In this document: one piece after another, positions 1-64,000 of the stretch
Layout of the letters: every line of letters begins with the position of its first letter
Numbering within the stretch: position 1 is the first letter of the stretch
NCBI RefSeq assembly: GCF_003344625.1
Contig: NZ_QPKJ02000007.1
Coordinates: 186,001-250,000 of the forward strand
From: Solirubrobacter deserti
GTDB taxonomy: Bacteria; Actinomycetota; Thermoleophilia; Solirubrobacterales; Solirubrobacteraceae
Direction: 5' to 3'
DNA length: 64,000 nt
Position numbers and translations under genes: made by a program
Notes under the pieces: model-generated
Database searches by the model: none
The model's input: only the letters and a program-made list of their open reading frames with translations
What the model was told of the DNA's origin: nothing

Positions 1-615
1 GTTGAGGTACAGGAACTCGCACGGGTCGTTGCAGCTCGCGACCGTTGCGCCGTGCGTGGCGACTAGGAACGCGCCGGGCAGCCGGCGCACGCGGCGCTCG
101 GTACGCGGGTCCCACACCTCCAGCCGGTCCCGCTGGAGCACCAGCCCGTCGTCGACCGCGGTGACCGGCCAACCGGGCAGCTGCCAGCGGCGCGTGAACG
201 TCGGCGTGCCGTCCACGCGAACCTCCCGGACGCCGCGGAAGTAGCGATCCGTCGGCCGGTCGCTCTTGCGCCCGAGGATGTTCCAGACGCGGCCGGGCGT
301 GGCCGAGGCTACGAAGAACATCCCTTCGCCGAGGCGGCGCGCGTCGCTGACGTCGGCGGCGAACGAGGTCGCCTCACCGAGCGCGAACGTGACGAGCCGG
401 CCGCCCGTGAAGTGCACCATGTTCGGTGGGTCGCCGCCGCCGAGTTCGCGCAACTCGGTGCGTGTGGTGGCCGCGCCCGTGGCGGTGTCGACGACGGTCA
501 GCGTGCCGGGCTCGCGCCCGGCGAGGTAGAGCGTGCCGGACGGCCCTCCGGAGGTCGCGGCAGCCTCGCCGCAGCCCGCGAGGGCCGCGGCGGCAAGGAC
601 GAGCATGCGGCGCAT
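1..615 (-). CDS. Putative lipoprotein, 3' end cut by window edge
   Basis: The reverse strand is open from an ATG at 615 to the window edge (205 codons, no stop). The N-terminus is a short basic and hydrophobic signal ending in a lipobox 'LAGC' (Cys about residue 15), so the product should be lipid-anchored outside the membrane. The mature part starts GTLYLAGREPGTLTVVDTATG and has repeated short blocks of the kind found in beta-propeller or PQQ-like surface proteins ('TLTVVDTATG', 'LEVWDPRTERRV'), but I cannot name the family. A second in-frame ATG lies at 606. No recognisable catalytic motif is visible in the part present. The gene lies downstream of the DUF1802 gene on the same strand, separated by a hairpin. 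That it is a real secreted gene is fairly sure; its function is unknown. Confidence 0.7.
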   Translation of the reverse strand, partial: MRRMLVLAAAALAGCGEAAATSGGPSGTLYLAGREPGTLTVVDTATGAATTRTELRELGGGDPPNMVHFTGGRLVTFALGEATSFAADVSDARRLGEGMFFVASATPGRVWNILGRKSDRPTDRYFRGVREVRVDGTPTFTRRWQLPGWPVTAVDDGLVLQRDRLEVWDPRTERRVRRLPGAFLVATHGATVASCNDPCEFLYLN

Positions 616-675
616 GCCCGTCCTACGTCAGATGGAGCGTGGAGAGTCCGCTACGCGTACCCGCCGCTGCACGCG

Positions 676-710
676 GTGGGAGTTCTGGCCTCCAGGGCCA
701 TAACTCCCAC
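676..710 (-). terminator. Strong hairpin between two reverse-strand genes
   Basis: GTGGGAGTT pairs with AACTCCCAC, and inside it TGGCC pairs with GGCCA around a five-base loop, with one mismatch between the two stems. It lies just past the stop of the DUF1802 gene (735) and before the lipoprotein start (615). There is no T-run, as is common in high-GC actinobacteria, so it may terminate inefficiently or protect a 3' end. Confidence 0.55.
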
Positions 711-734
711 CTGAACGAGCCCGCAGGGCGAGGC

Positions 735-1367
735 TCAGGCGTACGCCGGGGCGCCGTTGGCCTCGGCGATGCCCGCGATCTCCTGCGAGACCCGGTCGAA
801 CTCCTCGTCGGAGAGCACGGGCGTGCCCTCGAACGGCAGGTCGCGGGTGATCTCCAGCCACGACCGGCATCCGCCGTAGTCGTCGCGGACGCGCACGGTG
901 ACCGGGCGCGGGATGCGGTAGGTGCGCAGCAGCAGGACGTGGAGCGGGTGGCGGCGCTTCCACGCGAGCCGCTTCTCGGCGTAGTCCGTCGTCCAGACGT
1001 GGAACGGCGTCAGCGCGTCCAGGGCGCGCCGGTCGGTCACGGTCCAGGCGCCGGCGACCTCGGCCCAGGCCCGGATGCGCACGCGGTCGGGCTGGGGGAT
1101 CCCACCGTCCGTCGTCAGCGCACGAGCGGGCGGCTCGCCCTCGGGCCACACGCCCTCCTCGAGGGCGCGCCGCAACTCGGGCTGGTGAGACTCACGCACC
1201 AGATCGTTGCGCTGGTGATCGAACGTCGGATACAGGAAGAACCGGTCGTGCTCGAGGGCGAAGTGCTTGCCCGTCTCGCGTATGCCGCCCTTGCGGAGAG
1301 TGAGCAGTTGCTCACCTTCGGCGAGGGCACGCACGGTGACGGCCCATTCCTTGAAAGCGATCGGCAT
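735..1367 (-). CDS. DUF1802 family protein
   Basis: A 210-residue protein of the DUF1802 type. The diagnostic N-terminus 'AFKEWAVTVRALAEGEQ' followed by 'LLTLRKGGIRE' is present, with further conserved blocks ('FFLYPTFDHQ', 'HVWTTDYAEKRLAWK'). Family members are soluble proteins of unknown biochemical role. I place the start at ATG 1367. The frame stays open up to ATG 1475, but a plausible promoter with its -10 at 1476-1481 would put transcription start at about 1469, downstream of that ATG. No Shine-Dalgarno precedes 1367. No partner genes point to a function. Confidence 0.75.
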   Translation of the reverse strand: MPIAFKEWAVTVRALAEGEQLLTLRKGGIRETGKHFALEHDRFFLYPTFDHQRNDLVRESHQPELRRALEEGVWPEGEPPARALTTDGGIPQPDRVRIRAWAEVAGAWTVTDRRALDALTPFHVWTTDYAEKRLAWKRRHPLHVLLLRTYRIPRPVTVRVRDDYGGCRSWLEITRDLPFEGTPVLSDEEFDRVSQEIAGIAEANGAPAYA

Positions 1368-1475
1368 AAAGGTGGGTGAAAGGAGGGTTGTAAGACCTAC
1401 GGGTTCCCTGCACAGCGAGCGTGCGCCACGACCCTGCCCGAAGCTGCGTCGGGGAAACCTCCCGTAAGGCGTCAC

Positions 1476-1505
1476 ATACTATGCACAAGGCCGAGAAATC
1501 ACCAA
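1476..1505 (-). promoter_or_regulatory. Putative sigma70-like promoter for the DUF1802 gene
   Basis: Read on the reverse strand, TTGGTG (1505-1500) and TAGTAT (1481-1476) are separated by 18 bases in an AT-rich island, which is unusual for this genome. The implied 5' leader to ATG 1367 is about 100 bases. Confidence 0.4.
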
Positions 1506-1577
1506 ATGCCCCTGCAAAACAGCAAGTATTTCGAATAATGTCCGATTTCCCGGCATGAGTGCCGGCGCGCCAGATGT

Positions 1578-2456
1578 TCACGTGCGCGAACCAGTGAGGC
1601 CCTCGATCACTTCGATCACCGCTGCGAAGTCCTGGTCGCCCAGGCCGCGTCCCATCCCCGCGCCGTAGAGCTCGGCGGCGAGCCCCGCGAACGGGAACGT
1701 GCCACCGGCTGTCCGCGCCTCAGAGAGGCACAGCTGCACGTCCTTGAGCATGTGCGCGAGCTTGAACAGCGGCGTGAAGTCGTGCTCGAGCATCGGCTTG
1801 CCTTTCAGCGCGCGCATCGTCGAATCGCTCGAGCCGCCGTCCATCGTCTCCAGCAGCGCGTCCACGTTCACGCCGGCCTGGCGCGCCAGCACGAGTCCCT
1901 GCGCGAGCGTGGCGCAGTTGACCGCGGTGATCGCCTGCGTGATCACCTTCACGGCCTGGCCCTGGCCCGCCTCGCCGCAGACGACGATCTTCTCGCCCAT
2001 GATCTCGAACAGCGGGCGCGCGCGCTCGATGTCGGCCTGCGCACCGCCGACCATGATCGTCAGGGTCCCGGTGCGGGCCTTGGGGGAGGAGCCGGTGACC
2101 GGCGCGTCGACGAACGCGTGGCCCTCGGCGCTGCAGCGCTCGGCCAGCTCGCGAGCGGTGCCGGGCGCGATCGTCGACATGTCGATGAACAGCGTCCCGG
2201 GCTTGGCGCCCTCCAGCGCCTGCCCGAGCATGTCGGTGACCTGGGCGCCGTCGACCACCATCGTGATCACGACGTCGGAGGCCTCCGCCACCGCCTTGGG
2301 CGAGTCCACGACCGTCCCGCCGTGCTCTTGCGCCCACGCCTCGGCCTTCTCCCGCGTGCGGTTGAAGACGGTCAGCTCGACGCCCGCCTTCGCCAGGTTC
2401 ATGGCTTGCAGGGAGCCCATGATCCCGAGCCCGATGAAACCGACCTTCTCAGCCAT
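1578..2456 (-). CDS. NAD(P)-dependent 3-hydroxyisobutyrate dehydrogenase / tartronate semialdehyde reductase family
   Basis: A 292-residue beta-hydroxyacid dehydrogenase. Residues 5-20 contain the Rossmann motif 'GFIGLGIMG'. The substrate-binding segment 'DAPVTGSSPKARTGTLTIMV' lies near residues 115-135. The catalytic-lysine region 'GQAVKVITQ' lies near 170, and the C-terminal helical signature 'KDVQLCLSEA' follows. These enzymes reversibly reduce C3-C4 semialdehydes (tartronate, methylmalonate or succinate type) with NAD(P)H in the cytoplasm; the exact substrate cannot be read from sequence. A clear Shine-Dalgarno (GGGAGG) precedes ATG 2456. No glyoxylate or valine pathway genes are adjacent, so the metabolic role stays open. 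Confidence 0.9.
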   Translation of the reverse strand: MAEKVGFIGLGIMGSLQAMNLAKAGVELTVFNRTREKAEAWAQEHGGTVVDSPKAVAEASDVVITMVVDGAQVTDMLGQALEGAKPGTLFIDMSTIAPGTARELAERCSAEGHAFVDAPVTGSSPKARTGTLTIMVGGAQADIERARPLFEIMGEKIVVCGEAGQGQAVKVITQAITAVNCATLAQGLVLARQAGVNVDALLETMDGGSSDSTMRALKGKPMLEHDFTPLFKLAHMLKDVQLCLSEARTAGGTFPFAGLAAELYGAGMGRGLGDQDFAAVIEVIEGLTGSRT

Positions 2457-2564
2457 ACCCGCCGCCTCCCGAAGTCTCGTTCGTCGCTGTCCGGCCCGGA
2501 ACGTTTGACCTCAACCTCAGGGTTGGAGTCCACGCCCAGGCTAGCCAGGCGTGGACGCTAGCGG

Positions 2565-2975
2565 CTACGCGGCGGCCTGCAGCTGTACGTCTTCGGTCTC
2601 GGCCAGGTGCTGGTGCGACGGGCAGTACCCGTTGTGCGGCAGCGGCGTGCGCTGGCACGGGGTGCCGCGGCGGGTGGTGGCGCGGCACTCGAGGCGCTCG
2701 GCGACCGGGTTCGCGGCGAAGTACTCGCGCGCGAAGGTCATGTAGCGGTCGCACACCTTGTACACGCGCAACTGGGACGACATCGGGAAGTAGATCCGGA
2801 TGTCGTTGAAGAGCGTCTTGGTCGGCTTGGCGAAGTAGTGCCAGTCCGTGGCCAGTCGCTCCACGCAGGTCTCACACGAGCGCAGGACACGCTCGTGGTT
2901 GATCGTGGCGCCGTCGTGCTCCTCGATGATGTCGGAAGCAAGCTCTCGATAGATGGAACGGCTGAAGTGGTACAT
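2565..2975 (-). CDS. Small protein with C-terminal Cys/His zinc-knuckle-like motif (DUF5763-like)
   Basis: A 136-residue soluble protein. The N-terminal two thirds ('MYHFSRSIYRELASDIIEE' onward) contain two Cys ('RSCETCVERL') and are rich in aromatic and basic residues. The C-terminus has the pattern C-x7-GTPC-x8-GYC-x2-H ('CRATTRRGTPC' then 'NGYCPSH'), which resembles the small zinc-binding motif of DUF5763-type proteins. I chose ATG 2975 because GGGGAGA precedes it at good spacing; the frame is open up to 3071, but that extension is low-complexity. Neighbours do not indicate a function. A metal- or nucleic-acid-binding role is a guess. Confidence 0.7.
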   Translation of the reverse strand: MYHFSRSIYRELASDIIEEHDGATINHERVLRSCETCVERLATDWHYFAKPTKTLFNDIRIYFPMSSQLRVYKVCDRYMTFAREYFAANPVAERLECRATTRRGTPCQRTPLPHNGYCPSHQHLAETEDVQLQAAA

Positions 2976-3074
2976 CTCTGTCTCCCCGGGACTGCCATTG
3001 CGGCGGCGGTCCCCTCCGTGGCCCGGTGGAGGGGTGTTTGCCGCACCTACCGAAACTCCAAACGTCGACATTGT

Positions 3075-3110
3075 TGACTTCGCGTTAAGAAGCCCCGGCA
3101 GCCGAAGTCA
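3075..3110 (-). terminator. Inverted repeat overlapping the nadB stop codon
   Basis: TGACTTCG (3075-3082) and CGAAGTCA (3103-3110) are perfect inverted repeats around a 20-base loop. The nadB stop codon (3108-3110) lies inside the stem. It is a candidate terminator or 3' end structure for nadB; there is no T-run. Confidence 0.4.
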
Positions 3111-4511
3111 CCAGGTCTCGAAGCGCGGGATCTCGGCGGCGGGGTCGAGGATCGTGTGGCGGCCGTCGAGGGCCGGATCGGTCTCCGGGAACTCGGCCCG
3201 GCCGTGTGCTCCCCGCGTCTCCTGGCGGTGCAGCGCGCTGGCGGCGACGAGCCGGGCGAGCGGGTAGGGATCGCGCGCGAGGCGCTCGAGATTCGGTTGC
3301 GAGCGCTCGAGGCCGGCGAGCTGCCAGACCGCTTCGCGCGTCTCGCGAGATGGCGCCTCGACGTTCGCCTCGATCACGGCGCCGTCAGTCGGCGGCGGGT
3401 CGTCGAGCGCGGCGAGCGCGGCGCGGCGGCCGAACACGAAGCACTCGCTCAGTGAGTTCGACGCGAGCCGGTTCGCGCCGTGCAGCCCGGTGCACGCGGC
3501 CTCGCCGACGGCGTACAGGCGGTCCTGCGCACGGCCGTCGAGGTCGGTGACGATGCCGCCCATCACGTAATGGCTCGCGGGCGCGACGGGAATGCGCTCG
3601 GTCGTGGGGTCCAGCCCCGCCTGCTGCAGCGCTTCGACGATGTTCGGGAAGCGCTTGGGGTCGACCTGCGTCATGTCCAGCAGCGCCTTCTGGCCGGGCA
3701 GGTTGAAGATCGCGCGGGCGACATGGTCGCGCGGCTCGAGCTCGTTCACGAAGCGCTCCCCCGCGTCGTCGTGCAGCGTCGCGCCTTCGCCGCGGACGGC
3801 TTCGGAGATCAGGAAGCCTTCGCGGCCTTTGAGACCGACCACGGCGGTCGGGTGGAACTGCGTGAACTCGAGGTCGGCGAGTTGCGCGCCCGCCGCCCGG
3901 GCGAGGATGAGGCCGGAGCCGAACGAGCCCGGCGGGTTGGTCGTGCGCGACCACAGCGCGGCCGCGCCGCCGGTGGCGAGGATGGTCGCTCGCGCCGCGA
4001 TGGTGGTGCCGCCGCGCAGCATGACGCCGCCGCCCTCGAGCAGCCCGGCGACGCGTTCCTGCTCGAGGATCGTGATCTGCGGGTGCTCGGCGGCGGCCGC
4101 GGACAGCGCGCGCAGGATGCGGCGGCCCGTCGCGCTGCCGCCGGCGTGGATGATGCGGCGGCGGGTGTGGCCGCCTTCGAGGCCGAGCGCGAGGTCGCCG
4201 TGGCGGTCGGCGTCGAAGTGGCAGCCGAGCTCCTGCAGCTCGCGCACGCGCGCGGCGGCCTCCCCCGTGAGGACCTCGGCGGCGGCGCGCTTGGTCAGGC
4301 CGCGGCCAGCTTCGAGCGTGTCTTCGAGATGCAGCGCGGGCGAGTCGTCGATCGCGAGCGCCGCGGCGGCGCCGCCTTGGGCCCAGTAGGAGGCGGTCTC
4401 GGCGAGCGGGCGAGCGCTCACGAGGGCAACGCGCGCGCCCCGGCGGGCCGCCGTGAGGGCGGCGAACAGCCCGGCAGCACCGGCGCCGACGACCACGAGT
4501 TCGTTACGCAC
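3108..4511 (-). CDS. nadB: L-aspartate oxidase
   Basis: A 467-residue FAD enzyme that oxidises L-aspartate to iminoaspartate, the first step of de novo NAD synthesis. The N-terminus holds the dinucleotide fold 'VVVGAGAAGLFAALTAARRG', followed by 'SYWAQGGAAAAL'. The substrate loop 'EGGHTRRRIIHAGGSATGR', the block 'FTQFHPTAV' and the C-terminal FAD motif 'GLHGANRLASNSLSE' are all present. Length is somewhat below the usual 500-540, mainly because the C-terminal helical domain is short. The GTG start at 4511 has TAGCGT eight bases upstream and no Shine-Dalgarno, suggesting a leaderless message. nadA and nadC are not adjacent here. It diverges from the deacetylase-like gene across only 28 bases. 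Confidence 0.95.
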   Translation of the reverse strand: MRNELVVVGAGAAGLFAALTAARRGARVALVSARPLAETASYWAQGGAAAALAIDDSPALHLEDTLEAGRGLTKRAAAEVLTGEAAARVRELQELGCHFDADRHGDLALGLEGGHTRRRIIHAGGSATGRRILRALSAAAAEHPQITILEQERVAGLLEGGGVMLRGGTTIAARATILATGGAAALWSRTTNPPGSFGSGLILARAAGAQLADLEFTQFHPTAVVGLKGREGFLISEAVRGEGATLHDDAGERFVNELEPRDHVARAIFNLPGQKALLDMTQVDPKRFPNIVEALQQAGLDPTTERIPVAPASHYVMGGIVTDLDGRAQDRLYAVGEAACTGLHGANRLASNSLSECFVFGRRAALAALDDPPPTDGAVIEANVEAPSRETREAVWQLAGLERSQPNLERLARDPYPLARLVAASALHRQETRGAHGRAEFPETDPALDGRHTILDPAAEIPRFETW

Positions 4512-4519
4512 GGGTCAAG

Positions 4520-4532
4520 ACGCTATTACGGT
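4520..4532. promoter_or_regulatory. Back-to-back -10 elements for nadB and the deacetylase gene
   Basis: On the reverse strand TAGCGT (4525-4520) sits eight bases before the nadB GTG. On the forward strand TACGGT (4527-4532) sits seven bases before ATG 4540. The two hexamers are one base apart, so each promoter's -35 region must lie inside the other gene's coding sequence. Confidence 0.5.
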
Positions 4533-4539
4533 GTTGGCG

Positions 4540-5577
4540 ATGGAGGAGACCTCACGGCGCGCGCTGTGGCTGCGCGACGACGATTTCATGGCCCACGACG
4601 TGCCCGGCCATCCCGAGCGCCCGGCCCGGATTCGCGCGCTCGAGGCCGAGATGAGCGCGAACGGGTGGTTCGGCGCGCACCGGGTGCATGCGGAGGAGGT
4701 CCCGCGCGAGTCGCTGCTGCCGGTGCATCCGGAGGCGCACGTCGCGTCGCTGGAGGCGTTGTGCGCGGACGGCGGGGGCGCGATCGACGCGGACACGTAC
4801 GCGGTGCCGGGGACGTACTCGGCGGCGCTGCGAGCCGCCGGGGGTGCCGTGCAGCTCGTGGACGCGCTGTTGGGCGGCGACGCCGACGTGGGCGTGAGCG
4901 CGCTGCGGCCTCCCGGCCATCACGCCGAGGCCGCGCGCGCGATGGGGTTCTGCTTCTTCGGCAACGTCGCGGTGGCCGCCCGGCGCGCGACCGTCGCCCA
5001 CGGGCTCTCACGCGTGCTGATCGTCGACTGGGACGTCCATCACGGCAACGGGACCAACGACATCTTCCATGCCGACGACGACGTGCTCTTCGTCTCCGTG
5101 CACGAGTCGCCGCTGTATCCCGGGACCGGGCCGGCGTCGGACGTGGGCTCGGGCGCGGGGGAGGGGTTCACCGTGAACCTGCCGGTGCCGGGCGGCAGCG
5201 GCGACGCCTGCTACCGGTCGCTGGTCGAGCACGTCGCCTGCGGGCTCGTGCGGGCGTGGGAGCCGCAGCTCGTGCTCATCTCCGCGGGCTTCGACGCCCA
5301 CCGCGACGACCCGCTCGCGACCTGCCGCGTGAGCGAGGCGGGGTTCGCGGGGATGGCCGCCTCGCTGCGGCGCGCCGCCGACGGGGTGGGCGCGCCGGTG
5401 GGCGTCGTGCTGGAGGGCGGCTACGACCTCGGCGCGCTCAGCCGCTCGATGGCCGCGGTCATGCCGGTCCTGGTCGACGCGTCCACGCCGAGCGCGGACG
5501 CCGTGGACGTCGAGGTCCACCCGCTCGCGCGGGACGCGTTCAGCCGGTTGGCCCCGTGGTGGCCGGCTCTCGGCTAG
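4540..5577 (+). CDS. Histone deacetylase family (class II-like) amidohydrolase
   Basis: A 345-residue zinc amidohydrolase of the HDAC/acetoin-utilisation/acetylpolyamine family. The sequence shows 'HPERPARI' near the N-terminus, the paired catalytic histidines in 'RPPGHHAE', the zinc-ligand block 'DWDVHHGNGT', the second zinc Asp in 'SAGFDAHRDDP', and 'EGGYDLGAL' near the C-terminus. Bacterial members remove acetyl groups from polyamines, small amides or protein lysines; the substrate is not decidable here. ATG 4540 is preceded by TACGGT and no Shine-Dalgarno; a GTG at 4531 is the nearest alternative. The stop overlaps the convergent SPOR-like gene through the palindrome CTAG at 5574-5577. 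Confidence 0.9.
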   Translation: MEETSRRALWLRDDDFMAHDVPGHPERPARIRALEAEMSANGWFGAHRVHAEEVPRESLLPVHPEAHVASLEALCADGGGAIDADTYAVPGTYSAALRAAGGAVQLVDALLGGDADVGVSALRPPGHHAEAARAMGFCFFGNVAVAARRATVAHGLSRVLIVDWDVHHGNGTNDIFHADDDVLFVSVHESPLYPGTGPASDVGSGAGEGFTVNLPVPGGSGDACYRSLVEHVACGLVRAWEPQLVLISAGFDAHRDDPLATCRVSEAGFAGMAASLRRAADGVGAPVGVVLEGGYDLGALSRSMAAVMPVLVDASTPSADAVDVEVHPLARDAFSRLAPWWPALG

Positions 5578-6329
5578 TTGGCGCTGCCGGGCCGCTTGAT
5601 GTACGCGTCGGAGTACTCGGCCTTGATGTCGGGGAGCGCGTCCTCGGCCTCGGACTCCGAGCTGTAGGTACCGCTGAAGACGACCTGATAGCCGCCGTTC
5701 AGGTTCGAGTAGTCGTCCGAGTTGAGGATCCCGACGGTGAGACCCTTGTCCTGCGCCTCCTGAGCGACCTCTTCTGCGCGGCTGAGGTTGTCCGCCGACT
5801 CGATGATGATCGTGTAGTCCCCGTCGCCGCCGGTCCAGCTCTCGAACGTGCCGCTGCCCGGGTCCGGGTCCGGCTCCGGCGACGGTTCCACGGTCGGCTC
5901 CGGCGTGATCTCGGTGGTCGGGTCCTCCGTCGGCGAGGCCTCCGGCGTCAGGCCCGGGTCCGCGGTCGGCGAAGGCGTGACGCTCGGGCTGGTCGGGATC
6001 GGCGAGATCGTCGGCGTCGCCGCGGGCGGAGCCGCGGACGCGCCCGGCGACGGCGTCGGATTCCCGGCCGTCTGCTGCTCCTGGTTCGACAGCGCCGCGA
6101 TCGCCAGGATCACGCCCAGGATCGCCAGCGCGACCAGGCCGCCGCCCAGGTAGATCGGCACCCGCCAGCCGCGCGACTCGACCACCTCGGTCCCGGCCGC
6201 CGCACCACACGCCAGGCACCACTCCTGCCCCAGAGCCAGCGTGCTCCCGCAACGGGGGCACCGCCGCTCCGGCGGGGCAACCGGCGTCGTCGCGTCAGGG
6301 GGCGGGGGCGGGGTCTCCATCGTGCTCAC
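5574..6329 (-). CDS. Zinc-ribbon, single-TM protein with C-terminal SPOR-like domain
   Basis: A 251-residue membrane protein. After a proline-rich start there is a zinc ribbon ('CPRCGSTLALGQEWCLACG', about residues 24-42). One transmembrane helix follows (about 53-80, 'IYLGGGLVALAILGVILAIA'), then a Pro/Thr/Glu linker. The C-terminal part from about 165 ('DYTIIIESADNLSRAEEVAQ', 'GYQVVFSGTYSSESEAEDAL') has the beta-alpha-beta repeat of SPOR peptidoglycan-binding domains. A cytoplasmic zinc ribbon with an extracytoplasmic wall-binding end is inferred. The start ATG overlaps the stop of the upstream 636-residue zinc-ribbon gene (ATGA), so the two are translationally coupled. Confidence 0.8.
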   Translation of the reverse strand: MSTMETPPPPPDATTPVAPPERRCPRCGSTLALGQEWCLACGAAAGTEVVESRGWRVPIYLGGGLVALAILGVILAIAALSNQEQQTAGNPTPSPGASAAPPAATPTISPIPTSPSVTPSPTADPGLTPEASPTEDPTTEITPEPTVEPSPEPDPDPGSGTFESWTGGDGDYTIIIESADNLSRAEEVAQEAQDKGLTVGILNSDDYSNLNGGYQVVFSGTYSSESEAEDALPDIKAEYSDAYIKRPGSAN

Positions 6330-8236
6330 GGGCGTCGCTCCACAGGGCTGAACACAGATCCATTGCGCGGCGAGTCCCCGCCCTCGTCCCTCGGGGCCTC
6401 ACCGTTGCGGTTCGCCGTGCCGTCCTCGGCCGGCGGAACATCTTCACGCGCGGCCTCGGCGGGCGAGCCCGCGGCCGTCGCGTCCTCGGAACGCGCGGTC
6501 TCGGCGCCCGGCGCCGCGTCGTGCGGCTCGCCGGGCGCGCCTTCGGTCGCGCTCGTGGCGGCCGGCGCCTCGGCCGGCGCGGCCTCGCTCGGCGTGTCGG
6601 CCGGCGACGAGTCCTGCGGCTCGCCGGCCGCGGCTTCGGTCGCGCTCGTAGCGGCCGGCGCGGCCTCGTTCGGCGCGGCAAGGTTCTGCGGCTCGCCCAG
6701 CGCGTCTTCGCCTGCGCCGGCGGCGGCCGGCGTCTCGGCCCGCGCCTCGGCCGGCTCGCCTTCGACGGGTGTGGCGGCCTGCGGCTCGCCGGCCGCGGCT
6801 TCGGTCGCGCTCGTGGCGGCCGGCGCGGCCTCGTTCGGCGCGGCGACGGCCTGTGGCTCGCTCCGTGCGTCTTCGCTCGTGCCCGTGGCGGGCGGCGACT
6901 CGGCGGCGGGCTCGCTCGTCGTGTCGGCCGGCGTCTGGGCGGCGGCGGACGTGGACAGGGCCTCGGTGGTTGCGTCGGGGGTCGCCGGCGCGCTTTCACC
7001 GGTCGAGCCGGACGACGCTTCGCGCCGCGGCCATTGGAAGTCGGCCCCCGCGGACGGGTGGTCGGGGTCCAGCGGCGAGATCTCCTGGGTCGGCTGGTCG
7101 ACCGGCGCGACGGCCGGGGCGACCGGCGCGATCACCGGCTCGGGTGCGGGCTCCGGGGCGGCGGCGCTGGCGCTCGCCTTGCGCGCGGACTCGGTCAGCG
7201 GCAGGCCGCAGTTCGAGCAGAAGTGCGCGGAGCTGCTGAAGAGCTCGCCGCACTGGGGGCACTCGCCGCCGATGCCGGGCTCGCGGACGATCACTTGGCG
7301 GCGGACGTCGTCCAGCCGCGTCTCGATCTCGTGCAGCTCATTGTCCACGCGGCCGAGGCGCGTGAGCTTGGTCTCGCGCAGGCGGCGGTGCGCCTCGTGC
7401 TCGATGTCGTGCGCGGTCCGGTGGAGCTCGTAGACGAAGCCGCCGAGGTCGCGCAGCAGCACCTCACGCGCAGCGCGCAGGAACGCCGCGCGGCGGCGCA
7501 ACTTGCTGCGACGCGCGCTGGTCGGCGGGGCGGCCGCGAGCTCGTCCGGGTCCAGGCCCGCCGGAAGGTCCGCGACGGGCAGCGCCTCGGGCGGCTGAGG
7601 GCCGACGGCGCCGGGATACGCCGCGGCCTGCGGCGGATACGGACCGGTGAAGGCGGCAGGCGCTCCGTAGGCGACCGGGGGCACGCCGGGCTGCCCCGGA
7701 TAGCCGACCGGAACCGTGCCGGGCTGTGCGGCGTACCCGGGCTGCGCGGGAACCGCGCCCGGCTGCGGCGAGTACGGCTGTGCCGGGTAGGGCTGCGGAG
7801 CGCCGGCCTGCGTCGGGTAGCTCTGCGGCTGCCCCGCGCCGGGCGGGATGATGGCGGTCGGCTGGTCCGGAGTCGCCGTGGGATGAGTGGCACCGGCTTC
7901 GGCGGGGCCGGTGTGGGCCGCCGCGGGCTGTGCCGGCTCGTTGCTCGCGGGGGAGGCGAGGGGATCGCCGGACGTCAGCGGCGTGGCGGCGGCGCCGCTC
8001 GGTGAAGGCTGCGGAAACGACGTTGGGACGTAGCCCGTCGCCGGGTCTTGACCGCCCGGGGCGGCAGGCCCAGGCGTGGACGCCGCCGGGTCTGCGAGCA
8101 GCGACCGATGGCCGCTCTCCTCGGCGGGGTTGGAGGCGGGCGCGTCCGCGGCTCCCGGCTCGGCCGCGGTCTGCGGCTCGTTCGCTTCAGGACCCTCGGA
8201 GCGCCGGCCGGACAAGCGTCGAAACAGGCCGCTCAT
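6326..8236 (-). CDS. Large Ala/Pro-rich zinc-ribbon protein with central helical region
   Basis: A 636-residue protein of low-complexity character. Residues 1-235 are rich in Ala, Pro and Gln with 'QPYPAQPYSPQPG'-type repeats. About 240-320 is a basic, helical, probably coiled-coil region ('RRAAFLRAAREVLLRDLGG', 'RVDNELHEIETRLDDVRRQ'). A zinc ribbon follows (about 325-347, 'CPQCGELFSSSAHFCSNCG'). The remainder is an Ala/Glu/Pro-rich tail with several degenerate repeats of the 'EAAPAATSATEAAAGEPQ' kind. There is no transmembrane segment or signal peptide. It is coupled to the downstream zinc-ribbon/TM gene by a four-base overlap, so the two products probably act together, perhaps at the envelope. 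The family is unknown to me. Confidence 0.75.
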   Translation of the reverse strand: MSGLFRRLSGRRSEGPEANEPQTAAEPGAADAPASNPAEESGHRSLLADPAASTPGPAAPGGQDPATGYVPTSFPQPSPSGAAATPLTSGDPLASPASNEPAQPAAAHTGPAEAGATHPTATPDQPTAIIPPGAGQPQSYPTQAGAPQPYPAQPYSPQPGAVPAQPGYAAQPGTVPVGYPGQPGVPPVAYGAPAAFTGPYPPQAAAYPGAVGPQPPEALPVADLPAGLDPDELAAAPPTSARRSKLRRRAAFLRAAREVLLRDLGGFVYELHRTAHDIEHEAHRRLRETKLTRLGRVDNELHEIETRLDDVRRQVIVREPGIGGECPQCGELFSSSAHFCSNCGLPLTESARKASASAAAPEPAPEPVIAPVAPAVAPVDQPTQEISPLDPDHPSAGADFQWPRREASSGSTGESAPATPDATTEALSTSAAAQTPADTTSEPAAESPPATGTSEDARSEPQAVAAPNEAAPAATSATEAAAGEPQAATPVEGEPAEARAETPAAAGAGEDALGEPQNLAAPNEAAPAATSATEAAAGEPQDSSPADTPSEAAPAEAPAATSATEGAPGEPHDAAPGAETARSEDATAAGSPAEAAREDVPPAEDGTANRNGEAPRDEGGDSPRNGSVFSPVERRP

Positions 8237-8272
8237 AAGTCGTCGGGTTCCGCTCGGGACTCCGAGAGGTCG

Positions 8273-8278
8273 AGTATA
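8273..8278 (-). promoter_or_regulatory. -10 element upstream of the zinc-ribbon pair
   Basis: TATACT on the reverse strand (8278-8273) lies 36 bases before ATG 8236 and is the best -10 match nearby, giving a leader of roughly 30 bases. No clear -35 is seen. Confidence 0.35.
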
Positions 8279-8322
8279 GGGTCGGGTTCAGCCACCGCGA
8301 CCGACTTCAACGGATGGGCGGC

Positions 8323-9258
8323 TCATTCGCTTCGCTCTAAGAGCAGATCTCGCCACGCGTCGACCACTCGCGCGGCCATCGCGTCGGCCGAGAACAGCTC
8401 CGCGCGGCCGCGCCCGTCCACGCGCGGGTCGGCGGCGGCGAGATGTGGGGCGAGCGCGGCACGCCAGGCGTCGCGGTCCCACTCGCCGCAGTAGGCGCCT
8501 TCGATCCCGTCGAGCACGACCGGATGGATGCCGACAGGCGTTCCCAACGCGGGCACGCCGCAGGCCAGCGCCTCGATCACGGCCAGCCCGAACCCCTCCT
8601 TCGACGACGGGACGAGCACCGCGTTGGCGGCGTTGATCCAGTACGGGACCTCGTCCGGCGGGACACCGCCGAGGGTGAGCAGCGGGACCTCGCCCGCGGC
8701 CTCGACCGCCCGGTCGTAGCGCTTGAGCGGCCGCGACGGGTCGTGCGGGAACAGCAGGTACGGGCCGTCCGGGTCCAGCCCCAGGCGGGCGCGGGCCTCC
8801 GCACGCGGGATCGGGCGGAAGCGGTGCAGGTCGATGCCCACGGGCAGGACCGCGACGCGCCGCCGCGTGCCGGCGCCCGGGAGGTTCGTGCTGAACTCGC
8901 GCGAGACCGCGGCGGCGAGCGCGGTGAAGGGCAGGATCGCGCGCGTGGCGAGGTAGGAGCGGCGCACGAGCAGGTCGTTGCCGTGCAAGGTGACGACCAC
9001 GGGCCCGAGCCCGGCGAGCACGGCCGGCCACGCCGTCAGCCCGAAGTGCGCGTGGACGATGTCGAACCGCTGGCCCCGGTAGCGCGAGCGCAGCACGCGC
9101 GCGGCGTTGACCAGCGAGCGCGGCCCCGGCCCGAACGCGAACAACTCGACCTCGACGTCCTCGCGGCGCCGCAGCGCCTCGACCTGATCGCGCACAAAGG
9201 GGCCGAGCGCCGGGCGCTGTGCGGTGGGGTACATGTTCGACACGATCAACGCTCGCAC
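8323..9258 (-). CDS. Glycosyltransferase family 4 protein
   Basis: A 311-residue GT-B glycosyltransferase. The N-terminal acceptor domain starts 'VRALIVSNMYPTAQRPALG' and contains 'HAHFGLTAWPAVLAG' and 'TLHGNDLLVRRSYL'. The C-terminal donor domain has 'LLFPHDPSRPLKRYD' and the E-x7-E signature in 'EGFGLAVIEALACGVPAL'. It probably transfers a sugar from a nucleotide donor to a cell-surface glycan or lipid. The GTG start at 9258 begins the conserved 'RALIVSNMYP' block and is preceded by TAGCGT at eight bases. Longer upstream reading in this frame has no family similarity. It diverges from the Flp pilin gene. Confidence 0.9.
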   Translation of the reverse strand: MRALIVSNMYPTAQRPALGPFVRDQVEALRRREDVEVELFAFGPGPRSLVNAARVLRSRYRGQRFDIVHAHFGLTAWPAVLAGLGPVVVTLHGNDLLVRRSYLATRAILPFTALAAAVSREFSTNLPGAGTRRRVAVLPVGIDLHRFRPIPRAEARARLGLDPDGPYLLFPHDPSRPLKRYDRAVEAAGEVPLLTLGGVPPDEVPYWINAANAVLVPSSKEGFGLAVIEALACGVPALGTPVGIHPVVLDGIEGAYCGEWDRDAWRAALAPHLAAADPRVDGRGRAELFSADAMAARVVDAWRDLLLERSE

Positions 9259-9266
9259 GGCGCAAG

Positions 9267-9272
9267 ACGCTA
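9267..9272 (-). promoter_or_regulatory. -10 element for the GT4 gene
   Basis: TAGCGT on the reverse strand lies eight bases before GTG 9258. It is identical to the nadB -10 and again has no Shine-Dalgarno between it and the start. Confidence 0.45.
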
Positions 9273-9402
9273 CCCGCGCGTCTTTTTCTACGAAGTCGGC
9301 ACAGATTTGTTGCAAGTACGCGTAGAGCCGTTGCCGCCCCTCCCCGGACACTGCCGACAGCCCGCAACCGGTGCGGGCAACCACCCTTTCGGAGGTCGCG
9401 AG

Positions 9403-9591
9403 ATGTACGAGTTGATGGGCCGCACGCACGCGTGGCTGGCGCAGGAACGAGGGCAGGGGACGGTCGAGTACGTGGGCCTGATCATGCTGCTGGCGGCCGT
9501 GATGGCCGTGGTCGCGGCGGCGGGCAAGGACGCCGGTATCGCGGCGACGATCGTCAACAAGCTCAAGGGCGCGATCAACGGCATCACGTAA
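9403..9591 (+). CDS. Flp/Fap-type (type IVb) pilin
   Basis: A 62-residue prepilin. A 17-residue leader ends in Gly ('AQERG') and is followed by the mature start 'QGTVEYVGLIMLLAAVMAVV', with the Glu5-Tyr6 pair and a single hydrophobic helix, as in Flp pilins processed by TadV-type prepilin peptidases. A good Shine-Dalgarno (GGAGG at 9391-9395) sets the ATG at 9403. No tad assembly genes (ATPase, TadB/C, peptidase) are present in the window, so the pilin is solitary here. Its transcript would diverge from the GT4 gene. Flp pilins form thin adhesive fibres; whether this one does depends on tad genes elsewhere. Confidence 0.85.
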   Translation: MYELMGRTHAWLAQERGQGTVEYVGLIMLLAAVMAVVAAAGKDAGIAATIVNKLKGAINGIT

Positions 9592-9717
9592 CGGGCGCTG
9601 AGGGAAGGGGGACGGAGGCTGCCGATGAGGGCTTTGCCAGACTGGCGGCGTGGTCGCTCCGTTCCCCACGCCCGCGCGCTCGCGCGGCGCCCAGACCCGC
9701 ACGCCAGGAGGCGCAGG

Positions 9718-10443
9718 ATGACCCGCGAGAGAAGTGGCGGCCGCGCGCCGGACGAGCTTCGGCCCGTGACGATCGAGCCCGGCTTCGTGAGGACCGCGAC
9801 CGGCAGCGCGCTCATCTCGTGCGGCGGCACGCGCGTGATCTGCACGGCCTCTGTGCACGAGTCCGTGCCGAAGTGGATGGCCGGCCAGGGCCGCGGCTGG
9901 ATGACCGCCGAGTACGGGATGCTCCCCGCCTCGACGGGCGACCGCAAGCAGCGCGACGTCACGAAGGGCCGCGCCGACGGCCGTACCGTGGAGATCCAGC
10001 GCCTGATCGGCCGCAGCCTGCGCGGGATCGCCGACCTCAACGCGCTCGGCGAGCGCACGGTCTACGTGGATTGCGACGTGCTGGAGGCTGACGGCGGCAC
10101 CCGCTGCGCGTCGATCACGGGTGGGTACGTCGCCCTGGCGCTGGCCTGTCGGCGCCTGCAGGACGAAGGGCTGCTGGAGCGCTCGCCGCTCACGGGGACG
10201 ATCGCCGCCGTCTCGTGCGGCGTGGTCGACGGCGTCCCGCTGCTCGACCTCGACTACCCCGAGGACTCCACCGCGGAGGTGGACGCCAACGTCGTCATGA
10301 CCGGCGAGGGCGGGCTGGTCGAGGTGCAGGCGACGGCCGAGCGCACGCCGTTGAGCCGCGCGCACCTCGACGAGCTGCTCGCGCTCGCCCAGACAGGCAT
10401 CGAAGGCCTGCGCGCCGCGCAGGAGGCGGCGCTGGCGCTGTGA
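9718..10443 (+). CDS. rph: Ribonuclease PH
   Basis: A 241-residue phosphorolytic 3' exoribonuclease that trims tRNA 3' ends. The conserved blocks 'GSALISCGGTRVICTASV', 'RGWMTAEYGMLPAST', 'RTVEIQRLIGRSLRG', 'DCDVLEADGGTRCASITGG' and 'LDLDYPEDSTAEVDANVV' are all present in order, and length is normal. The ATG at 9718 is preceded by CAGGAGG. The stop overlaps the rdgB start (GTGA), a gene order widely kept in actinobacteria. The 126 bases between the pilin and rph hold no further gene. Confidence 0.97.
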   Translation: MTRERSGGRAPDELRPVTIEPGFVRTATGSALISCGGTRVICTASVHESVPKWMAGQGRGWMTAEYGMLPASTGDRKQRDVTKGRADGRTVEIQRLIGRSLRGIADLNALGERTVYVDCDVLEADGGTRCASITGGYVALALACRRLQDEGLLERSPLTGTIAAVSCGVVDGVPLLDLDYPEDSTAEVDANVVMTGEGGLVEVQATAERTPLSRAHLDELLALAQTGIEGLRAAQEAALAL

Positions 10444-11015
10444 CCGCGATCGTCCTCGCCACCCGTAACGCGCACAAGGTGCGCGAGTTCGAGCGCCTGC
10501 TCCCCGGCGTGGACATCGCGCCCCTGCCGGAGAGTGCGCCGACGCCGGAGGAGACCGGGTCGACCTACGCCGAGAACGCGTTGATCAAGGCGCGCAGCGC
10601 AGCCCAGGCCACGGGGGAGCCGTCCTTCGCGGACGACTCCGGCATCGAGGCCGAAGCGCTGGACTGGCGCCCCGGCGTCTACACCGCCCGGTTCGCCGGG
10701 CCGAACGCGACCGACGGCGAGAACCTCGCGAAGTTGCACCGCGAGGCGCCGGCCGGCTCGCGGGCCCGCTACGTGTGCGTGATCGCGTTCGCAGCACCGG
10801 ACGGGCGCGAGGAGCTGTTCGAGGGCACGTGCGAAGGGACGCTGGCGCAAGAGCCCGCCGGTGGCGGCGGCTTCGGCTATGACCCGTTGTTCGTGCCGGT
10901 CGAGTTCCCGGACCGCACGATGGCCGCGCTGACCGACGACGAGAAGGACTCGATCTCGCACCGCGGCAAGGCCGCGCGGGCGATGGCAGCCTGGCTCGAG
11001 GGGCGTGGCGCCTAG
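10440..11015 (+). CDS. rdgB: Non-canonical purine NTP pyrophosphatase (RdgB/HAM1)
   Basis: A 191-residue house-cleaning enzyme that hydrolyses dITP/XTP to monophosphates. The signature start 'VLATRNAHKVREFERLL' (substrate loop), then 'TYAENALIKARSAAQATG', 'ADDSGIEAEALDWRPGVYTAR' split across the active site, 'GGGFGYDPLFVP' and the C-terminal 'SHRGKA' are all visible. The GTG start at 10440 overlaps the rph stop by four bases, which implies translational coupling. A long hairpin downstream probably ends the transcript. Confidence 0.96.
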   Translation: MTAIVLATRNAHKVREFERLLPGVDIAPLPESAPTPEETGSTYAENALIKARSAAQATGEPSFADDSGIEAEALDWRPGVYTARFAGPNATDGENLAKLHREAPAGSRARYVCVIAFAAPDGREELFEGTCEGTLAQEPAGGGGFGYDPLFVPVEFPDRTMAALTDDEKDSISHRGKAARAMAAWLEGRGA

Positions 11016-11046
11016 TCCCGGAGCGTGTCCGAACGCGCGTGCACTC

Positions 11047-11097
11047 GGGTGGGCGACGAAGGTTTCGAATAGCGAAAGGTTCGTCGCCGACCCACCC
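11047..11097 (+). terminator. Extended imperfect hairpin after rdgB
   Basis: Three nested pairings form one 51-base structure: GGGTGGG (11047-11053) with CCCACCC (11091-11097); CGACGAA (11054-11060) with TTCGTCG (11080-11086); and TTTCG (11063-11067) with CGAAA around AATAG. It is followed at about 11110-11144 by another perfect pair, TCGTTTCG and CGAAACGA. It sits 30 bases past the rdgB stop, with no T-run. It could be a terminator, a 3' stabiliser or a small structured RNA. Confidence 0.5.
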
Positions 11098-11154
11098 TGG
11101 GCGCGTGTTCGTTTCGCGAGGGCCGCGGCGTTCGCCGAAACGACGCGGCCGAGC

Positions 11155-11298
11155 TCAGAACAGGTTGATCGCCGCCGCGATCGCGACGGCGAGCGTCACG
11201 CCCGCATACCCCGTGTATCCGGACAAGACCAGGATCAGCGCCGCCACCAGGCAGCTGCCGACGGTGACGATCCATGCGACTCGATTGAGCTGGGACAC
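11155..11298 (-). CDS. Small two-helix membrane protein
   Basis: A 47-residue reading frame with GTG start at 11298. It is almost wholly hydrophobic, with two predicted helices ('AWIVTVGSCLVAALILVLSG' and 'GVTLAVAIAAAIN') joined by 'YTGYAG'. A weak AGGGA lies just upstream. The intergenic gap is otherwise unexplained, and the coding frame has GC-rich third positions, which supports a real gene. Function is unknown. It diverges from the roadblock-like gene at 11326 across 27 bases. Confidence 0.55.
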   Translation of the reverse strand: MSQLNRVAWIVTVGSCLVAALILVLSGYTGYAGVTLAVAIAAAINLF

Positions 11299-11325
11299 GA
11301 GTCCCTATTGTCGCGGACGCACCTG

Positions 11326-11721
11326 ATGTCCTCCCTCACGCCCGATCTCGCCCTCGCGTACGTGCGCGAGTTGTCCGCCGACGTGCGCGCCGGAATCGTG
11401 CTCGATCCCGTGACCGGCGAGGTGCTCGCGGGCGACCCCCGTCTCGCCGAGCCGGCCAGGGAGCTGTTCGCCGGCCACCCGCACGCGCGGGAGCTGCACG
11501 GCTCCGAAAGCGGAGCCCAGGTGTTCGCGATCCGGGACGGACACCGCGCGCTCGTCGTCCTCACCGGCCCGCACGCGCTGCCGGGCCCGATCCGCCGTGA
11601 CCTGCGCACGGCGCTGTGCGGAACCGCGCCGGAAAGCGCGCAGGAAACCCCGTCCGCACGCCCGGGCGAGGCGCTTGTGAAGGCTGTCGTGACAGCTGCT
11701 GCTGACGCTTTTCGGCCCTAG
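11326..11721 (+). CDS. Conserved-looking hypothetical protein, possibly roadblock/profilin-like
   Basis: A 131-residue soluble protein beginning 'MSSLTPDLALAYVRELSAD'. The alternation 'RAGIVLDPVTGEVLAGD' (strand-turn-strand) and 'VFAIRDGHRALVVLTGP' resembles the alpha/beta core of roadblock/LC7 or profilin-like domains, but similarity by eye is weak. The Ala/Thr-rich C-terminus is poorly ordered. TATTGT at 11306-11311 is a possible -10, 14 bases before the ATG. A rho-independent-type terminator follows at 11748. Neighbours (small membrane gene, HU) do not explain its role. Confidence 0.6.
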   Translation: MSSLTPDLALAYVRELSADVRAGIVLDPVTGEVLAGDPRLAEPARELFAGHPHARELHGSESGAQVFAIRDGHRALVVLTGPHALPGPIRRDLRTALCGTAPESAQETPSARPGEALVKAVVTAAADAFRP

Positions 11722-11747
11722 AGCGTGGATTCTCAGACCATTTTTCG

Positions 11748-11778
11748 CCCGCAGATCTTCGCAAATTGCGGGTTTTTT
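11748..11778 (+). terminator. Rho-independent terminator before the HU gene
   Basis: CCCGCA (11748-11753) pairs with TGCGGG (11767-11772) and is followed at once by six T (11773-11778). This is the most classical intrinsic terminator in the window and separates the gene at 11326 from the HU gene. Confidence 0.75.
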
Positions 11779-11800
11779 CGCTATGGTGCGCCGACCCCGT

Positions 11801-11822
11801 CCGAAGCCACTGTTAGCTTCGG
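11801..11822 (+). promoter_or_regulatory. Small hairpin in the leader of the HU gene
   Basis: CCGAAGC (11801-11807) and GCTTCGG (11816-11822) pair perfectly around an eight-base loop, 42 bases before the HU start codon. It could be an mRNA leader structure or a protein-binding palindrome; which one cannot be decided. Confidence 0.35.
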
Positions 11823-11864
11823 GCCTCCACCAGCAATCCCACTTGGGGATCCACAGGAGGACGC

Positions 11865-12137
11865 ATGACGAAGAACGAGTTCGTCGACAAGGTCGCCGAG
11901 CAGACCGGCTTCAGCAAGAAGGACGCGGGCGCTGCCGTCGATGCAGTGCTGAACTCGATCGAGAGCGCTCTCGGCTCGGGCGAAGAGGTCAACTTCACCG
12001 GTTTCGGCAAGTTCCATGTCGCGGAGCGTGGCGCGCGCGAGGGTCGTAACCCCCGCACGGGCGAGACGATGACCATCTCTGCCAGCCGGGTGCCGCGCTT
12101 CACGGCCGGCTCGGGCCTCAAGAAGGCCGTCAAGTAG
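11865..12137 (+). CDS. hup: HU family DNA-binding protein
   Basis: A 90-residue nucleoid protein. It starts 'MTKNEFVDKVAEQTGFSKK', has 'VNFTGFGKFHVAERGAREGR' and the DNA-intercalating arm motif 'RNPRTGE', and ends with the usual 'PRFTAGSGLKKAVK'. Length equals bacterial HU without the long Lys/Ala tail seen in many actinobacterial HupB proteins. ATG 11865 has the Shine-Dalgarno AGGAGG. It is a single-gene unit between the terminators at 11748 and 12151. Confidence 0.96.
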   Translation: MTKNEFVDKVAEQTGFSKKDAGAAVDAVLNSIESALGSGEEVNFTGFGKFHVAERGAREGRNPRTGETMTISASRVPRFTAGSGLKKAVK

Positions 12138-12150
12138 TCGCGACCACGAG

Positions 12151-12176
12151 GGGCGCCGGCGCTATCGCCGGCGCCC
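12151..12176 (+). terminator. Perfect GC hairpin after the HU gene
   Basis: GGGCGCCGGCG pairs without mismatch with CGCCGGCGCCC around the loop CTAT, 14 bases past the HU stop. There is no T-run. It is an 11-bp all-GC stem, probably a terminator or 3' stabiliser. Confidence 0.65.
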
Positions 12177-12199
12177 GGCTGGGCCTGTAGTCAACCCAC

Positions 12200-13207
12200 A
12201 TGACCCAAACGGGCAACGGAGGGCCGAGTCCCAGTCCGACGTTCGGCGATCGGCTCAGCACGGCCGTCGCCGAACGCGAGTCGCAGATCGTGCTCGGCAT
12301 CGATCCCGATCCGGCGAAGCTCTGGCCGGCCGCGATCGACCGCACGAGCGAGGCGCGAGCGCGGCTCGCGCTCACCTTCTCCGACGCTGAAGAGGCCGCG
12401 GGCGAGCAACCGCCCCGCCCCGGTGTCGTCGCCAGATTGGAGACTGCCGCGGCCGTGCTCGCGCACTGCCGGGCGATGATCGACGCGGTCGCACCGGCCG
12501 TCGTCGCCGTCAAGCCGCAGCTGGCCTGCTTCGAGCGCCTGGGCGCGCCGGGCTGGCTCGCGCTCGAGCACATCACGTCTTACGCCCGCGAGCAGGGCCT
12601 GCTCGTGCTCGCCGACGGCAAGCGCGGCGACGTGCCCGTCACCGCCGCGGCCTACGGCCAGGCGCTGGTCGCGTCCACGCCGTCGCCGTTCGGCCACGTG
12701 GACGGCCTCGGAGCCGACGCGTTCACCGCGAACCCGCTGCTCGGCCGCGACTCGCTCGAGCCGCTCGTGCAGGCGGCCCGCGAGCACGGTGCGGGGGTGT
12801 TCGTGCTCGTCCGCACGTCCAACCCGGGCGCCGCGGACATCCTCGACGCGCAGCTCGCGACCGGCGAGCGGCTGTGGGAGCACTTGGCGCGCCTCGTCGA
12901 CGAGCTCGGCCAGGCCGGTCCGGCGGGCCTGAAGGACATCGGGGCCGTCACCGGGGCGACCGAGCCCGAACATCTGCAGCGCCTGCGCGAGCTCATGCCG
13001 CACACGCCGTTCCTGCTGCCGGGCATCGGCGCCCAGGGCGGGGACATCGCCAGCGTCGCGCCCGCGTTCGCGCCGGGCCGGGCGGCTGGGCTCGTCACCG
13101 CCTCACGCTCCATCGCCAACGCCCACGAGGCCACGGGCGCGACTCCGTCCGATGCTGCCCGCGCCGAAGCCGAGCGCCTTCGCGAGCAGGCATGGGGCCT
13201 CGCCTGA
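12200..13207 (+). CDS. pyrF: Orotidine 5'-phosphate decarboxylase (long type)
   Basis: A 335-residue enzyme that decarboxylates OMP to UMP, the last step of UMP synthesis. The N-terminus 'IVLGIDPDPAKLWP' and the catalytic Asp/Lys motif 'DGKRGDVPVTAAAYGQ' identify the type-2 (about 270-330 residue) family. The phosphate-binding C-terminus ends with 'LLPGIGAQGGD' and 'ASRSIANAH'. The insert around residues 45-80 (between 'LARLAL' and 'VLAHCRAMID') is typical of actinobacterial enzymes. ATG 12200 lacks a Shine-Dalgarno; TAGTCA seven bases earlier resembles the window's near-leaderless arrangement. No other pyr genes are adjacent. Confidence 0.93.
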   Translation: MTQTGNGGPSPSPTFGDRLSTAVAERESQIVLGIDPDPAKLWPAAIDRTSEARARLALTFSDAEEAAGEQPPRPGVVARLETAAAVLAHCRAMIDAVAPAVVAVKPQLACFERLGAPGWLALEHITSYAREQGLLVLADGKRGDVPVTAAAYGQALVASTPSPFGHVDGLGADAFTANPLLGRDSLEPLVQAAREHGAGVFVLVRTSNPGAADILDAQLATGERLWEHLARLVDELGQAGPAGLKDIGAVTGATEPEHLQRLRELMPHTPFLLPGIGAQGGDIASVAPAFAPGRAAGLVTASRSIANAHEATGATPSDAARAEAERLREQAWGLA

Positions 13208-13214
13208 AGCCCAC

Positions 13215-13220
13215 TAGACT
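13215..13220 (+). promoter_or_regulatory. -10 element for the LysM operon
   Basis: TAGACT is eight bases before ATG 13229, with no Shine-Dalgarno between, and only seven bases after the pyrF stop. It would drive the LysM / carboxypeptidase / phosphofructokinase genes as a near-leaderless message. Confidence 0.45.
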
Positions 13221-13228
13221 GGACCTCG

Positions 13229-13552
13229 ATGGCCGGCCGCAATCCCGCGCGCTTTCTGGCGCCGATCGCGCTGATCGCCTTCGCTTTCGCGCTTTATTCC
13301 GTCGTCTCGAGCGACGAGGAGCCGACGAACTCCACGCCGGCGAGCCAGACCGCGACGCCGAGCGCGACCGCCGAGAAGACCAGCAAGAAGAAGAAGTCGT
13401 CCAAGGCGAAGACCTACACGGTCAAGTCGGGCGACACCGCGTCCGGCATCGCCGAGAAGACCGGCGTGGACCTCGAGACGCTGTTGGAGCTCAACCCCGA
13501 CATCGACGCGTCCACGCTGTCGCCGGGCCAGAAGATCAGGCTCGAGAATTGA
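13229..13552 (+). CDS. Membrane-anchored LysM-domain protein
   Basis: A 107-residue protein. An N-terminal hydrophobic helix ('FLAPIALIAFAFALYSVVS', about residues 9-27) is followed by a Thr/Ser/Lys-rich linker with a 'KKKKSSKAK' run. One LysM domain (about 62-107) follows: 'YTVKSGDTASGIAEKTGV' ... 'LNPDIDASTLSPGQKIRL'. It should sit in the membrane and bind peptidoglycan or another GlcNAc polymer. The stop overlaps the TTG start of the D,D-carboxypeptidase, so the two are coupled, consistent with a shared wall role. Confidence 0.88.
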   Translation: MAGRNPARFLAPIALIAFAFALYSVVSSDEEPTNSTPASQTATPSATAEKTSKKKKSSKAKTYTVKSGDTASGIAEKTGVDLETLLELNPDIDASTLSPGQKIRLEN

Positions 13553-14790
13553 GGCGCCCCGCTGCGGCGGCGCTCGCGGCGGTAGCGGCGCTCCTCCTGT
13601 TCTCCAACCCAGCCGAAGCCGAGGCGCGCAACTGCCCGCAGAGCGTCGGCGCCCAGGCCGCGATCGTGATCGAGGTCGCGACCGGCACCGTCGCGTGCGA
13701 GCGCCAGGCCGACAAGCGGCTCTCGATCGGCTCCACCACGAAGCTGATGACGGCGCTGGTCACGCTCGAGAACGCCAAGCTCAGCGACACCTTCGCGGCC
13801 TCCGACTACCGCCCGCTGCCGATCGAGTCCCAGATCCGGCTCAACCCGGGTGAGCGGATGAAGGTCTCCGACCTGCTGCGAGGCCTGCTGCTGGAGTCCG
13901 GCAACGACGCCGCGGTCGCGCTCGCCGAGGGCGTGTCGGGAACGCGCAAGCGCTTCTACCGCGAGATGAACCGCCGCGCCCGCCAGTTGGGCCTCACCAA
14001 CACGCACTTCTCCAACGAGATCGGGCTCGACCAGGAGGGCAACTATTCCAGCGCCCGCGACCTGGTCAAGCTCGCCGCCGTCCTGCGCGAGAACACGTTC
14101 TTCACCAAGATCGTGGACTCGCCGGTCGGCACGCTCAAGACGGGCGACCATCCCCGCACGTTCCGCAATCGCAACCGGCTCGTCGCCCGCTACCCGTGGG
14201 TCAACGGCGTCAAGACCGGCCACACCCGCGGCGCGGGCTACGTGCTCGTCGGCTCGGGCAGCCGCAACGGCATCCAGGTGATCTCCGCGGTGCTCGGCAC
14301 GCCCAGCGAGGCGGCGCGCGACCACGACACGCTCGAGCTGCTCAAGTTCGCGATCCCGCGCTTCCAGCGCATTCGCGCGGTGGTCGAGGGCAAGGTCATC
14401 ACGCGGGTACCGATCCGGGACCGCCAGGGCGCGACGCTCAGCCTCGCCCCGGACCGAACGGTGCGCCGCATCATCCCGCGCGGCACGCGCGACGAGATCA
14501 CGACCGACGTGGTCGCGCCGGACGTCGTCGAGGGCCCGATCCGCAGCGGCCAGCGGCTCGGACGCGTGGAGGTGCGCCAGCAGGGCAAGCTCGTCGCGAC
14601 CGTCGCGCTGGTGGCCAAGTCGGCCGTCGCCGCGCCGACGCCGGCGGTGAAGGCGAAATCGTGGGCCGCCCGGCCGTATGTGGTCGTGGGCGTCGCGGTG
14701 GCGCTAGTCGCTACGGTCCTGCTTGTGACCCGTCGCGCCCGTACCGGCCGGCGGCGGACCAACCGCCGCGAAGCACCCCGCGCCGCATGA
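13549..14790 (+). CDS. D-alanyl-D-alanine carboxypeptidase (PBP5/6 type, S11 family)
   Basis: A 413-residue penicillin-binding protein that trims terminal D-Ala from peptidoglycan stem peptides. The TTG start at 13549 gives a clear signal peptide ('RRPAAAALAAVAALLLFS' then 'NPAEAEA'). The active-site serine motif 'STTK' lies near residue 65, 'SGN' (in 'LESGNDAAVALAEG') near 115, and 'KTG' (in 'VNGVKTGHTRG') near 222. After a C-terminal beta domain a TM helix ('YVVVGVAVALVATVLLV') and a basic tail anchor it. The start overlaps the LysM stop (TTGA) and the stop overlaps the next ATG (ATGA), so three genes are translationally chained. Confidence 0.92.
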   Translation: MRRPAAAALAAVAALLLFSNPAEAEARNCPQSVGAQAAIVIEVATGTVACERQADKRLSIGSTTKLMTALVTLENAKLSDTFAASDYRPLPIESQIRLNPGERMKVSDLLRGLLLESGNDAAVALAEGVSGTRKRFYREMNRRARQLGLTNTHFSNEIGLDQEGNYSSARDLVKLAAVLRENTFFTKIVDSPVGTLKTGDHPRTFRNRNRLVARYPWVNGVKTGHTRGAGYVLVGSGSRNGIQVISAVLGTPSEAARDHDTLELLKFAIPRFQRIRAVVEGKVITRVPIRDRQGATLSLAPDRTVRRIIPRGTRDEITTDVVAPDVVEGPIRSGQRLGRVEVRQQGKLVATVALVAKSAVAAPTPAVKAKSWAARPYVVVGVAVALVATVLLVTRRARTGRRRTNRREAPRAA

Positions 14791-15764
14791 TCGTCACCGT
14801 CACGCTCAACACGGCCATCGACAAGACGTTGTCGGTGCCCAACTTCCGGCTCGGCCGCCGCCACCGGACCGTCGAGCAGACCACGATGCCGGGCGGCAAG
14901 GGCGTCAACGTCGCCCGCGTGCTCAAGACGATCGGCGCCCCCGTGATCGCGACCGGGTTCGCCGGCGGCGCGACCGGCACGCGCATCGTCGACCAGCTCA
15001 CGCAGCTCTCCGTGCTGTCCGACTTCGTCCGCATCCGCGAGGAGTCGCGCACGAACACCGCCGTGATCGACCCCACGACGGGCGAGCAGACCGAGATCAA
15101 CGAGAAGGGCCCGAAGGTCACGCCGCAGGAGGTCGAGCTGTTCGTCGACAAGCTCCTGTACCTGGCCAAGGGCGCGAGCCTGTGCGTGTTCGCCGGCTCG
15201 CTCCCGCGCGAGGTCGACACGGACATCTACGCCTTCCTGATCCGTGAGCTGCGCAAGCTCGGCGTGACCACCGTCGTGGACACCGACGGGGACCCGCTGC
15301 GGCGCGCGGTCAGAGCCGAACCCGACGTCGTCTCGCCGAACATGCTCGAGGCCGAAGAGCTCGTCGGGCACGAGTTCAACGACGACGAGGACCGCACGTA
15401 CGCCGTCAAGGAGGTCTGCGACATGGGCGCGCGCGAGGCGCTGATGACGCTGCCCGACGGCTGCTTCGCCCGGATGCACCCGCCGCACGAGACCGAGCCG
15501 GTGATCTACCGGGTGCGCGTCCGCGGGGGAGCGATCGAGCCACGGGCCACCGTCGGCTCCGGCGACGCGTTCCTGGCGGGCTACGTGGCCGCGCGCTATC
15601 AGAGCCGGCCGGTCGAGGAGGCGCTCGCGTTCGCCGTCGCCTGCGGCGCGGAATCCACGCAGCATCTCGGCGCCGGTCTGGTCGATCCCGACCGCGTTCA
15701 GCGCCTGCTCGGGGAAGTGGACGTCGAGCGTCACTCGGCGACTCATAACGACGCTCTAACGTAA
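14787..15764 (+). CDS. 1-phosphofructokinase family (PfkB-fold) hexose kinase
   Basis: A 325-residue ribokinase-fold sugar-phosphate kinase. 'VTLNTAIDKTLSVPNF' and 'PGGKGVNVARVLKTIGAPV' match the 1-phosphofructokinase/tagatose-6-phosphate kinase branch. The anion hole and catalytic Asp are in 'TVGSGDAFLAGYVAARYQ'. 'AGSLPREVDTDIYAFLI' and 'DTDGDPLRRAV' are also family blocks. The likely reaction is ATP-dependent phosphorylation of fructose 1-phosphate or a similar sugar phosphate. There is no fructose PTS nearby; instead it is tied by a four-base overlap to a wall-peptidase gene, an unusual partner. Confidence 0.9.
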   Translation: MIVTVTLNTAIDKTLSVPNFRLGRRHRTVEQTTMPGGKGVNVARVLKTIGAPVIATGFAGGATGTRIVDQLTQLSVLSDFVRIREESRTNTAVIDPTTGEQTEINEKGPKVTPQEVELFVDKLLYLAKGASLCVFAGSLPREVDTDIYAFLIRELRKLGVTTVVDTDGDPLRRAVRAEPDVVSPNMLEAEELVGHEFNDDEDRTYAVKEVCDMGAREALMTLPDGCFARMHPPHETEPVIYRVRVRGGAIEPRATVGSGDAFLAGYVAARYQSRPVEEALAFAVACGAESTQHLGAGLVDPDRVQRLLGEVDVERHSATHNDALT

Positions 15765-15800
15765 GAGGACCCGCCCGGGGTCACCGTCCGCCCCTATCCC

Positions 15801-15806
15801 TAGGAT
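15801..15806 (+). promoter_or_regulatory. -10 element for guaB3
   Basis: TAGGAT lies six bases before ATG 15813 with no Shine-Dalgarno. This is a very short or absent leader for an essential metabolic gene. Confidence 0.45.
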
Positions 15807-15812
15807 TTCGCC

Positions 15813-17003
15813 ATGGAGATCGAGATCGGCCGAGGCAAGAAGGCGCGCCGCGCCTACGGCTTCGATGACATCGCAATTGTCCCTTCGCGCAGGACGCGGG
15901 ACCCCGATGATGTGGACATCACCTGGACGCTCGGTCCCTACCGCTTCGAGCTGCCGCTGCTGGCGTCCGCGATGGACGGCGTCGTCTCGCCGGAGAGCGC
16001 CGGCATCATCGGCAAGCTCGGCGGCCTGGCCGTCCTGAACCTCGAGGGCATCTGGACCCGCTACGAGGACGCGGACTCGATCCTGGCCCGCATCGCTTCC
16101 CTGCCCAAGGAGCAGGCGACGCGCGAGATGCAGGACATCTACCAGGAGCCCGTCAAGGAAGAGCTGATCGTCCAGCGCATCAAGGAGATCAAGGCCCACG
16201 GCGTCGTCGCCTCCGCCTCGCTCACTCCTCAGCGCGTCGAGCAGTACTACGAGATCTGCCTGGACGCCGGCCTGGACATCCTGGTCATCCAGGGCACGGT
16301 CATCTCGGCCGAGCACGTCTCGTCCTCCGGGCACGTGCTCAACCTCAAGGAGTTCGTCCGCGACCTCCCGATCCCGACGGTGCTGGGCGGCTGCGCCTCG
16401 TACTCGACCGGTCTGCACCTGATGCGCGCGGGCGCGGCGGGCGTGCTCGTCGGCGTCGGCCCGGGCGCGGCCTGCACCACGCGCGGCGTGCTCGGCATCG
16501 GCGTCCCGCAGGCCACCGCGATCGCCGACGTGGCGGCCGCCCGCAACCAGCACATGCTCGAGACGGGCGACTACGTCCGCGTGATCGCCGACGGCGGCAT
16601 GCGCACCGGCGGCGACGTCTCGAAGGCCATTGCCTGCGGCGCCGACGCGGTGATGGTCGGCTCTCCGCTCGCCCGCGCCTACGAGGCGCCCGGCCACGGC
16701 TACCACTGGGGCATGGCGACGTTCCACCCGACGCTCCCGCGCGGCGCGCGCGTGAAGACCACGCAGAACGGCACGCTGGAGGAGATCATCTCCGGCCCCG
16801 CGCGCGAGAACGACGGCACGTTCAACCTGATGGGCGGCCTGCGCACGTCGATGGCCACCTGCGGCTACCAGGACATCGCCGAGTTCAACCGGGCCGAGCT
16901 GATGATCGCCCCCGCGCTGCAGACCGAGGGCAAGCACCTCCAGCGCGACCAGGCGATCGGCATGGGCGTTCGCGGCGGAGATGTCGCGCTTGTCGCAGAC
17001 TGA
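15813..17003 (+). CDS. GuaB3-type IMP dehydrogenase family protein
   Basis: A 396-residue TIM-barrel protein of the IMPDH/GMPR superfamily without CBS domains, which fits the GuaB3 subgroup of actinobacteria and cyanobacteria. Visible are '[17 protein letters not shown]' near the N-terminus, '[16 protein letters not shown]', the catalytic-Cys loop '[19 protein letters not shown]', '[17 protein letters not shown]', and a C-terminal '[20 protein letters not shown]' block. The likely role is IMP to XMP oxidation in GMP synthesis. The guaA start lies within its last 23 bases, so the two steps from IMP to GMP are encoded as a pair. A canonical CBS-containing guaB may exist elsewhere. Confidence 0.88.
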
Positions 17004-18615
17004 GGCCAGGTCGCTCGGGCATGGCTCCTCACTGCCGGCTGACCAGCCGGTAGAGGAGCTCGCGCTCGAGCGCGAGGTCGCCGCCGATGAGGTCGTCGTC
17101 CTCGACTACGGCGGCCAGTACTCGCAGCTGATCGCGCGCCGCGTGCGCGAGCTCGGCGTGTTCTCCGAGCTGCTCCCGCATCACGTGGGGGTGGAGGAGG
17201 TGCGCCGGCGCAATCCCAAGGGCCTGATCCTGAGCGGCGGGCCCGCGTCGGTGTACGCGCCGGGCGCGCCGCGGCTGGACCCGGAGCTGCTCGAGCTCGG
17301 CATCCCGGTGCTCGGCATCTGCTACGGGATGCAGGCGCTCGTGCTCACGCTCGGCGGGAAGGTCGAAGGCGCCGAGATCGGCGAGTTCGGCCGCTCGACG
17401 CTGACGGTGGCCGAGCCCGGCCGCCTGCTCGCGGGCACGCCGGAGACCCAGCAGTGCTGGATGTCGCACCGGGACACGGTGTACGAGGCGCCTGAGGGCT
17501 TCACGGCGCTCGCGTCCTCGACGGAGTCGCCGGTGGCGGCGGTGGAGAACCCCGAGCGCGGGCTGTACGGCATCCAGTACCACCCGGAGGTCGTGCACAC
17601 GCCGTACGGGCAGCAGGTGCTGACGACGTTCCTCGAGGACATCGCGGGCGCCTCGCGCACGTGGTCGGCGGCGAACATCATCGACGAGCAGGTCGACGCG
17701 ATCCGCAAGCAGGTCGGCGACAGCAAGGTCATCTGCGGGCTCTCGGGCGGGGTGGACTCGTCCGTTGCGGCGCTGCTGGTGCACAGGGCCGTCGGTGACC
17801 AGCTCACCTGCGTGTTCGTCGATCACGGGATGATGCGCCAGGACGAGGGCGAGCAGGTCATCCGTGCGTTCCGCGACCAGTTCCACGTGCCGCTCGTCGC
17901 GGTGGACGCCGAGCAGCGGTTCCTCGAGCGCCTGAAGGGCGTGTCGGAGCCCGAGGCCAAGCGCAAGGCGATCGGCGCCGAGTTCATCCGCGTCTTCGAG
18001 GAGGAGGCGGCCAAGATCGGCGACGCCAAGTTCCTCGTGCAGGGCACGCTGTACTCGGACGTGATCGAGTCGGGCGGCGGCACCGGCGCGGCGACGATCA
18101 AGTCCCACCACAACGTGGGCGGGCTGCCCGAGGACATGGAGTTCCAGCTCGTCGAGCCGCTGCGGGCGCTGTTCAAGGACGAGGTGCGCGCCGTCGGCGC
18201 GGAGCTCGGCCTGCCCGAGAAGTTCGTCTGGCGCCAGCCGTTCCCGGGGCCGGGGCTTGCGATCCGCGTCGTCGGCGGCGAGGCCACCAAGGAGCGCCTG
18301 GACACGCTGCGCGCCGCGGACTTCATCCTCCAGGACGAGATCCGCAAGGCCGGCCTGTACCGCGAGCTGTGGCAGTCGTTCTGCGTGCTGCCGGACATCC
18401 GGACCGTCGGCGTGCAGGGCGACGAGCGCACCTACGGCTACGTCGTCGCGATCCGCGCGGTGACGTCCGACGACGCGATGACCGCCGACTGGGCACGCCT
18501 GCCGTACGACCTGCTCGAGCAGATCGCGTCGCGGATGATCAACGAGATCCGCGAGGTCAACCGCGTCGTGCTCGACATCACGAGCAAGCCGCCCGGCACG
18601 ATCGAGTGGGAGTAG
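16981..18615 (+). CDS. guaA: GMP synthase (glutamine-hydrolysing)
   Basis: A 544-residue enzyme converting XMP to GMP. The class I glutamine amidotransferase domain (about 36-225) has '[19 protein letters not shown]', the nucleophile in 'GICYGMQ' and '[11 protein letters not shown]'. The ATP-pyrophosphatase domain has the P-loop '[19 protein letters not shown]'. The dimerisation domain ends '[18 protein letters not shown]', as in all GuaA proteins. The start used (ATG 16981) gives about 30 extra residues before the domain and overlaps guaB3 by 23 bases; a TTG at 16990 is an alternative. A small membrane gene overlaps the stop. Confidence 0.95.
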
Positions 18616-18833
18616 ACGGCGAAGACAAACAGCCCGGGGACGAGCTCCTCGGGTTCTGGCCGCGCCTGCTCGTGGGCGTGGTCTTCGCCGGGCTCTACGT
18701 CGCGACATTCATGCCGCGCCAGAACGACCTGCCGGCGGTGCTCTCCGGGCTGCTCGGCGGCGTCGTCGTCTTCTTGATCCTCAAGGAAGTCGACGAGCGC
18801 CGCAAGCGCCGGCGCCGCCAGCAGCGTCGCTAG
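18606..18833 (+). CDS. Small two-helix membrane protein after guaA
   Basis: A 75-residue frame with a GTG start at 18606, inside the last codons of guaA, so it is probably translationally coupled. It has an acidic head ('[15 protein letters not shown]'), two hydrophobic segments ('[16 protein letters not shown]' and '[19 protein letters not shown]') and a very basic tail ('[12 protein letters not shown]') that should face the cytoplasm. No known motif is present; I do not recognise a family. The next gene's -10 overlaps its stop codon. Confidence 0.65.
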
Positions 18834-18836
18834 GGT
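18831..18836 (+). promoter_or_regulatory. -10 element for the DegT aminotransferase gene
   Basis: TAGGGT begins with the stop codon of the preceding small gene and lies seven bases before ATG 18844, with no Shine-Dalgarno. Confidence 0.4.
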
Positions 18837-18843
18837 GACGGGC

Positions 18844-19932
18844 ATGGCCGTCCCGCTCTTCAACACGTCCGCCCCGCTGGCTGCGATCGACGCCGACATC
18901 CGCGCGAAGGTCAGCTCGATCCTCGACGCGGGCGTCTACGTGCTCGGCCCGGAGGTGCGGGCGTTCGAGGCGGAGTTCGCCGCTTACACCGGCACCGCGC
19001 ACGCGGTCGGTGTGGCCAACGGCACGGACGCGCTCGTGCTCGCGCTGCGCGCGCTCGGCGTCGGGCCGGGCGACGAGGTGATCGTCCCGAGCTTCACCTT
19101 CTACGCGTCCGCCGAGGCGATCCCGCACACCGGCGCGCGCCCCGTCTTCTGCGACGTGGACCCGGACACGTTCTGCATCACGGCCGAGACGGTGAAGGCC
19201 GCGATGACGCCGCGCACGAAGGCCGTGATCGCCGTCCACCTGTTCGGCAACGTCGCGCCGGTGGAGGAGATCGAGGCGCTCGGCGTCCCGGTGCTCGAGG
19301 ACGCCGCCCAGGCCGCCGGCACGGTCCTGGACGACGGCCGCCGTCCCGGCGCGCTGGGGACGATCGCGACCTGGTCGTTCTACCCGTCCAAGAACCTCGG
19401 CGCGTTCGGGGACGGCGGGGCGATCACGACCAGCGACGACACGCTCGCCGAGACCGTCCGCACGCTCCGCTTCCACGGCTCGCGCGACAAGCAGACGTTC
19501 GAGCTCGTGGGCCACAACTCGCGCCTCGATGAGCTGCAGGCGGGCATCCTGCGCGTCCAGCTCCCGCACCTCGACGGCTGGGCCGACGGCCGCCGCGCCG
19601 GCGCCCGCCACTACCAGGAGGCCGGCCTCGGCGAGCTCGTCACGCTCCCGAAGACCGCCCCCGGCGCCCGGCCCGCGTGGCACCTGTACGTCGTGCGCTC
19701 CGAACGCGCGGACGAGCTGCGCACGGTGCTCAACGACGCAGGCATCGGCGCACGCGCGTACTACCGCACGCCGGCCCACCTGCAACCGGCCATGCGCGAG
19801 TGGGGCGAGGGCCTCGACCTTCCCGGCACGGCCGAGGCCGCACGCACGAACCTCGCGGTGCCGATGAGCCCGGTGCTCGACCGCGCGCAAGCCGACGAGG
19901 TCGTCGCCGCGCTCACCGCGGTCCGCGTCTAG
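18844..19932 (+). CDS. DegT/DnrJ/EryC1/StrS-family PLP sugar aminotransferase
   Basis: A 362-residue nucleotide-sugar aminotransferase. Family blocks: 'VPLFNTSAPLAAID' at the start, 'GVANGTDALVLALRALGVGPG', 'VIVPSFTFYASAEAI', 'VFCDVDPDTFCIT', the PLP Asp in 'VLEDAAQAAG', the Schiff-base Lys in 'SFYPSKNLGAFGDGG', and 'RLDELQAGILRVQL'. It converts a keto group on a nucleotide sugar to an amine using Glu. The nearby hexapeptide acetyltransferase and UDP-GlcNAc 2-epimerase suggest a WbpE-like role in making a 2,3-diacetamido sugar. ATG 18844 fits the conserved N-terminus and the -10 spacing. The stop shares CTAG with the convergent small gene. Confidence 0.92.
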   Translation: MAVPLFNTSAPLAAIDADIRAKVSSILDAGVYVLGPEVRAFEAEFAAYTGTAHAVGVANGTDALVLALRALGVGPGDEVIVPSFTFYASAEAIPHTGARPVFCDVDPDTFCITAETVKAAMTPRTKAVIAVHLFGNVAPVEEIEALGVPVLEDAAQAAGTVLDDGRRPGALGTIATWSFYPSKNLGAFGDGGAITTSDDTLAETVRTLRFHGSRDKQTFELVGHNSRLDELQAGILRVQLPHLDGWADGRRAGARHYQEAGLGELVTLPKTAPGARPAWHLYVVRSERADELRTVLNDAGIGARAYYRTPAHLQPAMREWGEGLDLPGTAEAARTNLAVPMSPVLDRAQADEVVAALTAVRV

Positions 19933-20099
19933 CGCTCCCAGTGCAGCCTGGAGCCGTGCTGGCGGCGGAGGCGGTCATCCATCCGCGAGCAGCGCCGGTC
20001 GGTCTCCGTGACGGGCCGCTGACTCTGGAAGAGCAGCACCAGGTAGCAGGCGAGCGCGAGCGTGAGCCACGCCATCGCGATCACCAGCAGCACCGTCAT
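19929..20099 (-). CDS. Small single-TM protein
   Basis: A 56-residue frame from ATG 20099. The N-terminal half is one hydrophobic helix ('TVLLVIAMAWLTLALACYLVLLF') and the C-terminal half is strongly basic and polar ('DDRLRRQHGSRLHWER'). There is no Shine-Dalgarno. It ends on the CTAG shared with the DegT gene stop. It lies 68 bases downstream of the acetyltransferase gene on the same strand and might be the last gene of that unit. No family is recognised. Confidence 0.45.
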   Translation of the reverse strand: MTVLLVIAMAWLTLALACYLVLLFQSQRPVTETDRRCSRMDDRLRRQHGSRLHWER

Positions 20100-20167
20100 G
20101 TCGGCGCACGTACCCGGCTGAACGAAGGAACAGGCCTCGATGTGGCGCGTTGGCCGTTCGGGGGATG

Positions 20168-20863
20168 TCAGCGCCAGTGCTCGAGCAGATCCGCGTCGGG
20201 CACGTCGCGCACCACGTGGGCGGGCACGCCCATCACGACGGTGCGCGGCGGGACGTCCTTGGTCACCAGCGCGCCGGCCGCCACGAACGCCTCCTCCCCG
20301 ACCTCGACGCCCGGAGTGAGCACCACGCCGCCGCCGACCCGCGCCGCCCGCCGGAGCGTCGCGCCGCGCAGCTGGTACGCGCGGTCGTGACGGCTCATCG
20401 TGTCGTCGTTGGTGGTGCACACCCCCGGCCCGACGAACACGTCGTCCTCCACCACCGTGTACGCGGTCAGATAGACGTTGGTCTGCACCTTCACGCGTGC
20501 GCCGACGCGCACGTCGTTGTCCACGCATGAGCCGCGCCCGATCACCGAGCGCTCGCCCACGACGGCGCGCTCGCGCACGTACGACTGGTCCCCGACGATC
20601 GCGCCCGCGGCGATCGACGCGCCCGCGAAGACGATCGCGCCGCAGCAGATGACCGCGCCGTCGCCGACGGTCAAGCCGGGCAGCGGGTCGCGCGGAGCGG
20701 TCGAGGTGCGCGCGAGCGAGGGGGACTTGCCGAGCACGGCGCCGTCCTGGATCTCCACGCCGGCGCCGATCACGGTCCCCGGCTTGATCACCACGAAGGC
20801 GCCCACGCGCACGCCCTCACCTAGCACCACATCGTCAGCGATCACCGCGGTCGGGTCGAGCAT
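20168..20863 (-). CDS. Left-handed beta-helix (hexapeptide) N-acetyltransferase
   Basis: A 231-residue acyltransferase made of [LIV]-G-x4 repeats from end to end ('VVLGEGVRVGAFVVIKPG', 'AIVFAGASIAAGAIVGDQS', 'SVIGRGSCVDNDVRVG'). It has the catalytic-region 'VFVGPGVCTTNDDTMSRHD' and the terminal 'PPRTVVMGVPAHVVRDV'. This matches WbpD/WlbB and FdtC-type enzymes that acetylate amino groups of UDP- or dTDP-amino sugars from acetyl-CoA. Its ATG overlaps the last base of the 2-epimerase stop (TGATG). With the DegT gene it forms an aminate-then-acetylate pair. Confidence 0.9.
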   Translation of the reverse strand: MLDPTAVIADDVVLGEGVRVGAFVVIKPGTVIGAGVEIQDGAVLGKSPSLARTSTAPRDPLPGLTVGDGAVICCGAIVFAGASIAAGAIVGDQSYVRERAVVGERSVIGRGSCVDNDVRVGARVKVQTNVYLTAYTVVEDDVFVGPGVCTTNDDTMSRHDRAYQLRGATLRRAARVGGGVVLTPGVEVGEEAFVAAGALVTKDVPPRTVVMGVPAHVVRDVPDADLLEHWR

Positions 20864-21912
20864 CAGCCGACCATTCTGACGAGCGCGTCGACGACCCTGG
20901 CTCCGGCCTGGCCGTCGCCGTACAGCGGTGGGCGCTCGGCCGGCACGGGCCGGGCCAGCGCGGCGCGGGCGGCGTCGGCGTCCAGATCGACGAGCACGTT
21001 CCACCCCGCGTCGATCGTCTCGCGCCACTCCGTGGTGGCTCGCAGCGTGACGCACGGCACGCCGGCCAGGTACGCCTCCTTCTGCACGCCGCCCGAGTCG
21101 GTCAGCACGGCGCGCGCGCCCACCACCAGCGCTGTGAACTCGAGGTACCCGAGCGGCGGAGCGACGATCACGCCCTCCAGGGCTTCGAGCAGGCCGGCGG
21201 CGTCCAACCGCGCGCGCGTGCGCGGGTGCAGCGGCAGCACGACCGGCAGCGGCATCCCGGTGAGCACGTCGACCAGCGCGCGCAGCCGCGTTGGGTCGTC
21301 GACGTTGCCGGCCCGGTGCGCCGTGGCCAGCAGATACTCGCCGTGCGTGACGCCGAGCGTGCCGAGCACGAAAGCATCGGCCCGCGGCGCGAGCAGCTCG
21401 AACACGTCCACCATCACGTCCCCGACGACCTTCACGGCGCCGACCACCTGCTCGCCCCGCAACGTCTCCGCCGCCGCCTCCGAGGAGCACAGCAGCAGCG
21501 ACGACGCATGGTCGGTCAGCACGCGGTTGAGCTCCTCGGGCATCGAGCGGTCGTAGGAGCGCATGCCGGCCTCCACGTGCGCGACCGGCACGCCGGCCTG
21601 CGCCGCCGCCAAGGCCCCGGCCAGCGTCGAGTTGGTGTCCCCGTAGACGAGCACCGCGTCCACGTCGCCCAGCAGCGGGGCGATCGCGCTCAGCATCCGC
21701 GCCGTCTGCTCGGTGTTGGACCCGCCGCCGAGCTCGAACCGGTGCTCGGGCCGCGGCAGCTCGAGCTCGTCGAAGAACACGCGCGAGAGCGCGTCGTCGT
21801 AGTGCTGGCCCGTGTGGACGAGCACCTCCTCACCGACCGCCCGCAGCCGCGACGACACGGCCGCGGCCTTCACGAACTGCGGGCGGTTGCCCACGACCGT
21901 CAATACGCGCAC
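20863..21912 (-). CDS. wecB: UDP-N-acetylglucosamine 2-epimerase (non-hydrolysing)
   Basis: A 349-residue GT-B-fold epimerase interconverting UDP-GlcNAc and UDP-ManNAc, or acting WbpI-like on a diacetamido uronate. Conserved blocks: 'VVGNRPQFVKAAAV', 'HTGQHYDDALSRVFFDEL', 'VYGDTNSTLAGALAA', 'VAHVEAGMRSYDRSMPEELNR' split by the catalytic residues, 'ATAHRAGNVDDP', 'TDSGGVQKEAYLAGVPCVTLR' and 'ATTEWRETIDAGWNVLV'. The GTG at 21912 is preceded by TAGTCT. It is transcribed with the acetyltransferase. Confidence 0.95.
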   Translation of the reverse strand: MRVLTVVGNRPQFVKAAAVSSRLRAVGEEVLVHTGQHYDDALSRVFFDELELPRPEHRFELGGGSNTEQTARMLSAIAPLLGDVDAVLVYGDTNSTLAGALAAAQAGVPVAHVEAGMRSYDRSMPEELNRVLTDHASSLLLCSSEAAAETLRGEQVVGAVKVVGDVMVDVFELLAPRADAFVLGTLGVTHGEYLLATAHRAGNVDDPTRLRALVDVLTGMPLPVVLPLHPRTRARLDAAGLLEALEGVIVAPPLGYLEFTALVVGARAVLTDSGGVQKEAYLAGVPCVTLRATTEWRETIDAGWNVLVDLDADAARAALARPVPAERPPLYGDGQAGARVVDALVRMVG

Positions 21913-21919
21913 GGCGCGC

Positions 21920-21925
21920 AGACTA
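21920..21925 (-). promoter_or_regulatory. -10 element for wecB overlapping the upstream stop codon
   Basis: TAGTCT on the reverse strand (21925-21920) is seven bases before GTG 21912. Its first three bases are the TAG stop of the M23 peptidase gene. Confidence 0.4.
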
Positions 21926-23062
21926 CGACGCTTCAGCCCAGGCGCGGAGCAGCGGGAGCGGATCGAGCGGCCGGCCGCCCGAGTACCAGCCGGGCGCCGT
22001 CCACGCCTCGAAGTGCAGGTGGCATCCGTGCGCGTGGCCGGAGTCGCCGACGAACCCGATGGGCTGCCCCGTGTACACGCGCGCGCCGGTCTGGATCAGC
22101 GGCGCTTCGCGCAGGTGCATGTACGCGTAGTCGGTGCCCGTGCCCTCGTTGTCGATCACCAGGTAGTGGCCGGCGCGGCCGTGGTAGCCGGCGACCTTCA
22201 CGACTCCGCCGTGGGCGGCCACGAGCGGCGTCCCGCACGCGGCGAAGACGTCGTGGCCCTGGTGCCCGCGCCCACCGCCGAACGCGGCCGTGCCCGTGCC
22301 GAACGTCGCCTTGCCGAGAATCGGGAAGCGGTCCCGGGCGAACTCGAACGCGACGGGCGGCTGCGCGACGCCGCCGGCCACGACGCGGAACTCGTAGCGT
22401 CCGGTCCGCTGCACCTTGCGGTTGGCCAGCCCGTTCCACGTCAGCTGCTGCGGCGCCTCGGGCGCGACCGCCCCGAGGTCCCAGTGGGCGATGACCGCGC
22501 CGTCGTCCACGCGCGCGAGGTCCACGGTCACCGGCACGGGCGCGGCGCCGTGCACCGTGTAGCCGAGGGTGGCCGGCTTCGCCGCGTCGTAGAAGAACGT
22601 GGGGGCGCGCACGCCCAAGGACACCGGACCGGTGGGCGGCGTCGCCTCGACCAGCACGGGTGCGACCGACGGCGCGGTCAGCGCGCCCTCGCTGTCCACG
22701 ACCGCCACGGGCCCGCTCACGGCGCCCATCGGTACCCGCACGTCCGCGGACGTCTTGCGACCCACGAGCGCCTCGGCGATCACGTCGTCGCCGTCACCGG
22801 GCGCGCCCATGAACACGACTTCGTCGGCCTGGGCGAGCGCCTTGCCGCGCAGACGGAGCAAGGACCCGGCGCGGGACGCGCCCGCCGTCCCGCACGCCTG
22901 CACGCAGTCCAGGCGCGCAACCGCGGCGGGCGAGGAAGCCACGACGGGGGCGGACGCGGCCGGAGGAGCGGGCACGGGCGGCGGCGCCTGACCCCAGGCG
23001 GCCGGCGCAAGCCACGCCGCGGCAACGACTGCGTATGCGGTTGTCCGCAGACTGCGACCCAA
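21923..23062 (-). CDS. Secreted M23-family (LytM) metallopeptidase
   Basis: A 379-residue exported zinc peptidase. A signal peptide ('TTAYAVVAAAWLAPAAWG') is followed by a Pro/Ala linker and two beta-rich regions. The C-terminal LytM domain (about 275-370) contains the ligand motif H-x3-D in 'GHQGHDVFAACGTPLVAAHG' and the H-x-H pair in 'HAHGCHLHFEAW', with 'YAYMHL' between. Such enzymes cut peptidoglycan peptide bridges or act as scaffolds. I prefer the TTG at 23062 because GAGGGGG lies at ideal spacing; an ATG at 23122 would add 20 residues before the signal peptide. It lies upstream of wecB on the same strand but with its own transcript likely. Confidence 0.88.
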   Translation of the reverse strand: MGRSLRTTAYAVVAAAWLAPAAWGQAPPPVPAPPAASAPVVASSPAAVARLDCVQACGTAGASRAGSLLRLRGKALAQADEVVFMGAPGDGDDVIAEALVGRKTSADVRVPMGAVSGPVAVVDSEGALTAPSVAPVLVEATPPTGPVSLGVRAPTFFYDAAKPATLGYTVHGAAPVPVTVDLARVDDGAVIAHWDLGAVAPEAPQQLTWNGLANRKVQRTGRYEFRVVAGGVAQPPVAFEFARDRFPILGKATFGTGTAAFGGGRGHQGHDVFAACGTPLVAAHGGVVKVAGYHGRAGHYLVIDNEGTGTDYAYMHLREAPLIQTGARVYTGQPIGFVGDSGHAHGCHLHFEAWTAPGWYSGGRPLDPLPLLRAWAEAS

Positions 23063-23180
23063 CAGAACTGTCCCCCTCGATGCGTAACCGGCCGACGGAC
23101 CAAGACGACCGGCGGAGAACATACACGCTCAACAGGCGCCACAGGATTCCTGAACAGCGCCCGGGCTAGACCATCGGCCA

Positions 23181-23210
23181 TTGAGCACCGGATCGGGGCA
23201 GGGCTACGTT
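23181..23210 (+). promoter_or_regulatory. Promoter of the SIS isomerase gene
   Basis: TTGAGC (23181-23186) and TACGTT (23205-23210) are 18 bases apart. The -10 ends seven bases before ATG 23218. It is one of the few places where a -35 is also recognisable. Confidence 0.5.
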
Positions 23211-23217
23211 CACGAGC

Positions 23218-24300
23218 ATGGCCGCGACCCGACACCCCGAAGTGCGCTCGCGCGCGTCGCTCGAACGTTCAGTGATCGAGGAGTTCGACAGCACGAACCA
23301 GCTCGATGCCGTGCTGGGACTTCCCCACCAGCTCACCCACGCCCTGGTGCGGGTGGACCGCGCGGAGCTGACGCCGATCGCCGCCCCCGGAGGCGTGATC
23401 GTCGCCGGCATGGGCGGCTCGGCCGCCGGCGCACGGCTTGCCGTCGCCGCCCTGGGGCAGCGCCTGACGGCACCGCTGGTCGTCAGCGACGGCTATCGCC
23501 TCCCCGGCTGGGCCGGACCGAACACGCTCGTCTTCGCCTCCAGCTACAGCGGCAACACCGAGGAGACGCTCGCGGCCTATGACGAGGCCGCCGAACGGGG
23601 TGCGCCGCGGATCGCGGCCACGACCGGCGGCGGGCTGGCCGAGCGCGCCGGTGCCGACGGCGTCCCGGTGATCGCCCTCCCGACCGGCTTCCAGCCGCGC
23701 GCCACGATCGGCTATGCGCTCGTCGCCGCGCTCGAGGCCGCGGCCATCGCAGGTGCCGCTCCTTCGGTCCGGCACGACATCATCGCGGCGGCGGTTCTCG
23801 CGGCCGACCTCGTCGAGGAGTGGGGGCCCGAGTCACCCGACGACTCGCTCGCGAAGTCGATCGCGCGCGCGGTGCACGGCACGATCCCCGTGTTCGCCGG
23901 CGCCGAGCTCGCGGGCGCCGCCGCGTACCGATGGAAGTGTCAGTTCAACGAGAACGCGGCGCTCCCGGCGTTCGCGTCCATCCTGCCCGAGGCCGACCAC
24001 AACGAGGTCGTCGGCTGGGACGCGGCCCGTGCCCTGGGGCGCTTCTCGTACGTGTCGCTCGAGGATCCGCGGGCGCACGAGCGCAACGCGCTGCGCGCGG
24101 AGCTCACGGCCGACATCGCGCGCGCGGGCGCGGATCCCGTGCTGCGTGTCCCGGCCCGCGGGCATTCGGCGATGGAGCGGCTCGTGTCGCTCGTGCTGCT
24201 CGGCGACCTCGTCAGCCTGTACGCAGCGGTCCTGCGTGAGGCCGATCCGGTGGACATCCCGGCGATCGACGGTCTCAAGGCTGCGCTGGCCGCGCGCTGA
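23218..24300 (+). CDS. Bifunctional phosphoglucose/phosphomannose isomerase-like SIS protein
   Basis: A 360-residue sugar isomerase. The SIS fold shows in 'GVIVAGMGGSAAGARLAVAA' and 'NTLVFASSYSGNTEETLAAY'. The C-terminal PGI/PMI-type domain includes 'YRWKCQFNENAALPAF' and 'LPEADHNEVVGW', which carry the conserved Glu and His of archaeal/actinobacterial phosphoglucose/phosphomannose isomerases. The expected reaction is interconversion of glucose-6-P or mannose-6-P with fructose-6-P, which would supply GlmS and mannose-based donors. The final 'SLYAAVLREADPVDIPAIDGLK' is also typical. Confidence 0.88.
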   Translation: MAATRHPEVRSRASLERSVIEEFDSTNQLDAVLGLPHQLTHALVRVDRAELTPIAAPGGVIVAGMGGSAAGARLAVAALGQRLTAPLVVSDGYRLPGWAGPNTLVFASSYSGNTEETLAAYDEAAERGAPRIAATTGGGLAERAGADGVPVIALPTGFQPRATIGYALVAALEAAAIAGAAPSVRHDIIAAAVLAADLVEEWGPESPDDSLAKSIARAVHGTIPVFAGAELAGAAAYRWKCQFNENAALPAFASILPEADHNEVVGWDAARALGRFSYVSLEDPRAHERNALRAELTADIARAGADPVLRVPARGHSAMERLVSLVLLGDLVSLYAAVLREADPVDIPAIDGLKAALAAR

Positions 24301-24308
24301 GCCCTCGC

Positions 24309-24314
24309 TATCAT
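24309..24314 (+). promoter_or_regulatory. -10 element upstream of rplM-rpsI
   Basis: TATCAT lies 49 bases before ATG 24364 and starts only nine bases after the previous stop. The leader of about 43 bases contrasts with the near-leaderless genes. No good -35 is visible. Confidence 0.35.
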
Positions 24315-24363
24315 GCTCCGTCGCCGCGCGGCCTTCGCGTGGTGTGTCCACGCCCTGTAAAGA

Positions 24364-24804
24364 ATGAAGACCTACGTCGCCAAGCCCACTGACCGCGAGC
24401 GCAACTGGCTCGTCGTCGACGCCGAGGGTCAGACCCTCGGGCGTCTCGCCACCCAGATCGCCGATGCGCTGCGCGGTAAGCGCAAGCCGACCTACACCCC
24501 GCACATCGACACGGGCGACTTCGTCGTCGTGATCAACGCGGAGAAGATCGCGGTCACGGGCTCCAAGCGCACGGAGAAGATGTACTACCGCCACTCGGGC
24601 TACCCGGGCGGTCTGAAGTCCCGCACCTTGAACGACATGCTCGAGCGCCGGCCTGAAGAGGTCATCCGCCTCGCGGTCAAGGGCATGCTGCCCCGCAACC
24701 GCCTGGGCCGCAAGCAGCTCACCAAGCTCAAGGTCTACGCGGGTCCGGAGCATCCCCACACCGCGCAGCAGCCGCAGCCCATGGCGCTGATCGAGAAGAA
24801 GTAG
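24364..24804 (+). CDS. rplM: 50S ribosomal protein L13
   Basis: A 146-residue protein that binds 23S rRNA early in large-subunit assembly. '[20 protein letters not shown]', '[18 protein letters not shown]', '[15 protein letters not shown]' and '[20 protein letters not shown]' match L13 end to end. Its stop is five bases before the rpsI start, the universal rplM-rpsI pair. Confidence 0.98.
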
Positions 24805-24809
24805 GAGTC

Positions 24810-25634
24810 ATGGCCGAGAGCAACGACAACGTCAACGAGACGCCCGAGCCGGAGGAGATCTCCTCCGAGGACGTCGTCGGCGGCCAGGAGACCCCGAGCC
24901 CCGACGCCCTCGATCGCGAGCAGGCGATCGTGAACGAGTCCCCCGGCGAGTCCGAGATCATCGCCGCCGAGGAGACCTCGCTCACCAACGCCGCGGAGTC
25001 CGCCGAGGACGACGAGCTCGAGTACATCGAGGAAGACGAGACGCCGCGCGTGAAGCCGGCGATCCCGGGCATGGACCTCGAGGTCAACATCGTGCGCGAG
25101 GGCGAAGACGTCCTCGGGGGCCGTCCGCGTTACAGCGAGGACGAGGACCCGGACGCCGAGGAGTCCGAGGAGACCGAGACCGAGGAAGAGCTGCCGCAGA
25201 CGATCGCGGACGCCTCGATCGACCTCGCCGCCGGCGCTCGCTACCGCGCCACCGGCAAGCGCAAGACCGCCGTCGCGCGTGTCACGCTCAAGCCGGGCAC
25301 GGGCGAGTACCACATCACGGGCGTGGCCAAGCGGGCCAAGTCGCTCGAGGAGTTCTTCCCGCGCCACACGCTGCAGCGCACGATCCGCCAGCCGCTGGAA
25401 ACGGTCGGCTACGAGGATCGCATGGACGTCATCGCCACCATGCACGGCGGCGGTGTCTCCGCGCAGGCGGGCGCGCTGCGCCACGGCATCTCGCGCGCGC
25501 TGCTGGAGGCGGACCCCAACCTGCGGTCCGAGCTCAAGCGCCGCGGCTTCCTCACGCGTGACGCGCGCGTGAAGGAGCGCAAGAAGGCGGGCCTCAAGAA
25601 GGCTCGTAAGCGGCCGCAGTTCTCCAAGCGCTAG
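24810..25634 (+). CDS. rpsI: 30S ribosomal protein S9 with long acidic N-terminal extension
   Basis: A 274-residue protein. Residues about 146-274 are a normal S9 ('[19 protein letters not shown]', '[20 protein letters not shown]', '[12 protein letters not shown]'-like block, C-terminal '[12 protein letters not shown]' that reaches the P-site tRNA). Residues 1-145 are an added, very acidic, low-complexity region (runs such as '[13 protein letters not shown]'). S9 is usually about 130 residues. The start is secure because AGGAG lies at 24803-24807, directly before ATG 24810, and no other gene fits this stretch. The extension has no recognised domain. The stop overlaps the glmM GTG (TAGTG). Confidence 0.95.
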
Positions 25635-26980
25635 TGTCGGCGGCGCCGACCCGCGCCGCCCGCAAGCTGTTCGGCACCGACGGTGTTCGCGGTGTCGCGG
25701 GCGAGTTCCTCACGGCGGAGCTCGCCCTGGCCCTGGCGCGCGCGGCGACCGCGCGCGTCCAGCAGCTCGAGGGGCGAGCGGCGCGCGTCCTGATCATCCG
25801 CGACACGCGCGAGTCGGGCGAGATGCTCGAGGCCGCGGTCGCCGCGGGTGTCGCCGCCGCCGGCGGTGAAGCGCTGATCGGCGGCATCCTGCCGACGCCC
25901 GGCGCGCCGCTGCTGATCCAGCGCCACGGGTTCGACCTGGCCGCCGTGCTGTCGGCCTCGCACAACCCGTACCAGGACAACGGCATCAAGTTCTTCGGCG
26001 GCGACGGCTACAAGCTGAGCGACGCGACGGAGGCGGAGATCGAGGCTGCGCTCGAGCAGCCGCCGGTGGTCCCGGAGCATCCGGGCCGGGTGCGCCAGTT
26101 CCACGGGGCGCTGGAGGACTACCTGCGTGCGCTCCACGAGCGCTTCTCCGGGCTGGACCTCACGGGCCGCCGGATCCTGCTCGACTGCGCCAACGGCGCG
26201 ACGTTCCGCGCGGCGCCGGAGATCTTCCGCCGCCTCGGTGCCGACATCGGGATCATCGCCCACGAGCCCGACGGCCGGAACATCAACCGCGACAGCGGCT
26301 CCACCCACCTGGGCCGGCTCCAGGCCGCGATGCAGACGGGCGACGACGAGATCGGCTTCGCCTTCGACGGCGACGGCGACCGGATGCTCGCCGTGGACCG
26401 CAACGGCGTCGTGGTCGACGGCGACGAGCTGATCGCGCTGGCCGCGATCCACCTCCGCGACCACGGCCGCCTACCGGGCAACGGCGTCGCCGTGACGGTG
26501 ATGACCAACTACGGCTTCCACACGGCGATGGAGGAGCACGGCATCGAGGTCGCGATCACGTCCGTCGGCGACCGCTACGTGCTCGAGGCGCTGCGCGAGC
26601 GCGAGTGGGCGCTCGGCGGCGAGCAGTCCGGCCACATCATCGACCGCAACTTCGTGCCCTCGGGCGACGGCATCGCGTCCGCGCTGCTCACGCTCGAAGC
26701 CCTCGGTACCACCAACCTGGCCGATCGCAGCGGCATGGAGAAGCTTCCGCAGACGCTCGTCAACGTGCGGGTTCGGGATCGCGACGCCCTCAGGGAGGCC
26801 TCCGAGGTTCACGCTGCGGTTGAGGCTGAGTCTGCGGCGCTGGAGGGCCGTGGCCGCGTGCTGCTGCGGCCCAGCGGCACCGAGCCGCTGGTGCGCGTGA
26901 TGGTCGAGGCGCCTTCGGTCGAAGAGGCCGAGGCCGTCTGCGGGCGCCTGGTCGCGCTCGTCCAGGCGCAGCTCGGTTAA
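25634..26980 (+). CDS. glmM: Phosphoglucosamine mutase
   Basis: A 448-residue alpha-D-phosphohexomutase converting glucosamine-6-P to glucosamine-1-P on the way to UDP-GlcNAc. 'LFGTDGVRGVAGEFLTAELAL' opens the protein. The active serine is in 'LSASHNPYQDNGIKFFGGDG', the metal-binding loop is 'FDGDGDRMLAVD', the sugar-binding loop is 'GGEQSGHIIDRNF', and the phosphate loop is 'RPSGTEPLVRVMVEA'. The GTG at 25634 overlaps the rpsI stop by one base. It sits directly before glmS, so the two amino-sugar steps are adjacent. Confidence 0.96.
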   Translation: MSAAPTRAARKLFGTDGVRGVAGEFLTAELALALARAATARVQQLEGRAARVLIIRDTRESGEMLEAAVAAGVAAAGGEALIGGILPTPGAPLLIQRHGFDLAAVLSASHNPYQDNGIKFFGGDGYKLSDATEAEIEAALEQPPVVPEHPGRVRQFHGALEDYLRALHERFSGLDLTGRRILLDCANGATFRAAPEIFRRLGADIGIIAHEPDGRNINRDSGSTHLGRLQAAMQTGDDEIGFAFDGDGDRMLAVDRNGVVVDGDELIALAAIHLRDHGRLPGNGVAVTVMTNYGFHTAMEEHGIEVAITSVGDRYVLEALREREWALGGEQSGHIIDRNFVPSGDGIASALLTLEALGTTNLADRSGMEKLPQTLVNVRVRDRDALREASEVHAAVEAESAALEGRGRVLLRPSGTEPLVRVMVEAPSVEEAEAVCGRLVALVQAQLG

Positions 26981-27026
26981 GGGCAGGCCTGGACGGTCGG
27001 CCAGCGAACACCGCTGAAGGCCGACT

Positions 27027-27032
27027 TAGACT
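27027..27032 (+). promoter_or_regulatory. -10 element upstream of glmS
   Basis: TAGACT (same hexamer as for the LysM operon) lies 50 bases before ATG 27083, and the leader contains a strong Shine-Dalgarno. I see no glmS ribozyme-like structure in the 100-base gap. Confidence 0.4.
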
Positions 27033-27082
27033 GGAGGGCGCGCGGTCTGGTGCGCTCGAATTTCCTTGGAAGGAGGACGGCC

Positions 27083-28936
<1,854 letters not shown>

Positions 28937-28964
28937 CGAACTGCGTCATCTGCGTTTCGCCGCG

Positions 28965-29567
28965 GTGATCATCGGGGCGGAGTCGGCCATCCATCTGGTC
29001 AACTTCGCCATGTTCGACCCGCCGATCTACGTCCTGGACTCCGCCATGGAGTACAGCTATTCGCACGTGGTGGCGACGCTCGGCTTCGCACTCGCTGCGG
29101 GCGCGGGCTATCTCGCAGTACAACGTACACGTCGACGCGCGTGGGGGGTGATCGCCGTTGTCGCGAGCGTCCTACTTGTGGACAACGTGACGCGGCTACA
29201 CGAGTCCGTGCCCGCGTGGCCGCTGGTGTTCGCACCGCTGATGCTGGCCTTGGCTATTGGAGGCCTGCGTATCGCCGGCCGAGACTCGGCGGTGCGAGTT
29301 GGCCTCAGCCTGCTGTTCGTATCGCTCGCAGTGCATGTCGTCGTGCTCGCGGGCGCCGAGCTGGGGTGGTGGCCGGAAAGTCGTCAACGGCTTGATCTGT
29401 GGCGCTTTCAAGCGCTGATAGCGTTCAAGGAAGGCACCGAGCTGGCGGGCTGGCTGCTGTTCGCGCCGGCGCTCGCGCTCCTCGCCCGGCGTCAGCCGGA
29501 GCGCCCGAGCGCGGCCAGCAGGCGCCCGCCGAGCTCCTGTGCAGCCGCGGCCGGCAAGACGACCTGA
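28965..29567 (+). CDS. Hypothetical multi-pass membrane protein
   Basis: A 200-residue protein with about five hydrophobic helices ('VVATLGFALAAGAGYLAV', 'WGVIAVVASVLLVDNVTRL', 'PLVFAPLMLALAIGGLRIA', 'VGLSLLFVSLAVHVVVLAG', 'GTELAGWLLFAPALALLAR'). A possible sixth near the N-terminus would begin before the GTG used here, so the true start is uncertain. No Shine-Dalgarno is visible. Its last 76 bases are antisense to the 3' end of the histidine-kinase gene and encode a Ser/Arg/Pro tail. Family unknown; a four- to six-helix sensor or small-molecule membrane protein is possible. Confidence 0.6.
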   Translation: MIIGAESAIHLVNFAMFDPPIYVLDSAMEYSYSHVVATLGFALAAGAGYLAVQRTRRRAWGVIAVVASVLLVDNVTRLHESVPAWPLVFAPLMLALAIGGLRIAGRDSAVRVGLSLLFVSLAVHVVVLAGAELGWWPESRQRLDLWRFQALIAFKEGTELAGWLLFAPALALLARRQPERPSAASRRPPSSCAAAAGKTT

Positions 29568-31219
29568 GCGCCGGCTGCGAGCAGTGCCTCGGGCGTCGGG
29601 TCCTGCTCGCGCTCGCCGGCCAGCGCAATGCGGCGCGCACTGAGCAGTCGTGGGTCCGAAGCGAGCCGCCGCAGCAACCAGGGCGGGGAGTAGTCACCGG
29701 TCGCGGTGCCTACCACGACTGCGCTCGGACGCAGCTCCACCGCGACGGTCAGTGCCTCTTCGGCGTCGGCGGCGACGCACGTCACGGCGTCCTCGCCGAT
29801 GCCCGTCACTATCTCCTCGGCGCGTCCGGGGACACGCTCCACGATCACGACGGTCGGAACCGCGGTTTGCTTCGGAGCGCCCGCGAGCTCGGCCTCGAGG
29901 TGGGCACGCACGTATTGCGTGCGTTGCGCCGCCGCGACGTGCTGGCTCAGTGTCGCGGGCGAGGCGGAGCCGTGCGGAGGGCTCAACGGCAGCGTGACGA
30001 CGAATAGAGCTCCGCCTTCAGGCGCGTCGCCCAAGGACACGTCCCCGCCGTGAAGCTCGACGAACTCGCTGACGATCGCGAGACCGAGCCCGGCTCCCGC
30101 ACCGCCGGAGCGGCCGTCCCCGTTGCCGCCGGACGAGTAGGGACCGAAGACCTTCTCACGCTGATCCGGCGGCACGCCCGGCCCCGAATCGGCAATCTCC
30201 AGGGCGGCCGCGGCGTCTCCCGCACGCAGGGTGCAGCGAATCACCCCCTCGGGTGGAGTGTGCCGGATGGAGTTCGCGAGCAGGTTCGAGATGACGCGGC
30301 TCACTCGCTCGATGTCGAAGCGCGCCGGCACCATCTCCGGCGCGTCGACGATCAGTTCCAGCCCTCGGTCGGCCACCAGGGGCTGGAACTGCTCGACGAC
30401 CGTCCGCAGCGCCTGCGCGAGGTCGGCGTCGACGAGCGTCAGGCGCGCTTCCCCGTGGTCGGCCTTGACCTGCTCGAGCATGTCGTTGACCTGCTCGAGC
30501 GCGTCCAGGGCGGCGAACCGCATGCCGGCTACCTGACTGCGCAACTCGTCGTCGGGTTGGGAGCGCAGCACCTGTTCGGCGCGCGTGACGACGACTTGCA
30601 ACGGAGCGCGCAGGTCGTGCGACAGCTCGCCGAGAAGACGCTCGCGGTAGTTGTGCACCCGCGCCAGGCGTTCCGTCAGCGCTGACAGCTCGGAGTTGTT
30701 GCGCGCGAGTCGCTGCTCGATCCGCTTGCGATCGCCGATCGAGCGGCCTTCGGCGACGATGAATGCGACGATGCCGTCCCGCCCGCGCAGCGGTCGCAGC
30801 ATCAGATCGAGGGTCTCGGCGGCGACTTCTGCCCCGGCGAGCCGAATGTCAATATCGAACCGCACAAATCGCCCGCGGGTCGCGGACCGCAGGGACTCCT
30901 TGAGCATGCGCAGGGTGTCCGCGCCGGTGCCCGTCCACCACGGCGCCGCCCATAGCGGCAAACCGACGACCTCGGTCCGCTCCAGCCCACCGGCGATCAG
31001 TGCCGCCGGGTTAGCGTCGAGCACCGCCCCGTCAGCGTCGAGCAGACAAACGAAGCTCGAGGATTTCGCGTTCGTGACCTGCGCCATCAACGCGTCCGTG
31101 CCGGTGCCCTCCGGGCTCGCCAGCTCGGCGCGCAGGGCTTCGATCGCGTCCAAGGAGGCGCGCCAGTGGTCCACTCGTCGTCCTTGCGGGTCCATCATCA
31201 GTCTGGGTCGGGGCGGCAT
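29492..31219 (-). CDS. PAS-containing sensor histidine kinase with degenerate receiver-like C-terminus
   Basis: A 575-residue cytoplasmic kinase with no TM helix. A PAS domain (about 55-170, 'SSFVCLLDADGAVLDANPAAL') is followed by HisKA with the H-box 'GELSHDLRAPLQVVVTR' (His about 200). The HATPase_c domain has N-box 'VISNLLANSIRHTPP', G1 'IADSGPGVPPDQ' and G2 'GAGLGLAIVSEFVELHGG'. The last 125 residues look like a response-regulator fold ('TVVIVERVPGRAEEIVTGIG', 'ELRPSAVVVGTATGDY'), but the phosphorylatable Asp position holds Gly. The start is uncertain; ATG 31219 is the first downstream of a TTGACA/TAGATT promoter. No cognate regulator is adjacent. Confidence 0.85.
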   Translation of the reverse strand: MPPRPRLMMDPQGRRVDHWRASLDAIEALRAELASPEGTGTDALMAQVTNAKSSSFVCLLDADGAVLDANPAALIAGGLERTEVVGLPLWAAPWWTGTGADTLRMLKESLRSATRGRFVRFDIDIRLAGAEVAAETLDLMLRPLRGRDGIVAFIVAEGRSIGDRKRIEQRLARNNSELSALTERLARVHNYRERLLGELSHDLRAPLQVVVTRAEQVLRSQPDDELRSQVAGMRFAALDALEQVNDMLEQVKADHGEARLTLVDADLAQALRTVVEQFQPLVADRGLELIVDAPEMVPARFDIERVSRVISNLLANSIRHTPPEGVIRCTLRAGDAAAALEIADSGPGVPPDQREKVFGPYSSGGNGDGRSGGAGAGLGLAIVSEFVELHGGDVSLGDAPEGGALFVVTLPLSPPHGSASPATLSQHVAAAQRTQYVRAHLEAELAGAPKQTAVPTVVIVERVPGRAEEIVTGIGEDAVTCVAADAEEALTVAVELRPSAVVVGTATGDYSPPWLLRRLASDPRLLSARRIALAGEREQDPTPEALLAAGAQVVLPAAAAQELGGRLLAALGRSG

Positions 31220-31232
31220 CGTGCCTACAGCG

Positions 31233-31263
31233 AATCTACTCGGCCCGGCATCCCATCTGTCAA
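31233..31263 (-). promoter_or_regulatory. Sigma70-like promoter of the histidine kinase
   Basis: On the reverse strand a consensus TTGACA (31263-31258) and TAGATT (31238-31233) are separated by 19 bases. It is the only perfect -35 hexamer I found in the window. Confidence 0.5.
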
Positions 31264-31664
31264 GCGGCGCCATCGCGGCTGACGCAAACGGTCGGCGGGA
31301 GAGTCAGGACTCAGGGCGCCGTCGCGTTATGCAGATCATCCGGATCCGCGCACTTGTCGAGAGCTCTGACCATCTGATCTACGGGGAACTTCGAGAGCTG
31401 TGGTTATGACGCCTCGGTCGCGTGCGCCAGCGCGCCACGCGCCGGGCCTCCGGTCACCCGCCCCGCTGCGGGACGCGGGAACCGACGCCGGCTCCGAGCG
31501 CTGCTCAACCGGCTCGTAACCTGCTGATGGCTGCGGACCGCTCGTGCGTTCGCGGTGTCGCCTGGATGTGTTCACGCCGGAATCGCGCCGCAAGGCCAGC
31601 GTCCGACGCGGCATGAAGCCGAGCCATTCGTCCGGCTTGCCTCGCTTCCTGAACGTTTGCGGGC
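31264..31664. other. Intergenic stretch without a recognisable gene
   Basis: Between the histidine kinase promoter and the end of the Gfo/Idh dehydrogenase gene, about 400 bases carry only short, composition-poor reading frames on both strands. I see no RNA gene, clear hairpin or repeat. It marks the border between the housekeeping left part and the polysaccharide locus. Confidence 0.5.
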
Positions 31665-32696
31665 CTACGCGGCCGCGGCGTGCGGCGCGCTGGCGCCGAT
31701 CGAGACGCGCGAGCCAGCGGAGTCCAGCGAGGAATCGACGGCCTCGATCATGCGCACCACCTCGACACCCAAGTGCGCGGAGGACCGGGGCGTGGAGCCC
31801 GTCTTGATCGCGTTTTGGAAGTCCTCGAGCTCACGGAAGAGCGGCTCCGCGGCGTCGACGCGTGGAGACACGATGTCACCCGTGCGGTAGGTCAGCTTGT
31901 ATTCGCCGAACGTCTCGGGGTTCGGGAGCACCGCGCCTGAGTCGAAGATGCGAACCGGTTCGGAGCTCGTGTCGTCGTAGACGACCATCTTCTGCGAGCC
32001 GACGACCGTGGTCCGGCGCAGCTTGCTGGGTGCGAGCCAGGACAGCTCCACGTGCGCGACCGTTCCGGAGGGGAACTCGAGGTTGATGAACGCGACGTCG
32101 GGCGTGTTCGGGATCACGCAGCCGCGGGCGAGCGCGCTCGCGTGACAGGGCGTCTCGCCGAGCCAGTAGCGCAGGATCGAGAAGTCGTGCGGACCCAGAT
32201 CCCAGGCGACACTGACGTCGGGCTGGTGGAGCCCAAGGTTCACGCGGCTCGTGGAGATGAAGTAGATCTCCCCGAGCTCGCCCGACCGGATCAGGTCGCG
32301 GATCAGCATCACCGGCGGGCTGTAGAGGAACGTGTGTCCGGGCATGAGCACGACGTTGTTGCGGTCGGCGATCTCGACTAGGTCGAGCGCCTCGGCCGAG
32401 GAGGCGGCCAGCGGCTTCTCGACGAAGACGTGCTTGCCGGCAGACAGCGCGGCAGCGGCGAGTCGGTGATGCGTGGAGACCGGCGTCGAGATCACGACCG
32501 CATCGATGCTGTCGTCGCCGACGACGTCCTGGAAGTCCTGGGTGGTGCCGACGGCGGGGTAGCGTCGCTGGATGGATTCGAGCGCTTCGGGCCTCAGGTC
32601 GCAGACCGTCACGAGCTCGGCGTCGGGAAGCTCGTGCAGGTTGCGGACGAGATTTGGGCCCCAGTAGCCGAGTCCGACGATCGCAAATCGAGTCAT
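31665..32696 (-). CDS. Gfo/Idh/MocA-family NAD-dependent sugar dehydrogenase
   Basis: A 343-residue oxidoreductase. The Rossmann start 'FAIVGLGYWGPNLVRNLHEL', the catalytic-region 'HVFVEKPLAASSAEALDL' (EKP motif), 'LMPGHTFLYSPPVMLIRDLI' and the substrate-side 'WDLGPHDFSILRYWLGETP' (D-x3-H) are all present. This resembles WbpB/WlbA-type nucleotide-sugar 3-oxidases that precede a WbpE-type transamination, although inositol- or sugar-dehydrogenase functions are possible. ATG 32696 is preceded by TACTGT at seven bases and starts the Rossmann strand; longer upstream reading has no similarity. It diverges from the sugar epimerase gene. Confidence 0.9.
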   Translation of the reverse strand: MTRFAIVGLGYWGPNLVRNLHELPDAELVTVCDLRPEALESIQRRYPAVGTTQDFQDVVGDDSIDAVVISTPVSTHHRLAAAALSAGKHVFVEKPLAASSAEALDLVEIADRNNVVLMPGHTFLYSPPVMLIRDLIRSGELGEIYFISTSRVNLGLHQPDVSVAWDLGPHDFSILRYWLGETPCHASALARGCVIPNTPDVAFINLEFPSGTVAHVELSWLAPSKLRRTTVVGSQKMVVYDDTSSEPVRIFDSGAVLPNPETFGEYKLTYRTGDIVSPRVDAAEPLFRELEDFQNAIKTGSTPRSSAHLGVEVVRMIEAVDSSLDSAGSRVSIGASAPHAAAA

Positions 32697-32703
32697 GCAG
32701 GCG

Positions 32704-32709
32704 ACAGTA
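32704..32709 (-). promoter_or_regulatory. -10 element for the Gfo/Idh gene
   Basis: TACTGT on the reverse strand is seven bases before ATG 32696, with no Shine-Dalgarno. The remaining 149 bases up to the divergent epimerase start hold no gene. Confidence 0.45.
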
Positions 32710-32858
32710 AGTTGGTGCCTGCGGACGTACGCGACCCAAAAGGCTAGGCCGGAGAGCGAGCGCGTACAGCCTGGTAGGGAGATGGGGCGCGGCGGGATGA
32801 AAACCTGGACTGTTGTCGGTGGTCGAGTTGGGAGCGGGGTCGGACAATCGTCATCGAT

Positions 32859-33860
32859 ATGCGATCCATCCCAACCAGCCGCAAGGCGCTCATCACCGGC
32901 GGTGCCGGCTTCATCGGTTCCCATCTCGCCGAGTCGCTGCTCGCCGATGGTTGGGAGGTCTACGTCCTCGATGACCTGTCGACCGGCTCGCTGAGCAACA
33001 TCAGCCACCTGCTCGACCGCCGCGATTTCCATCTCGTGGTCGACTCAGTCCTCTCGGAGGCGGTCGTCAACGAGCTCGTGCACAAGTGCGACGTCGTGTA
33101 CCACCTGGCGGCCGTCGTCGGTGTGCGGCTGATCGTCGAGCAGCCGGTGCACACGATCGTCACGAACATCCGTGGCACCGAGGTCGTTCTGGACAAGTGC
33201 AACCGCTTCAACAAGCGGGTGCTGATCGCCTCCACGAGCGAGGTCTACGGCGACCACCGCAAGGAGCGCGCGCTTCACGAGAACGACCGCCGCGTGTACG
33301 GCCCGACCACCCAACGCCGCTGGGCGTACGCCGACTCGAAGGCGATGGATGAATTCCTCGCGCTGGCGTACGGCGCCGAGCAGAACCTCGATTTCGTGAT
33401 CGCTCGCCTCTTCAACACCGTCGGGCCGCGTCAGACCGGCCAGTACGGGATGGTCGTCCCGAGCTTCATTCAACGGGCGCTCGACGGCGAAGTGATCGAC
33501 ATTCACGGCAACGGCGAGCAGACCCGCTGCTTCTGCCACGTGGCCGATGTCGTCCGCGCCCTCCGTGGTCTCATGGAGACGCCGCAGACGCGTGGCGAGA
33601 TCTACAACGTCGGCTCCAAGAACAAGACCACGATCCTCGGCCTCGCGGAGCGCATCTGTGCGGCAGTCGGGATCGACACCGAGTTCAACTTCGTGCCGTA
33701 CGACCGCGTCTACGGCGAAGGCATCGAGGACATGCTTCACCGCGAGCCGGCGATCGACAAGATTCGCCACGCCATCGGCTGGGCTCCTGAGCGCGATCTC
33801 GACCAGATCGTCGCCGACGTCATCGCCGAGCGCCGCGCGCTCGCCTTCCAGGCCGCCTAG
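32859..33860 (+). CDS. NAD-dependent nucleotide-sugar epimerase/dehydratase
   Basis: A 333-residue extended short-chain dehydrogenase. The NAD motif 'ALITGGAGFIGSHLAESLL', 'YHLAAVVGVRLIVEQP', the Ser of 'LIASTSEVYGDHRKER', the catalytic Tyr-Lys pair in 'WAYADSKAMDEFLAL' and 'RLFNTVGPRQTGQYGMVVP' are present. The last block resembles UDP-glucuronate decarboxylase and UDP-glucose 4-epimerase-like enzymes. It should act on a UDP- or dTDP-sugar for the polysaccharide made by this locus. GACAAT ten bases before ATG 32859 is a possible -10. Confidence 0.9.
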   Translation: MRSIPTSRKALITGGAGFIGSHLAESLLADGWEVYVLDDLSTGSLSNISHLLDRRDFHLVVDSVLSEAVVNELVHKCDVVYHLAAVVGVRLIVEQPVHTIVTNIRGTEVVLDKCNRFNKRVLIASTSEVYGDHRKERALHENDRRVYGPTTQRRWAYADSKAMDEFLALAYGAEQNLDFVIARLFNTVGPRQTGQYGMVVPSFIQRALDGEVIDIHGNGEQTRCFCHVADVVRALRGLMETPQTRGEIYNVGSKNKTTILGLAERICAAVGIDTEFNFVPYDRVYGEGIEDMLHREPAIDKIRHAIGWAPERDLDQIVADVIAERRALAFQAA

Positions 33861-33945
33861 GCGCCTTCTTCTCTCCCCGGAGCTCATCCTCGACGTTAGG
33901 GGGTGGCTTCGCGCGCCCGCTTGCGGGACAGTTGCCGGAACTATC

Positions 33946-36900
33946 GTGTTCGCCTTCAGACATTTCCCCCGCTCAGTTTCCGGTCGTTCGGCTCGATGGC
34001 TGGCGTGCGCGGCACTCGGGATTGCCGCCGCCGCCCCTGCAAGCGCCGCCGCCCAGGGCACCATCGTCGCCGACGAGTTCCCCGGTACCACGCTCAACAC
34101 GACCGTGTGGACGTTTGTCAACCCGGCGGGTGACGCGAGCGTGAGCGTCGGCGGTGGCCAGGCCACTGTGTCGCTGCCCGCCAACAGCACGCACGACGTG
34201 TGGGGCAACGTGAACACAAGCACGGGTCTGCGCCAGAATGTGCCGAACCGCGACTTCGAGGTCGAGGCCAAATTCAATACGGCCGTTGGCAGCGGCTTCC
34301 AGATGCAGGGCATCATCGTCGAACAGGACTCGAACGATCTCGTCCGCGCGGAGGTGCATCACGATGGCGGCGGGACGCGTCTGTTCGTGGCGACGATCGC
34401 CAACGGCGCTTCTGAGGTCCGTCATCACTCCACGGTCACCGGAGGGGCGCCACAGTACGTGCGCGTCGTGCGGCAGGGCGACGTCTGGCGGGTCCGGTAC
34501 TCGCGCGATGGTGAGAGTTGGACGACGACCGAGCCGTTCACGCTCGCGTTGACGGTCAACCGTATGGGTCCGCTGGTCGGCAACAGCAACGGCCCGTCCT
34601 TCGCCGGCCAGATCGACTCCTTCCGCGAGGTCCTGCCCGATACGACCGCGCCCGTCCTCAGCAACGTCGCCCACAGCGCTCGCACCATCGACGCCACCGT
34701 GACGTGGACCACCGACGAACCGTCGACGTCCGAGGTTGCCTACGGCGCCACGACGGCCTATGGGAATGCGAAGGTCGCAAACGACGGCCTGGTGACCAAC
34801 CACAGCGTCGTCGTCCACGGGCTGGCGTGCGGTACGACCTACCAGTATCAGGTGCGGTCCAAGGACGCGTCCAACAACACCGCCTCGGGCGCGAACCGCA
34901 CGCTGACGACGGCCGCGTGTCCGGTGATGACGCAGAGCGACGAGTTCAACGACACCTCGATCGACAACCGCTGGACGCTGACCAACCCGGTCGGTGGAGT
35001 GACGTTGGCCGAGAGCGGTGGCCAGGCCGTCGTCGACCTCGCGGCGGGCATCCAGCACGACATCTGGACAGGCTCCGACACGCTCGCGCGCCTGTTGCAG
35101 CCCGCGCCGGACGACAACTTCGAGATGACGGCGAAGTTCGACTCGGCCGTTCAGATGACCTACCAGATGCAGGGCTTCGTCGTCCAACAGGACGCGAACG
35201 ACCTGCTGCGGCTCGAGGTCCACGCCGAGGGCCCGAACACGAACCTGTTCGCCGCGTCGATCGCGAACGGCATCGCCTCCGTGGTCGGCAACTCGATGAC
35301 GGTCACCGACGGCGCGCCCGTCTATCTGCGGCTACGGCGGTCTGGCGACCAGTGGACGCTTTCCTACTCGCCGAATGGCACCGTGTGGACGCGCAGCACG
35401 ACCTTCACGCGTGCGATGACCGTCACCGCGGTTGGCCTGCTGTTCGGCAACAGCGGCTCGTTCGCGCCGTTCTTTCAGGCTCGCGTGGACTGGTTCCACT
35501 ACACACCGCCCGACCGCACGCCGCCGGTGATTGCCGCTCCCAGCGTGACTGCCACGGCGGGCGCCGGCTCGGCGGCACGCATTCAGTGGACGACGGACGA
35601 GGCGTCGAGCTCCGAGGTCGCCTACGGTGAGACGACGAGCTACGCCGGCGGCATCGTCGCGGGCCCGTCCGAAGTGTCCGACCACACCGTGGTCCTGCAC
35701 GGGCTCAAGTGCAACACGCTTTACCACTACCGCGTACGCTCGGTCGACCCGTCCGGCAACGCCACCAACGGGGCGGACAAGACCTTCACGAGCGCGCCGT
35801 GCCCGACGCTGCTCGAATCCGACGAGTTCAACACCACCGCGCTGGACATGTCCAAGTGGGCGTTCGTCGACCCGCTGGGTGATTCGTCCGTCTCGGTCGG
35901 TGCCGGAGCGGCGCTGCTTTCGGTGCCCGCGGGGCAGGCCCACGATCTGTGGGCCAACGTGAACTCGGTGCCCCGTCTGCTGCAGGCCGCGCCCAACGGC
36001 GACTTCGAGGTCGTCACCAAGTTCAACACCGGCGTCGGCGTCACGACCCAGCAGCAGGGCATCGTGGTGGAGGAGTCGGCCACCAAGCTCCTGCGTCTGG
36101 AGACCTACTCCGACGGCGGCTCGACGCGCATGTTCATCGCCGCGATCAACGGCGCCAACGCCGAGATCCTGCATTCGAGCATCGTCCCGAGCGGCGCGCC
36201 CGCGTACCTGAAGGTCCGGCGCGTGGGCAACCAGTGGACGCTGAGCTACTCCAACGACGGCGAAGGCTGGCGCTCGCACGGCTTCAACCACACGATGGCC
36301 GTCTCGGCGATCGGCCCGTACGTGGGCAACGGCGGCAGCAAACCGGCCTTCCAGAGTCAGATCGATTTTTTCCACGAGATCACGGATCGCACGCCGCCCG
36401 CCATCACGCAGATCGGCTCGCGACCGCTGAGCCGGCAGGCTCAGGTCACGTGGACGACGAACGAGCCGTCGAGCTCGGTTGTCGAGTATCGCCAGGGGAG
36501 TGGCGCGTGGCAGACACGATCCGGCAGCGAGCCACTCGAAACGCGGCACAGCGTCGCGGTCACCGGGCTTGCCTGCGCGTCGACCTACACGATTCGAGTC
36601 AAGTCCGCGGACGCCAACGGCAACCTGGCCACCTCGGGTGAGTCCTCACTCACGACCGCCGCGTGCACCGCGACCGGTGGGCCCGACATCGACGTCTGGA
36701 ACGGCGACACACAAACTTTCGGCGCCGTCGGCATCCCGCAGACCTGGGTCAACATCAATGGCAACGCGTCCGACCCAGACGGCCTTCAGTCGCTGCAGGG
36801 CTCGCTCAACGGCGGTGGTTGGGAGACCCTCGGCACCGTGCCAGACGGCTGGCGCGTCCAGCGTGCGGGCGACTTCAACTACGAGGTCAACATCGCCGAG

Positions 36901-38661
36901 CTCATCCCCGGCGCCAACTACGTCACGCTGCGCGCCACCGACGCCGGGGGCCGGGTCACCACTCGCACGGTCGTCGTGAACTGGGCGGGTCAGGGTGCGG
37001 GCTCGGCGCCCTCGGCTACCGGGCCGGTGCTCGTGCTCGTCGCACATCCGGACGACGAGACCCTCGGCATGGCGGGGATCATCGATCGCGCCAAGTCGCA
37101 GGGCCGCCGGGTCTATGTCGCGATGGTCACCAACGGCGAGGGCGGTGGCGTGGCCGGCGCGGTCAACGACTGCGGGGCTCCGGCGGACGCGGCCCCGGCC
37201 GCGCGCTACGGCTTGATGCGCGACGCGGAGGCTCGCGCCGCGATGACTGTGCTCGGGCTGACGTGGACGTCGAGCCTGAGCACGACCGAGCTCATGTTCC
37301 TCGGATATCCGGGCGGGCGCATCATGGACGTCGCCTCCGCGGACACGCCGATCACCAACAGCCAGACCGGTGTGCAGCGTACCTACGCCGAGGACTTCGA
37401 CGCCAGCGTCACCACCTGCAACGGCGACTTCCGCCACAAGCTGAGTGGCACGCACTCGCAGTTCACGGCGCAGGCATTGCGCGCGGACCTCGACTCGTTG
37501 CTGGCGCTCACGGGTGCGAGCGACATTTACACGCATGCGATCTTCGACGGTCACCCCGACCACTCGGAGATCGGCAAGCAGCTTCTCGCGGCCGTGCGCC
37601 GCGGGAACACGCCCGCCCGCGTGCACATGACGATCCAGCACCCGGCTGGAGACCGCGACTGCATGGCGCTCTCGTCGGCGCGCTGGCCCAACCCGGCGCT
37701 GGCCAACAACAACCCGTTCGCGCGCTTCACGCCGACCATCGACTTCAGCGCCCCGCCGGCGTTCCCCTGCGACACGTCGCAGACGCAGGCGAGTTGGGGC
37801 CCGATGGGCGACCCGAACGAGATCGTCACCGTTCCCGCGAGCATGCAAACGACCTCGGAGGCGACCAACAAGAAGTGGCAAGCGATCAGCGAGCACGAGT
37901 CGCAGATCGACTGCACGAACCCCCAGGAGTACCACGTCAACTGCGGCTACATGCGGGCGTTCGTCAAGAAGAGCGAGTTCTTCTGGCGCTACGACTTCGG
38001 CTCCCGCCGCACCTGGTCGCGTCCGTACACGACCAACTGGACTTCGAACGCGTCGATCGCTCAGCAGGCGCAGGTGCTCGAGGGGCAGTGGCGATACGAG
38101 GCCGGCGGTGTCCGTCCGCTCACGACGGGCTTCGACCGAGCGCTGCTGATCGGCGACATCAACTGGATCAACTACGACGTGCGAGCACCGATCACGATCA
38201 ACTCGTTCGATCCGACCACATCGCAGGGCGCCGCCGTTGGCCTCGCGGTCGGGTGGCAAGGTCACAATGCCTGGGGCCAACCGCGCCACGGCCATCCCGG
38301 CGGCGGCCTGTGCCTGTACGCGCGCGGCGGGTCGGAGCCGATGCCCTTCAAGCTCCAGATCGGGTACAGCCCGGGTCCGGTGGACGACACGACACTGGCG
38401 TCGAAGGACTTCTCAATGGCTCACGGCGTGCAGTACGTCATGCGGTTCCGCCAGCAAGGGCTGTCGGCAGGCCTGACGCGCTACAGCTGCAAGGTCTGGC
38501 GTGCGGACCAGTCCGAGCCGGCGGCCTGGGATCTACAGACGGACATCCCGGATTGGCCGGGCACGACCGGGCAGCGTTCAGGCTCGGCGGTGCTGCTCGC
38601 GCACGAGGCGGACGCCACGTTCGGGAACGCCACCGTCACGCAGGTCGCCCCGCTCGGGTGA
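33946..38661 (+). CDS. Giant secreted protein: three jelly-roll/FN3 repeats plus PIG-L (LmbE) deacetylase domain
   Basis: A 1571-residue exported protein. A GTG start gives a signal peptide ('RWLACAALGIAAAAPASAAA'). Three tandem units follow (about 40-325, 330-620, 622-905), each a concanavalin-like/DUF1349-type jelly roll ('DEF...W...' start, 'DFEVEAKFNT', 'MQGIIVEQD') plus an FN3-like domain ('ATVTWTTDEPSTSEVAYG'). An Ig-like segment (about 910-1015) leads into a PIG-L domain (about 1023-1260) with the zinc motif 'AHPDDETLGMAG' and the later 'FDGHPDHSEIG'. The last 300 residues are beta-rich with a lectin-like end. PIG-L enzymes de-N-acetylate GlcNAc-type sugars; export suggests it edits a surface polysaccharide. 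The start is chosen for the signal peptide; no Shine-Dalgarno is visible. Confidence 0.82.
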   Translation: MFAFRHFPRSVSGRSARWLACAALGIAAAAPASAAAQGTIVADEFPGTTLNTTVWTFVNPAGDASVSVGGGQATVSLPANSTHDVWGNVNTSTGLRQNVPNRDFEVEAKFNTAVGSGFQMQGIIVEQDSNDLVRAEVHHDGGGTRLFVATIANGASEVRHHSTVTGGAPQYVRVVRQGDVWRVRYSRDGESWTTTEPFTLALTVNRMGPLVGNSNGPSFAGQIDSFREVLPDTTAPVLSNVAHSARTIDATVTWTTDEPSTSEVAYGATTAYGNAKVANDGLVTNHSVVVHGLACGTTYQYQVRSKDASNNTASGANRTLTTAACPVMTQSDEFNDTSIDNRWTLTNPVGGVTLAESGGQAVVDLAAGIQHDIWTGSDTLARLLQPAPDDNFEMTAKFDSAVQMTYQMQGFVVQQDANDLLRLEVHAEGPNTNLFAASIANGIASVVGNSMTVTDGAPVYLRLRRSGDQWTLSYSPNGTVWTRSTTFTRAMTVTAVGLLFGNSGSFAPFFQARVDWFHYTPPDRTPPVIAAPSVTATAGAGSAARIQWTTDEASSSEVAYGETTSYAGGIVAGPSEVSDHTVVLHGLKCNTLYHYRVRSVDPSGNATNGADKTFTSAPCPTLLESDEFNTTALDMSKWAFVDPLGDSSVSVGAGAALLSVPAGQAHDLWANVNSVPRLLQAAPNGDFEVVTKFNTGVGVTTQQQGIVVEESATKLLRLETYSDGGSTRMFIAAINGANAEILHSSIVPSGAPAYLKVRRVGNQWTLSYSNDGEGWRSHGFNHTMAVSAIGPYVGNGGSKPAFQSQIDFFHEITDRTPPAITQIGSRPLSRQAQVTWTTNEPSSSVVEYRQGSGAWQTRSGSEPLETRHSVAVTGLACASTYTIRVKSADANGNLATSGESSLTTAACTATGGPDIDVWNGDTQTFGAVGIPQTWVNINGNASDPDGLQSLQGSLNGGGWETLGTVPDGWRVQRAGDFNYEVNIAELIPGANYVTLRATDAGGRVTTRTVVVNWAGQGAGSAPSATGPVLVLVAHPDDETLGMAGIIDRAKSQGRRVYVAMVTNGEGGGVAGAVNDCGAPADAAPAARYGLMRDAEARAAMTVLGLTWTSSLSTTELMFLGYPGGRIMDVASADTPITNSQTGVQRTYAEDFDASVTTCNGDFRHKLSGTHSQFTAQALRADLDSLLALTGASDIYTHAIFDGHPDHSEIGKQLLAAVRRGNTPARVHMTIQHPAGDRDCMALSSARWPNPALANNNPFARFTPTIDFSAPPAFPCDTSQTQASWGPMGDPNEIVTVPASMQTTSEATNKKWQAISEHESQIDCTNPQEYHVNCGYMRAFVKKSEFFWRYDFGSRRTWSRPYTTNWTSNASIAQQAQVLEGQWRYEAGGVRPLTTGFDRALLIGDINWINYDVRAPITINSFDPTTSQGAAVGLAVGWQGHNAWGQPRHGHPGGGLCLYARGGSEPMPFKLQIGYSPGPVDDTTLASKDFSMAHGVQYVMRFRQQGLSAGLTRYSCKVWRADQSEPAAWDLQTDIPDWPGTTGQRSGSAVLLAHEADATFGNATVTQVAPLG
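34070..36640 (+). repeat. Three tandem coding repeats in the PIG-L protein gene
   Basis: Units beginning at about 34070, 34940 and 35821 (period about 870-880 bases) each encode 'DEF', a jelly-roll domain and an FN3-like domain. They are clearly homologous at protein level, but DNA identity is modest, so the duplication is old. Confidence 0.8.
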
Positions 38662-38671
38662 GCCACGTTCC

Positions 38672-39940
38672 GTGAAGATCGCGTTCGTCAGTCATCCCGG
38701 CTACGCCGTGCTCCCGCCCGCCGGCTCGGTCGAGATCTGCACGCATGAGGTCGCTCGGCGGCTGGCCGAGCGGCACGCCGTGACGGTGTACGGCTCCTCC
38801 GCCCCGGGTCGCGAGGACGCCACCGACGCCGGAATCCGCTACCGCTTCATCCGGCACGGCGCCGACGCCAAGCTCGGACGCGTGTTCCGTCCGCTGCACC
38901 GGTTGCGGCCGGCGGACAAGGGCTTTTTCGCGTCCCCGCTGAACTCGCTGCTCTACTGGCTGCGCGTCGCGTCCGACATTCGCCGCGAGGGCTATGACGT
39001 CGTCCACGTCGCCAACCTGACGCAGGCGCTTCCCGTGATCCGGCGCCTGAACCCAGACATACGGCTCGTGCTTCACATGCATTGCGAGTGGCTGATCCAA
39101 CTCGACCGTCGCCTGGTCGCGCGCCGCTTGCGGCACGCCGACGCGATCCTCGGCGTGAGCCGGCACATCACCGAACCCATTCGCGAGCGCTTCCCGGATC
39201 TCGCCGACCGGTGCCACACAGTGTCCAACGGCGTGGAGATCGGTCCCGAGCCGGCACCGCGCGAGGCGGACGGAACCGTCACGCTGCTCCACGTCGGCCG
39301 AATTTCACCCGAGAAGGGCCACCACGTGCTCTTTGACGCGCTCAACCAGGTGCTTCCCGACCACCCGCAGGTGCGGCTCGTCCTTGTCGGGGAGGAGTCC
39401 GTGATCCCGATCGAGTGGGCAGTAGGGATCTCGTCCGATCCGGTGATCCGGGACCTGGAGCGCTTCTATGGCTCAAGCTATCTGGAGCAGATCAAGGATC
39501 GCATGTCGAAGGCGCTGGCCGAGCGGACCCAGTTCGTGGGGAGGATCGACCACAGCGAGACGGCGCGCCACTACGCCGCCGCCGACCTGTTCGTCTTCCC
39601 GTCTTACTTCGAGTCGATGGGCATCCCGCCGGTCGAGGCCATGGCCGCCGGCCTCCCCGTGATCTCCTCGCCAGTGGGCGGGGCCAACGAAAGCGTGGTC
39701 GAGGGGGAGACGGGGCTGTTCGTCGAGCGCGGCGACGTCGACGGGCTGGCCGCGGCCATCGTCGCGCTGGTCGACGATCCGGCGCGCCGGGCGGCGCTTG
39801 GCGCGGCGGGACGCGCACGTGCCGCCAAGCACTTCTCGTGGGACGGCGTAACCGCCGAGTTCGAGCACGTGCTCGAGACTGCCGCGCGGGCGCCGCGCGC
39901 GCCGAGCCGGCACGTGGCGACACCCGTGAGCGAGACCTGA
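38672..39940 (+). CDS. Glycosyltransferase family 4 protein
   Basis: A 422-residue GT-B enzyme. The acceptor domain opens 'KIAFVSHPGYAVLPPAGS' with the glycine-rich loop, then 'DVVHVANLTQALPVIRRL' and 'VLHMHCEWLIQLDRRLV'. The donor domain has 'LLHVGRISPEKGHHVLFDAL' and the E-x7-E motif in 'YFESMGIPPVEAMAAGLPV', then 'GETGLFVERGDVDGLA'. It probably adds a sugar to the polysaccharide repeat unit in the cytoplasm. The GTG at 38672 is ten bases after the stop of the PIG-L gene and starts the first Rossmann strand, so both genes are likely on one transcript. Confidence 0.92.
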   Translation: MKIAFVSHPGYAVLPPAGSVEICTHEVARRLAERHAVTVYGSSAPGREDATDAGIRYRFIRHGADAKLGRVFRPLHRLRPADKGFFASPLNSLLYWLRVASDIRREGYDVVHVANLTQALPVIRRLNPDIRLVLHMHCEWLIQLDRRLVARRLRHADAILGVSRHITEPIRERFPDLADRCHTVSNGVEIGPEPAPREADGTVTLLHVGRISPEKGHHVLFDALNQVLPDHPQVRLVLVGEESVIPIEWAVGISSDPVIRDLERFYGSSYLEQIKDRMSKALAERTQFVGRIDHSETARHYAAADLFVFPSYFESMGIPPVEAMAAGLPVISSPVGGANESVVEGETGLFVERGDVDGLAAAIVALVDDPARRAALGAAGRARAAKHFSWDGVTAEFEHVLETAARAPRAPSRHVATPVSET

Positions 39941-39959
39941 GCGCCGCGTCGGCCGAGGG

Positions 39960-39965
39960 TAGGCT
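39960..39965 (+). promoter_or_regulatory. -10 element for the second GT4 gene
   Basis: TAGGCT lies seven bases before ATG 39973 with no Shine-Dalgarno, and supports that ATG over longer reading frames. Confidence 0.4.
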
Positions 39966-39972
39966 GCCGTCC

Positions 39973-41364
39973 ATGCCGCAATCGTCGGCGCCTTCGAGCG
40001 ATCCGCGCCACTCTGTGTTGATGCTTGCCCACCGGTTCCCGCCTAGTGGTGGGGCGGGCGTGCAGCGCAACCTGCAGCTGGCCCGGCACCTGCCCGCGGC
40101 CGGCGTTCGCCCGATCGTGGTGACTGGGCCGGGAACGGTGGAGTACCGCTGGATGCCCGCCGACGACGCGCTGTCGGACGCGCGGGTGCAAGCCGAGATC
40201 CATCGGTTGCCGACCACCGAGCCGCCGCACGGCAACGCCTGGGAGGCCAGATTCGAGCGCTGGCTGCGTCGGCCGGCACGGTGGGAGCGGTGGTGGAACG
40301 CCGAGGCGCCCGAGCTGGCCGCGAAGGTCGGCCGTGACGCGGACCTCGTTCACGCGTCGGTCGCGCCCTATTACACAGCGAGCACCGCGATCCGAATCGC
40401 GCGGCGGCTCGGCCTGCCGCTCGTCATGGATTTCGAGGATCCGTGGGCGTTGGACGACATGCTGGTCTACACGACCCGCTGGCACCGCCGGCTGGAGGTG
40501 CGGGAGATGGGTCGAATGCTGGCCGCAGCGGATGCGGTGGTGATGAACGCGCCCGAGGCGCGCGTGCGCGTCCTGAACGCCTTCCCGGGTCTGGATCCCG
40601 AGCGCGTGGTCGCAATCCCGAACGCGTTCGACCCGACGGACTTCGCGGGTCCCGTGACGCCGCGCGACGATGCTCGCTTCCGGATCCTGCACGCAGGCTC
40701 ACTGCACACCGAGCTCGGACTCGAGCAGCGCAACGCGTCCCGCCTCCGGCGCGCGCTCGGCGGCGGCGCGCCCGGGGTCGACTTTCTCACGCGCTCGCAC
40801 ATTTACCTGCTCGAAGCGATGGCAGCCCTGCTCGCACGCCGGCCGCAGCTCACGCGCAGCGTCGAGGTGGTGCTCGCGGGCGTCTTCACCGGCCCCGATC
40901 GTGAGGTCGCCTCGCGCTACCCGTTCGTGACCCTCAGGGACTTCGTCCCGCACGCCGGGACGCTTGAGCTGATGCGGACCGCCGACCTGCTCTTCCTGCC
41001 GCTGTACGACCTGCCGCCGGGCCGTCGCACCGGGTTGATCCCGCACAAGACCTACGAGTATCTCGCGGCGGGCCGCCCGATTCTCGCGGCCGTTCCCGAC
41101 GGTGACGCGCGCGACCTGCTGGAGGCGTCCGGCGCGGCGCGCCTGAGCCGGCCCTCCGACACCGCCGCCATCGCCGCGCACTTGGAGGCGGAGATCGATC
41201 GCTGGCGCGCTGGGAAGGCATCGGCCGTGCCCGACCCTGACGTCGTGGCCCGCTGTTCCAGCGAGCGCCTGATCAACGAGCTGTCGGCGCTATACGACGC
41301 AGTGGTCGCTCGGGCGGCTAGCTCTAGCTCGCCTCGCCCGCGGCGAGCGGGGTCTCCTTCGTAA
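39973..41364 (+). CDS. Glycosyltransferase (GT4-like, GT-B fold)
   Basis: A 463-residue protein. 'VLMLAHRFPPSGGAGVQRNL' is the acceptor-side start typical of GT4-like enzymes. 'DLVHASVAPYYTASTAIRIA', 'VMDFEDPWALDDMLVY' and 'VVAIPNAFDPTDFAG' follow. The donor domain has 'ILHAGSLHTELGLEQRN' and 'DLLFLPLYDLPPGRRTG', then 'IPHKTYEYLAAGRPILA', where the Glu replaces the longer E-x7-E signature. The acceptor domain is larger than usual. The 3' end overlaps the convergent flippase gene by 41 bases. Likely role: one of the sequential sugar additions in this locus. Confidence 0.9.
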   Translation: MPQSSAPSSDPRHSVLMLAHRFPPSGGAGVQRNLQLARHLPAAGVRPIVVTGPGTVEYRWMPADDALSDARVQAEIHRLPTTEPPHGNAWEARFERWLRRPARWERWWNAEAPELAAKVGRDADLVHASVAPYYTASTAIRIARRLGLPLVMDFEDPWALDDMLVYTTRWHRRLEVREMGRMLAAADAVVMNAPEARVRVLNAFPGLDPERVVAIPNAFDPTDFAGPVTPRDDARFRILHAGSLHTELGLEQRNASRLRRALGGGAPGVDFLTRSHIYLLEAMAALLARRPQLTRSVEVVLAGVFTGPDREVASRYPFVTLRDFVPHAGTLELMRTADLLFLPLYDLPPGRRTGLIPHKTYEYLAAGRPILAAVPDGDARDLLEASGAARLSRPSDTAAIAAHLEAEIDRWRAGKASAVPDPDVVARCSSERLINELSALYDAVVARAASSSSPRPRRAGSPS

Positions 41365-42811
41365 GCCCGGAGCGGACCGCGTCGCCGATCAGGCGCAGCG
41401 TGTCGGTCACGACCGCGCGCCGCACGATCGCCATGACGACGAGGTACACCATCGCACCGGTGGCTCCGGCCGCGATGCCGGCCAAGACGCCGTTCCCCGC
41501 CCAGGCCGAAACCGCAAGCCCGGCCGCCGCCGCGACCACCGCGACCGCTACCGTCGGCAGGAGGCCGTCGAGGGGACGTGCCGACGACCGCTGGCTGATC
41601 GCACGCGCCATGATTGCGGCATCAACGATCGCGCCCGCGAGCGACCCGACCCCGATGGCAGCCGGGCCGACGACGTCGAGCAGCGGGAACGCGACCGCGA
41701 ACAGGACGGCGGTATGGATGACCGTCGACCACAGCACGACGTGAGGGGCGTCGCTGGCGTACAGGAAGCCCACGGCGACGACCGAGAGCGGACCCGCTAC
41801 CAGCAGCGAACCGCAGATCCAAGGGATGATCTCCCCGACTGCTCGCCACTGCTCGCCGAAGACGAACGGGACGAGCTCCTGTGCCGAGCAGGCCATACCG
41901 ACGAGCACCACACCGGAGGCGGTACTGGCGACCGCAACACCGCGGTCGAGCATGCGCGCCGGATCCTGCTTGTCGGCAAGGACGCGCGAGAGCAGTGGGA
42001 ACGACACGCGGTGCAAGGGCTCGAACATCAGGGCCGGCAGCTCGAGCAGGCGCTTCGTGAGCGTCCAAAAGCCGAGCGTGCCGACGCCCGCGATGGCGGC
42101 GATGCCGGCGTTCAGGCCCTGCTCACGCAGCATGCCCGCCAGGCTCACGCCCTGGAAGCGCAGTCCGAACGCGATCACCGGACGCAGCCTGGAGGCAGCG
42201 CTGAACGAGGGGATGAGCACCCCGTGGCGCGCGACGGCGGTGATGCCCACGGCAAGGGTCAGCGCGCGGATCACGACTGCCGAGGCCAGCGCCCAGACAC
42301 CCGCGTCGAAGAACACCACGAGCCCGATGGACCACACGTAGTAGAGGAGGTTGCAGACCGCCTCCGTGGTGGAGAGGGCCTTGAAGCGCATCGCACGCGA
42401 GAGGACGACGCGGCCGGGCGTCTGGAACGCCGCGACGGGCAGCGCCAGCATCATCATCGCCACGACGAGCCCGGCGCCGCCGACCAACCAGCCGATGGCG
42501 GCGGCGAGCACCGCGAGCGTGCTCGTGAGCGTGAGCTGCAGCGCGAGCGTGGCGCGGAGCTCCGGCTTGTCCGGGTCGTGCTCGCGCCGGATCAACCCGC
42601 TGCCGAGCCCGCCGTCCGCGATAGACGTCGTGAACATCATCAGCGTGGCGCCGATGGCGACGATGCCGAAATCGCGCGGCTCGAGGAGTCGCGCGAGCAC
42701 GATGTTGCCGCCGAATCCCACGATCAGGTTCATCACGCCCCACGAGCCGACGAAGAAGATGCCGCTCTTGGCGCGTCGCCGGATGACGCTGCTCGATAGC
42801 TCCTGACCCAT
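41324..42811 (-). CDS. Polysaccharide flippase (Wzx / MOP superfamily)
   Basis: A 495-residue integral membrane protein with about 12-14 hydrophobic helices. The N-terminus 'RRRAKSGIFFVGSWGVMNLI' and 'IVLARLLEPRDFGIVAIG' match the lipopolysaccharide biosynthesis/oligosaccharide flippase family (WzxC-like). 'DGGLGSGLIRREHDPDK' is a further family block. It should flip lipid-linked repeat units across the membrane for polymerisation by the Wzy-like protein encoded 1.2 kb away. ATG 42811 is favoured; the frame is open to 42910 but without hydrophobic or family content. The 3' end overlaps the convergent GT gene. Confidence 0.9.
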   Translation of the reverse strand: MGQELSSSVIRRRAKSGIFFVGSWGVMNLIVGFGGNIVLARLLEPRDFGIVAIGATLMMFTTSIADGGLGSGLIRREHDPDKPELRATLALQLTLTSTLAVLAAAIGWLVGGAGLVVAMMMLALPVAAFQTPGRVVLSRAMRFKALSTTEAVCNLLYYVWSIGLVVFFDAGVWALASAVVIRALTLAVGITAVARHGVLIPSFSAASRLRPVIAFGLRFQGVSLAGMLREQGLNAGIAAIAGVGTLGFWTLTKRLLELPALMFEPLHRVSFPLLSRVLADKQDPARMLDRGVAVASTASGVVLVGMACSAQELVPFVFGEQWRAVGEIIPWICGSLLVAGPLSVVAVGFLYASDAPHVVLWSTVIHTAVLFAVAFPLLDVVGPAAIGVGSLAGAIVDAAIMARAISQRSSARPLDGLLPTVAVAVVAAAAGLAVSAWAGNGVLAGIAAGATGAMVYLVVMAIVRRAVVTDTLRLIGDAVRSGLTKETPLAAGEAS

Positions 42812-42939
42812 TGCGCCCAGGCTATGTCTGCAGGCCTCCGGCGTCTTCGGGGAAACGACGAGGACCGCACCTAGCGGAACGGCTAGGTTGGGGTCCAGGG
42901 GCTGGTCCAACGGCGGATACGAGAAGGCGGGAGCCGGTC

Positions 42940-42945
42940 TACAGT
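42940..42945 (+). promoter_or_regulatory. -10 element for the mini-LuxR gene
   Basis: TACAGT is six bases before ATG 42952. It probably drives the HTH, Wzz-like and Wzy-like genes, which follow with gaps of four and three bases. Confidence 0.45.
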
Positions 42946-42951
42946 CGCCTC

Positions 42952-43173
42952 ATGGATGTGGACAACTCCAGCTTGGCGCGCTTGACGGTCCGAGAGCGCG
43001 AAGTGCTTCATCGCACCGCGCACGGCGAGACGAACGCCCAGATCGCCGCGGGACTCGGTGTCACCGTGCACGCCGTCAAGTTTCACCTGAGCTCGATCTT
43101 CCACAAGCTGGGAGTGCGCAACCGGACTGGCGCCGCGGCGCTGTACCTGTCTTCGCGCGGGACGGTGAGCTGA
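42952..43173 (+). CDS. Stand-alone LuxR-type HTH protein
   Basis: A 73-residue protein that is almost nothing but a LuxR/GerE DNA-binding domain: 'LTVREREVLHRTAHGETNAQ', then 'IAAGLGVTVHAVKFHLSSIFHKLGV' split here across the recognition helix, then 'RNRTGAAALYL'. There is no receiver or ligand-binding domain. It is the first gene of a tight unit with the Wzz-like and polymerase genes, so local control of chain length or polymerisation is the natural guess. Isolated GerE domains can bind DNA as dimers or act as partners of larger LuxR proteins. Confidence 0.85.
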   Translation: MDVDNSSLARLTVREREVLHRTAHGETNAQIAAGLGVTVHAVKFHLSSIFHKLGVRNRTGAAALYLSSRGTVS

Positions 43174-43177
43174 GCCC

Positions 43178-43966
43178 GTGGACCTCGCACGTTTCCTTTC
43201 CGTGGCGTGGCGCTTCAAGGTGGTGCTCGTCATTGGGTTCATGCTCGCGACGTTTGTCGCGGTCATGTCCTCGGCGCGGATCAGTGTCGAGGGCGGCAAG
43301 CCCACGTTGACCTACCGGGAGCAGGAAGTCTGGGCCAGCGCTTCGACGCTATTGATCACCCAGGCCGGCTTCCCGTGGGGCCGCGCGATCCTCGACGACA
43401 TGATCCAGGTCGACTCCGGCACCGACGACCCGATTCTGATCCCGAAGTACGGAGATCCGGGCCGCTACTCCGGCCTCGCGGGGCTTTACGCAGAACTCGC
43501 CAAGAGCGACGAGGTGCAGGCGGAGGTCATGAAGAACTCCAAGCCCGGTGAATCGGTCGTCCCGATGGTCGTCCAGCCGCCTGGGACCAACTCCACGCTG
43601 CCGCTGATCACGATGAAGGGCCTCGGCCCGACGCCCGAGTCCGCGATGGATGTGGCCATGCGCTCGAGCAAGGCGTTCCGGGAGTTCCTGGATCGTCAGC
43701 AAGCTGCAAGCAACATCCCGAAGGACAAGCGCGTGGAGGTGGTCGTCACGCAGAAGGCCACCAATCCCGAGCTGTTCGAGAAGCGTTCCATGGTGCGTCC
43801 GATCTTCCTCTTCCTGCTGATCAACATCGGCTTCCTCGCGCTCGCGTTCGCGCTCGAGAACCTGCGCCCGCGGTCCAAGCGCAAGGGCCCTCCGGCGCCG
43901 CGTCAGGGCGACGCGCCGACGGAGGAACACTGGGCGGAGCGGGAGCGTCACCAGGTCGCAGCCTGA
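43178..43966 (+). CDS. Wzz-like polysaccharide co-polymerase / chain-length protein
   Basis: A 262-residue membrane protein. TM1 lies near residues 13-32 ('FKVVLVIGFMLATFVAVM') and TM2 near 208-226 ('PIFLFLLINIGFLALAFAL'). The extracytoplasmic middle has a beta/alpha composition and 'TQKATNPELFEKRSMVRP' just before TM2, the usual Pro-containing region of Wzz/CapA-type proteins. It ends in a basic cytoplasmic tail with no tyrosine kinase domain. The predicted role is to set polymer length together with the next gene. The GTG start is four bases after the HTH gene's stop. Confidence 0.78.
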   Translation: MDLARFLSVAWRFKVVLVIGFMLATFVAVMSSARISVEGGKPTLTYREQEVWASASTLLITQAGFPWGRAILDDMIQVDSGTDDPILIPKYGDPGRYSGLAGLYAELAKSDEVQAEVMKNSKPGESVVPMVVQPPGTNSTLPLITMKGLGPTPESAMDVAMRSSKAFREFLDRQQAASNIPKDKRVEVVVTQKATNPELFEKRSMVRPIFLFLLINIGFLALAFALENLRPRSKRKGPPAPRQGDAPTEEHWAERERHQVAA

Positions 43967-43969
43967 GTC

Positions 43970-45607
43970 ATGGCTGCACTAGCTCAGTCCGGTCCGTCGG
44001 AGCCGACGGCCGTTGAGCGACGGGCCGGCATCGCGCTGGTCATGGTCGCGTTGGCGTGCCTGGTCGGCGGGGTCGGTGGGGCCGGCAATATGAAGACTGC
44101 GATCCTGGGCGGCGCCGTGGGCACGGTGCTGCTCGCGGGCGCCCTTGTGGTTAGGCGCCCGTTCCTGCCCTGGGACCGGGTGCTCATGGTCCTGGTGCTG
44201 GTGATCCTGTTCATCCCGCTGCGCCGGTACAAGTTCCCGGGCGACGCGGGAATCTCGCTCGAGCCCTATCGGCTTCTGGTCGCGCTCATCGTCGCGGGCT
44301 GGCTCGGGGCACTGCTGGTCGATTCGCGCGTGCGCGTCCGTAAGAGTGGCATCGACGGCACGCTCGCGTGCATCTTGCTCGTGGTCGTCGGCTCGGTGCT
44401 GACCAACCCTGAGCGGGCCGGCCCGCTGCAGTCTGAGGTGCTGAAAGCGGTCACGTTCCTGGCGAGCTTCATGGTCGTCTTCTACGTCGTCGTCAGCGTC
44501 GTCCGCACGCAGTCCGCGATCGATCTGCTCGCGAAGACGCTGGTGATGGGCGGAGCGATCATCGGCTTGTTGGCGATTGTCGAGTCGCGCACTGGGTTCT
44601 CACCGTTCGCGTACGTGGACAAGGTGATCCCGATCCTGGTCGGTGATCCAAGCTTCGAGTCGGGCCTGGGCCGCGGCAGCGCGACGCGTACCGTAGGCCC
44701 GGCGGAGCATCCGATCGCTCTGAGCGCGGTCTTGGTGATGCTGATTCCGTTGGGCGTCTACGTCACCCGCGTCAGCAGCTCGAAGTGGTACTTCGCCGTG
44801 GCCGCAATCACGCTCGGAGTGCTTTCGACGGTCTCGCGCACCGGGATCATGATGCTGCTCACGCTGTTGATCGTCTTCTTCTGGCTGCGCACGGCCGAGA
44901 TGAAGCGGATGTGGCCGCTGCTGCTGCCGGTGATCCTCGTGACACAGATCGCGATGCCCGGAACCTTGGGCTCCTTGAAGGAGTCGTTTTTCCCTGAAGG
45001 CGGGCTCGTGGGCCAACAGAGCGCCCTCGCAGGCGACTGCGCCTCCTCGGGGCGCGTCGCAGACATCGGTCCGACACTGGCTGAGGTCGCCAAGAAGCCG
45101 TTCCTGGGCTACGGGTACGGTACACGCGTCATCTCCGGACCGTCCTCGAACGCGTGCATCTTGGACAACCAATGGCTTGGCACCACATACGAGGTGGGCT
45201 ACTTCGGCCTCGTCGCGTGGCTGCTGCTGTTCACCCGCGTGGCGAGGCGGTTCGGACGCGGGTCCAAGTACGACGACTCACCCGCGGGATGGCTGCAGGT
45301 CGCAGTGACGGCATCGGTGACTGCCTACGCGGTGGGGTCGGTGACGTTCGACGCGCTCGGCTTTTCTCAGGTGACGTTCGTGCTGTTCCTGATCCTCGGC
45401 CTCGCGGCCGCGGCCCGGATGAACGCCCGCGAAGCCGACGCCGCAGCTCAGTCGACGCCCATCCGCGGTCGCGGGGACAGCGCGCGTCGGACGGCGCGCA
45501 GGTTGCCGCGCCTAGCCTCGCCGCCGCCGCGCGTGACCAGCGCGTGGGATAGTCCGCCCAGTACCACTCCGAGCCGCTCCAAGAAAGCGACCTGGGCGGA
45601 TCGATGA
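43970..45607 (+). CDS. O-antigen ligase/polymerase family (Wzy/WaaL-like) membrane protein
   Basis: A 545-residue protein with about 11-12 hydrophobic helices. The O-antigen ligase-type core is 'ALSAVLVMLIPLGVYVTRVS', then 'LGVLSTVSRTGIMMLLTLLI', a large external loop with 'LAEVAKKPFLGYGYGTRVIS', and 'NQWLGTTYEVGYFGLVAWLL'. The Arg in 'VSRTG' and the 'GYGYG' loop fit Wzy_C proteins. It should polymerise or ligate lipid-linked repeats outside the membrane. The C-terminal 60 residues are Ser/Arg/Pro-rich, and their DNA overlaps the convergent GT2 gene by 160 bases. The ATG is three bases after the Wzz-like gene. Confidence 0.85.
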   Translation: MAALAQSGPSEPTAVERRAGIALVMVALACLVGGVGGAGNMKTAILGGAVGTVLLAGALVVRRPFLPWDRVLMVLVLVILFIPLRRYKFPGDAGISLEPYRLLVALIVAGWLGALLVDSRVRVRKSGIDGTLACILLVVVGSVLTNPERAGPLQSEVLKAVTFLASFMVVFYVVVSVVRTQSAIDLLAKTLVMGGAIIGLLAIVESRTGFSPFAYVDKVIPILVGDPSFESGLGRGSATRTVGPAEHPIALSAVLVMLIPLGVYVTRVSSSKWYFAVAAITLGVLSTVSRTGIMMLLTLLIVFFWLRTAEMKRMWPLLLPVILVTQIAMPGTLGSLKESFFPEGGLVGQQSALAGDCASSGRVADIGPTLAEVAKKPFLGYGYGTRVISGPSSNACILDNQWLGTTYEVGYFGLVAWLLLFTRVARRFGRGSKYDDSPAGWLQVAVTASVTAYAVGSVTFDALGFSQVTFVLFLILGLAAAARMNAREADAAAQSTPIRGRGDSARRTARRLPRLASPPPRVTSAWDSPPSTTPSRSKKATWADR

Positions 45608-46344
45608 AGTTGCGCGTACCGGACGCGGCTGGCCGCCAGCACGGGAAGTAGCGCGGCGCGGGGCGCGGACATCCCGCCCTGGTGCACGCACACCGCCGCC
45701 GGCTCGAATCGTATGTCGAGCCCGGCATCGCGCAGCCGGCGACACAGATCCATGTCCTCGCAGTAGAGGAAGAACCCGTCGTCGAGTCCGCCCAGCCGTT
45801 CATAGGCGGACCGGCGGACGAGCAGGCAGGCGCCGGACGCCCATTCGGGCGAGGCGGGTGACGCGTATGCCGCCGGATCGCGGACGAGCTCATCTGTCCA
45901 CGGCGCCAAGGGGAAGAAACGATGCAGAAACAACGCCTGCGCGTACGTGGAGCGCAGCCGTGGGAAGCGGCGTTGTGACCAGTCGAGCGTGCCGTCAGGC
46001 TCGATGATGCGCGGTGCGACAGCGCCGATCCGCGCGTCGCCTTCGGCGACGGCGACCATGCGCGTCAGCGACTCACCGTCGATCGTCGCATCAGGGTTCA
46101 GGAGCAGCACGTACGGCGCGCTCCCGGCACGCGCGCCGGCGTTGCAGCCGAAGCCGAACCCGCGGTTCACCTCCAGCGCGATGGTCGTCACCGGCAGGTC
46201 GGCCACGGTCTGGAGACTGTCATCGCTCGAGTTGCTGTCGACCACGTAGACGTGGACGCCATCGATCCTCGTCAACGGTTCCACGCAGGCGCGCAGCTCG
46301 TCCGCGCTGTTGTACGAGACCACGACGACGTCTATCGGCGGCAT
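45448..46344 (-). CDS. Glycosyltransferase family 2 protein (rhamnosyltransferase-like)
   Basis: A 298-residue GT-A enzyme. 'IDVVVVSYNSADELRACVEP' binds the nucleotide, the D-x-D equivalent is in 'APYVLLLNPDATIDGESL', and the acceptor side has 'ASGACLLVRRSAYERLGGLD' and 'FFLYCEDMDLCRRLRDAGL'. This set is typical of WbbL/RfbF-like rhamnosyl or related transferases. It starts at ATG 46344 with TACGGT seven bases upstream. Its last 160 bases are antisense to the polymerase gene; both C-termini read as coding, so the overlap seems real. Confidence 0.9.
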   Translation of the reverse strand: MPPIDVVVVSYNSADELRACVEPLTRIDGVHVYVVDSNSSDDSLQTVADLPVTTIALEVNRGFGFGCNAGARAGSAPYVLLLNPDATIDGESLTRMVAVAEGDARIGAVAPRIIEPDGTLDWSQRRFPRLRSTYAQALFLHRFFPLAPWTDELVRDPAAYASPASPEWASGACLLVRRSAYERLGGLDDGFFLYCEDMDLCRRLRDAGLDIRFEPAAVCVHQGGMSAPRAALLPVLAASRVRYAQLHRSAQVAFLERLGVVLGGLSHALVTRGGGEARRGNLRAVRRALSPRPRMGVD

Positions 46345-46351
46345 GGACAGG

Positions 46352-46357
46352 ACCGTA
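46352..46357 (-). promoter_or_regulatory. -10 element for the convergent GT2 gene
   Basis: TACGGT on the reverse strand lies seven bases before ATG 46344, with no Shine-Dalgarno. Confidence 0.45.
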
Positions 46358-46750
46358 CCGTGCCCGGCCCGTCGCTCGCCGCCTAGCGGCGCAGATAGTC
46401 CTGATTCGGGGAATTCTAACGACCGGATCGGGGTTGAACAGGGTTGTCATCTTCTTGTGAGGTTTGGCCCCGTACTGGGTTTGCCGGTCCGGTACGGGGG
46501 GCACAAACCGGGCGTTCCATACCGGCACGGAACCCGCGTCGAGCCAGCGGATAAGCGTCGGGGGGACCACAAAGTTCACATCGGTCGGACCAGGGCCATC
46601 GGCGACAGGGGTGCTCGCGGATGCCTTGGCGGTGTCCTCGCCGGGGGCGCGCGTCTTCGCGTGTGCCCGTGGCGAGGCGCCTAGGGCCCACACCCCATCT
46701 GGGGAGTGGTTCGGTCAAGCCATTCTCAAAGGGAGCCGAGAAGAAACGCC
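46358..46750 (+). promoter_or_regulatory. Long upstream region of the first beta-helix gene, with inverted repeat
   Basis: About 390 bases without a convincing gene separate two divergent genes. An AT-richer patch around 46400-46460 may hold a promoter. At 46462-46508 an inverted repeat pairs GTTTG and CCCCGTAC with GTACGGGG and CAAAC, with a small bulge. The rest up to 46750 is GC-rich with no further clear structure. A long structured leader or operator is possible; such length is exceptional in this otherwise compact window. Confidence 0.4.
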
Positions 46751-49700
46751 ATGTGCGAACCTCTCCGCATTGGTCGTCGCCAGCTGTGGCTGGCTTTGGG
46801 ATTCGCAGTTCTCGTCAGTTCGCTTGCCTTGACGGTCGGCCAAGCGAACGCCGCGGCGCGCACTGCGCAAGTGGCCTCTTCTCAACCCTGGGGCGTCGAG
46901 GTGGACGCGTCCACGCTGGCATCGCTTACGCGCGCGGAGGGGCGAGAGTTCCGTAAGCGCGGCTTGACTCTTGTCGCCGCTTCGTCGCTCACCGCGGCGG
47001 ACGAGCGCAAGCTCGCTGTTGCGGCCTCCAAGTGGGGCGTGCGCGGGATCGCGCGCTCTGATGCCCGCACGATGACGTTCGTGGACGCGAGCAACCTTGC
47101 CGCGTTCGAGCGCCTCGCGAATGGGCCGACCCGCGTGGCCGGCGTGCTTGAGCTCAAGCGCGCGACTTCGGCTGCCTCGTGGCGAAAGGCGGTCGCCGTC
47201 GCTCGCCAGAGCCCGGTGCTGGACCTCGTGATCAAGCCGACCGGAGTGGGCGCCGAGGCCACGCTCGCGCGCCATCTCAGCGCGGTCACCGCGTCAAGCG
47301 CCAGCACCGACCGGACGCCGCCGCGCCTGACGGGCGCTGCGCGTGTCACCTCCACGGCGCTCAACTCCGTCTCGGTGAAGTGGTCGCGCGCGACCGACAA
47401 CACCAAGGTCACGGGCTACGGGCTCTACGTCGACGGCCGCTACGTCGGCAGCACGCAGAGCACGTCGACCGTGTTCAAGAACCTCAGCTGCGCCACGCAT
47501 CAGCTCGCGATCGACGCCATGGACGCCGCGGGAAATCGGTCGGCGCAGGCGCTGGTGACGGCCGCGCCGACCGGTTGCGCATCGACGCTTGCTCCCGAGG
47601 CCGACGCGTCCTCCGGAGGGGTGAGCACGTTGGCCGCCGACACGCAACGTCCGTCCGTTCCGCAGGGCATGCGTTGGACCGGGACGACTCCCAACACGAT
47701 CGGCCTCGCCTGGAACGCGTCCTCGGACAACACGGGCGTCGCCGGCTACCGCTTGTTCCGCAACGGCGTGGCGGTCGGGACGACGTCGTCGCTGTCGTAC
47801 ACCTTCTCCGGCTTGTCCTGCGCCACGCGGTACACGATCGCGCTCGAGGCCTACGACGCCGCTGGCAACGTGTCCAACCGGGCCGAGGCCACGGGCACGA
47901 CGAGCACAAGCGCATGCCCGACGCCGACACCGACGCCCACCGTCGCGCCGGACACGCGGGCGCCGAGCGTCCCACAGGGGATGGCGTGGAACGGCGTGAC
48001 CCAGACGACGGTCGGCTTGCGTTGGAACGCGTCGACTGATGATCGCGGCGTGGCGGGCTATCGCCTGTATCGCAACGGCGTCGCGGTAGGGACGACGACG
48101 TCGCTGTCTTACACGTTCTCAGGATTGAGTTGCGCGACGTCATACACGTTCGCGCTCGAGGCCTATGACGCGGCCGGGAATGCGTCCAATCGCGCCGAGG
48201 CTGCGGGCACCACGCTCACGAGCGCATGCCCGACCCCGACCCCGACCGCTACGGCCACCGCCACGCCCACGGTCACGGCCACGCCCACCGCGACGGCTGC
48301 GCCGACGGTCACGGCTACGCCGACCGTGACGGCTACGCCGACCGTGACGGCTACGCCGACCGTGACGGCCACGCCGACCGTGACGGCCACGCCGACGGTC
48401 TCGCCGCCGCCGGTCGGTGGGAACAGCGCGAACCTGTGGGTCGATCCCAACGGCGGCTCGTGCACGCGACAGGCCTCGCTCGCCGCCTACAACGACGGCA
48501 CGGCGTGCGGTTCGTTCGACGCAGCCAACGACGCGTGCCGCGACGGCGACATCGTGCTCATCAAGGGCGGGTCTTACGGCGCACAGACTCTCAGCGGCGG
48601 CAACTCACGCTCCGCGAACTGCACGATGCAGGTCATCACGGGCGAGACGGCCCGCGTTTCTGGGAACCTGGGGTTCTCCGGCGCATCGCGGCTCGTCCTC
48701 GACGGTGGCGGTGCGCGCAATGGTGTCGGCGCCCGGTTGGTGACCACGACGATTTCGGGGAGTGGCTCTGAGCGCAATCAGTACGGTGCCTACGCTTCGG
48801 GTGGTTCGAAGTTTGTGACGTTGCAGGGTGCTGATTTCGGTGGTTGGCAGATTGACAACAGCAACAATGTGACGTATCGCAACAATGACATCGGTCCGTG
48901 TGACACGATCGATAGCGATGGTGGCGGTGGGAATTGCGATAACGGGTCGATTGAGTACTGCGAGGCGGGGTTTGCGCATTGCACGCAGTACAACGAGGGG
49001 CATGTGGTCGAGGGCAATTTGGTGCACGATTTCGGTGCTGATGACTCGTTTTTTGGTGGCGGGGGGTCGAATGATCCGCATTGGGAGTGCATGTATGTCT
49101 CGTATCCGCGGAATCTGACGATTCGTGGGAACACGTTCGTCAATTGCGCGAACGGCGGGAACATCTTCTTTACGTATTCCAACGCGGGCGGCGGCTTTAC
49201 GGCTGATTACGGGTATACGGGGTTGACGATCGAGAACAACGTGTTCACCAAGACGTGCAACAACTCGTCGGCGCCGTGTGGTGGGCGGCTGGATTTCGCG
49301 TTCGGTATTTCCGGCCACTGCAACATCTACGGCGGAACGGACCTGAGCAATGTCGTTATCCGGAACAACTCGTTCTTGGGCGGGTCGGGCTTTGACATCA
49401 GCGGCGGCTGCACGCAGGGCAACCCGGGCGTGACCCTGAGCGGCAACGTCCGCCTCGGGCGCAACTACGCCAACGCCTGCGGCGCCAATGGCGCCTGGCC
49501 GGCACAGCCCAGCCAGCTGCGCGAGACGTTCTACGGCGGCGCCGTGACGTGCGGCTCCAACCCGCAGACGCTCGGGTCCGCCGAGGCGGCGATCGACCCG
49601 CACGTGATGTCGAACTCCAACACTGCGCCTGATCCTCACCTGAAGGGCTCGACGGGCCCGTTCGACGCATTCGTGGCCACGAGCTGCCCGGCCACCGACA

Positions 49701-49756
49701 TCGACGGACAGCCGCGGCCGGCGACCGGCTGCGACGCCGGCGCCGACGAGCGCTAG
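46751..49756 (+). CDS. Secreted FN3/parallel beta-helix protein, paralogue A
   Basis: A 1001-residue exported protein. A signal peptide (1-36) is followed by a shared N-terminal domain (about 45-180, 'WGVEVDASTLASLTRAEGRE', 'RGLTLVAASSL'). Three FN3 domains (about 183-275, 296-390, 400-492) each have a Cys pair ('GLSCATSY' and a closing Cys). A Pro/Thr tandem-repeat linker (493-554) precedes a right-handed beta-helix domain to the end, with 'NLWVDPNGGSC', 'HWECMYVSYPRNLTIRGNTF' and the terminal 'DIDGQPRP' and 'CDAGADER' motifs. Beta-helix proteins of this kind often bind or cleave polysaccharides, but no catalytic set is recognisable. ATG 46751 precedes the signal; GGGAG lies at 46731. Confidence 0.85.
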   Translation: MCEPLRIGRRQLWLALGFAVLVSSLALTVGQANAAARTAQVASSQPWGVEVDASTLASLTRAEGREFRKRGLTLVAASSLTAADERKLAVAASKWGVRGIARSDARTMTFVDASNLAAFERLANGPTRVAGVLELKRATSAASWRKAVAVARQSPVLDLVIKPTGVGAEATLARHLSAVTASSASTDRTPPRLTGAARVTSTALNSVSVKWSRATDNTKVTGYGLYVDGRYVGSTQSTSTVFKNLSCATHQLAIDAMDAAGNRSAQALVTAAPTGCASTLAPEADASSGGVSTLAADTQRPSVPQGMRWTGTTPNTIGLAWNASSDNTGVAGYRLFRNGVAVGTTSSLSYTFSGLSCATRYTIALEAYDAAGNVSNRAEATGTTSTSACPTPTPTPTVAPDTRAPSVPQGMAWNGVTQTTVGLRWNASTDDRGVAGYRLYRNGVAVGTTTSLSYTFSGLSCATSYTFALEAYDAAGNASNRAEAAGTTLTSACPTPTPTATATATPTVTATPTATAAPTVTATPTVTATPTVTATPTVTATPTVTATPTVSPPPVGGNSANLWVDPNGGSCTRQASLAAYNDGTACGSFDAANDACRDGDIVLIKGGSYGAQTLSGGNSRSANCTMQVITGETARVSGNLGFSGASRLVLDGGGARNGVGARLVTTTISGSGSERNQYGAYASGGSKFVTLQGADFGGWQIDNSNNVTYRNNDIGPCDTIDSDGGGGNCDNGSIEYCEAGFAHCTQYNEGHVVEGNLVHDFGADDSFFGGGGSNDPHWECMYVSYPRNLTIRGNTFVNCANGGNIFFTYSNAGGGFTADYGYTGLTIENNVFTKTCNNSSAPCGGRLDFAFGISGHCNIYGGTDLSNVVIRNNSFLGGSGFDISGGCTQGNPGVTLSGNVRLGRNYANACGANGAWPAQPSQLRETFYGGAVTCGSNPQTLGSAEAAIDPHVMSNSNTAPDPHLKGSTGPFDAFVATSCPATDIDGQPRPATGCDAGADER
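48293..48400 (+). repeat. 18-base tandem repeat encoding a Pro/Thr linker
   Basis: Six tandem copies of ACGGCTACGCCGACCGTG, some with one to three changes, encode TATPTV repeats between the FN3 and beta-helix domains. The in-frame period lets copy number change linker length without frameshift. Confidence 0.85.
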
Positions 49757-49841
49757 CGAGCACACGTCTGGCGGCCCACAACGGTGGGTCGCCAGACGGA
49801 TTTGCTGGACCTCTGGCTGGGGTCCGGCGGCCGGGCGGCGC

Positions 49842-49847
49842 TACGGT
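49842..49847 (+). promoter_or_regulatory. -10 element for paralogue B
   Basis: TACGGT is six bases before ATG 49854 and favours that start over the in-frame ATG at 49893. Paralogue B therefore probably has its own near-leaderless transcript. Confidence 0.45.
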
Positions 49848-49853
49848 TTCGTC

Positions 49854-52253
49854 ATGGCCGCGCCGGCGTCCGACGACCGCGACCGCCACGCGATGAAACC
49901 TCGCCGGAGCCGTCTCGGGGTCCTCGGCCGGATCGTTCTGGCCGCGGCCTGCTTGATGTTCCTCGGAACCCGCGTCGCCGCCACCGCGCCGGTCACTCCG
50001 GCCTCGCTTCCAACGGCGCCGAAGGCAATGCCACAGCTCTGGGGCGTTGAGGTGGATGGGGAGACGTTGCAGGCGCTCGACGGCAAGCGCGCAGCAGGCA
50101 TGCGGGCGGTCGGGATGACCCTGATCGTCCCGCCCGGTCGCTTGACGGCGCAGGAACAAGTACGGCTCGTCAAGCGCGCCCGACGATGGCGCCTGCCGGT
50201 GATCGCGCCGGTCAGTGCCGAAGCCAGCGCCGTCTGCACGGCAGACAAGGCCACTGCTCCCGGCCTGCGCTGTGGAGTGCGCGCCACGTCGGTTAGCAAC
50301 GCCGGGATATTGGCCGAGCGCGGTGCGGTTGATCTCATCCTCGTGCACGCGGGCAGCACCGCGGCGTTCCGCCGGTTGCGTGGGCGTGACGGCGTCCGCG
50401 TCGCCGGAGTCGTCGACTTGCGCTCGACCGGCTACAGCGCCCACCGCTGGCGCGCTGCGGTGCGGACCGCCCAGCAGAGCTCCAACCTTGACCTGGTGGT
50501 CCGGCCCGTGGGCAATCACCGCGGCGCCGCACTGGATCGGTTCACGCGCGCATTGACGGCGAGCCAACGTGGCGCTGACCGTCGCGCGCCGTCCGCGCCG
50601 ACCCGAGTCTCGATCGCGCGGGCAGATCGCCGCTCCGCCGACGTGCGCTGGACGCGCTCAAGCGACGACCGGCGGGTCGTGCGCTACGGCCTGTACCGGG
50701 ACGGCGCATACATACGCAGCGTGAGCACGGCCGCCACGACGCTCACCGGCCTGCGGTGCGCGCCGCACCTGCTGGAGGTCGATGCCGTCGACGCGGTTGG
50801 GAACCGGTCGCCGAAGACGTCCGTGCGAGTCGCCGCCGAGGGATGTGCGGCGCCGGCGACGGCCGCCGCGGACCCGGGTGCTACGACCGCGGCGAACCTC
50901 TGGGTCGACGCCAGCGGCGGCTCGTGCGCGCGGCGGGCGGCGCCCGCACCATACGATGACGCAGCCGCATGTGGCTCGCTCGACGCCGCGAACGACGTGT
51001 GCCAGGCGGGCGACCTGGTGCTCATCAAGGGAGGGACCTACCCGGAGCAGCACGTGACCGGCGACAACGGGCGCGCCGCGGACTGCAAGCTGTGGGTCGT
51101 GATCGGTGAGGCCATGGTGCTCAACGGCGCGCTGATGTTCGAGAGCGCCGCGCGTGTGCATCTCGGCGGTGGTGGAGCCCGCAACGGAGTGGGCGCGCGG
51201 CTCGTCACGTCGACCATCCCGAACAGCGGTTCGCCTCGCAACCAGTACCCGCTCGAGGTGATCGGAGGCGGAAACGCCGGTGGGCAGTCCTCGTCGGTCA
51301 CGGTGCAGGGCACCGACGTCGGGGGGTGGAAGATCGAGAACTCGACCAACGTCACCATCCGCGACAACGACATCGGCCCGTGCGATGCGGTCGACGAAGA
51401 CGCCGGCGGCAACGACTGCGACAACGGCTCGATCGAGTACTGCGAGCCGGGGCTCGCGCTCGGCGCCGACCGCGCCTGCACGGGTTACAACGAGGGACAC
51501 GTGGTCGAGGGCAACCTGATCCACGACTTCGGAACCGACGACTCGCTATACACCGGCGGCGGCTCCAACGATCCGCACTGGGAGTGCATGTACGTCTCCT
51601 ACCCGAGGAACCTGACCATCCGCGGCAACACGTTCGTCAACTGCGCCAACGGCGGGAACATCTTCTTCACGTACGCCAACGGCGGCGGGACGTTCGAGGC
51701 CGACTACGGCTACACGAACGTGGTGATCGAGAACAACGTGTTCACGACGACGTGCGACAGCTCATCGCCGCCGTGTGGCGGCCGCGCGGACTTCGCCTTC
51801 GGCATCAGCGGTCACTGCAACCTCTACGGCGGCGTTGACCTGACCGACGTCGTGATCCGCCACAACACGTTCCTGGGCGGGGCCGGGTTCGACAGCAGCG
51901 GCGGATGCACCCAGGGCAATCCGGGAGTCACGCTCTCCGGCAATGTCCGACTGGGGAACAGCGCGCAGTCTTCGTGCGGAGCCGACGGCGCATGGGAGCT
52001 CCCGCCGACGTCGGTGAACGAGGTGTTCTACGGGGGGGCGGTCACGTGCGCTCGCGACGCTCGCACGCTTGGCGTGGCCGCGACGGCGCTCGACCCGCTG
52101 GTCGCCAGCAACTCCGCGACAGCACCCGACGCGCATCTCAAGGGTCCGCGCGGGCCGCTGGACGGCTTCGTCGCCGCCGAGTGCCCGGAGCGGGACATCG
52201 ACGGTCAGCCCCGGCCGGCGACGGGCTGCGACGCCGGCGCGGACGAGCGCTGA
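49854..52253 (+). CDS. Secreted FN3/parallel beta-helix protein, paralogue B
   Basis: A 799-residue relative of the preceding gene product. A basic start and hydrophobic segment (about 22-43, 'GRIVLAAACLMFLGTRVAA') act as signal or anchor. The full-length N-terminal domain (about 60-235) includes 'LWGVEVDGETLQALDGKR', 'GMTLIVPPGRLT' and a Cys-bearing part ('VCTADKATAPGLRCGV') that paralogue A lacks. There is one FN3 domain (about 243-335) and no Pro/Thr linker. The beta-helix domain (about 343-799) is very close to A, with a 39-residue stretch around 'HWECMY' identical. The same terminal 'CDAGADER' is present. It ends four bases before the convergent FkbM gene. Confidence 0.85.
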   Translation: MAAPASDDRDRHAMKPRRSRLGVLGRIVLAAACLMFLGTRVAATAPVTPASLPTAPKAMPQLWGVEVDGETLQALDGKRAAGMRAVGMTLIVPPGRLTAQEQVRLVKRARRWRLPVIAPVSAEASAVCTADKATAPGLRCGVRATSVSNAGILAERGAVDLILVHAGSTAAFRRLRGRDGVRVAGVVDLRSTGYSAHRWRAAVRTAQQSSNLDLVVRPVGNHRGAALDRFTRALTASQRGADRRAPSAPTRVSIARADRRSADVRWTRSSDDRRVVRYGLYRDGAYIRSVSTAATTLTGLRCAPHLLEVDAVDAVGNRSPKTSVRVAAEGCAAPATAAADPGATTAANLWVDASGGSCARRAAPAPYDDAAACGSLDAANDVCQAGDLVLIKGGTYPEQHVTGDNGRAADCKLWVVIGEAMVLNGALMFESAARVHLGGGGARNGVGARLVTSTIPNSGSPRNQYPLEVIGGGNAGGQSSSVTVQGTDVGGWKIENSTNVTIRDNDIGPCDAVDEDAGGNDCDNGSIEYCEPGLALGADRACTGYNEGHVVEGNLIHDFGTDDSLYTGGGSNDPHWECMYVSYPRNLTIRGNTFVNCANGGNIFFTYANGGGTFEADYGYTNVVIENNVFTTTCDSSSPPCGGRADFAFGISGHCNLYGGVDLTDVVIRHNTFLGGAGFDSSGGCTQGNPGVTLSGNVRLGNSAQSSCGADGAWELPPTSVNEVFYGGAVTCARDARTLGVAATALDPLVASNSATAPDAHLKGPRGPLDGFVAAECPERDIDGQPRPATGCDAGADER

Positions 52254-52257
52254 GCGC

Positions 52258-53073
52258 TCAGACGCGCGCGCCGATGCGCACCAGCGCCATGTCGTATCCA
52301 AGTGGCGTGCGCTCGATCGACAGCGCCTCGGGCTGAGCGCCGTGGCGCTCGAGCCGCTCGAGCAGCGAATCGGCCGTGAACGGGTGATGGCACTCGACCG
52401 ACACGACGCCGACGCGGTGGATCCATCCGCCGCAGTGGTCGAACAGCTCTTCTTCCGCGCCCTCGATGTCGACCTTCAGCAGATCGACGCGGTCGGCCTC
52501 GAGCGTCTCGAGCACGTGCTCCATCGTCACCACGTCCGTCGTGCCGTCGCTGTCGTCGGACATGCGGAAGCCGTCCTCGCGGGCGCCCACCATCACGACG
52601 CGTCGCGGTGTGGCGCCGATGCACGCGCCGACTACGTGGGCGGCGGAGCCGATCGGCTCGAGATTGCGGCGCAGCACGGACAGGTTGCCGTCCTCAGGCT
52701 CCACGGCTGCGATCCGCGCGCCGGGGAAACGCCCGAGCAGCCAGCGTGCCGCGAGACCCGTGTTGGCACCCAGGTCGACGATCGTGCGCACGGGCTCACC
52801 CGCCGCGGCGGCGAGTGGCTCGTAGGAGCCGCCTTCGATCAACTCGCCGAGCACGACGACGTCGGACGTGTGGCTGCGCAGGCGGACGCGGCCCAGGCTT
52901 CGCAGGTTGACGTCCACCGCGATCGGCCGCCGGCAGACGACCGGACCGAGCTTGCTCTGGCTCAGGCGGACCCGCAGCACGCGCCAGAAGTCGCGCGGCG
53001 TGCGCGCCTCGCGTCCGTAGGTGAGCAGCGTCGAAGCGTGCTGCCCGACCTTGTGATCAGCGAGCGGGGACAA
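52258..53073 (-). CDS. FkbM-family methyltransferase
   Basis: A 271-residue SAM-dependent methyltransferase. The SAM motif I is 'IVDLGANTGLAARWLLGRFP', motif II 'IAAVEPEDGNLSVLRRNL', and the FkbM block 'VDLLKVDIEGAEEELFDH' is clear. In polysaccharide loci such enzymes O-methylate sugars, often capping or decorating residues. The TTG start at 53073 lies inside the last 17 bases of the GT4 gene, implying coupling; no better start is visible. Confidence 0.88.
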   Translation of the reverse strand: MSPLADHKVGQHASTLLTYGREARTPRDFWRVLRVRLSQSKLGPVVCRRPIAVDVNLRSLGRVRLRSHTSDVVVLGELIEGGSYEPLAAAAGEPVRTIVDLGANTGLAARWLLGRFPGARIAAVEPEDGNLSVLRRNLEPIGSAAHVVGACIGATPRRVVMVGAREDGFRMSDDSDGTTDVVTMEHVLETLEADRVDLLKVDIEGAEEELFDHCGGWIHRVGVVSVECHHPFTADSLLERLERHGAQPEALSIERTPLGYDMALVRIGARV

Positions 53074-54253
53074 GAGCGACCTCCGAGTAGATATCAGCGA
53101 GACGCCGTCCGGCCGCGCTCCAGGTGATGTCGGCGGCGTGCGCCAGGCCCTGCTCGCGCAGCGCGCGCAGCAGCCCGCGGTCGGCGTTCACCGCTGTGAT
53201 GTGCGCGGCGAGCGCGTCGACGTCGCGCACGGGATGCACGAGCGCGTTGACCTCGTGATGGCAGACGCCGCTGGCGGCGTCGGACACGAGCGGCACACAG
53301 CCGCTGCCGATCGCCTCGTTGCAAACCAGCGCGGAGCCTTCCTCGATGCTCGGGAGCACGAGCACGTCGTGCAAGCGCATCAGCTCGGGGATGTCGCTGC
53401 GGTGGCCGAGCACCTGGACGCTGGGGTGTGCGAGCTGGTCCTTCAGCTTCTCCCCGTAGGCGGGGAGCAGATCGCCGGCGACGGTGAAGGTGCCGGAACT
53501 CGACGCGGGGGACCGTAGCCACGCCTCGAGCGCGAAGTGCAGTCCCTTGCGGACCGCAGCCACACCGACGTACAGCATCCGCAGCGGTTGTCCGGGAGCA
53601 GGCGGCTCGCCGGGAGTGAAGACCGCGGGGTCGTAACCGTAGAGGTGCCGCACGAGCCGGTCGGGCGAATAGCCCGCGCGCTCGAACGTCCCGGCGACGA
53701 AGTCCGACGGGCACAGCAGGTGGTCGGCGAGGTCGTACTCGGCTTCCTCGATCCGCAGCACCGTCTCGTTGAACGCGTGCTCGTGATCGGCGGGAAGCGG
53801 CACGCCGAGACGCTCGCACTCGGCGCGGACGGTCTCGTACGCGTACCGCGTGTGGGTATTGGGGCGCTCGAGCACGGTCGGGATCCCGAGGCGCTTGGCG
53901 ACCTCGAGCGTCCGCAGCGCGCCGAGCGGCCAGACGTGGACGACGTCGGGACGCTGCCGGGAGCGGGCGAGGCGGCGGGCCACGATGTGATCGTGCGCGC
54001 GCAGCGCCCGAAGCTCCCCGATCACGCGATAGGGCACTCGGACCGAGCCGCGGGCGAGCGTCGGGCGGACGGTGACGCCGTCGGGCACGGTTCGGGCGAG
54101 CGAGGCAGGCATCACCGTGACGTCGGCGCCGGCGTTCGCCGCGCCCGCGACCTCGTAGAAGGCCGTGTCGCAGATCCGGCCCGCGCCGAGGCGATGCGGG
54201 AAGCTGTGCAGCACGCGCACGCCGCGGCCGGCAGTGGCGGAAGCTTGCGTCAT
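53057..54253 (-). CDS. Glycosyltransferase family 4 protein
   Basis: A 398-residue GT-B enzyme. 'VRVLHSFPHRLGAGRICDTA' opens it, then 'PDVVHVWPLGALRTLEVAKR' and 'VLERPNTHTRYAYE'. The donor domain has 'LRMLYVGVAAVRKGLHFALE', 'VQVLGHRSDIPELMRLHD' and the E-x7-E motif in 'IEEGSALVCNEAIGSGCVPL'. ATG 54253 is four bases after the upstream GT2 stop; an ATG at 54280 would overlap that gene. It is followed by the coupled FkbM gene, so both probably act on the same glycan. Confidence 0.9.
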   Translation of the reverse strand: MTQASATAGRGVRVLHSFPHRLGAGRICDTAFYEVAGAANAGADVTVMPASLARTVPDGVTVRPTLARGSVRVPYRVIGELRALRAHDHIVARRLARSRQRPDVVHVWPLGALRTLEVAKRLGIPTVLERPNTHTRYAYETVRAECERLGVPLPADHEHAFNETVLRIEEAEYDLADHLLCPSDFVAGTFERAGYSPDRLVRHLYGYDPAVFTPGEPPAPGQPLRMLYVGVAAVRKGLHFALEAWLRSPASSSGTFTVAGDLLPAYGEKLKDQLAHPSVQVLGHRSDIPELMRLHDVLVLPSIEEGSALVCNEAIGSGCVPLVSDAASGVCHHEVNALVHPVRDVDALAAHITAVNADRGLLRALREQGLAHAADITWSAAGRRLADIYSEVALVPAR

Positions 54254-54257
54254 GGCA

Positions 54258-55232
54258 CTAGGCGGTGTCGACGAGTTCATCGGCCACCCTCACCGGGCCA
54301 CTCGTGCCCCGCATCCGGCGTCCCTCGAGCCAGCCGGCAAGCTGGGCCGCGCATCGCAGGTACGGGACGACGATGTACAGGATCGGCAGCGACTGCAATG
54401 TGAGCACCGGCGACGGGTGGACGTCGTTGTCGCGCATCCACCGCCGGTCGGGGCCGATGGAGCGGCCGAAGCGACGCCGCGAGCGGTACGTCTGCACCAC
54501 GGGCACCCACTCGCGCAGCTTGATGCCGTCGGCCACCGTTCCGGCGCGGCCGGCGTGGACCGCGTAGCCGCGGTTGTACTTCCACAGAGCGCGCAGCAAC
54601 GGCTTGCCCTCGTCACGCGTCGGATGCCAGACGACGGCGTCGCCGGCATAGGTCAGACGGGCGCCGGCCGCGACGGCACGCTCGGAGAACTCGTAGTCGC
54701 CGTACTCCTTGATGGAGCCGTCGAGGCCGCCGAGGCGGTCGAACGTGGCCCGCAGGCAGAAGAGGTTGGCGGTTTCGGCGAGGCCCAGCCGCACGGAATG
54801 CTCGTGGTCCTTCGAGCCGTCCATGTCGATCAAGGTCCAGGCGGTGATGCGCTCCGGAAGCGTGAAGCGGAAGCGTCCGGCGGCAAGGTCGGTGCCCTCG
54901 AGCGCTGCGAGACCGCGCTCCAGCCAGTCCGGCTCGGGCCGGCAGTCAGCGTCGCAGAACGCGAGCACCTCGCCGCGCGAGGCCGCGACGGCCATGTTGC
55001 GGGTGGCGTAGGAGTTGCGGGGCGGGCCGAACGCGACCCGCACATGGCCGTCCGGCGTCTCGATGCCGGTCGTGCCACCGTCTGTAGAGCCGTCGTCGCC
55101 GATCACGATCTCGAAGTCCGCGCGGTTCAAGGTCTGGTGCTCCAAGCACGCGAGGAGCTCGGCGATGTCCTTCGCGCCGTTGCGCACCGGCGTGATGACG
55201 CTTACCCGCGGCCGTCGTTCGTCCACATTCAT
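54258..55232 (-). CDS. Glycosyltransferase family 2 protein
   Basis: A 324-residue GT-A enzyme. 'PRVSVITPVRNGAKDIAELL', 'FEIVIGDDGSTDGGTTG' and the metal-binding D-x-D in 'VLAFCDADCRPEPDWLERGL' are present. 'FCLRATFDRLGGLDGSIKEY' and 'DYEFSERAVAAGARLTYAG' form the acceptor side. A hydrophobic region near the C-terminus ('VLTLQSLPILYIVVPYL') may associate with the membrane. ATG 55232 is chosen because TATGTT lies nine bases upstream and family similarity starts just after it; the frame is open further but without similarity. Confidence 0.9.
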   Translation of the reverse strand: MNVDERRPRVSVITPVRNGAKDIAELLACLEHQTLNRADFEIVIGDDGSTDGGTTGIETPDGHVRVAFGPPRNSYATRNMAVAASRGEVLAFCDADCRPEPDWLERGLAALEGTDLAAGRFRFTLPERITAWTLIDMDGSKDHEHSVRLGLAETANLFCLRATFDRLGGLDGSIKEYGDYEFSERAVAAGARLTYAGDAVVWHPTRDEGKPLLRALWKYNRGYAVHAGRAGTVADGIKLREWVPVVQTYRSRRRFGRSIGPDRRWMRDNDVHPSPVLTLQSLPILYIVVPYLRCAAQLAGWLEGRRMRGTSGPVRVADELVDTA

Positions 55233-55241
55233 CCTGTTCGG

Positions 55242-55247
55242 AACATA
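55242..55247 (-). promoter_or_regulatory. -10 element for the GT2-GT4-FkbM unit
   Basis: TATGTT on the reverse strand is nine bases before ATG 55232. It lies in the 94-base gap after paralogue C. Confidence 0.4.
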
Positions 55248-55326
55248 GTCCTGGACCAGCGGCTCGCCAACGCAATCTCCTCGACGTCCGAACAGTTGTC
55301 TTCGCGACCTCTGCCGGGCGTGGACA

Positions 55327-58300
55327 TCAACGCTCGTCGGCGCCCGCGTCGCAGCGACTACCGGCCGCCGGTCGGGGTTGTCCGTCGATGTCCTTCGCAG
55401 GGCAGCCCGCCACCGCCGGGACATGGTCGTCAGCGACGCTCTGCTGGTCGAGGTGGAAGTCGAGTTCGTCGTCGGTACTGGCGTCTGCGTACGGGAAGGC
55501 GTCTGAGCCGATGGTGCTGTCGGTGGCCGCGCACGTGCCGCGGCGGCGGCTGTCGGACCAGACGTTGTAGGCGTACGTCCAGCCGTCGCCCGGATGGCAC
55601 CCGTCCCACATCATCAGATTGCCCACGACGTCGACGTCCTTCCAGGTGCACTCGGGATTGGTGTCGAGTTCGAGCGTGGTGTCGGCGGCGAACGAGTTGA
55701 ACGCCACACGGACGCCGTCGAAGGCGACTTCTGGCCCGTTCTGACACCACGAGAGCGCGACGGCGGAGGCTCTTGTGGGTGTTCCGCCCGTCGGCGTTTC
55801 GGCCCAGGGCGCCGCCAGCCAGTTGTTCTCTATGGTCAGGTCACGATGCCCCATCTCTCCCGCCTGCGGGCCAGAGATCGTGGCGAAGATGTCGAAGATC
55901 GCGCACTGGCGGAACTTCGAGTTGACGATCGAGATGTTGTGGCCGGCGTTGATGTACATGCACTCCCAGTGGCACTCGAAGCCCGCTTCGAAGCATGTCT
56001 CGTCGAAGCGGTAGTCATGGAACGTCGCGCCGTCGATGGTCACGTTGGTCGCGAGATCGAGCTTGGAGTTTCCGCAGGTCTGCGTGATCGGCGCGACGAC
56101 GTGGCAAGGGCCGTAGTCGCCGCCGCGGACCGTCAGATGGTCGACGAGCCACGCGTGCACGCTGCCGGCGTCCATGTCGTCGAGCGTGATGAAGGTCGAG
56201 CCCGGTCCGACGTAGATGCCCACCTGGTTACCGACGCCCGGTTCGGTGGCCTTGACGCTCATCTCCATGCCTCGCACCGCGATGTGGTCCGGGCCGGTCT
56301 CGTCGGAGCCGAACGCGAGCTCGTCGAGCACGACTCGTGCGCCCTTGGCGGGGCGAAAGAGTATGTCGGGCCCGTTCTCGTGGCCTGGCGCCTGCTTGAT
56401 GATCTGCGACCCGTAGCGCCCCGACGCAACCTCGACGACGTCGCCGGGCTTGGAGATGCGGAACGCGCGGTCGAAGCCGGCACACGGGGCGGCGCGCGTG
56501 CACTCGTTCTGGTCCGATCCGGTGGGTGAGACGAACAGCGTGGCCGGCTCCGGCTCGGGCGACGTGCAGTTGCTCGTGGACGCTGAGACGACCGTGGATG
56601 CGGACGTGTTACCGGCCGCGTCGGCGGATACGACGCCGACCTCGTACGTGGTCCCGCATTTGAGCCCGGTCACCGTCGCACTCGTACCGGATGTGCTCGT
56701 GACCCGCACGCCGTTGCGATGGAGCCGGTACTCGGCGACACCGCGGTCGTCCGTGCCGGCGTCCCACACCAGCGTCACGGTCGTTTCCGTGCTGGCGGTC
56801 GCGCGCAGGCTTCGCGGCGGCGTCGGGGGCGAGGTGTCCGGGCAGATCGCGGAGCGCACCGCGAGCGTCGCCTTGACCGAGCCGTTGCCGGCCGCGTCGC
56901 GCGCCTCGACCGCGACCTGGTACGCCGTGTCGCAGGCAGGGACCGGCAGGATCGCCGACGTCCCATCCACCGTGTCGGTGAGCCGGCCGTCGATGTAGAC
57001 CCGGTAGCCGGTGACGCCGACGTCGTCGGTCGACGGGTCCCACGCGATCGACACCAGTTCCGGTGTCGCCTCTATGAGCTTCAGTCCCGCCGGGGACGAG
57101 GGCGGCGTCTTGTCCGAGCACTCTGCCGTCGAGACCGTCACGGTGTTGCGCTGGGACAAGTTCTCGGCGGCGTCCCGCGCGACGATCCCGACCTCGACCG
57201 GCGCGCCGCATTGCAGATTCGACATCTCGATCTCGGTGCCGGTGGTGGCGTCGACCAACGAGCCTCCGCGATACACGTAGTACCCAGTCACGCCAATGTC
57301 GTCGATCGACGGCTCCCAGGCGAGGCGGATCGACGTCTCGCCGACGGACAGCGCCCGTAGCCGGGCCGGGGCGGTGGGCGGCGAGGTGTCAGGGCAGTCG
57401 TCGGTCCCGACCACGATCGTCGCCCGCTGCGAGACGTTGCCGGCCCCGTCGAGCGCCTCGACGCCGAGCGAGTACGACGTCCCGCAGGTAAGCAGCGAAT
57501 ACGTGAAGGTCAGCGCCTGGGTCGTGCCGACGAGCGTGCTGTCCCGGAACACGCGGTACCCCGCGACTCCCACGCTGTCGGTCGAGGCCTCCCACTCGAT
57601 CTGCACGGACGTCTGACTCCGAGTCCCATACCCGAGCTGGCCCGGCGTGGTCGGCGGCTGGGTGTCCGAGGGTGTGGTCTGGACGGTGAAGGTGCGGGTC
57701 GCCGGCGTGGGGTCGGGGTTGCCGGCGGCGTCTACCGCGCGGACCACGAACGTGTAGTCGCCGTCGACGTTCGTCGCGTAGCTGCGCGGGGAGGTGCACG
57801 GGCTGAACGTACCCGCTCCGGCGGGTGTGTCCAGCCGGCACTCGAACGTGGCGCCGGGCACTGTCGCGGTGAAGGTGAACGAGGCGTCCGCGCGGTTCGT
57901 CGGCCCGCTCGGCCCGCTCGTGATCGTCGTCTCGGGGGTTGGCGCGGCCGTCGCGGTGGGCGTCGGCGTGGGCATCCCGGGCGCCGGTGGCCCGGGCAAG
58001 ATGCTGATCGGGCTCGGTGGGGCCGCGATTCCGCACCCGCTCGGCGTCGCGGTCGCGAACGCCTTCGCCGACCGGTTGCCCGCCTTGTCGACGGCGTCGA
58101 CCTCCACGAGGTGCGGCGTGCACGCCAGGCTGGGCAGCTGAACGCCCGGAGACGCCACCGTTGACGTCCGGCGACCGTCGAGGTAGACCGCGTATGCGAC
58201 GGCGTCCTTCACCGCGCTCCACGAGACCGCGAGCCCGCCGCCGCCCGAAGGGACGACGAGTGGCGTTGCGGGCCGGGTCGGCGCCGACCGATCGCCGCGC

Positions 58301-58947
58301 GCGAGAGGCCGCAACTGCTTGAGGTACCGGATCAATGCCGCTTGCGCACCGGAGCCGGTGGGGAGGACGGCGAGATCAAGCCCGTCGGCCGACCGCGCGG
58401 CGTTGATCTCGCGACGCCAGGTCGCGGCGCGATAGCCGCTGCCACGCAGCGGCACCACCGCCATGACACGGCTCGCGCCGGCGTTCAGACCGCTGCCGGT
58501 GGATGCGGAAACCACCACGAGGTCGGCGTCGCCTCCGGCGGCGAGCGCTCGCGCCGCGGCGGGCGAGGCGGCGGCGACCGCGCACCGATGGCCCGGCTCG
58601 GCCAATTTGTGCTGAACGCACGCCTCGGCACCGCCGCCGAGTGGCTGAATCAGCGGCAGCTTCTCGCGCTGCGCCAGGCTCGTGAGCCGGCGCCCGGTCG
58701 CCGCGTCCAGACCGGGCGCGGCCACCAAGGTCATGCCCACGGCGCGCAGCTGCCGCAGGACGGGGCGATCGAGCGCACGCGCCAGGGCGGCGTCCACCTG
58801 CACACCCCACGTCTGCGGCAAGGCGTCAGGCGCCGACGGTGCGGCCTGTGCCGAGGCGGCGAACAAGGCGGACGCCGCGACAAGCGCGACCAGCCACCCG
58901 CCGAGCCGCGCCGGCGTGCTGCCGTGCAGGCACATCCACCCCCTCAT
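55327..58947 (-). CDS. Secreted FN3/parallel beta-helix protein, paralogue C
   Basis: A 1206-residue exported protein with the same plan as A and B but more modules. Signal peptide about 1-36 ('LGGWLVALVAASALFAASAQA'-type core). Shared N-terminal domain about 45-215 ('WGVQVDAALARALDRPVL', 'GMTLVAAPGLDA', Cys pair). FN3 about 220-305, Pro-rich linker, an Ig-like domain about 350-430 ('FECRLDTPAGAGTFSPC'), four more FN3 domains to about 792, and a beta-helix to the end with 'CHWECMYINAGHNISI' and terminal 'DIDGQPRP', 'CDAGADER'. ATG 58947 is supported by TACGGT seven bases upstream. It is more divergent from A and B than they are from each other. Confidence 0.85.
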   Translation of the reverse strand: MRGWMCLHGSTPARLGGWLVALVAASALFAASAQAAPSAPDALPQTWGVQVDAALARALDRPVLRQLRAVGMTLVAAPGLDAATGRRLTSLAQREKLPLIQPLGGGAEACVQHKLAEPGHRCAVAAASPAAARALAAGGDADLVVVSASTGSGLNAGASRVMAVVPLRGSGYRAATWRREINAARSADGLDLAVLPTGSGAQAALIRYLKQLRPLARGDRSAPTRPATPLVVPSGGGGLAVSWSAVKDAVAYAVYLDGRRTSTVASPGVQLPSLACTPHLVEVDAVDKAGNRSAKAFATATPSGCGIAAPPSPISILPGPPAPGMPTPTPTATAAPTPETTITSGPSGPTNRADASFTFTATVPGATFECRLDTPAGAGTFSPCTSPRSYATNVDGDYTFVVRAVDAAGNPDPTPATRTFTVQTTPSDTQPPTTPGQLGYGTRSQTSVQIEWEASTDSVGVAGYRVFRDSTLVGTTQALTFTYSLLTCGTSYSLGVEALDGAGNVSQRATIVVGTDDCPDTSPPTAPARLRALSVGETSIRLAWEPSIDDIGVTGYYVYRGGSLVDATTGTEIEMSNLQCGAPVEVGIVARDAAENLSQRNTVTVSTAECSDKTPPSSPAGLKLIEATPELVSIAWDPSTDDVGVTGYRVYIDGRLTDTVDGTSAILPVPACDTAYQVAVEARDAAGNGSVKATLAVRSAICPDTSPPTPPRSLRATASTETTVTLVWDAGTDDRGVAEYRLHRNGVRVTSTSGTSATVTGLKCGTTYEVGVVSADAAGNTSASTVVSASTSNCTSPEPEPATLFVSPTGSDQNECTRAAPCAGFDRAFRISKPGDVVEVASGRYGSQIIKQAPGHENGPDILFRPAKGARVVLDELAFGSDETGPDHIAVRGMEMSVKATEPGVGNQVGIYVGPGSTFITLDDMDAGSVHAWLVDHLTVRGGDYGPCHVVAPITQTCGNSKLDLATNVTIDGATFHDYRFDETCFEAGFECHWECMYINAGHNISIVNSKFRQCAIFDIFATISGPQAGEMGHRDLTIENNWLAAPWAETPTGGTPTRASAVALSWCQNGPEVAFDGVRVAFNSFAADTTLELDTNPECTWKDVDVVGNLMMWDGCHPGDGWTYAYNVWSDSRRRGTCAATDSTIGSDAFPYADASTDDELDFHLDQQSVADDHVPAVAGCPAKDIDGQPRPAAGSRCDAGADER

Positions 58948-58954
58948 CACCGCG

Positions 58955-58960
58955 ACCGTA
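58955..58960 (-). promoter_or_regulatory. -10 element for paralogue C
   Basis: TACGGT on the reverse strand lies seven bases before ATG 58947. It is the same hexamer, at about the same distance, as for paralogue B and the GT2 gene at 46344. Confidence 0.45.
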
Positions 58961-59038
58961 TCGCGGATCTTGAGCGACTTCACTGGCCGACGGTTTAGGC
59001 CCCGGCACAACTCGCCCGGGACCTCTCATAAAGGCGCG

Positions 59039-59860
59039 TCAGCCCGGATACTTGCGCCAACCCGGAGGGAAGTCCGGGATGTCGGCGAGCCGGAACCAGC
59101 CGTGGCGCTCGTTCAGGCCCCGCACGCCGGGCACGGCGAGCAATGCCCGCTTGACGCGGTTCTTGCGGATCTCGCGCTCCCAGTAGGCCTTCCAGTACGC
59201 GTGCTTCTCGCGGGTGGGCTTGGCGTAGAAGGCGCCGCCGGCGTGCTTGAGCTGCGTGTCCTCGAGGTACGCCGCCTCGAACCCGAGCTTCGCGATGTCC
59301 TCGATGTACGCCGCGTCCTCGAGCCAGAAGACCTCGCCGGGATTTTGCCGAAAGCCGCCGGCGCGCTCCATCAGTTCGCGCGACGTCAGCGCGCAGCCGC
59401 CGCCGACCGGTCCGCGCTTGAGCCGCACCCCGTTGATGACCTCGGTGTGGTATGCGTGCGGACGCTCCTCGTACATGACCCGCGCCGCCGTGTCGTGCGG
59501 GTTGTTGACGAGGTTCGCCGCGAGGAACCCGATCTGCGGCAGCTTCTCATAGGACTCAAGCAGGGTTCGATCCCACTCGTGCGGCGCGTCGATCATGTCG
59601 TCGTCGAGCTCGACGATGTACGGCGCGCTGGTGAGCTTGACGGCCTCGGCGTACGCGTTCGCGCCGATGTTCTTGTCGTGGCGGACCACGCGGAGGCGCG
59701 GATCGTCGAGGCTCTCGAGGTACTCGACCGTACCGTCGGTCGACGCGTTGTCCCACACGAGGATCTCGGTCGTGAGCTCGGACGTGCGCGAGAGGACGTT
59801 TTCCACGCACAGCTTCAGCAGGTGGGCGCGCTCATGCGTGAGCACGACGACGGCGATCAT
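59039..59860 (-). CDS. Glycosyltransferase family 2 protein
   Basis: A 273-residue GT-A enzyme. 'IAVVVLTHERAHLLKLCVEN', 'ILVWDNASTDGTVEYLESL' and the D-x-D in 'YIVELDDDMIDAPHEWDRTL' are diagnostic. The acceptor side has 'GGGCALTSRELMERAGGFRQ' and 'FWLEDAAYIEDIAKLGFEA', with an acidic pair that could be the catalytic base. Its ATG overlaps the stop of the ALG13-like gene (ATGA). It is the last of four chained genes. Confidence 0.9.
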   Translation of the reverse strand: MIAVVVLTHERAHLLKLCVENVLSRTSELTTEILVWDNASTDGTVEYLESLDDPRLRVVRHDKNIGANAYAEAVKLTSAPYIVELDDDMIDAPHEWDRTLLESYEKLPQIGFLAANLVNNPHDTAARVMYEERPHAYHTEVINGVRLKRGPVGGGCALTSRELMERAGGFRQNPGEVFWLEDAAYIEDIAKLGFEAAYLEDTQLKHAGGAFYAKPTREKHAYWKAYWEREIRKNRVKRALLAVPGVRGLNERHGWFRLADIPDFPPGWRKYPG

Positions 59861-60354
59861 GGCCGCGGACGACTCCTGGTCTCGATGGTCTGTTGGAAGT
59901 AACCGCGAAGGTCGCGAACGAGCGACCCTTCGCCGAAGGTCGGTACGGCGAACTCGTCGCCCACCGCGAGGGTGGGAATGGCCTCCGCCAGGCGGCTCGG
60001 ATCCTCGACCAGCGTGACGAGGCCGGCGCCGGCGAACCGCCGCGACGACTCGACCTGATGGTCGTCGACGGTCTCGTCGAAGCGCTTGAACCGCGGGACG
60101 ACAACGGGGCGCCGGCCGTTGCTCAGGCACAGCAGGATCGACCCGACCCCGGCGTGCGTGATGACGACGCGAGCCTCCCGGACCAGCTCGGCCAAGCGCG
60201 CCATGGGGACGAAGTCCACGCACTCGGCGTTGCGTGGCTGCACGGCCGAGCAGCCGTACTGCGCGACGACGCGCTCGTCGCCGGAGAGCGTCTCGACCGC
60301 CCGCAGGAGGCGATCGAACGGGAACTGGCTGGCGCCGGTGACGACGAGGATCAT
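59857..60354 (-). CDS. ALG13/EpsF-like glycosyltransferase subunit (GT28 C-terminal fold)
   Basis: A 165-residue protein matching the catalytic half of split GT28-type transferases. 'MILVVTGASQFPFDRLLRAV', 'DFVPMARLAELVREARVVIT' and the donor-binding 'HAGVGSILLCLSNGRRPVVV' with 'RFDETVDDHQVE' are characteristic. In eukaryotic Alg13/Alg14 and streptococcal Cps14G/F or EpsF/E pairs this half works only with a membrane-recruiting partner; the preceding gene encodes that partner. Both ends overlap neighbours by four bases. Confidence 0.88.
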   Translation of the reverse strand: MILVVTGASQFPFDRLLRAVETLSGDERVVAQYGCSAVQPRNAECVDFVPMARLAELVREARVVITHAGVGSILLCLSNGRRPVVVPRFKRFDETVDDHQVESSRRFAGAGLVTLVEDPSRLAEAIPTLAVGDEFAVPTFGEGSLVRDLRGYFQQTIETRSRPRP

Positions 60355-60836
60355 CGGTCTCCGAACACCGTGCCGGCGTAGCGTGCGCCGGGGACCGCGT
60401 CAACCAGCTCAGGCCACTGCACGTACACGCGATCGGCGATCGGACGAGCGAGTCGACAACTGAGCGACGGCCGCTCGGCGCGCGCGAGCGTCTCCACGTA
60501 GGCGACCCGCACACCGTGCGCCCGTGCGACCCACGCGAACGGCACCGCCACGGCTGCGCCGGTGGTCACGAGGACCTGCGGGCGTAGCCGCTTGATCAGG
60601 CGCCGCGCCAGCAGCACGTTGCGCACGGCGTTCTTGAGGCTACGCGCAGCGGGTGAGTGCGCATAGAAGAGCCGCTCACCTTCGAGCAACGACTCCACGT
60701 CGCCGCCGCCGTGGCTGCCGACGACCCAGGCGTGGTCGTACTCGCTCCACGCCTGTCGGAGCGACCACAGCTGCAGGAGGTGACCGCCGGCGGTGCAGAC
60801 GAGCAGGACGTCGACGTGCTCGGTGCCGTGGCTCAC
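60351..60836 (-). CDS. ALG14/EpsE-like glycosyltransferase partner subunit
   Basis: A 161-residue protein with the Alg14 signature 'VLLVCTAGGHLLQLWSLRQA', then 'HAWVVGSHGGGDVESLLEG', 'PQVLVTTGAAVAVPFAWVAR' and 'VRVAYVETLARAERPSLSCR'. The acceptor-side half of a split transferase, it recruits the Alg13-like subunit to the membrane-bound lipid-linked sugar. It lacks the long N-terminal TM helix of yeast Alg14, as bacterial forms often do. The GTG start overlaps the asparagine-synthase gene's stop (GTGA). Confidence 0.88.
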   Translation of the reverse strand: MSHGTEHVDVLLVCTAGGHLLQLWSLRQAWSEYDHAWVVGSHGGGDVESLLEGERLFYAHSPAARSLKNAVRNVLLARRLIKRLRPQVLVTTGAAVAVPFAWVARAHGVRVAYVETLARAERPSLSCRLARPIADRVYVQWPELVDAVPGARYAGTVFGDR

Positions 60837-63646
60837 GACGTGGCCGCCCCGATCGCCCGGCGCCGGCGAGCTCTCAGGCTGCGCACGCTCTGGGATCGAC
60901 GCAGCTCCGCGCGCACCTCGGCATCCGAGCACACGGGCTGGCGCTTCAGCGCCGCTGCCGCGTAGCCCCAGATCATCGCGAGAGCGGCGGGCTCGGAGCG
61001 GGTGTGATGCAGCGCGCGCAAGGTGAGGAACCAGCCGCGGTAGCCCATGTAGTGGGCGGCGCGACCGCGCGCCGTCCACGGCTTCAGCCGGTGGCCGTCG
61101 CGCTCGCCCTCACCGCGGTGATGCTTGAACGGCAAGTTCACGAGCGTCCGCGTGTGCCAGCCGCGCAGATGCGCCTTCAGCTCGTCGATCCCGTCCCAGC
61201 CCATGCTGCGCTCGAGCGGCATGACGTCGTCCAGACACTCCCGGCGGTACGCACGGTCGGCGCCCCAGACGCTCGAGCCCGTGTTGTACCGCGCGACCCA
61301 TTGACCGTCCTCGAGCTCGACAGCGTTGCCGCCGGCGATCCCCAGCGAGCGATCCTCGGCGAACGCGGACAGCAGGCGCTGGAAATGATCGGGCTCGAAT
61401 GAGACGTCGGCGTCCACCTTGACCACCACCTCGTCGCGGCCGGCAAGGGCCGCGACGCCGCGCTCGAAGCCGCGTACGATCGGCGCGCCCCGCTCGACGG
61501 TGCGCGCGATCTCGGGGGCCTCGACGAGCGTGATCCACGGGTGCTCGGTGGCCAGCGTCCGCGTCAACGAGCACGTGTCGTCTGTGGAGCCGGTATCGAC
61601 GACGACCCACTGCGTGGGCGTGACCGTCTGTGAGGCGAGGCTCGCGGCGAGCCGCGGGAGGTTCTCGGCCTCATCGCGGACGGGAGTCACGACGGCGTAC
61701 GACAGCTCGGGCTCAGACGGGACGGGCTTGGTGTCGAGGGTCAGGGGGGCGCCGCCGGCCGACGGGATCGCCCGCGGCAGCGTGGACGACAGCCACACCT
61801 CGAGCATGACGATCGCGAGCAGCAGGCGGCCGTTCCGTGTGTCGGTCCCGTCGGCGTGACGGCGCACCAGCGAGGCGACCGTGCCGCGGTCCAGGAACTC
61901 GGCGTAACGCGGGGAGGGAGTGAGCAGGAAGTCGCTGATCCCGCCGCCGGCCTGGGCCGCGAACCAGCGGTCGACGGAGCCGGCGAAGAACCCGATCTTC
62001 TGCTTGTCGATGATCCGATCCGGGATGATGCCCCGCGCCGCATGCTTGAGCACGTGCTTGGTCGTCGTGACGCGCCGCACCTTCATGGCGGTCGGGATCG
62101 TGGCGCAGTACTCGACCATCTTGTGATCGAGGAACGGCACGCGCACCTCGAGCGAGTGCGCCATCGAGGCGCGGTCGAAGTAGTGGAGCATGTCGTCCAC
62201 GAGTGCCAGCTGGCCGTCGATGTACAGCGTTGCGGCAAGCGGCTCGTCGGCGATATCCCCCAACCGCTCGGCCACGACGCGGCGAGCCGCGTCCCCGTCC
62301 AACTCGGCAAGCGGGCCCCGCAGCAGACGGCCGCGCAGGTCGTCGTCGAGCTTGCCGCTCATCGCCAGGAGGCGGTCGACGGAGCCGGGGGCCTCGAGCG
62401 TTCGGGCCATGCGCTGCACCTTGCCGGGGCCGCGCCTGGCCGCGGACGTGATGGCGGCGCGAGCGGGGGCGGGAAGCCGGCTGAACGCGGCCGCGGCGGC
62501 AGCGGCCTGATGCTTGTTGTAGCCGCCGAGGAGCTCGTCGGCGCCCTGGCCGGAGAGCGTGACGGTCACGTGCTTGGCCGCGAGCTCCGACAGGGCCGAG
62601 AAGCCGAGTGACGAGAGATCGGCGAGCGGCTCGTCGATCTGCCAGGAAAGCGTCTCGAGATCGACCGCGGCGTCCGATACCGACAGCTGCAGCTCGTGGT
62701 GCTCAGCCCCGATCGAGTCCGCCACGAGCTTGGCGTCCGAGAGCTCGTTCTTCTTGCCGTCCTCGGCGAAGCCGACCGAGAACGTCTTGACAGGCTCGCT
62801 CATGTTGCGCGCCATCAGCGCGACTATCACGCTCGAATCCAGGCCGCCGCTCAGCATCGCGCCGAGCGGCACATCGGCCATCAGCCGGGACTTGACGGCG
62901 TCCTCGAGCTCGGCGATCAGACCCTCGCCCCAGTCGTCGACCGTCAGGCCGGGCTGGGCCTCGGGGCGGGGATAGGCCCAATACCGCTCGACGCTCACGC
63001 CGGACTCGTCGATCACGAGCCGGTGCCCGGGCATCAGCTTCGAAACGCCGGCCAGAGGCGTGCGCGGACCGGAGAAGAAGCCGAAGGTGAGGTAGCTGTC
63101 GATCGCCTCGTAGTCGAGGTCCGGACCGATCAACCCGGACGCGAGCAGGCTCTTGAGCTCAGACGCGAAGATGACGCGGTCGCCGACCTGAGCCCAGTAC
63201 AGCGGCTTGACGCCGAGGCGGTCGCGCGCGATCACGGCGCGGCGGCGGGTTCCGTCCCAGATCGCGATGGCGAACTTGCCCCGAAGCTGCTCGGGTACGT
63301 GCGTCCCGTAGCGCTCGTACAGGTGCGGCAGGATCTCGGTGTCGCAGCGTGTCCGAAGGACGTGGCCCTCGGCCTTGAGCTGGCGCGTGATCTCGGCGTG
63401 GTTGTAGAGCTCGCCGTTCTGCATCCCCCAGATGTCGCCGGTCTCGTTCGGGAACGGCTGGTGGCCGGCCTCGACGTCGACGATGCTGAGGCGGCGCGCG
63501 CCGAAGGCGACGCCGGGCGCCTGCATGATGCCGCGATCATTCGGTCCGCGATGGGTCATCGCGTCCGTCATCTGGTTGAGGACCTCGGGCGAGATGACCT
63601 CGCGAGCCTCCCCGCCCACCTGTACCACTCCGCAGATGCCGCACAT
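60833..63646 (-). CDS. Asparagine synthase (glutamine-hydrolysing) fused to a GT2 glycosyltransferase domain
   Basis: A 937-residue fusion. Residues 1-630 are a complete AsnB-type enzyme: Cys2 nucleophile ('MCGICGVVQVGGEA'), 'GVAFGARRLSIVDVEAGHQP', 'NGELYNHAEI', 'RDRLGVKPLYWA', the PP-loop 'LGAMLSGGLDSSVIVALMAR', 'LSGQGADELLGGYNKH', and 'SLEVRVPFLDHKMVEY'. Residues about 655-870 are a GT2 domain: 'SYAVVTPVRDEAENLPRLAA', 'WVVVDTGSTDDTCSL', D-x-D in 'VVVKVDADVSFEPDHFQRLL', then 'ERSMGWDGIDELKAHLRG'. The AsnB part may amidate a uronic acid of the glycan rather than make free Asn, as suspected for WbpS/VioS-like proteins. ATG 63646 starts with the required Cys2. There is no stop or frameshift between the parts. 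Confidence 0.92.
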   Translation of the reverse strand: MCGICGVVQVGGEAREVISPEVLNQMTDAMTHRGPNDRGIMQAPGVAFGARRLSIVDVEAGHQPFPNETGDIWGMQNGELYNHAEITRQLKAEGHVLRTRCDTEILPHLYERYGTHVPEQLRGKFAIAIWDGTRRRAVIARDRLGVKPLYWAQVGDRVIFASELKSLLASGLIGPDLDYEAIDSYLTFGFFSGPRTPLAGVSKLMPGHRLVIDESGVSVERYWAYPRPEAQPGLTVDDWGEGLIAELEDAVKSRLMADVPLGAMLSGGLDSSVIVALMARNMSEPVKTFSVGFAEDGKKNELSDAKLVADSIGAEHHELQLSVSDAAVDLETLSWQIDEPLADLSSLGFSALSELAAKHVTVTLSGQGADELLGGYNKHQAAAAAAAFSRLPAPARAAITSAARRGPGKVQRMARTLEAPGSVDRLLAMSGKLDDDLRGRLLRGPLAELDGDAARRVVAERLGDIADEPLAATLYIDGQLALVDDMLHYFDRASMAHSLEVRVPFLDHKMVEYCATIPTAMKVRRVTTTKHVLKHAARGIIPDRIIDKQKIGFFAGSVDRWFAAQAGGGISDFLLTPSPRYAEFLDRGTVASLVRRHADGTDTRNGRLLLAIVMLEVWLSSTLPRAIPSAGGAPLTLDTKPVPSEPELSYAVVTPVRDEAENLPRLAASLASQTVTPTQWVVVDTGSTDDTCSLTRTLATEHPWITLVEAPEIARTVERGAPIVRGFERGVAALAGRDEVVVKVDADVSFEPDHFQRLLSAFAEDRSLGIAGGNAVELEDGQWVARYNTGSSVWGADRAYRRECLDDVMPLERSMGWDGIDELKAHLRGWHTRTLVNLPFKHHRGEGERDGHRLKPWTARGRAAHYMGYRGWFLTLRALHHTRSEPAALAMIWGYAAAALKRQPVCSDAEVRAELRRSQSVRSLRARRRRAIGAATS

Positions 63647-63655
63647 ATGACCGCC

Positions 63656-63661
63656 AAGCTA
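63656..63661 (-). promoter_or_regulatory. -10 element for the asnB-GT2 / ALG14 / ALG13 / GT2 unit
   Basis: TAGCTT on the reverse strand lies nine bases before ATG 63646. It would drive four genes joined by four-base overlaps. The remaining gap to the forward gene at 63872 holds no other feature I can support. Confidence 0.4.
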
Positions 63662-63871
63662 GGCGCTCGCCCGCGCGGCTTCGACAACCCAATGGATGGG
63701 ATCCGCTGCGGTTGACCTAGCCAGTCGGCGAGGGTCGCCCGTCTTGCGCCGGGAACTGACCGAACGGGGGGTCAACGGCACGGAGGCCCAAGCCTACGAT
63801 CACGTCACCTGCTCAGCCGGCGCGATGGGCGCCTGCAGCCAGCCTTCGACCCATCCAGGGGGAATCGCCCA

Positions 63872-64000
63872 GTGAACACCGTCTACGTCGACACCAACAC
63901 GGATGAGGCCACGCGCCGCGAGCGCCTGTACAACGGCCACCTGTTCGTCCTCGCTCCCCGCCCCAGCACGCTGGCGCTGGTCGAGCATGCCCGCGAGATG
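63872..64000 (+). CDS. Hypothetical protein, 5' end only (runs off window)
   Basis: A GTG at 63872 preceded by AGGGGGAA opens a frame that reaches the window end without a stop (43 codons). The start 'VNTVYVDTNTDEATRRERLY' followed by 'NGHLFVLAPRPSTLALVEHA' resembles the N-terminus of a family of unassigned proteins found in exopolysaccharide and methyltransferase clusters; an oxygenase-like fold is possible but not shown by the part present. It diverges from the asnB-GT2 gene and suggests the locus continues to the right. Confidence 0.65.
   Translation, partial: MNTVYVDTNTDEATRRERLYNGHLFVLAPRPSTLALVEHAREM

What the first reader, a model, noticed from the sequence alone, without database searches (positions are those of the whole stretch)
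46751..58947. Three secreted paralogues sharing an unrecognised N-terminal domain and a 'HWECMY' beta-helix
Paralogues A (46751-49756), B (49854-52253) and C (55327-58947, reverse) all have a signal, an alpha/beta N-terminal domain beginning W-G-V-(E/Q)-V-D and containing G-(L/M)-T-L-(V/I), one to five FN3 domains, and a beta-helix with 'HWECMY' and a terminal 'DIDGQPRP...CDAGADER'. I know no named family for the N-terminal domain. Its pattern (short beta strands, 'DLVV.P', 'V..LR..GY.A..WR') suggests a partial TIM-barrel or Rossmann-like fold. Embedded among glycosyltransferases, these may be the surface components or polymer-processing enzymes of an undescribed polysaccharide system.
Basis: partly seen in the sequence, partly recalled or inferred. 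Interest (0 to 1): 0.75.

Follow-up and report, generated by a model that had tools for sequence, protein, structure and literature searches.

The report
Secreted beta-helix proteins in exopolysaccharide locus
A desert soil bacterium carries, inside the genes that build its sugar coat, several apparently secreted proteins that look like sugar-chain-modifying enzymes, three of which share an unnamed small barrel-like front domain.

Summary
A, B and C are paralogues with a shared N-terminal domain (68-114 bits pairwise; shuffles reach at most 32), FN3-like units and a beta-helix with HWECMY. The domain has no consistent Pfam match; B's model is confident and TIM-barrel-like without a specific relative. 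It was found in two Solirubrobacter deserti assemblies, genome G408 of another family, and nine further database proteins. In both S. deserti and G408 it lies with Wzz, Wzy, AsnB and a similar GT2. The beta-helix is the wider unit: a family with invariant His in H-x-E-C, beside Wzz/Wzy in 7 of 12 non-own places (7 of 19 regions) against 0 of 11 control regions, and with other front domains in relatives. A fourth copy, D, outside the window, shares a 698-bp exact tract with A, suggesting gene conversion. Best reading: secreted lyase- or epimerase-like enzymes that edit the locus's own exopolysaccharide, working like Vibrio RbmB, with the N-domain a non-catalytic accessory. No activity is shown.

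The parts
46751..49756 (+). Paralogue A: signal (by eye), shortened N-domain, FN3-like units, PT-rich linker, beta-helix
46883..47323 (+). N-domain of A, lacking about 39 residues that B and C have, among them both conserved Cys
48425..49753 (+). Beta-helix of A
48761..49458 (+). 698-bp tract identical to paralogue D outside the window (candidate gene conversion)
49854..52253 (+). Paralogue B: signal (by eye), N-domain, one FN3-like unit, beta-helix
50034..50591 (+). N-domain of B, modelled as TIM-barrel-like fold (pLDDT 89.4, pTM 0.86)
50889..52250 (+). Beta-helix of B (model pLDDT 58.8, pTM 0.69)
51576..51587 (+). H-x-E-C signature of B (His575 in 123 of 123 rows that have a letter there)
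55327..58947 (-). Paralogue C: signal (by eye), N-domain, FN3-like/Big/FN3 units, beta-helix
58279..58815 (-). N-domain of C
55330..56544 (-). Beta-helix of C
41324..42910 (-). Wzx-type flippase
   Evidence: Pfam PF13440, PF01943
43178..43966 (+). Wzz-like protein; named by position and by conservation beside Wzy, no Pfam or NCBIfam match
43970..45607 (+). Wzy_C / O-antigen ligase-type protein
   Evidence: Pfam PF04932, 36.1 bits against cut-off 31.7
45448..46344 (-). GT2 glycosyltransferase, divergent from A; a similar divergent pair in G408
52258..53073 (-). FkbM-type methyltransferase
   Evidence: PF05050
53057..54280 (-). GT4 glycosyltransferase
54258..55424 (-). GT2 glycosyltransferase
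60833..63646 (-). AsnB-type amidotransferase fused to GT2
   Evidence: PF00733, PF13537, PF00535; TIGR01536 above cut-off

Best explanation
A, B and C (and D) are secreted accessory proteins of a Wzx/Wzy exopolysaccharide locus. The beta-helix is the working part: it most likely binds the locus's own polymer in its groove and cleaves or epimerises it (beta-elimination or C5-epimerisation at a uronic acid or uronamide residue), remodelling chain length or releasing cells from the matrix, as RbmB does for Vibrio polysaccharide. The invariant His of H-x-E-C and the conserved Arg residues are the candidate active-site set. FN3 and linkers are spacers; the N-terminal TIM-like domain is a degenerate, probably non-catalytic glycan- or surface-binding module that can be exchanged for LamG-like or Big/FN3 modules. 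Shown: sequence anatomy, modelled N-domain fold, locus linkage, conservation, differing front modules. Inferred: secretion, enzyme activity, substrate, and role of the N-domain.
Against: The beta-helix model is of low confidence (pLDDT 58.8), the Foldseek TM-scores for its 14 best hits are 0.23-0.32 by query length, and the structural lists also include hydrolases, phage tailspikes and the adhesin PfbA. Five of 13 places have no Wzz or Wzy in the stretch read, and merged places span more DNA than the 20-kb controls. No Pfam lyase family matched A, B or C at its cut-off in the local library except RGI_lyase in C, which lies on an FN3 unit. No substrate or activity was tested.
Confidence: 0.55

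Rival explanations
1. The beta-helix is a non-catalytic matrix scaffold or adhesin: it binds the exopolysaccharide and cross-links cells, with FN3, LamG or TIM-like modules as further binding units.
For: Many FN3/Big/LamG modules, common in surface binding proteins (recalled); the adhesin PfbA is among the structural matches; several paralogues per locus.
Against: An invariant His with near-invariant Glu/Asp, Cys and Arg across 124 rows is more than a fold alone should need, though the Cys and Asn may be structural.
Confidence: 0.25
2. They are ordinary secreted degradative enzymes (pectate-lyase-like) for plant or foreign polysaccharides that happen to lie in this locus.
For: Beta-helix fold; the database annotates C and many relatives with PF22842, which is the Pel9A-like beta-helix model; some homologues lie without Wzz/Wzy nearby (L057, L079, L084-L086).
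Against: Repeated co-location with a Wzz/Wzy/AsnB/GT2 set in several genera and in G408; no Lys is conserved in half or more of the rows at any well-occupied column, whereas Pel9A uses a Lys base (PMC6796002, passage).
Confidence: 0.12
3. The N-terminal domain is itself an active enzyme, a new TIM-barrel glycosidase family, and the beta-helix only binds.
For: Confident TIM-like model; structural matches include the mannanase ManBK and Cwp19.
Against: No invariant acid, His or Tyr at a strand's C-terminal end; Asp213, in all 10 rows of A1, is at a strand's start and is missing in G408; A has lost about 39 residues; 0 of 15 beta-helix frames have the domain.
Confidence: 0.06

Closest known systems
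RbmB of Vibrio cholerae (secreted polysaccharide lyase of the VPS biofilm cluster)
   Same: Secreted beta-helix encoded inside an exopolysaccharide gene cluster with similarities to Wzy/Wzx systems; top Foldseek hits 9ozl and 9ozd
   Different: RbmB is about 42.7 kDa, far smaller than A-C; identity 11-13% in the Foldseek rows; low-confidence model here, and no activity known
PL6 alginate lyases and AlgE/AlgG mannuronan C5-epimerases
   Same: Beta-helix fold, hits 8bwk, 2pyg, 5lw3; AlgG and AlgL act on alginate during its synthesis (PMC8829089, passages)
   Different: B's beta-helix has no sequence match in the PDB at E 1; catalytic residues were not mapped onto one another; alginate is made by a synthase-dependent, not a Wzx/Wzy, system
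Pel9A-like beta-helix (Pfam PF22842)
   Same: Database pre-annotation gives PF22842.4 for C and many relatives
   Different: Local PF22842.2 finds no match in the own genome and local Pfam scans list none for A-C; no conserved Lys
TIM-barrel superfamily (TenI, thiamine phosphate synthase, pyruvate kinase barrel, mannanase ManBK)
   Different: DSSP lists six strands of 3 or more residues plus short ones near residue 57-61, fewer than the usual eight; matches spread over unrelated barrels, identity 6-16%; Foldseek TM-scores by query length 0.23-0.57
XrtA/PEP-CTERM exopolysaccharide loci
   Same: The AsnB-type protein resembles TIGR03108 amidotransferase
   Different: Below that model's cut-off (461.9 against 816.9 bits); exosortase and PEP-CTERM were not looked for

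Membership tests
Wzx/Wzy exopolysaccharide locus | Flippase, Wzy polymerase, glycosyltransferases and priming transferase together | tested here: met
   PF13440, PF04932, GT2/GT4; EPS_sugtrans above cut-off in L049
Right-handed parallel beta-helix | Fold | tested here: met
PL9 / Pel9A-like lyase | Catalytic Lys base | tested here: inconclusive
   No Lys in more than 50% of rows at columns filled in over 60% of 124 rows; not mapped by structure. PF22842: precomputed yes, local search no
RbmB-type polysaccharide lyase | Cleaves the polymer of its own locus by beta-elimination | not testable with these tools
   needs biochemistry
RbmB-type polysaccharide lyase | Secreted beta-helix gene within the exopolysaccharide cluster | tested here: met
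   secretion by eye only
Glycoside hydrolase TIM barrel (clan A type) for the N-domain | Two catalytic carboxylates at strand C-terminal ends (recalled) | tested here: not met
   Conservation table of A1 and DSSP: only Glu66 (8 of 10 rows) is an acid at such an end, and none is invariant there
Choice-of-anchor Q domain (NF041518) | Score above curated cut-off | tested here: not met
   A 18.3 and C 16.8 bits against 25; B not listed

The most novel reading that the evidence does not exclude
The H-x-E-C beta-helices are a new family of polysaccharide lyases or epimerases that edit the polymer made by their own Wzx/Wzy locus in Solirubrobacter and its relatives, run as a recombining set in which one catalytic core is shuffled behind exchangeable front modules, including a new miniature TIM-like glycan-reading domain.
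Probability: 0.3. Interest if true: 0.65.

Novelty: new variant of a known kind. Interest (0 to 1): 0.45.

Why it matters
I found no description of the exopolysaccharide of Solirubrobacter in the searches made. If these proteins edit that polymer, the H-x-E-C motif gives a testable active site, the locus gives the substrate, and the exchangeable front modules offer a way to ask how matrix enzymes are aimed. The N-domain would be a candidate new domain family with a confident model.

Tried and rejected
Rossmann fold for the N-domain: rejected, the model aligns over nearly its whole length to TIM barrels. Naming it after its best structural hit (TenI): rejected, near-ties across unrelated barrels. 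Pfam matches DUF4439, DUF2478, GlnR_1st and SAM_SMF: one member each of 10. N-domain by sequence in the PDB: best E 0.29. BFVD search: 2 hits at E 1e-3 or better, generic. NCBIfam exoglucanase CbhB hits lie on FN3 units, far below cut-off. Rfam: no match in the window. Papers: five searches bearing on this domain, family or locus listed no description of these proteins, judged by titles and abstract starts; three returned nothing, and one search showed 15 of 66. The one S. deserti paper (PMC10722151) has no 'polysaccharide', 'biofilm' or 'lyase' in its main text by term search. sought comparators.

Limits. The N-domain's absence elsewhere is not firm: the large genome searches scored only 8-22 first-look candidates per genome, the genus run 150; the beta-helix order run scored at most 12. 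The protein searches did not list A or B either, so they miss relatives. Context test: only part of the hits were fetched; G141, G044:C24, G151, G063, G152:C8 and other weak or short-contig hits were not read. The own place is circular, since the marker queries came from it, and is left out of 7 of 12. G040:C86 has two hits about 29 kb apart and is counted as one place. Conservation counts dropped matches above a domain E of 1e-15 and rows under 200 letters (136 rows to 124; 122 after a 90% filter).

Full report
What is there. The three open reading frames translate as described. The window is Solirubrobacter deserti or its very near kin: 22,250 bases of its last 24 kb match record NZ_JAPCID010000015.1 (S. 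deserti CPCC 204708) at 100%. That record has the same length as contig G119:C31, so the same-species genome G119 is very likely that assembly. The two assemblies are identical in the parts compared and need not be independent strains.

Distribution of the N-domain. At E 1e-3 it was found in 2 of 151 genomes of the order sample, 2 of 7 of the genus (a third, G153, only at E 0.2 in pieces), 2 of 146 of the family and 3 of 399 of the class sample; two of these each time are the S. deserti assemblies, and the third in the class is G408. These are lower bounds. Protein searches gave 7 other proteins from C and 2 more from P0008, from sources marked lgn, jgi and ena, on contigs of at most 31.7 kb, probably metagenomes (inference). 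All 9 have fn3 by the precomputed Pfam lists. Seven of 9 align with the beta-helix (P0004-P0009, P0011); P0010 ends in another domain, and P0012 stops where the beta-helix would begin (by eye). Neither search listed A or B, so sensitivity is limited.

G408. Its protein is N-domain (E 7e-18) plus beta-helix (1.4e-18) with no FN3 seen. It is divergently transcribed from a GT2 that matches the window's GT2 at 45448-46344 (E 6e-85), and homologues of Wzz (7e-45), Wzy (5e-106) and AsnB (3e-209) lie within about 8 kb. The window has the same divergent pair, GT2 and A. This is the strongest sign that the link to the glycan locus is functional; no trees were made to show orthology.

Locus context. I read 19 regions of 20 kb around beta-helix hits and 11 control regions with nine marker proteins of the window. 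By region, Wzz or Wzy was found in 7 of 19 against 0 of 11. Merged into 13 places it was found in 8: own (circular), G152:C21, G153:C462, G148:C22, G113 at 4.55 Mb, G044:C8, G145, G040:C86. It was not found in 5: G148:C98, G113 at 3.69 Mb, G040:C131, G013, G115; the last two are weak, partial beta-helix hits. Leaving out the own place gives 7 of 12. One of 11 controls had any marker (a GT4 match, L089). Merged places span up to 60 kb, controls 20 kb, so the merged ratio flatters the link; the controls came from G113, G145, G013, G115 and the own genome, not from all the genomes. Not all hits were fetched.

Module exchange and gene conversion. In the loci of relatives the beta-helix stands behind LamG plus FN3 (L051:173-2599, Pfam), behind Big/FN3-like arrays, in front of LamG-like or FN3-like arrays, or nearly alone at about 380 aa (apart from the one Pfam scan, by eye). 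None of 15 beta-helix frames there, D included, has the N-domain (best E for any frame 0.92). D has Big and FN3 units instead. A and D share 698 identical bases (window 48761-49458), with a further 56-base identical piece just before; on both sides identity falls to 52-85% per 20-codon block, and A-B and B-D have no exact match of 25 bases. A recent conversion event is the simplest reading; an assembly artefact is not excluded, as a 698-bp repeat exceeds short reads.

Mechanism. The locus has a nucleotide-sugar dehydrogenase and an AsnB-type amidotransferase, so a uronate or uronamide in the polymer is plausible (inference). RbmB, encoded in the V. cholerae biofilm cluster, cleaves VPS beside a gulose with an amide-linked glycine at C6, by a lyase mechanism (PMC11637428, passages). 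[quoted passage not shown] Lyases have been proposed to use His, Tyr, Lys or Arg as base, Pel9A a Lys (PMC6796002, passages). An invariant His with conserved Arg fits a lyase or epimerase and does not fit a PL9 enzyme well. I therefore rate own-polymer editing at 0.55 and a non-catalytic matrix protein at 0.25.

Novelty. The kind of system (secreted beta-helix enzyme in an exopolysaccharide locus) is known from RbmB. The N-domain, the H-x-E-C family's tie to this locus and the module exchange were not described in anything listed by the searches named under Tried and rejected.

Noticed in passing
L049:9552-13166 (G000:C409 about 257551-261165, outside the window): Fourth beta-helix paralogue D with Big/FN3 front, sharing a 698-bp exact tract with A.
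   Followed up: yes
L098:1710-3974 (G408): N-domain plus beta-helix protein without FN3, divergent from a GT2, in a Wzz/Wzy/AsnB locus of another family of the class.
   Followed up: yes
window 33547-38661 (+): Long reading frame with DUF1349, GH43_C2-like, FN3 and PIG-L deacetylase domains: another possibly secreted multidomain protein in the same locus; its start is uncertain.
   Followed up: partly
P0004, P0005, P0008, P0010, P0011 N-termini: The leader starts MWGAA in these diverged relatives, which seems more conserved than a signal peptide start needs to be.
   Followed up: no
P0010 residues about 510-948: N-domain and FN3 joined to a different C-terminal part without a Pfam match in place of the beta-helix.
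   Followed up: no
L054:9610-18774 (G148:C22): A 3054-aa reading frame with DUF4082, LamG, Big_5, Kelch and galactose-oxidase-like domains directly beside a beta-helix gene in the relative's locus.
   Followed up: no
window 46751-49756, 55327-58947; L049, L050, L051, L053, L055: PT/ATP-rich linker repeats of varying length near the beta-helix, a possible substrate for slippage and recombination (by eye).
   Followed up: no
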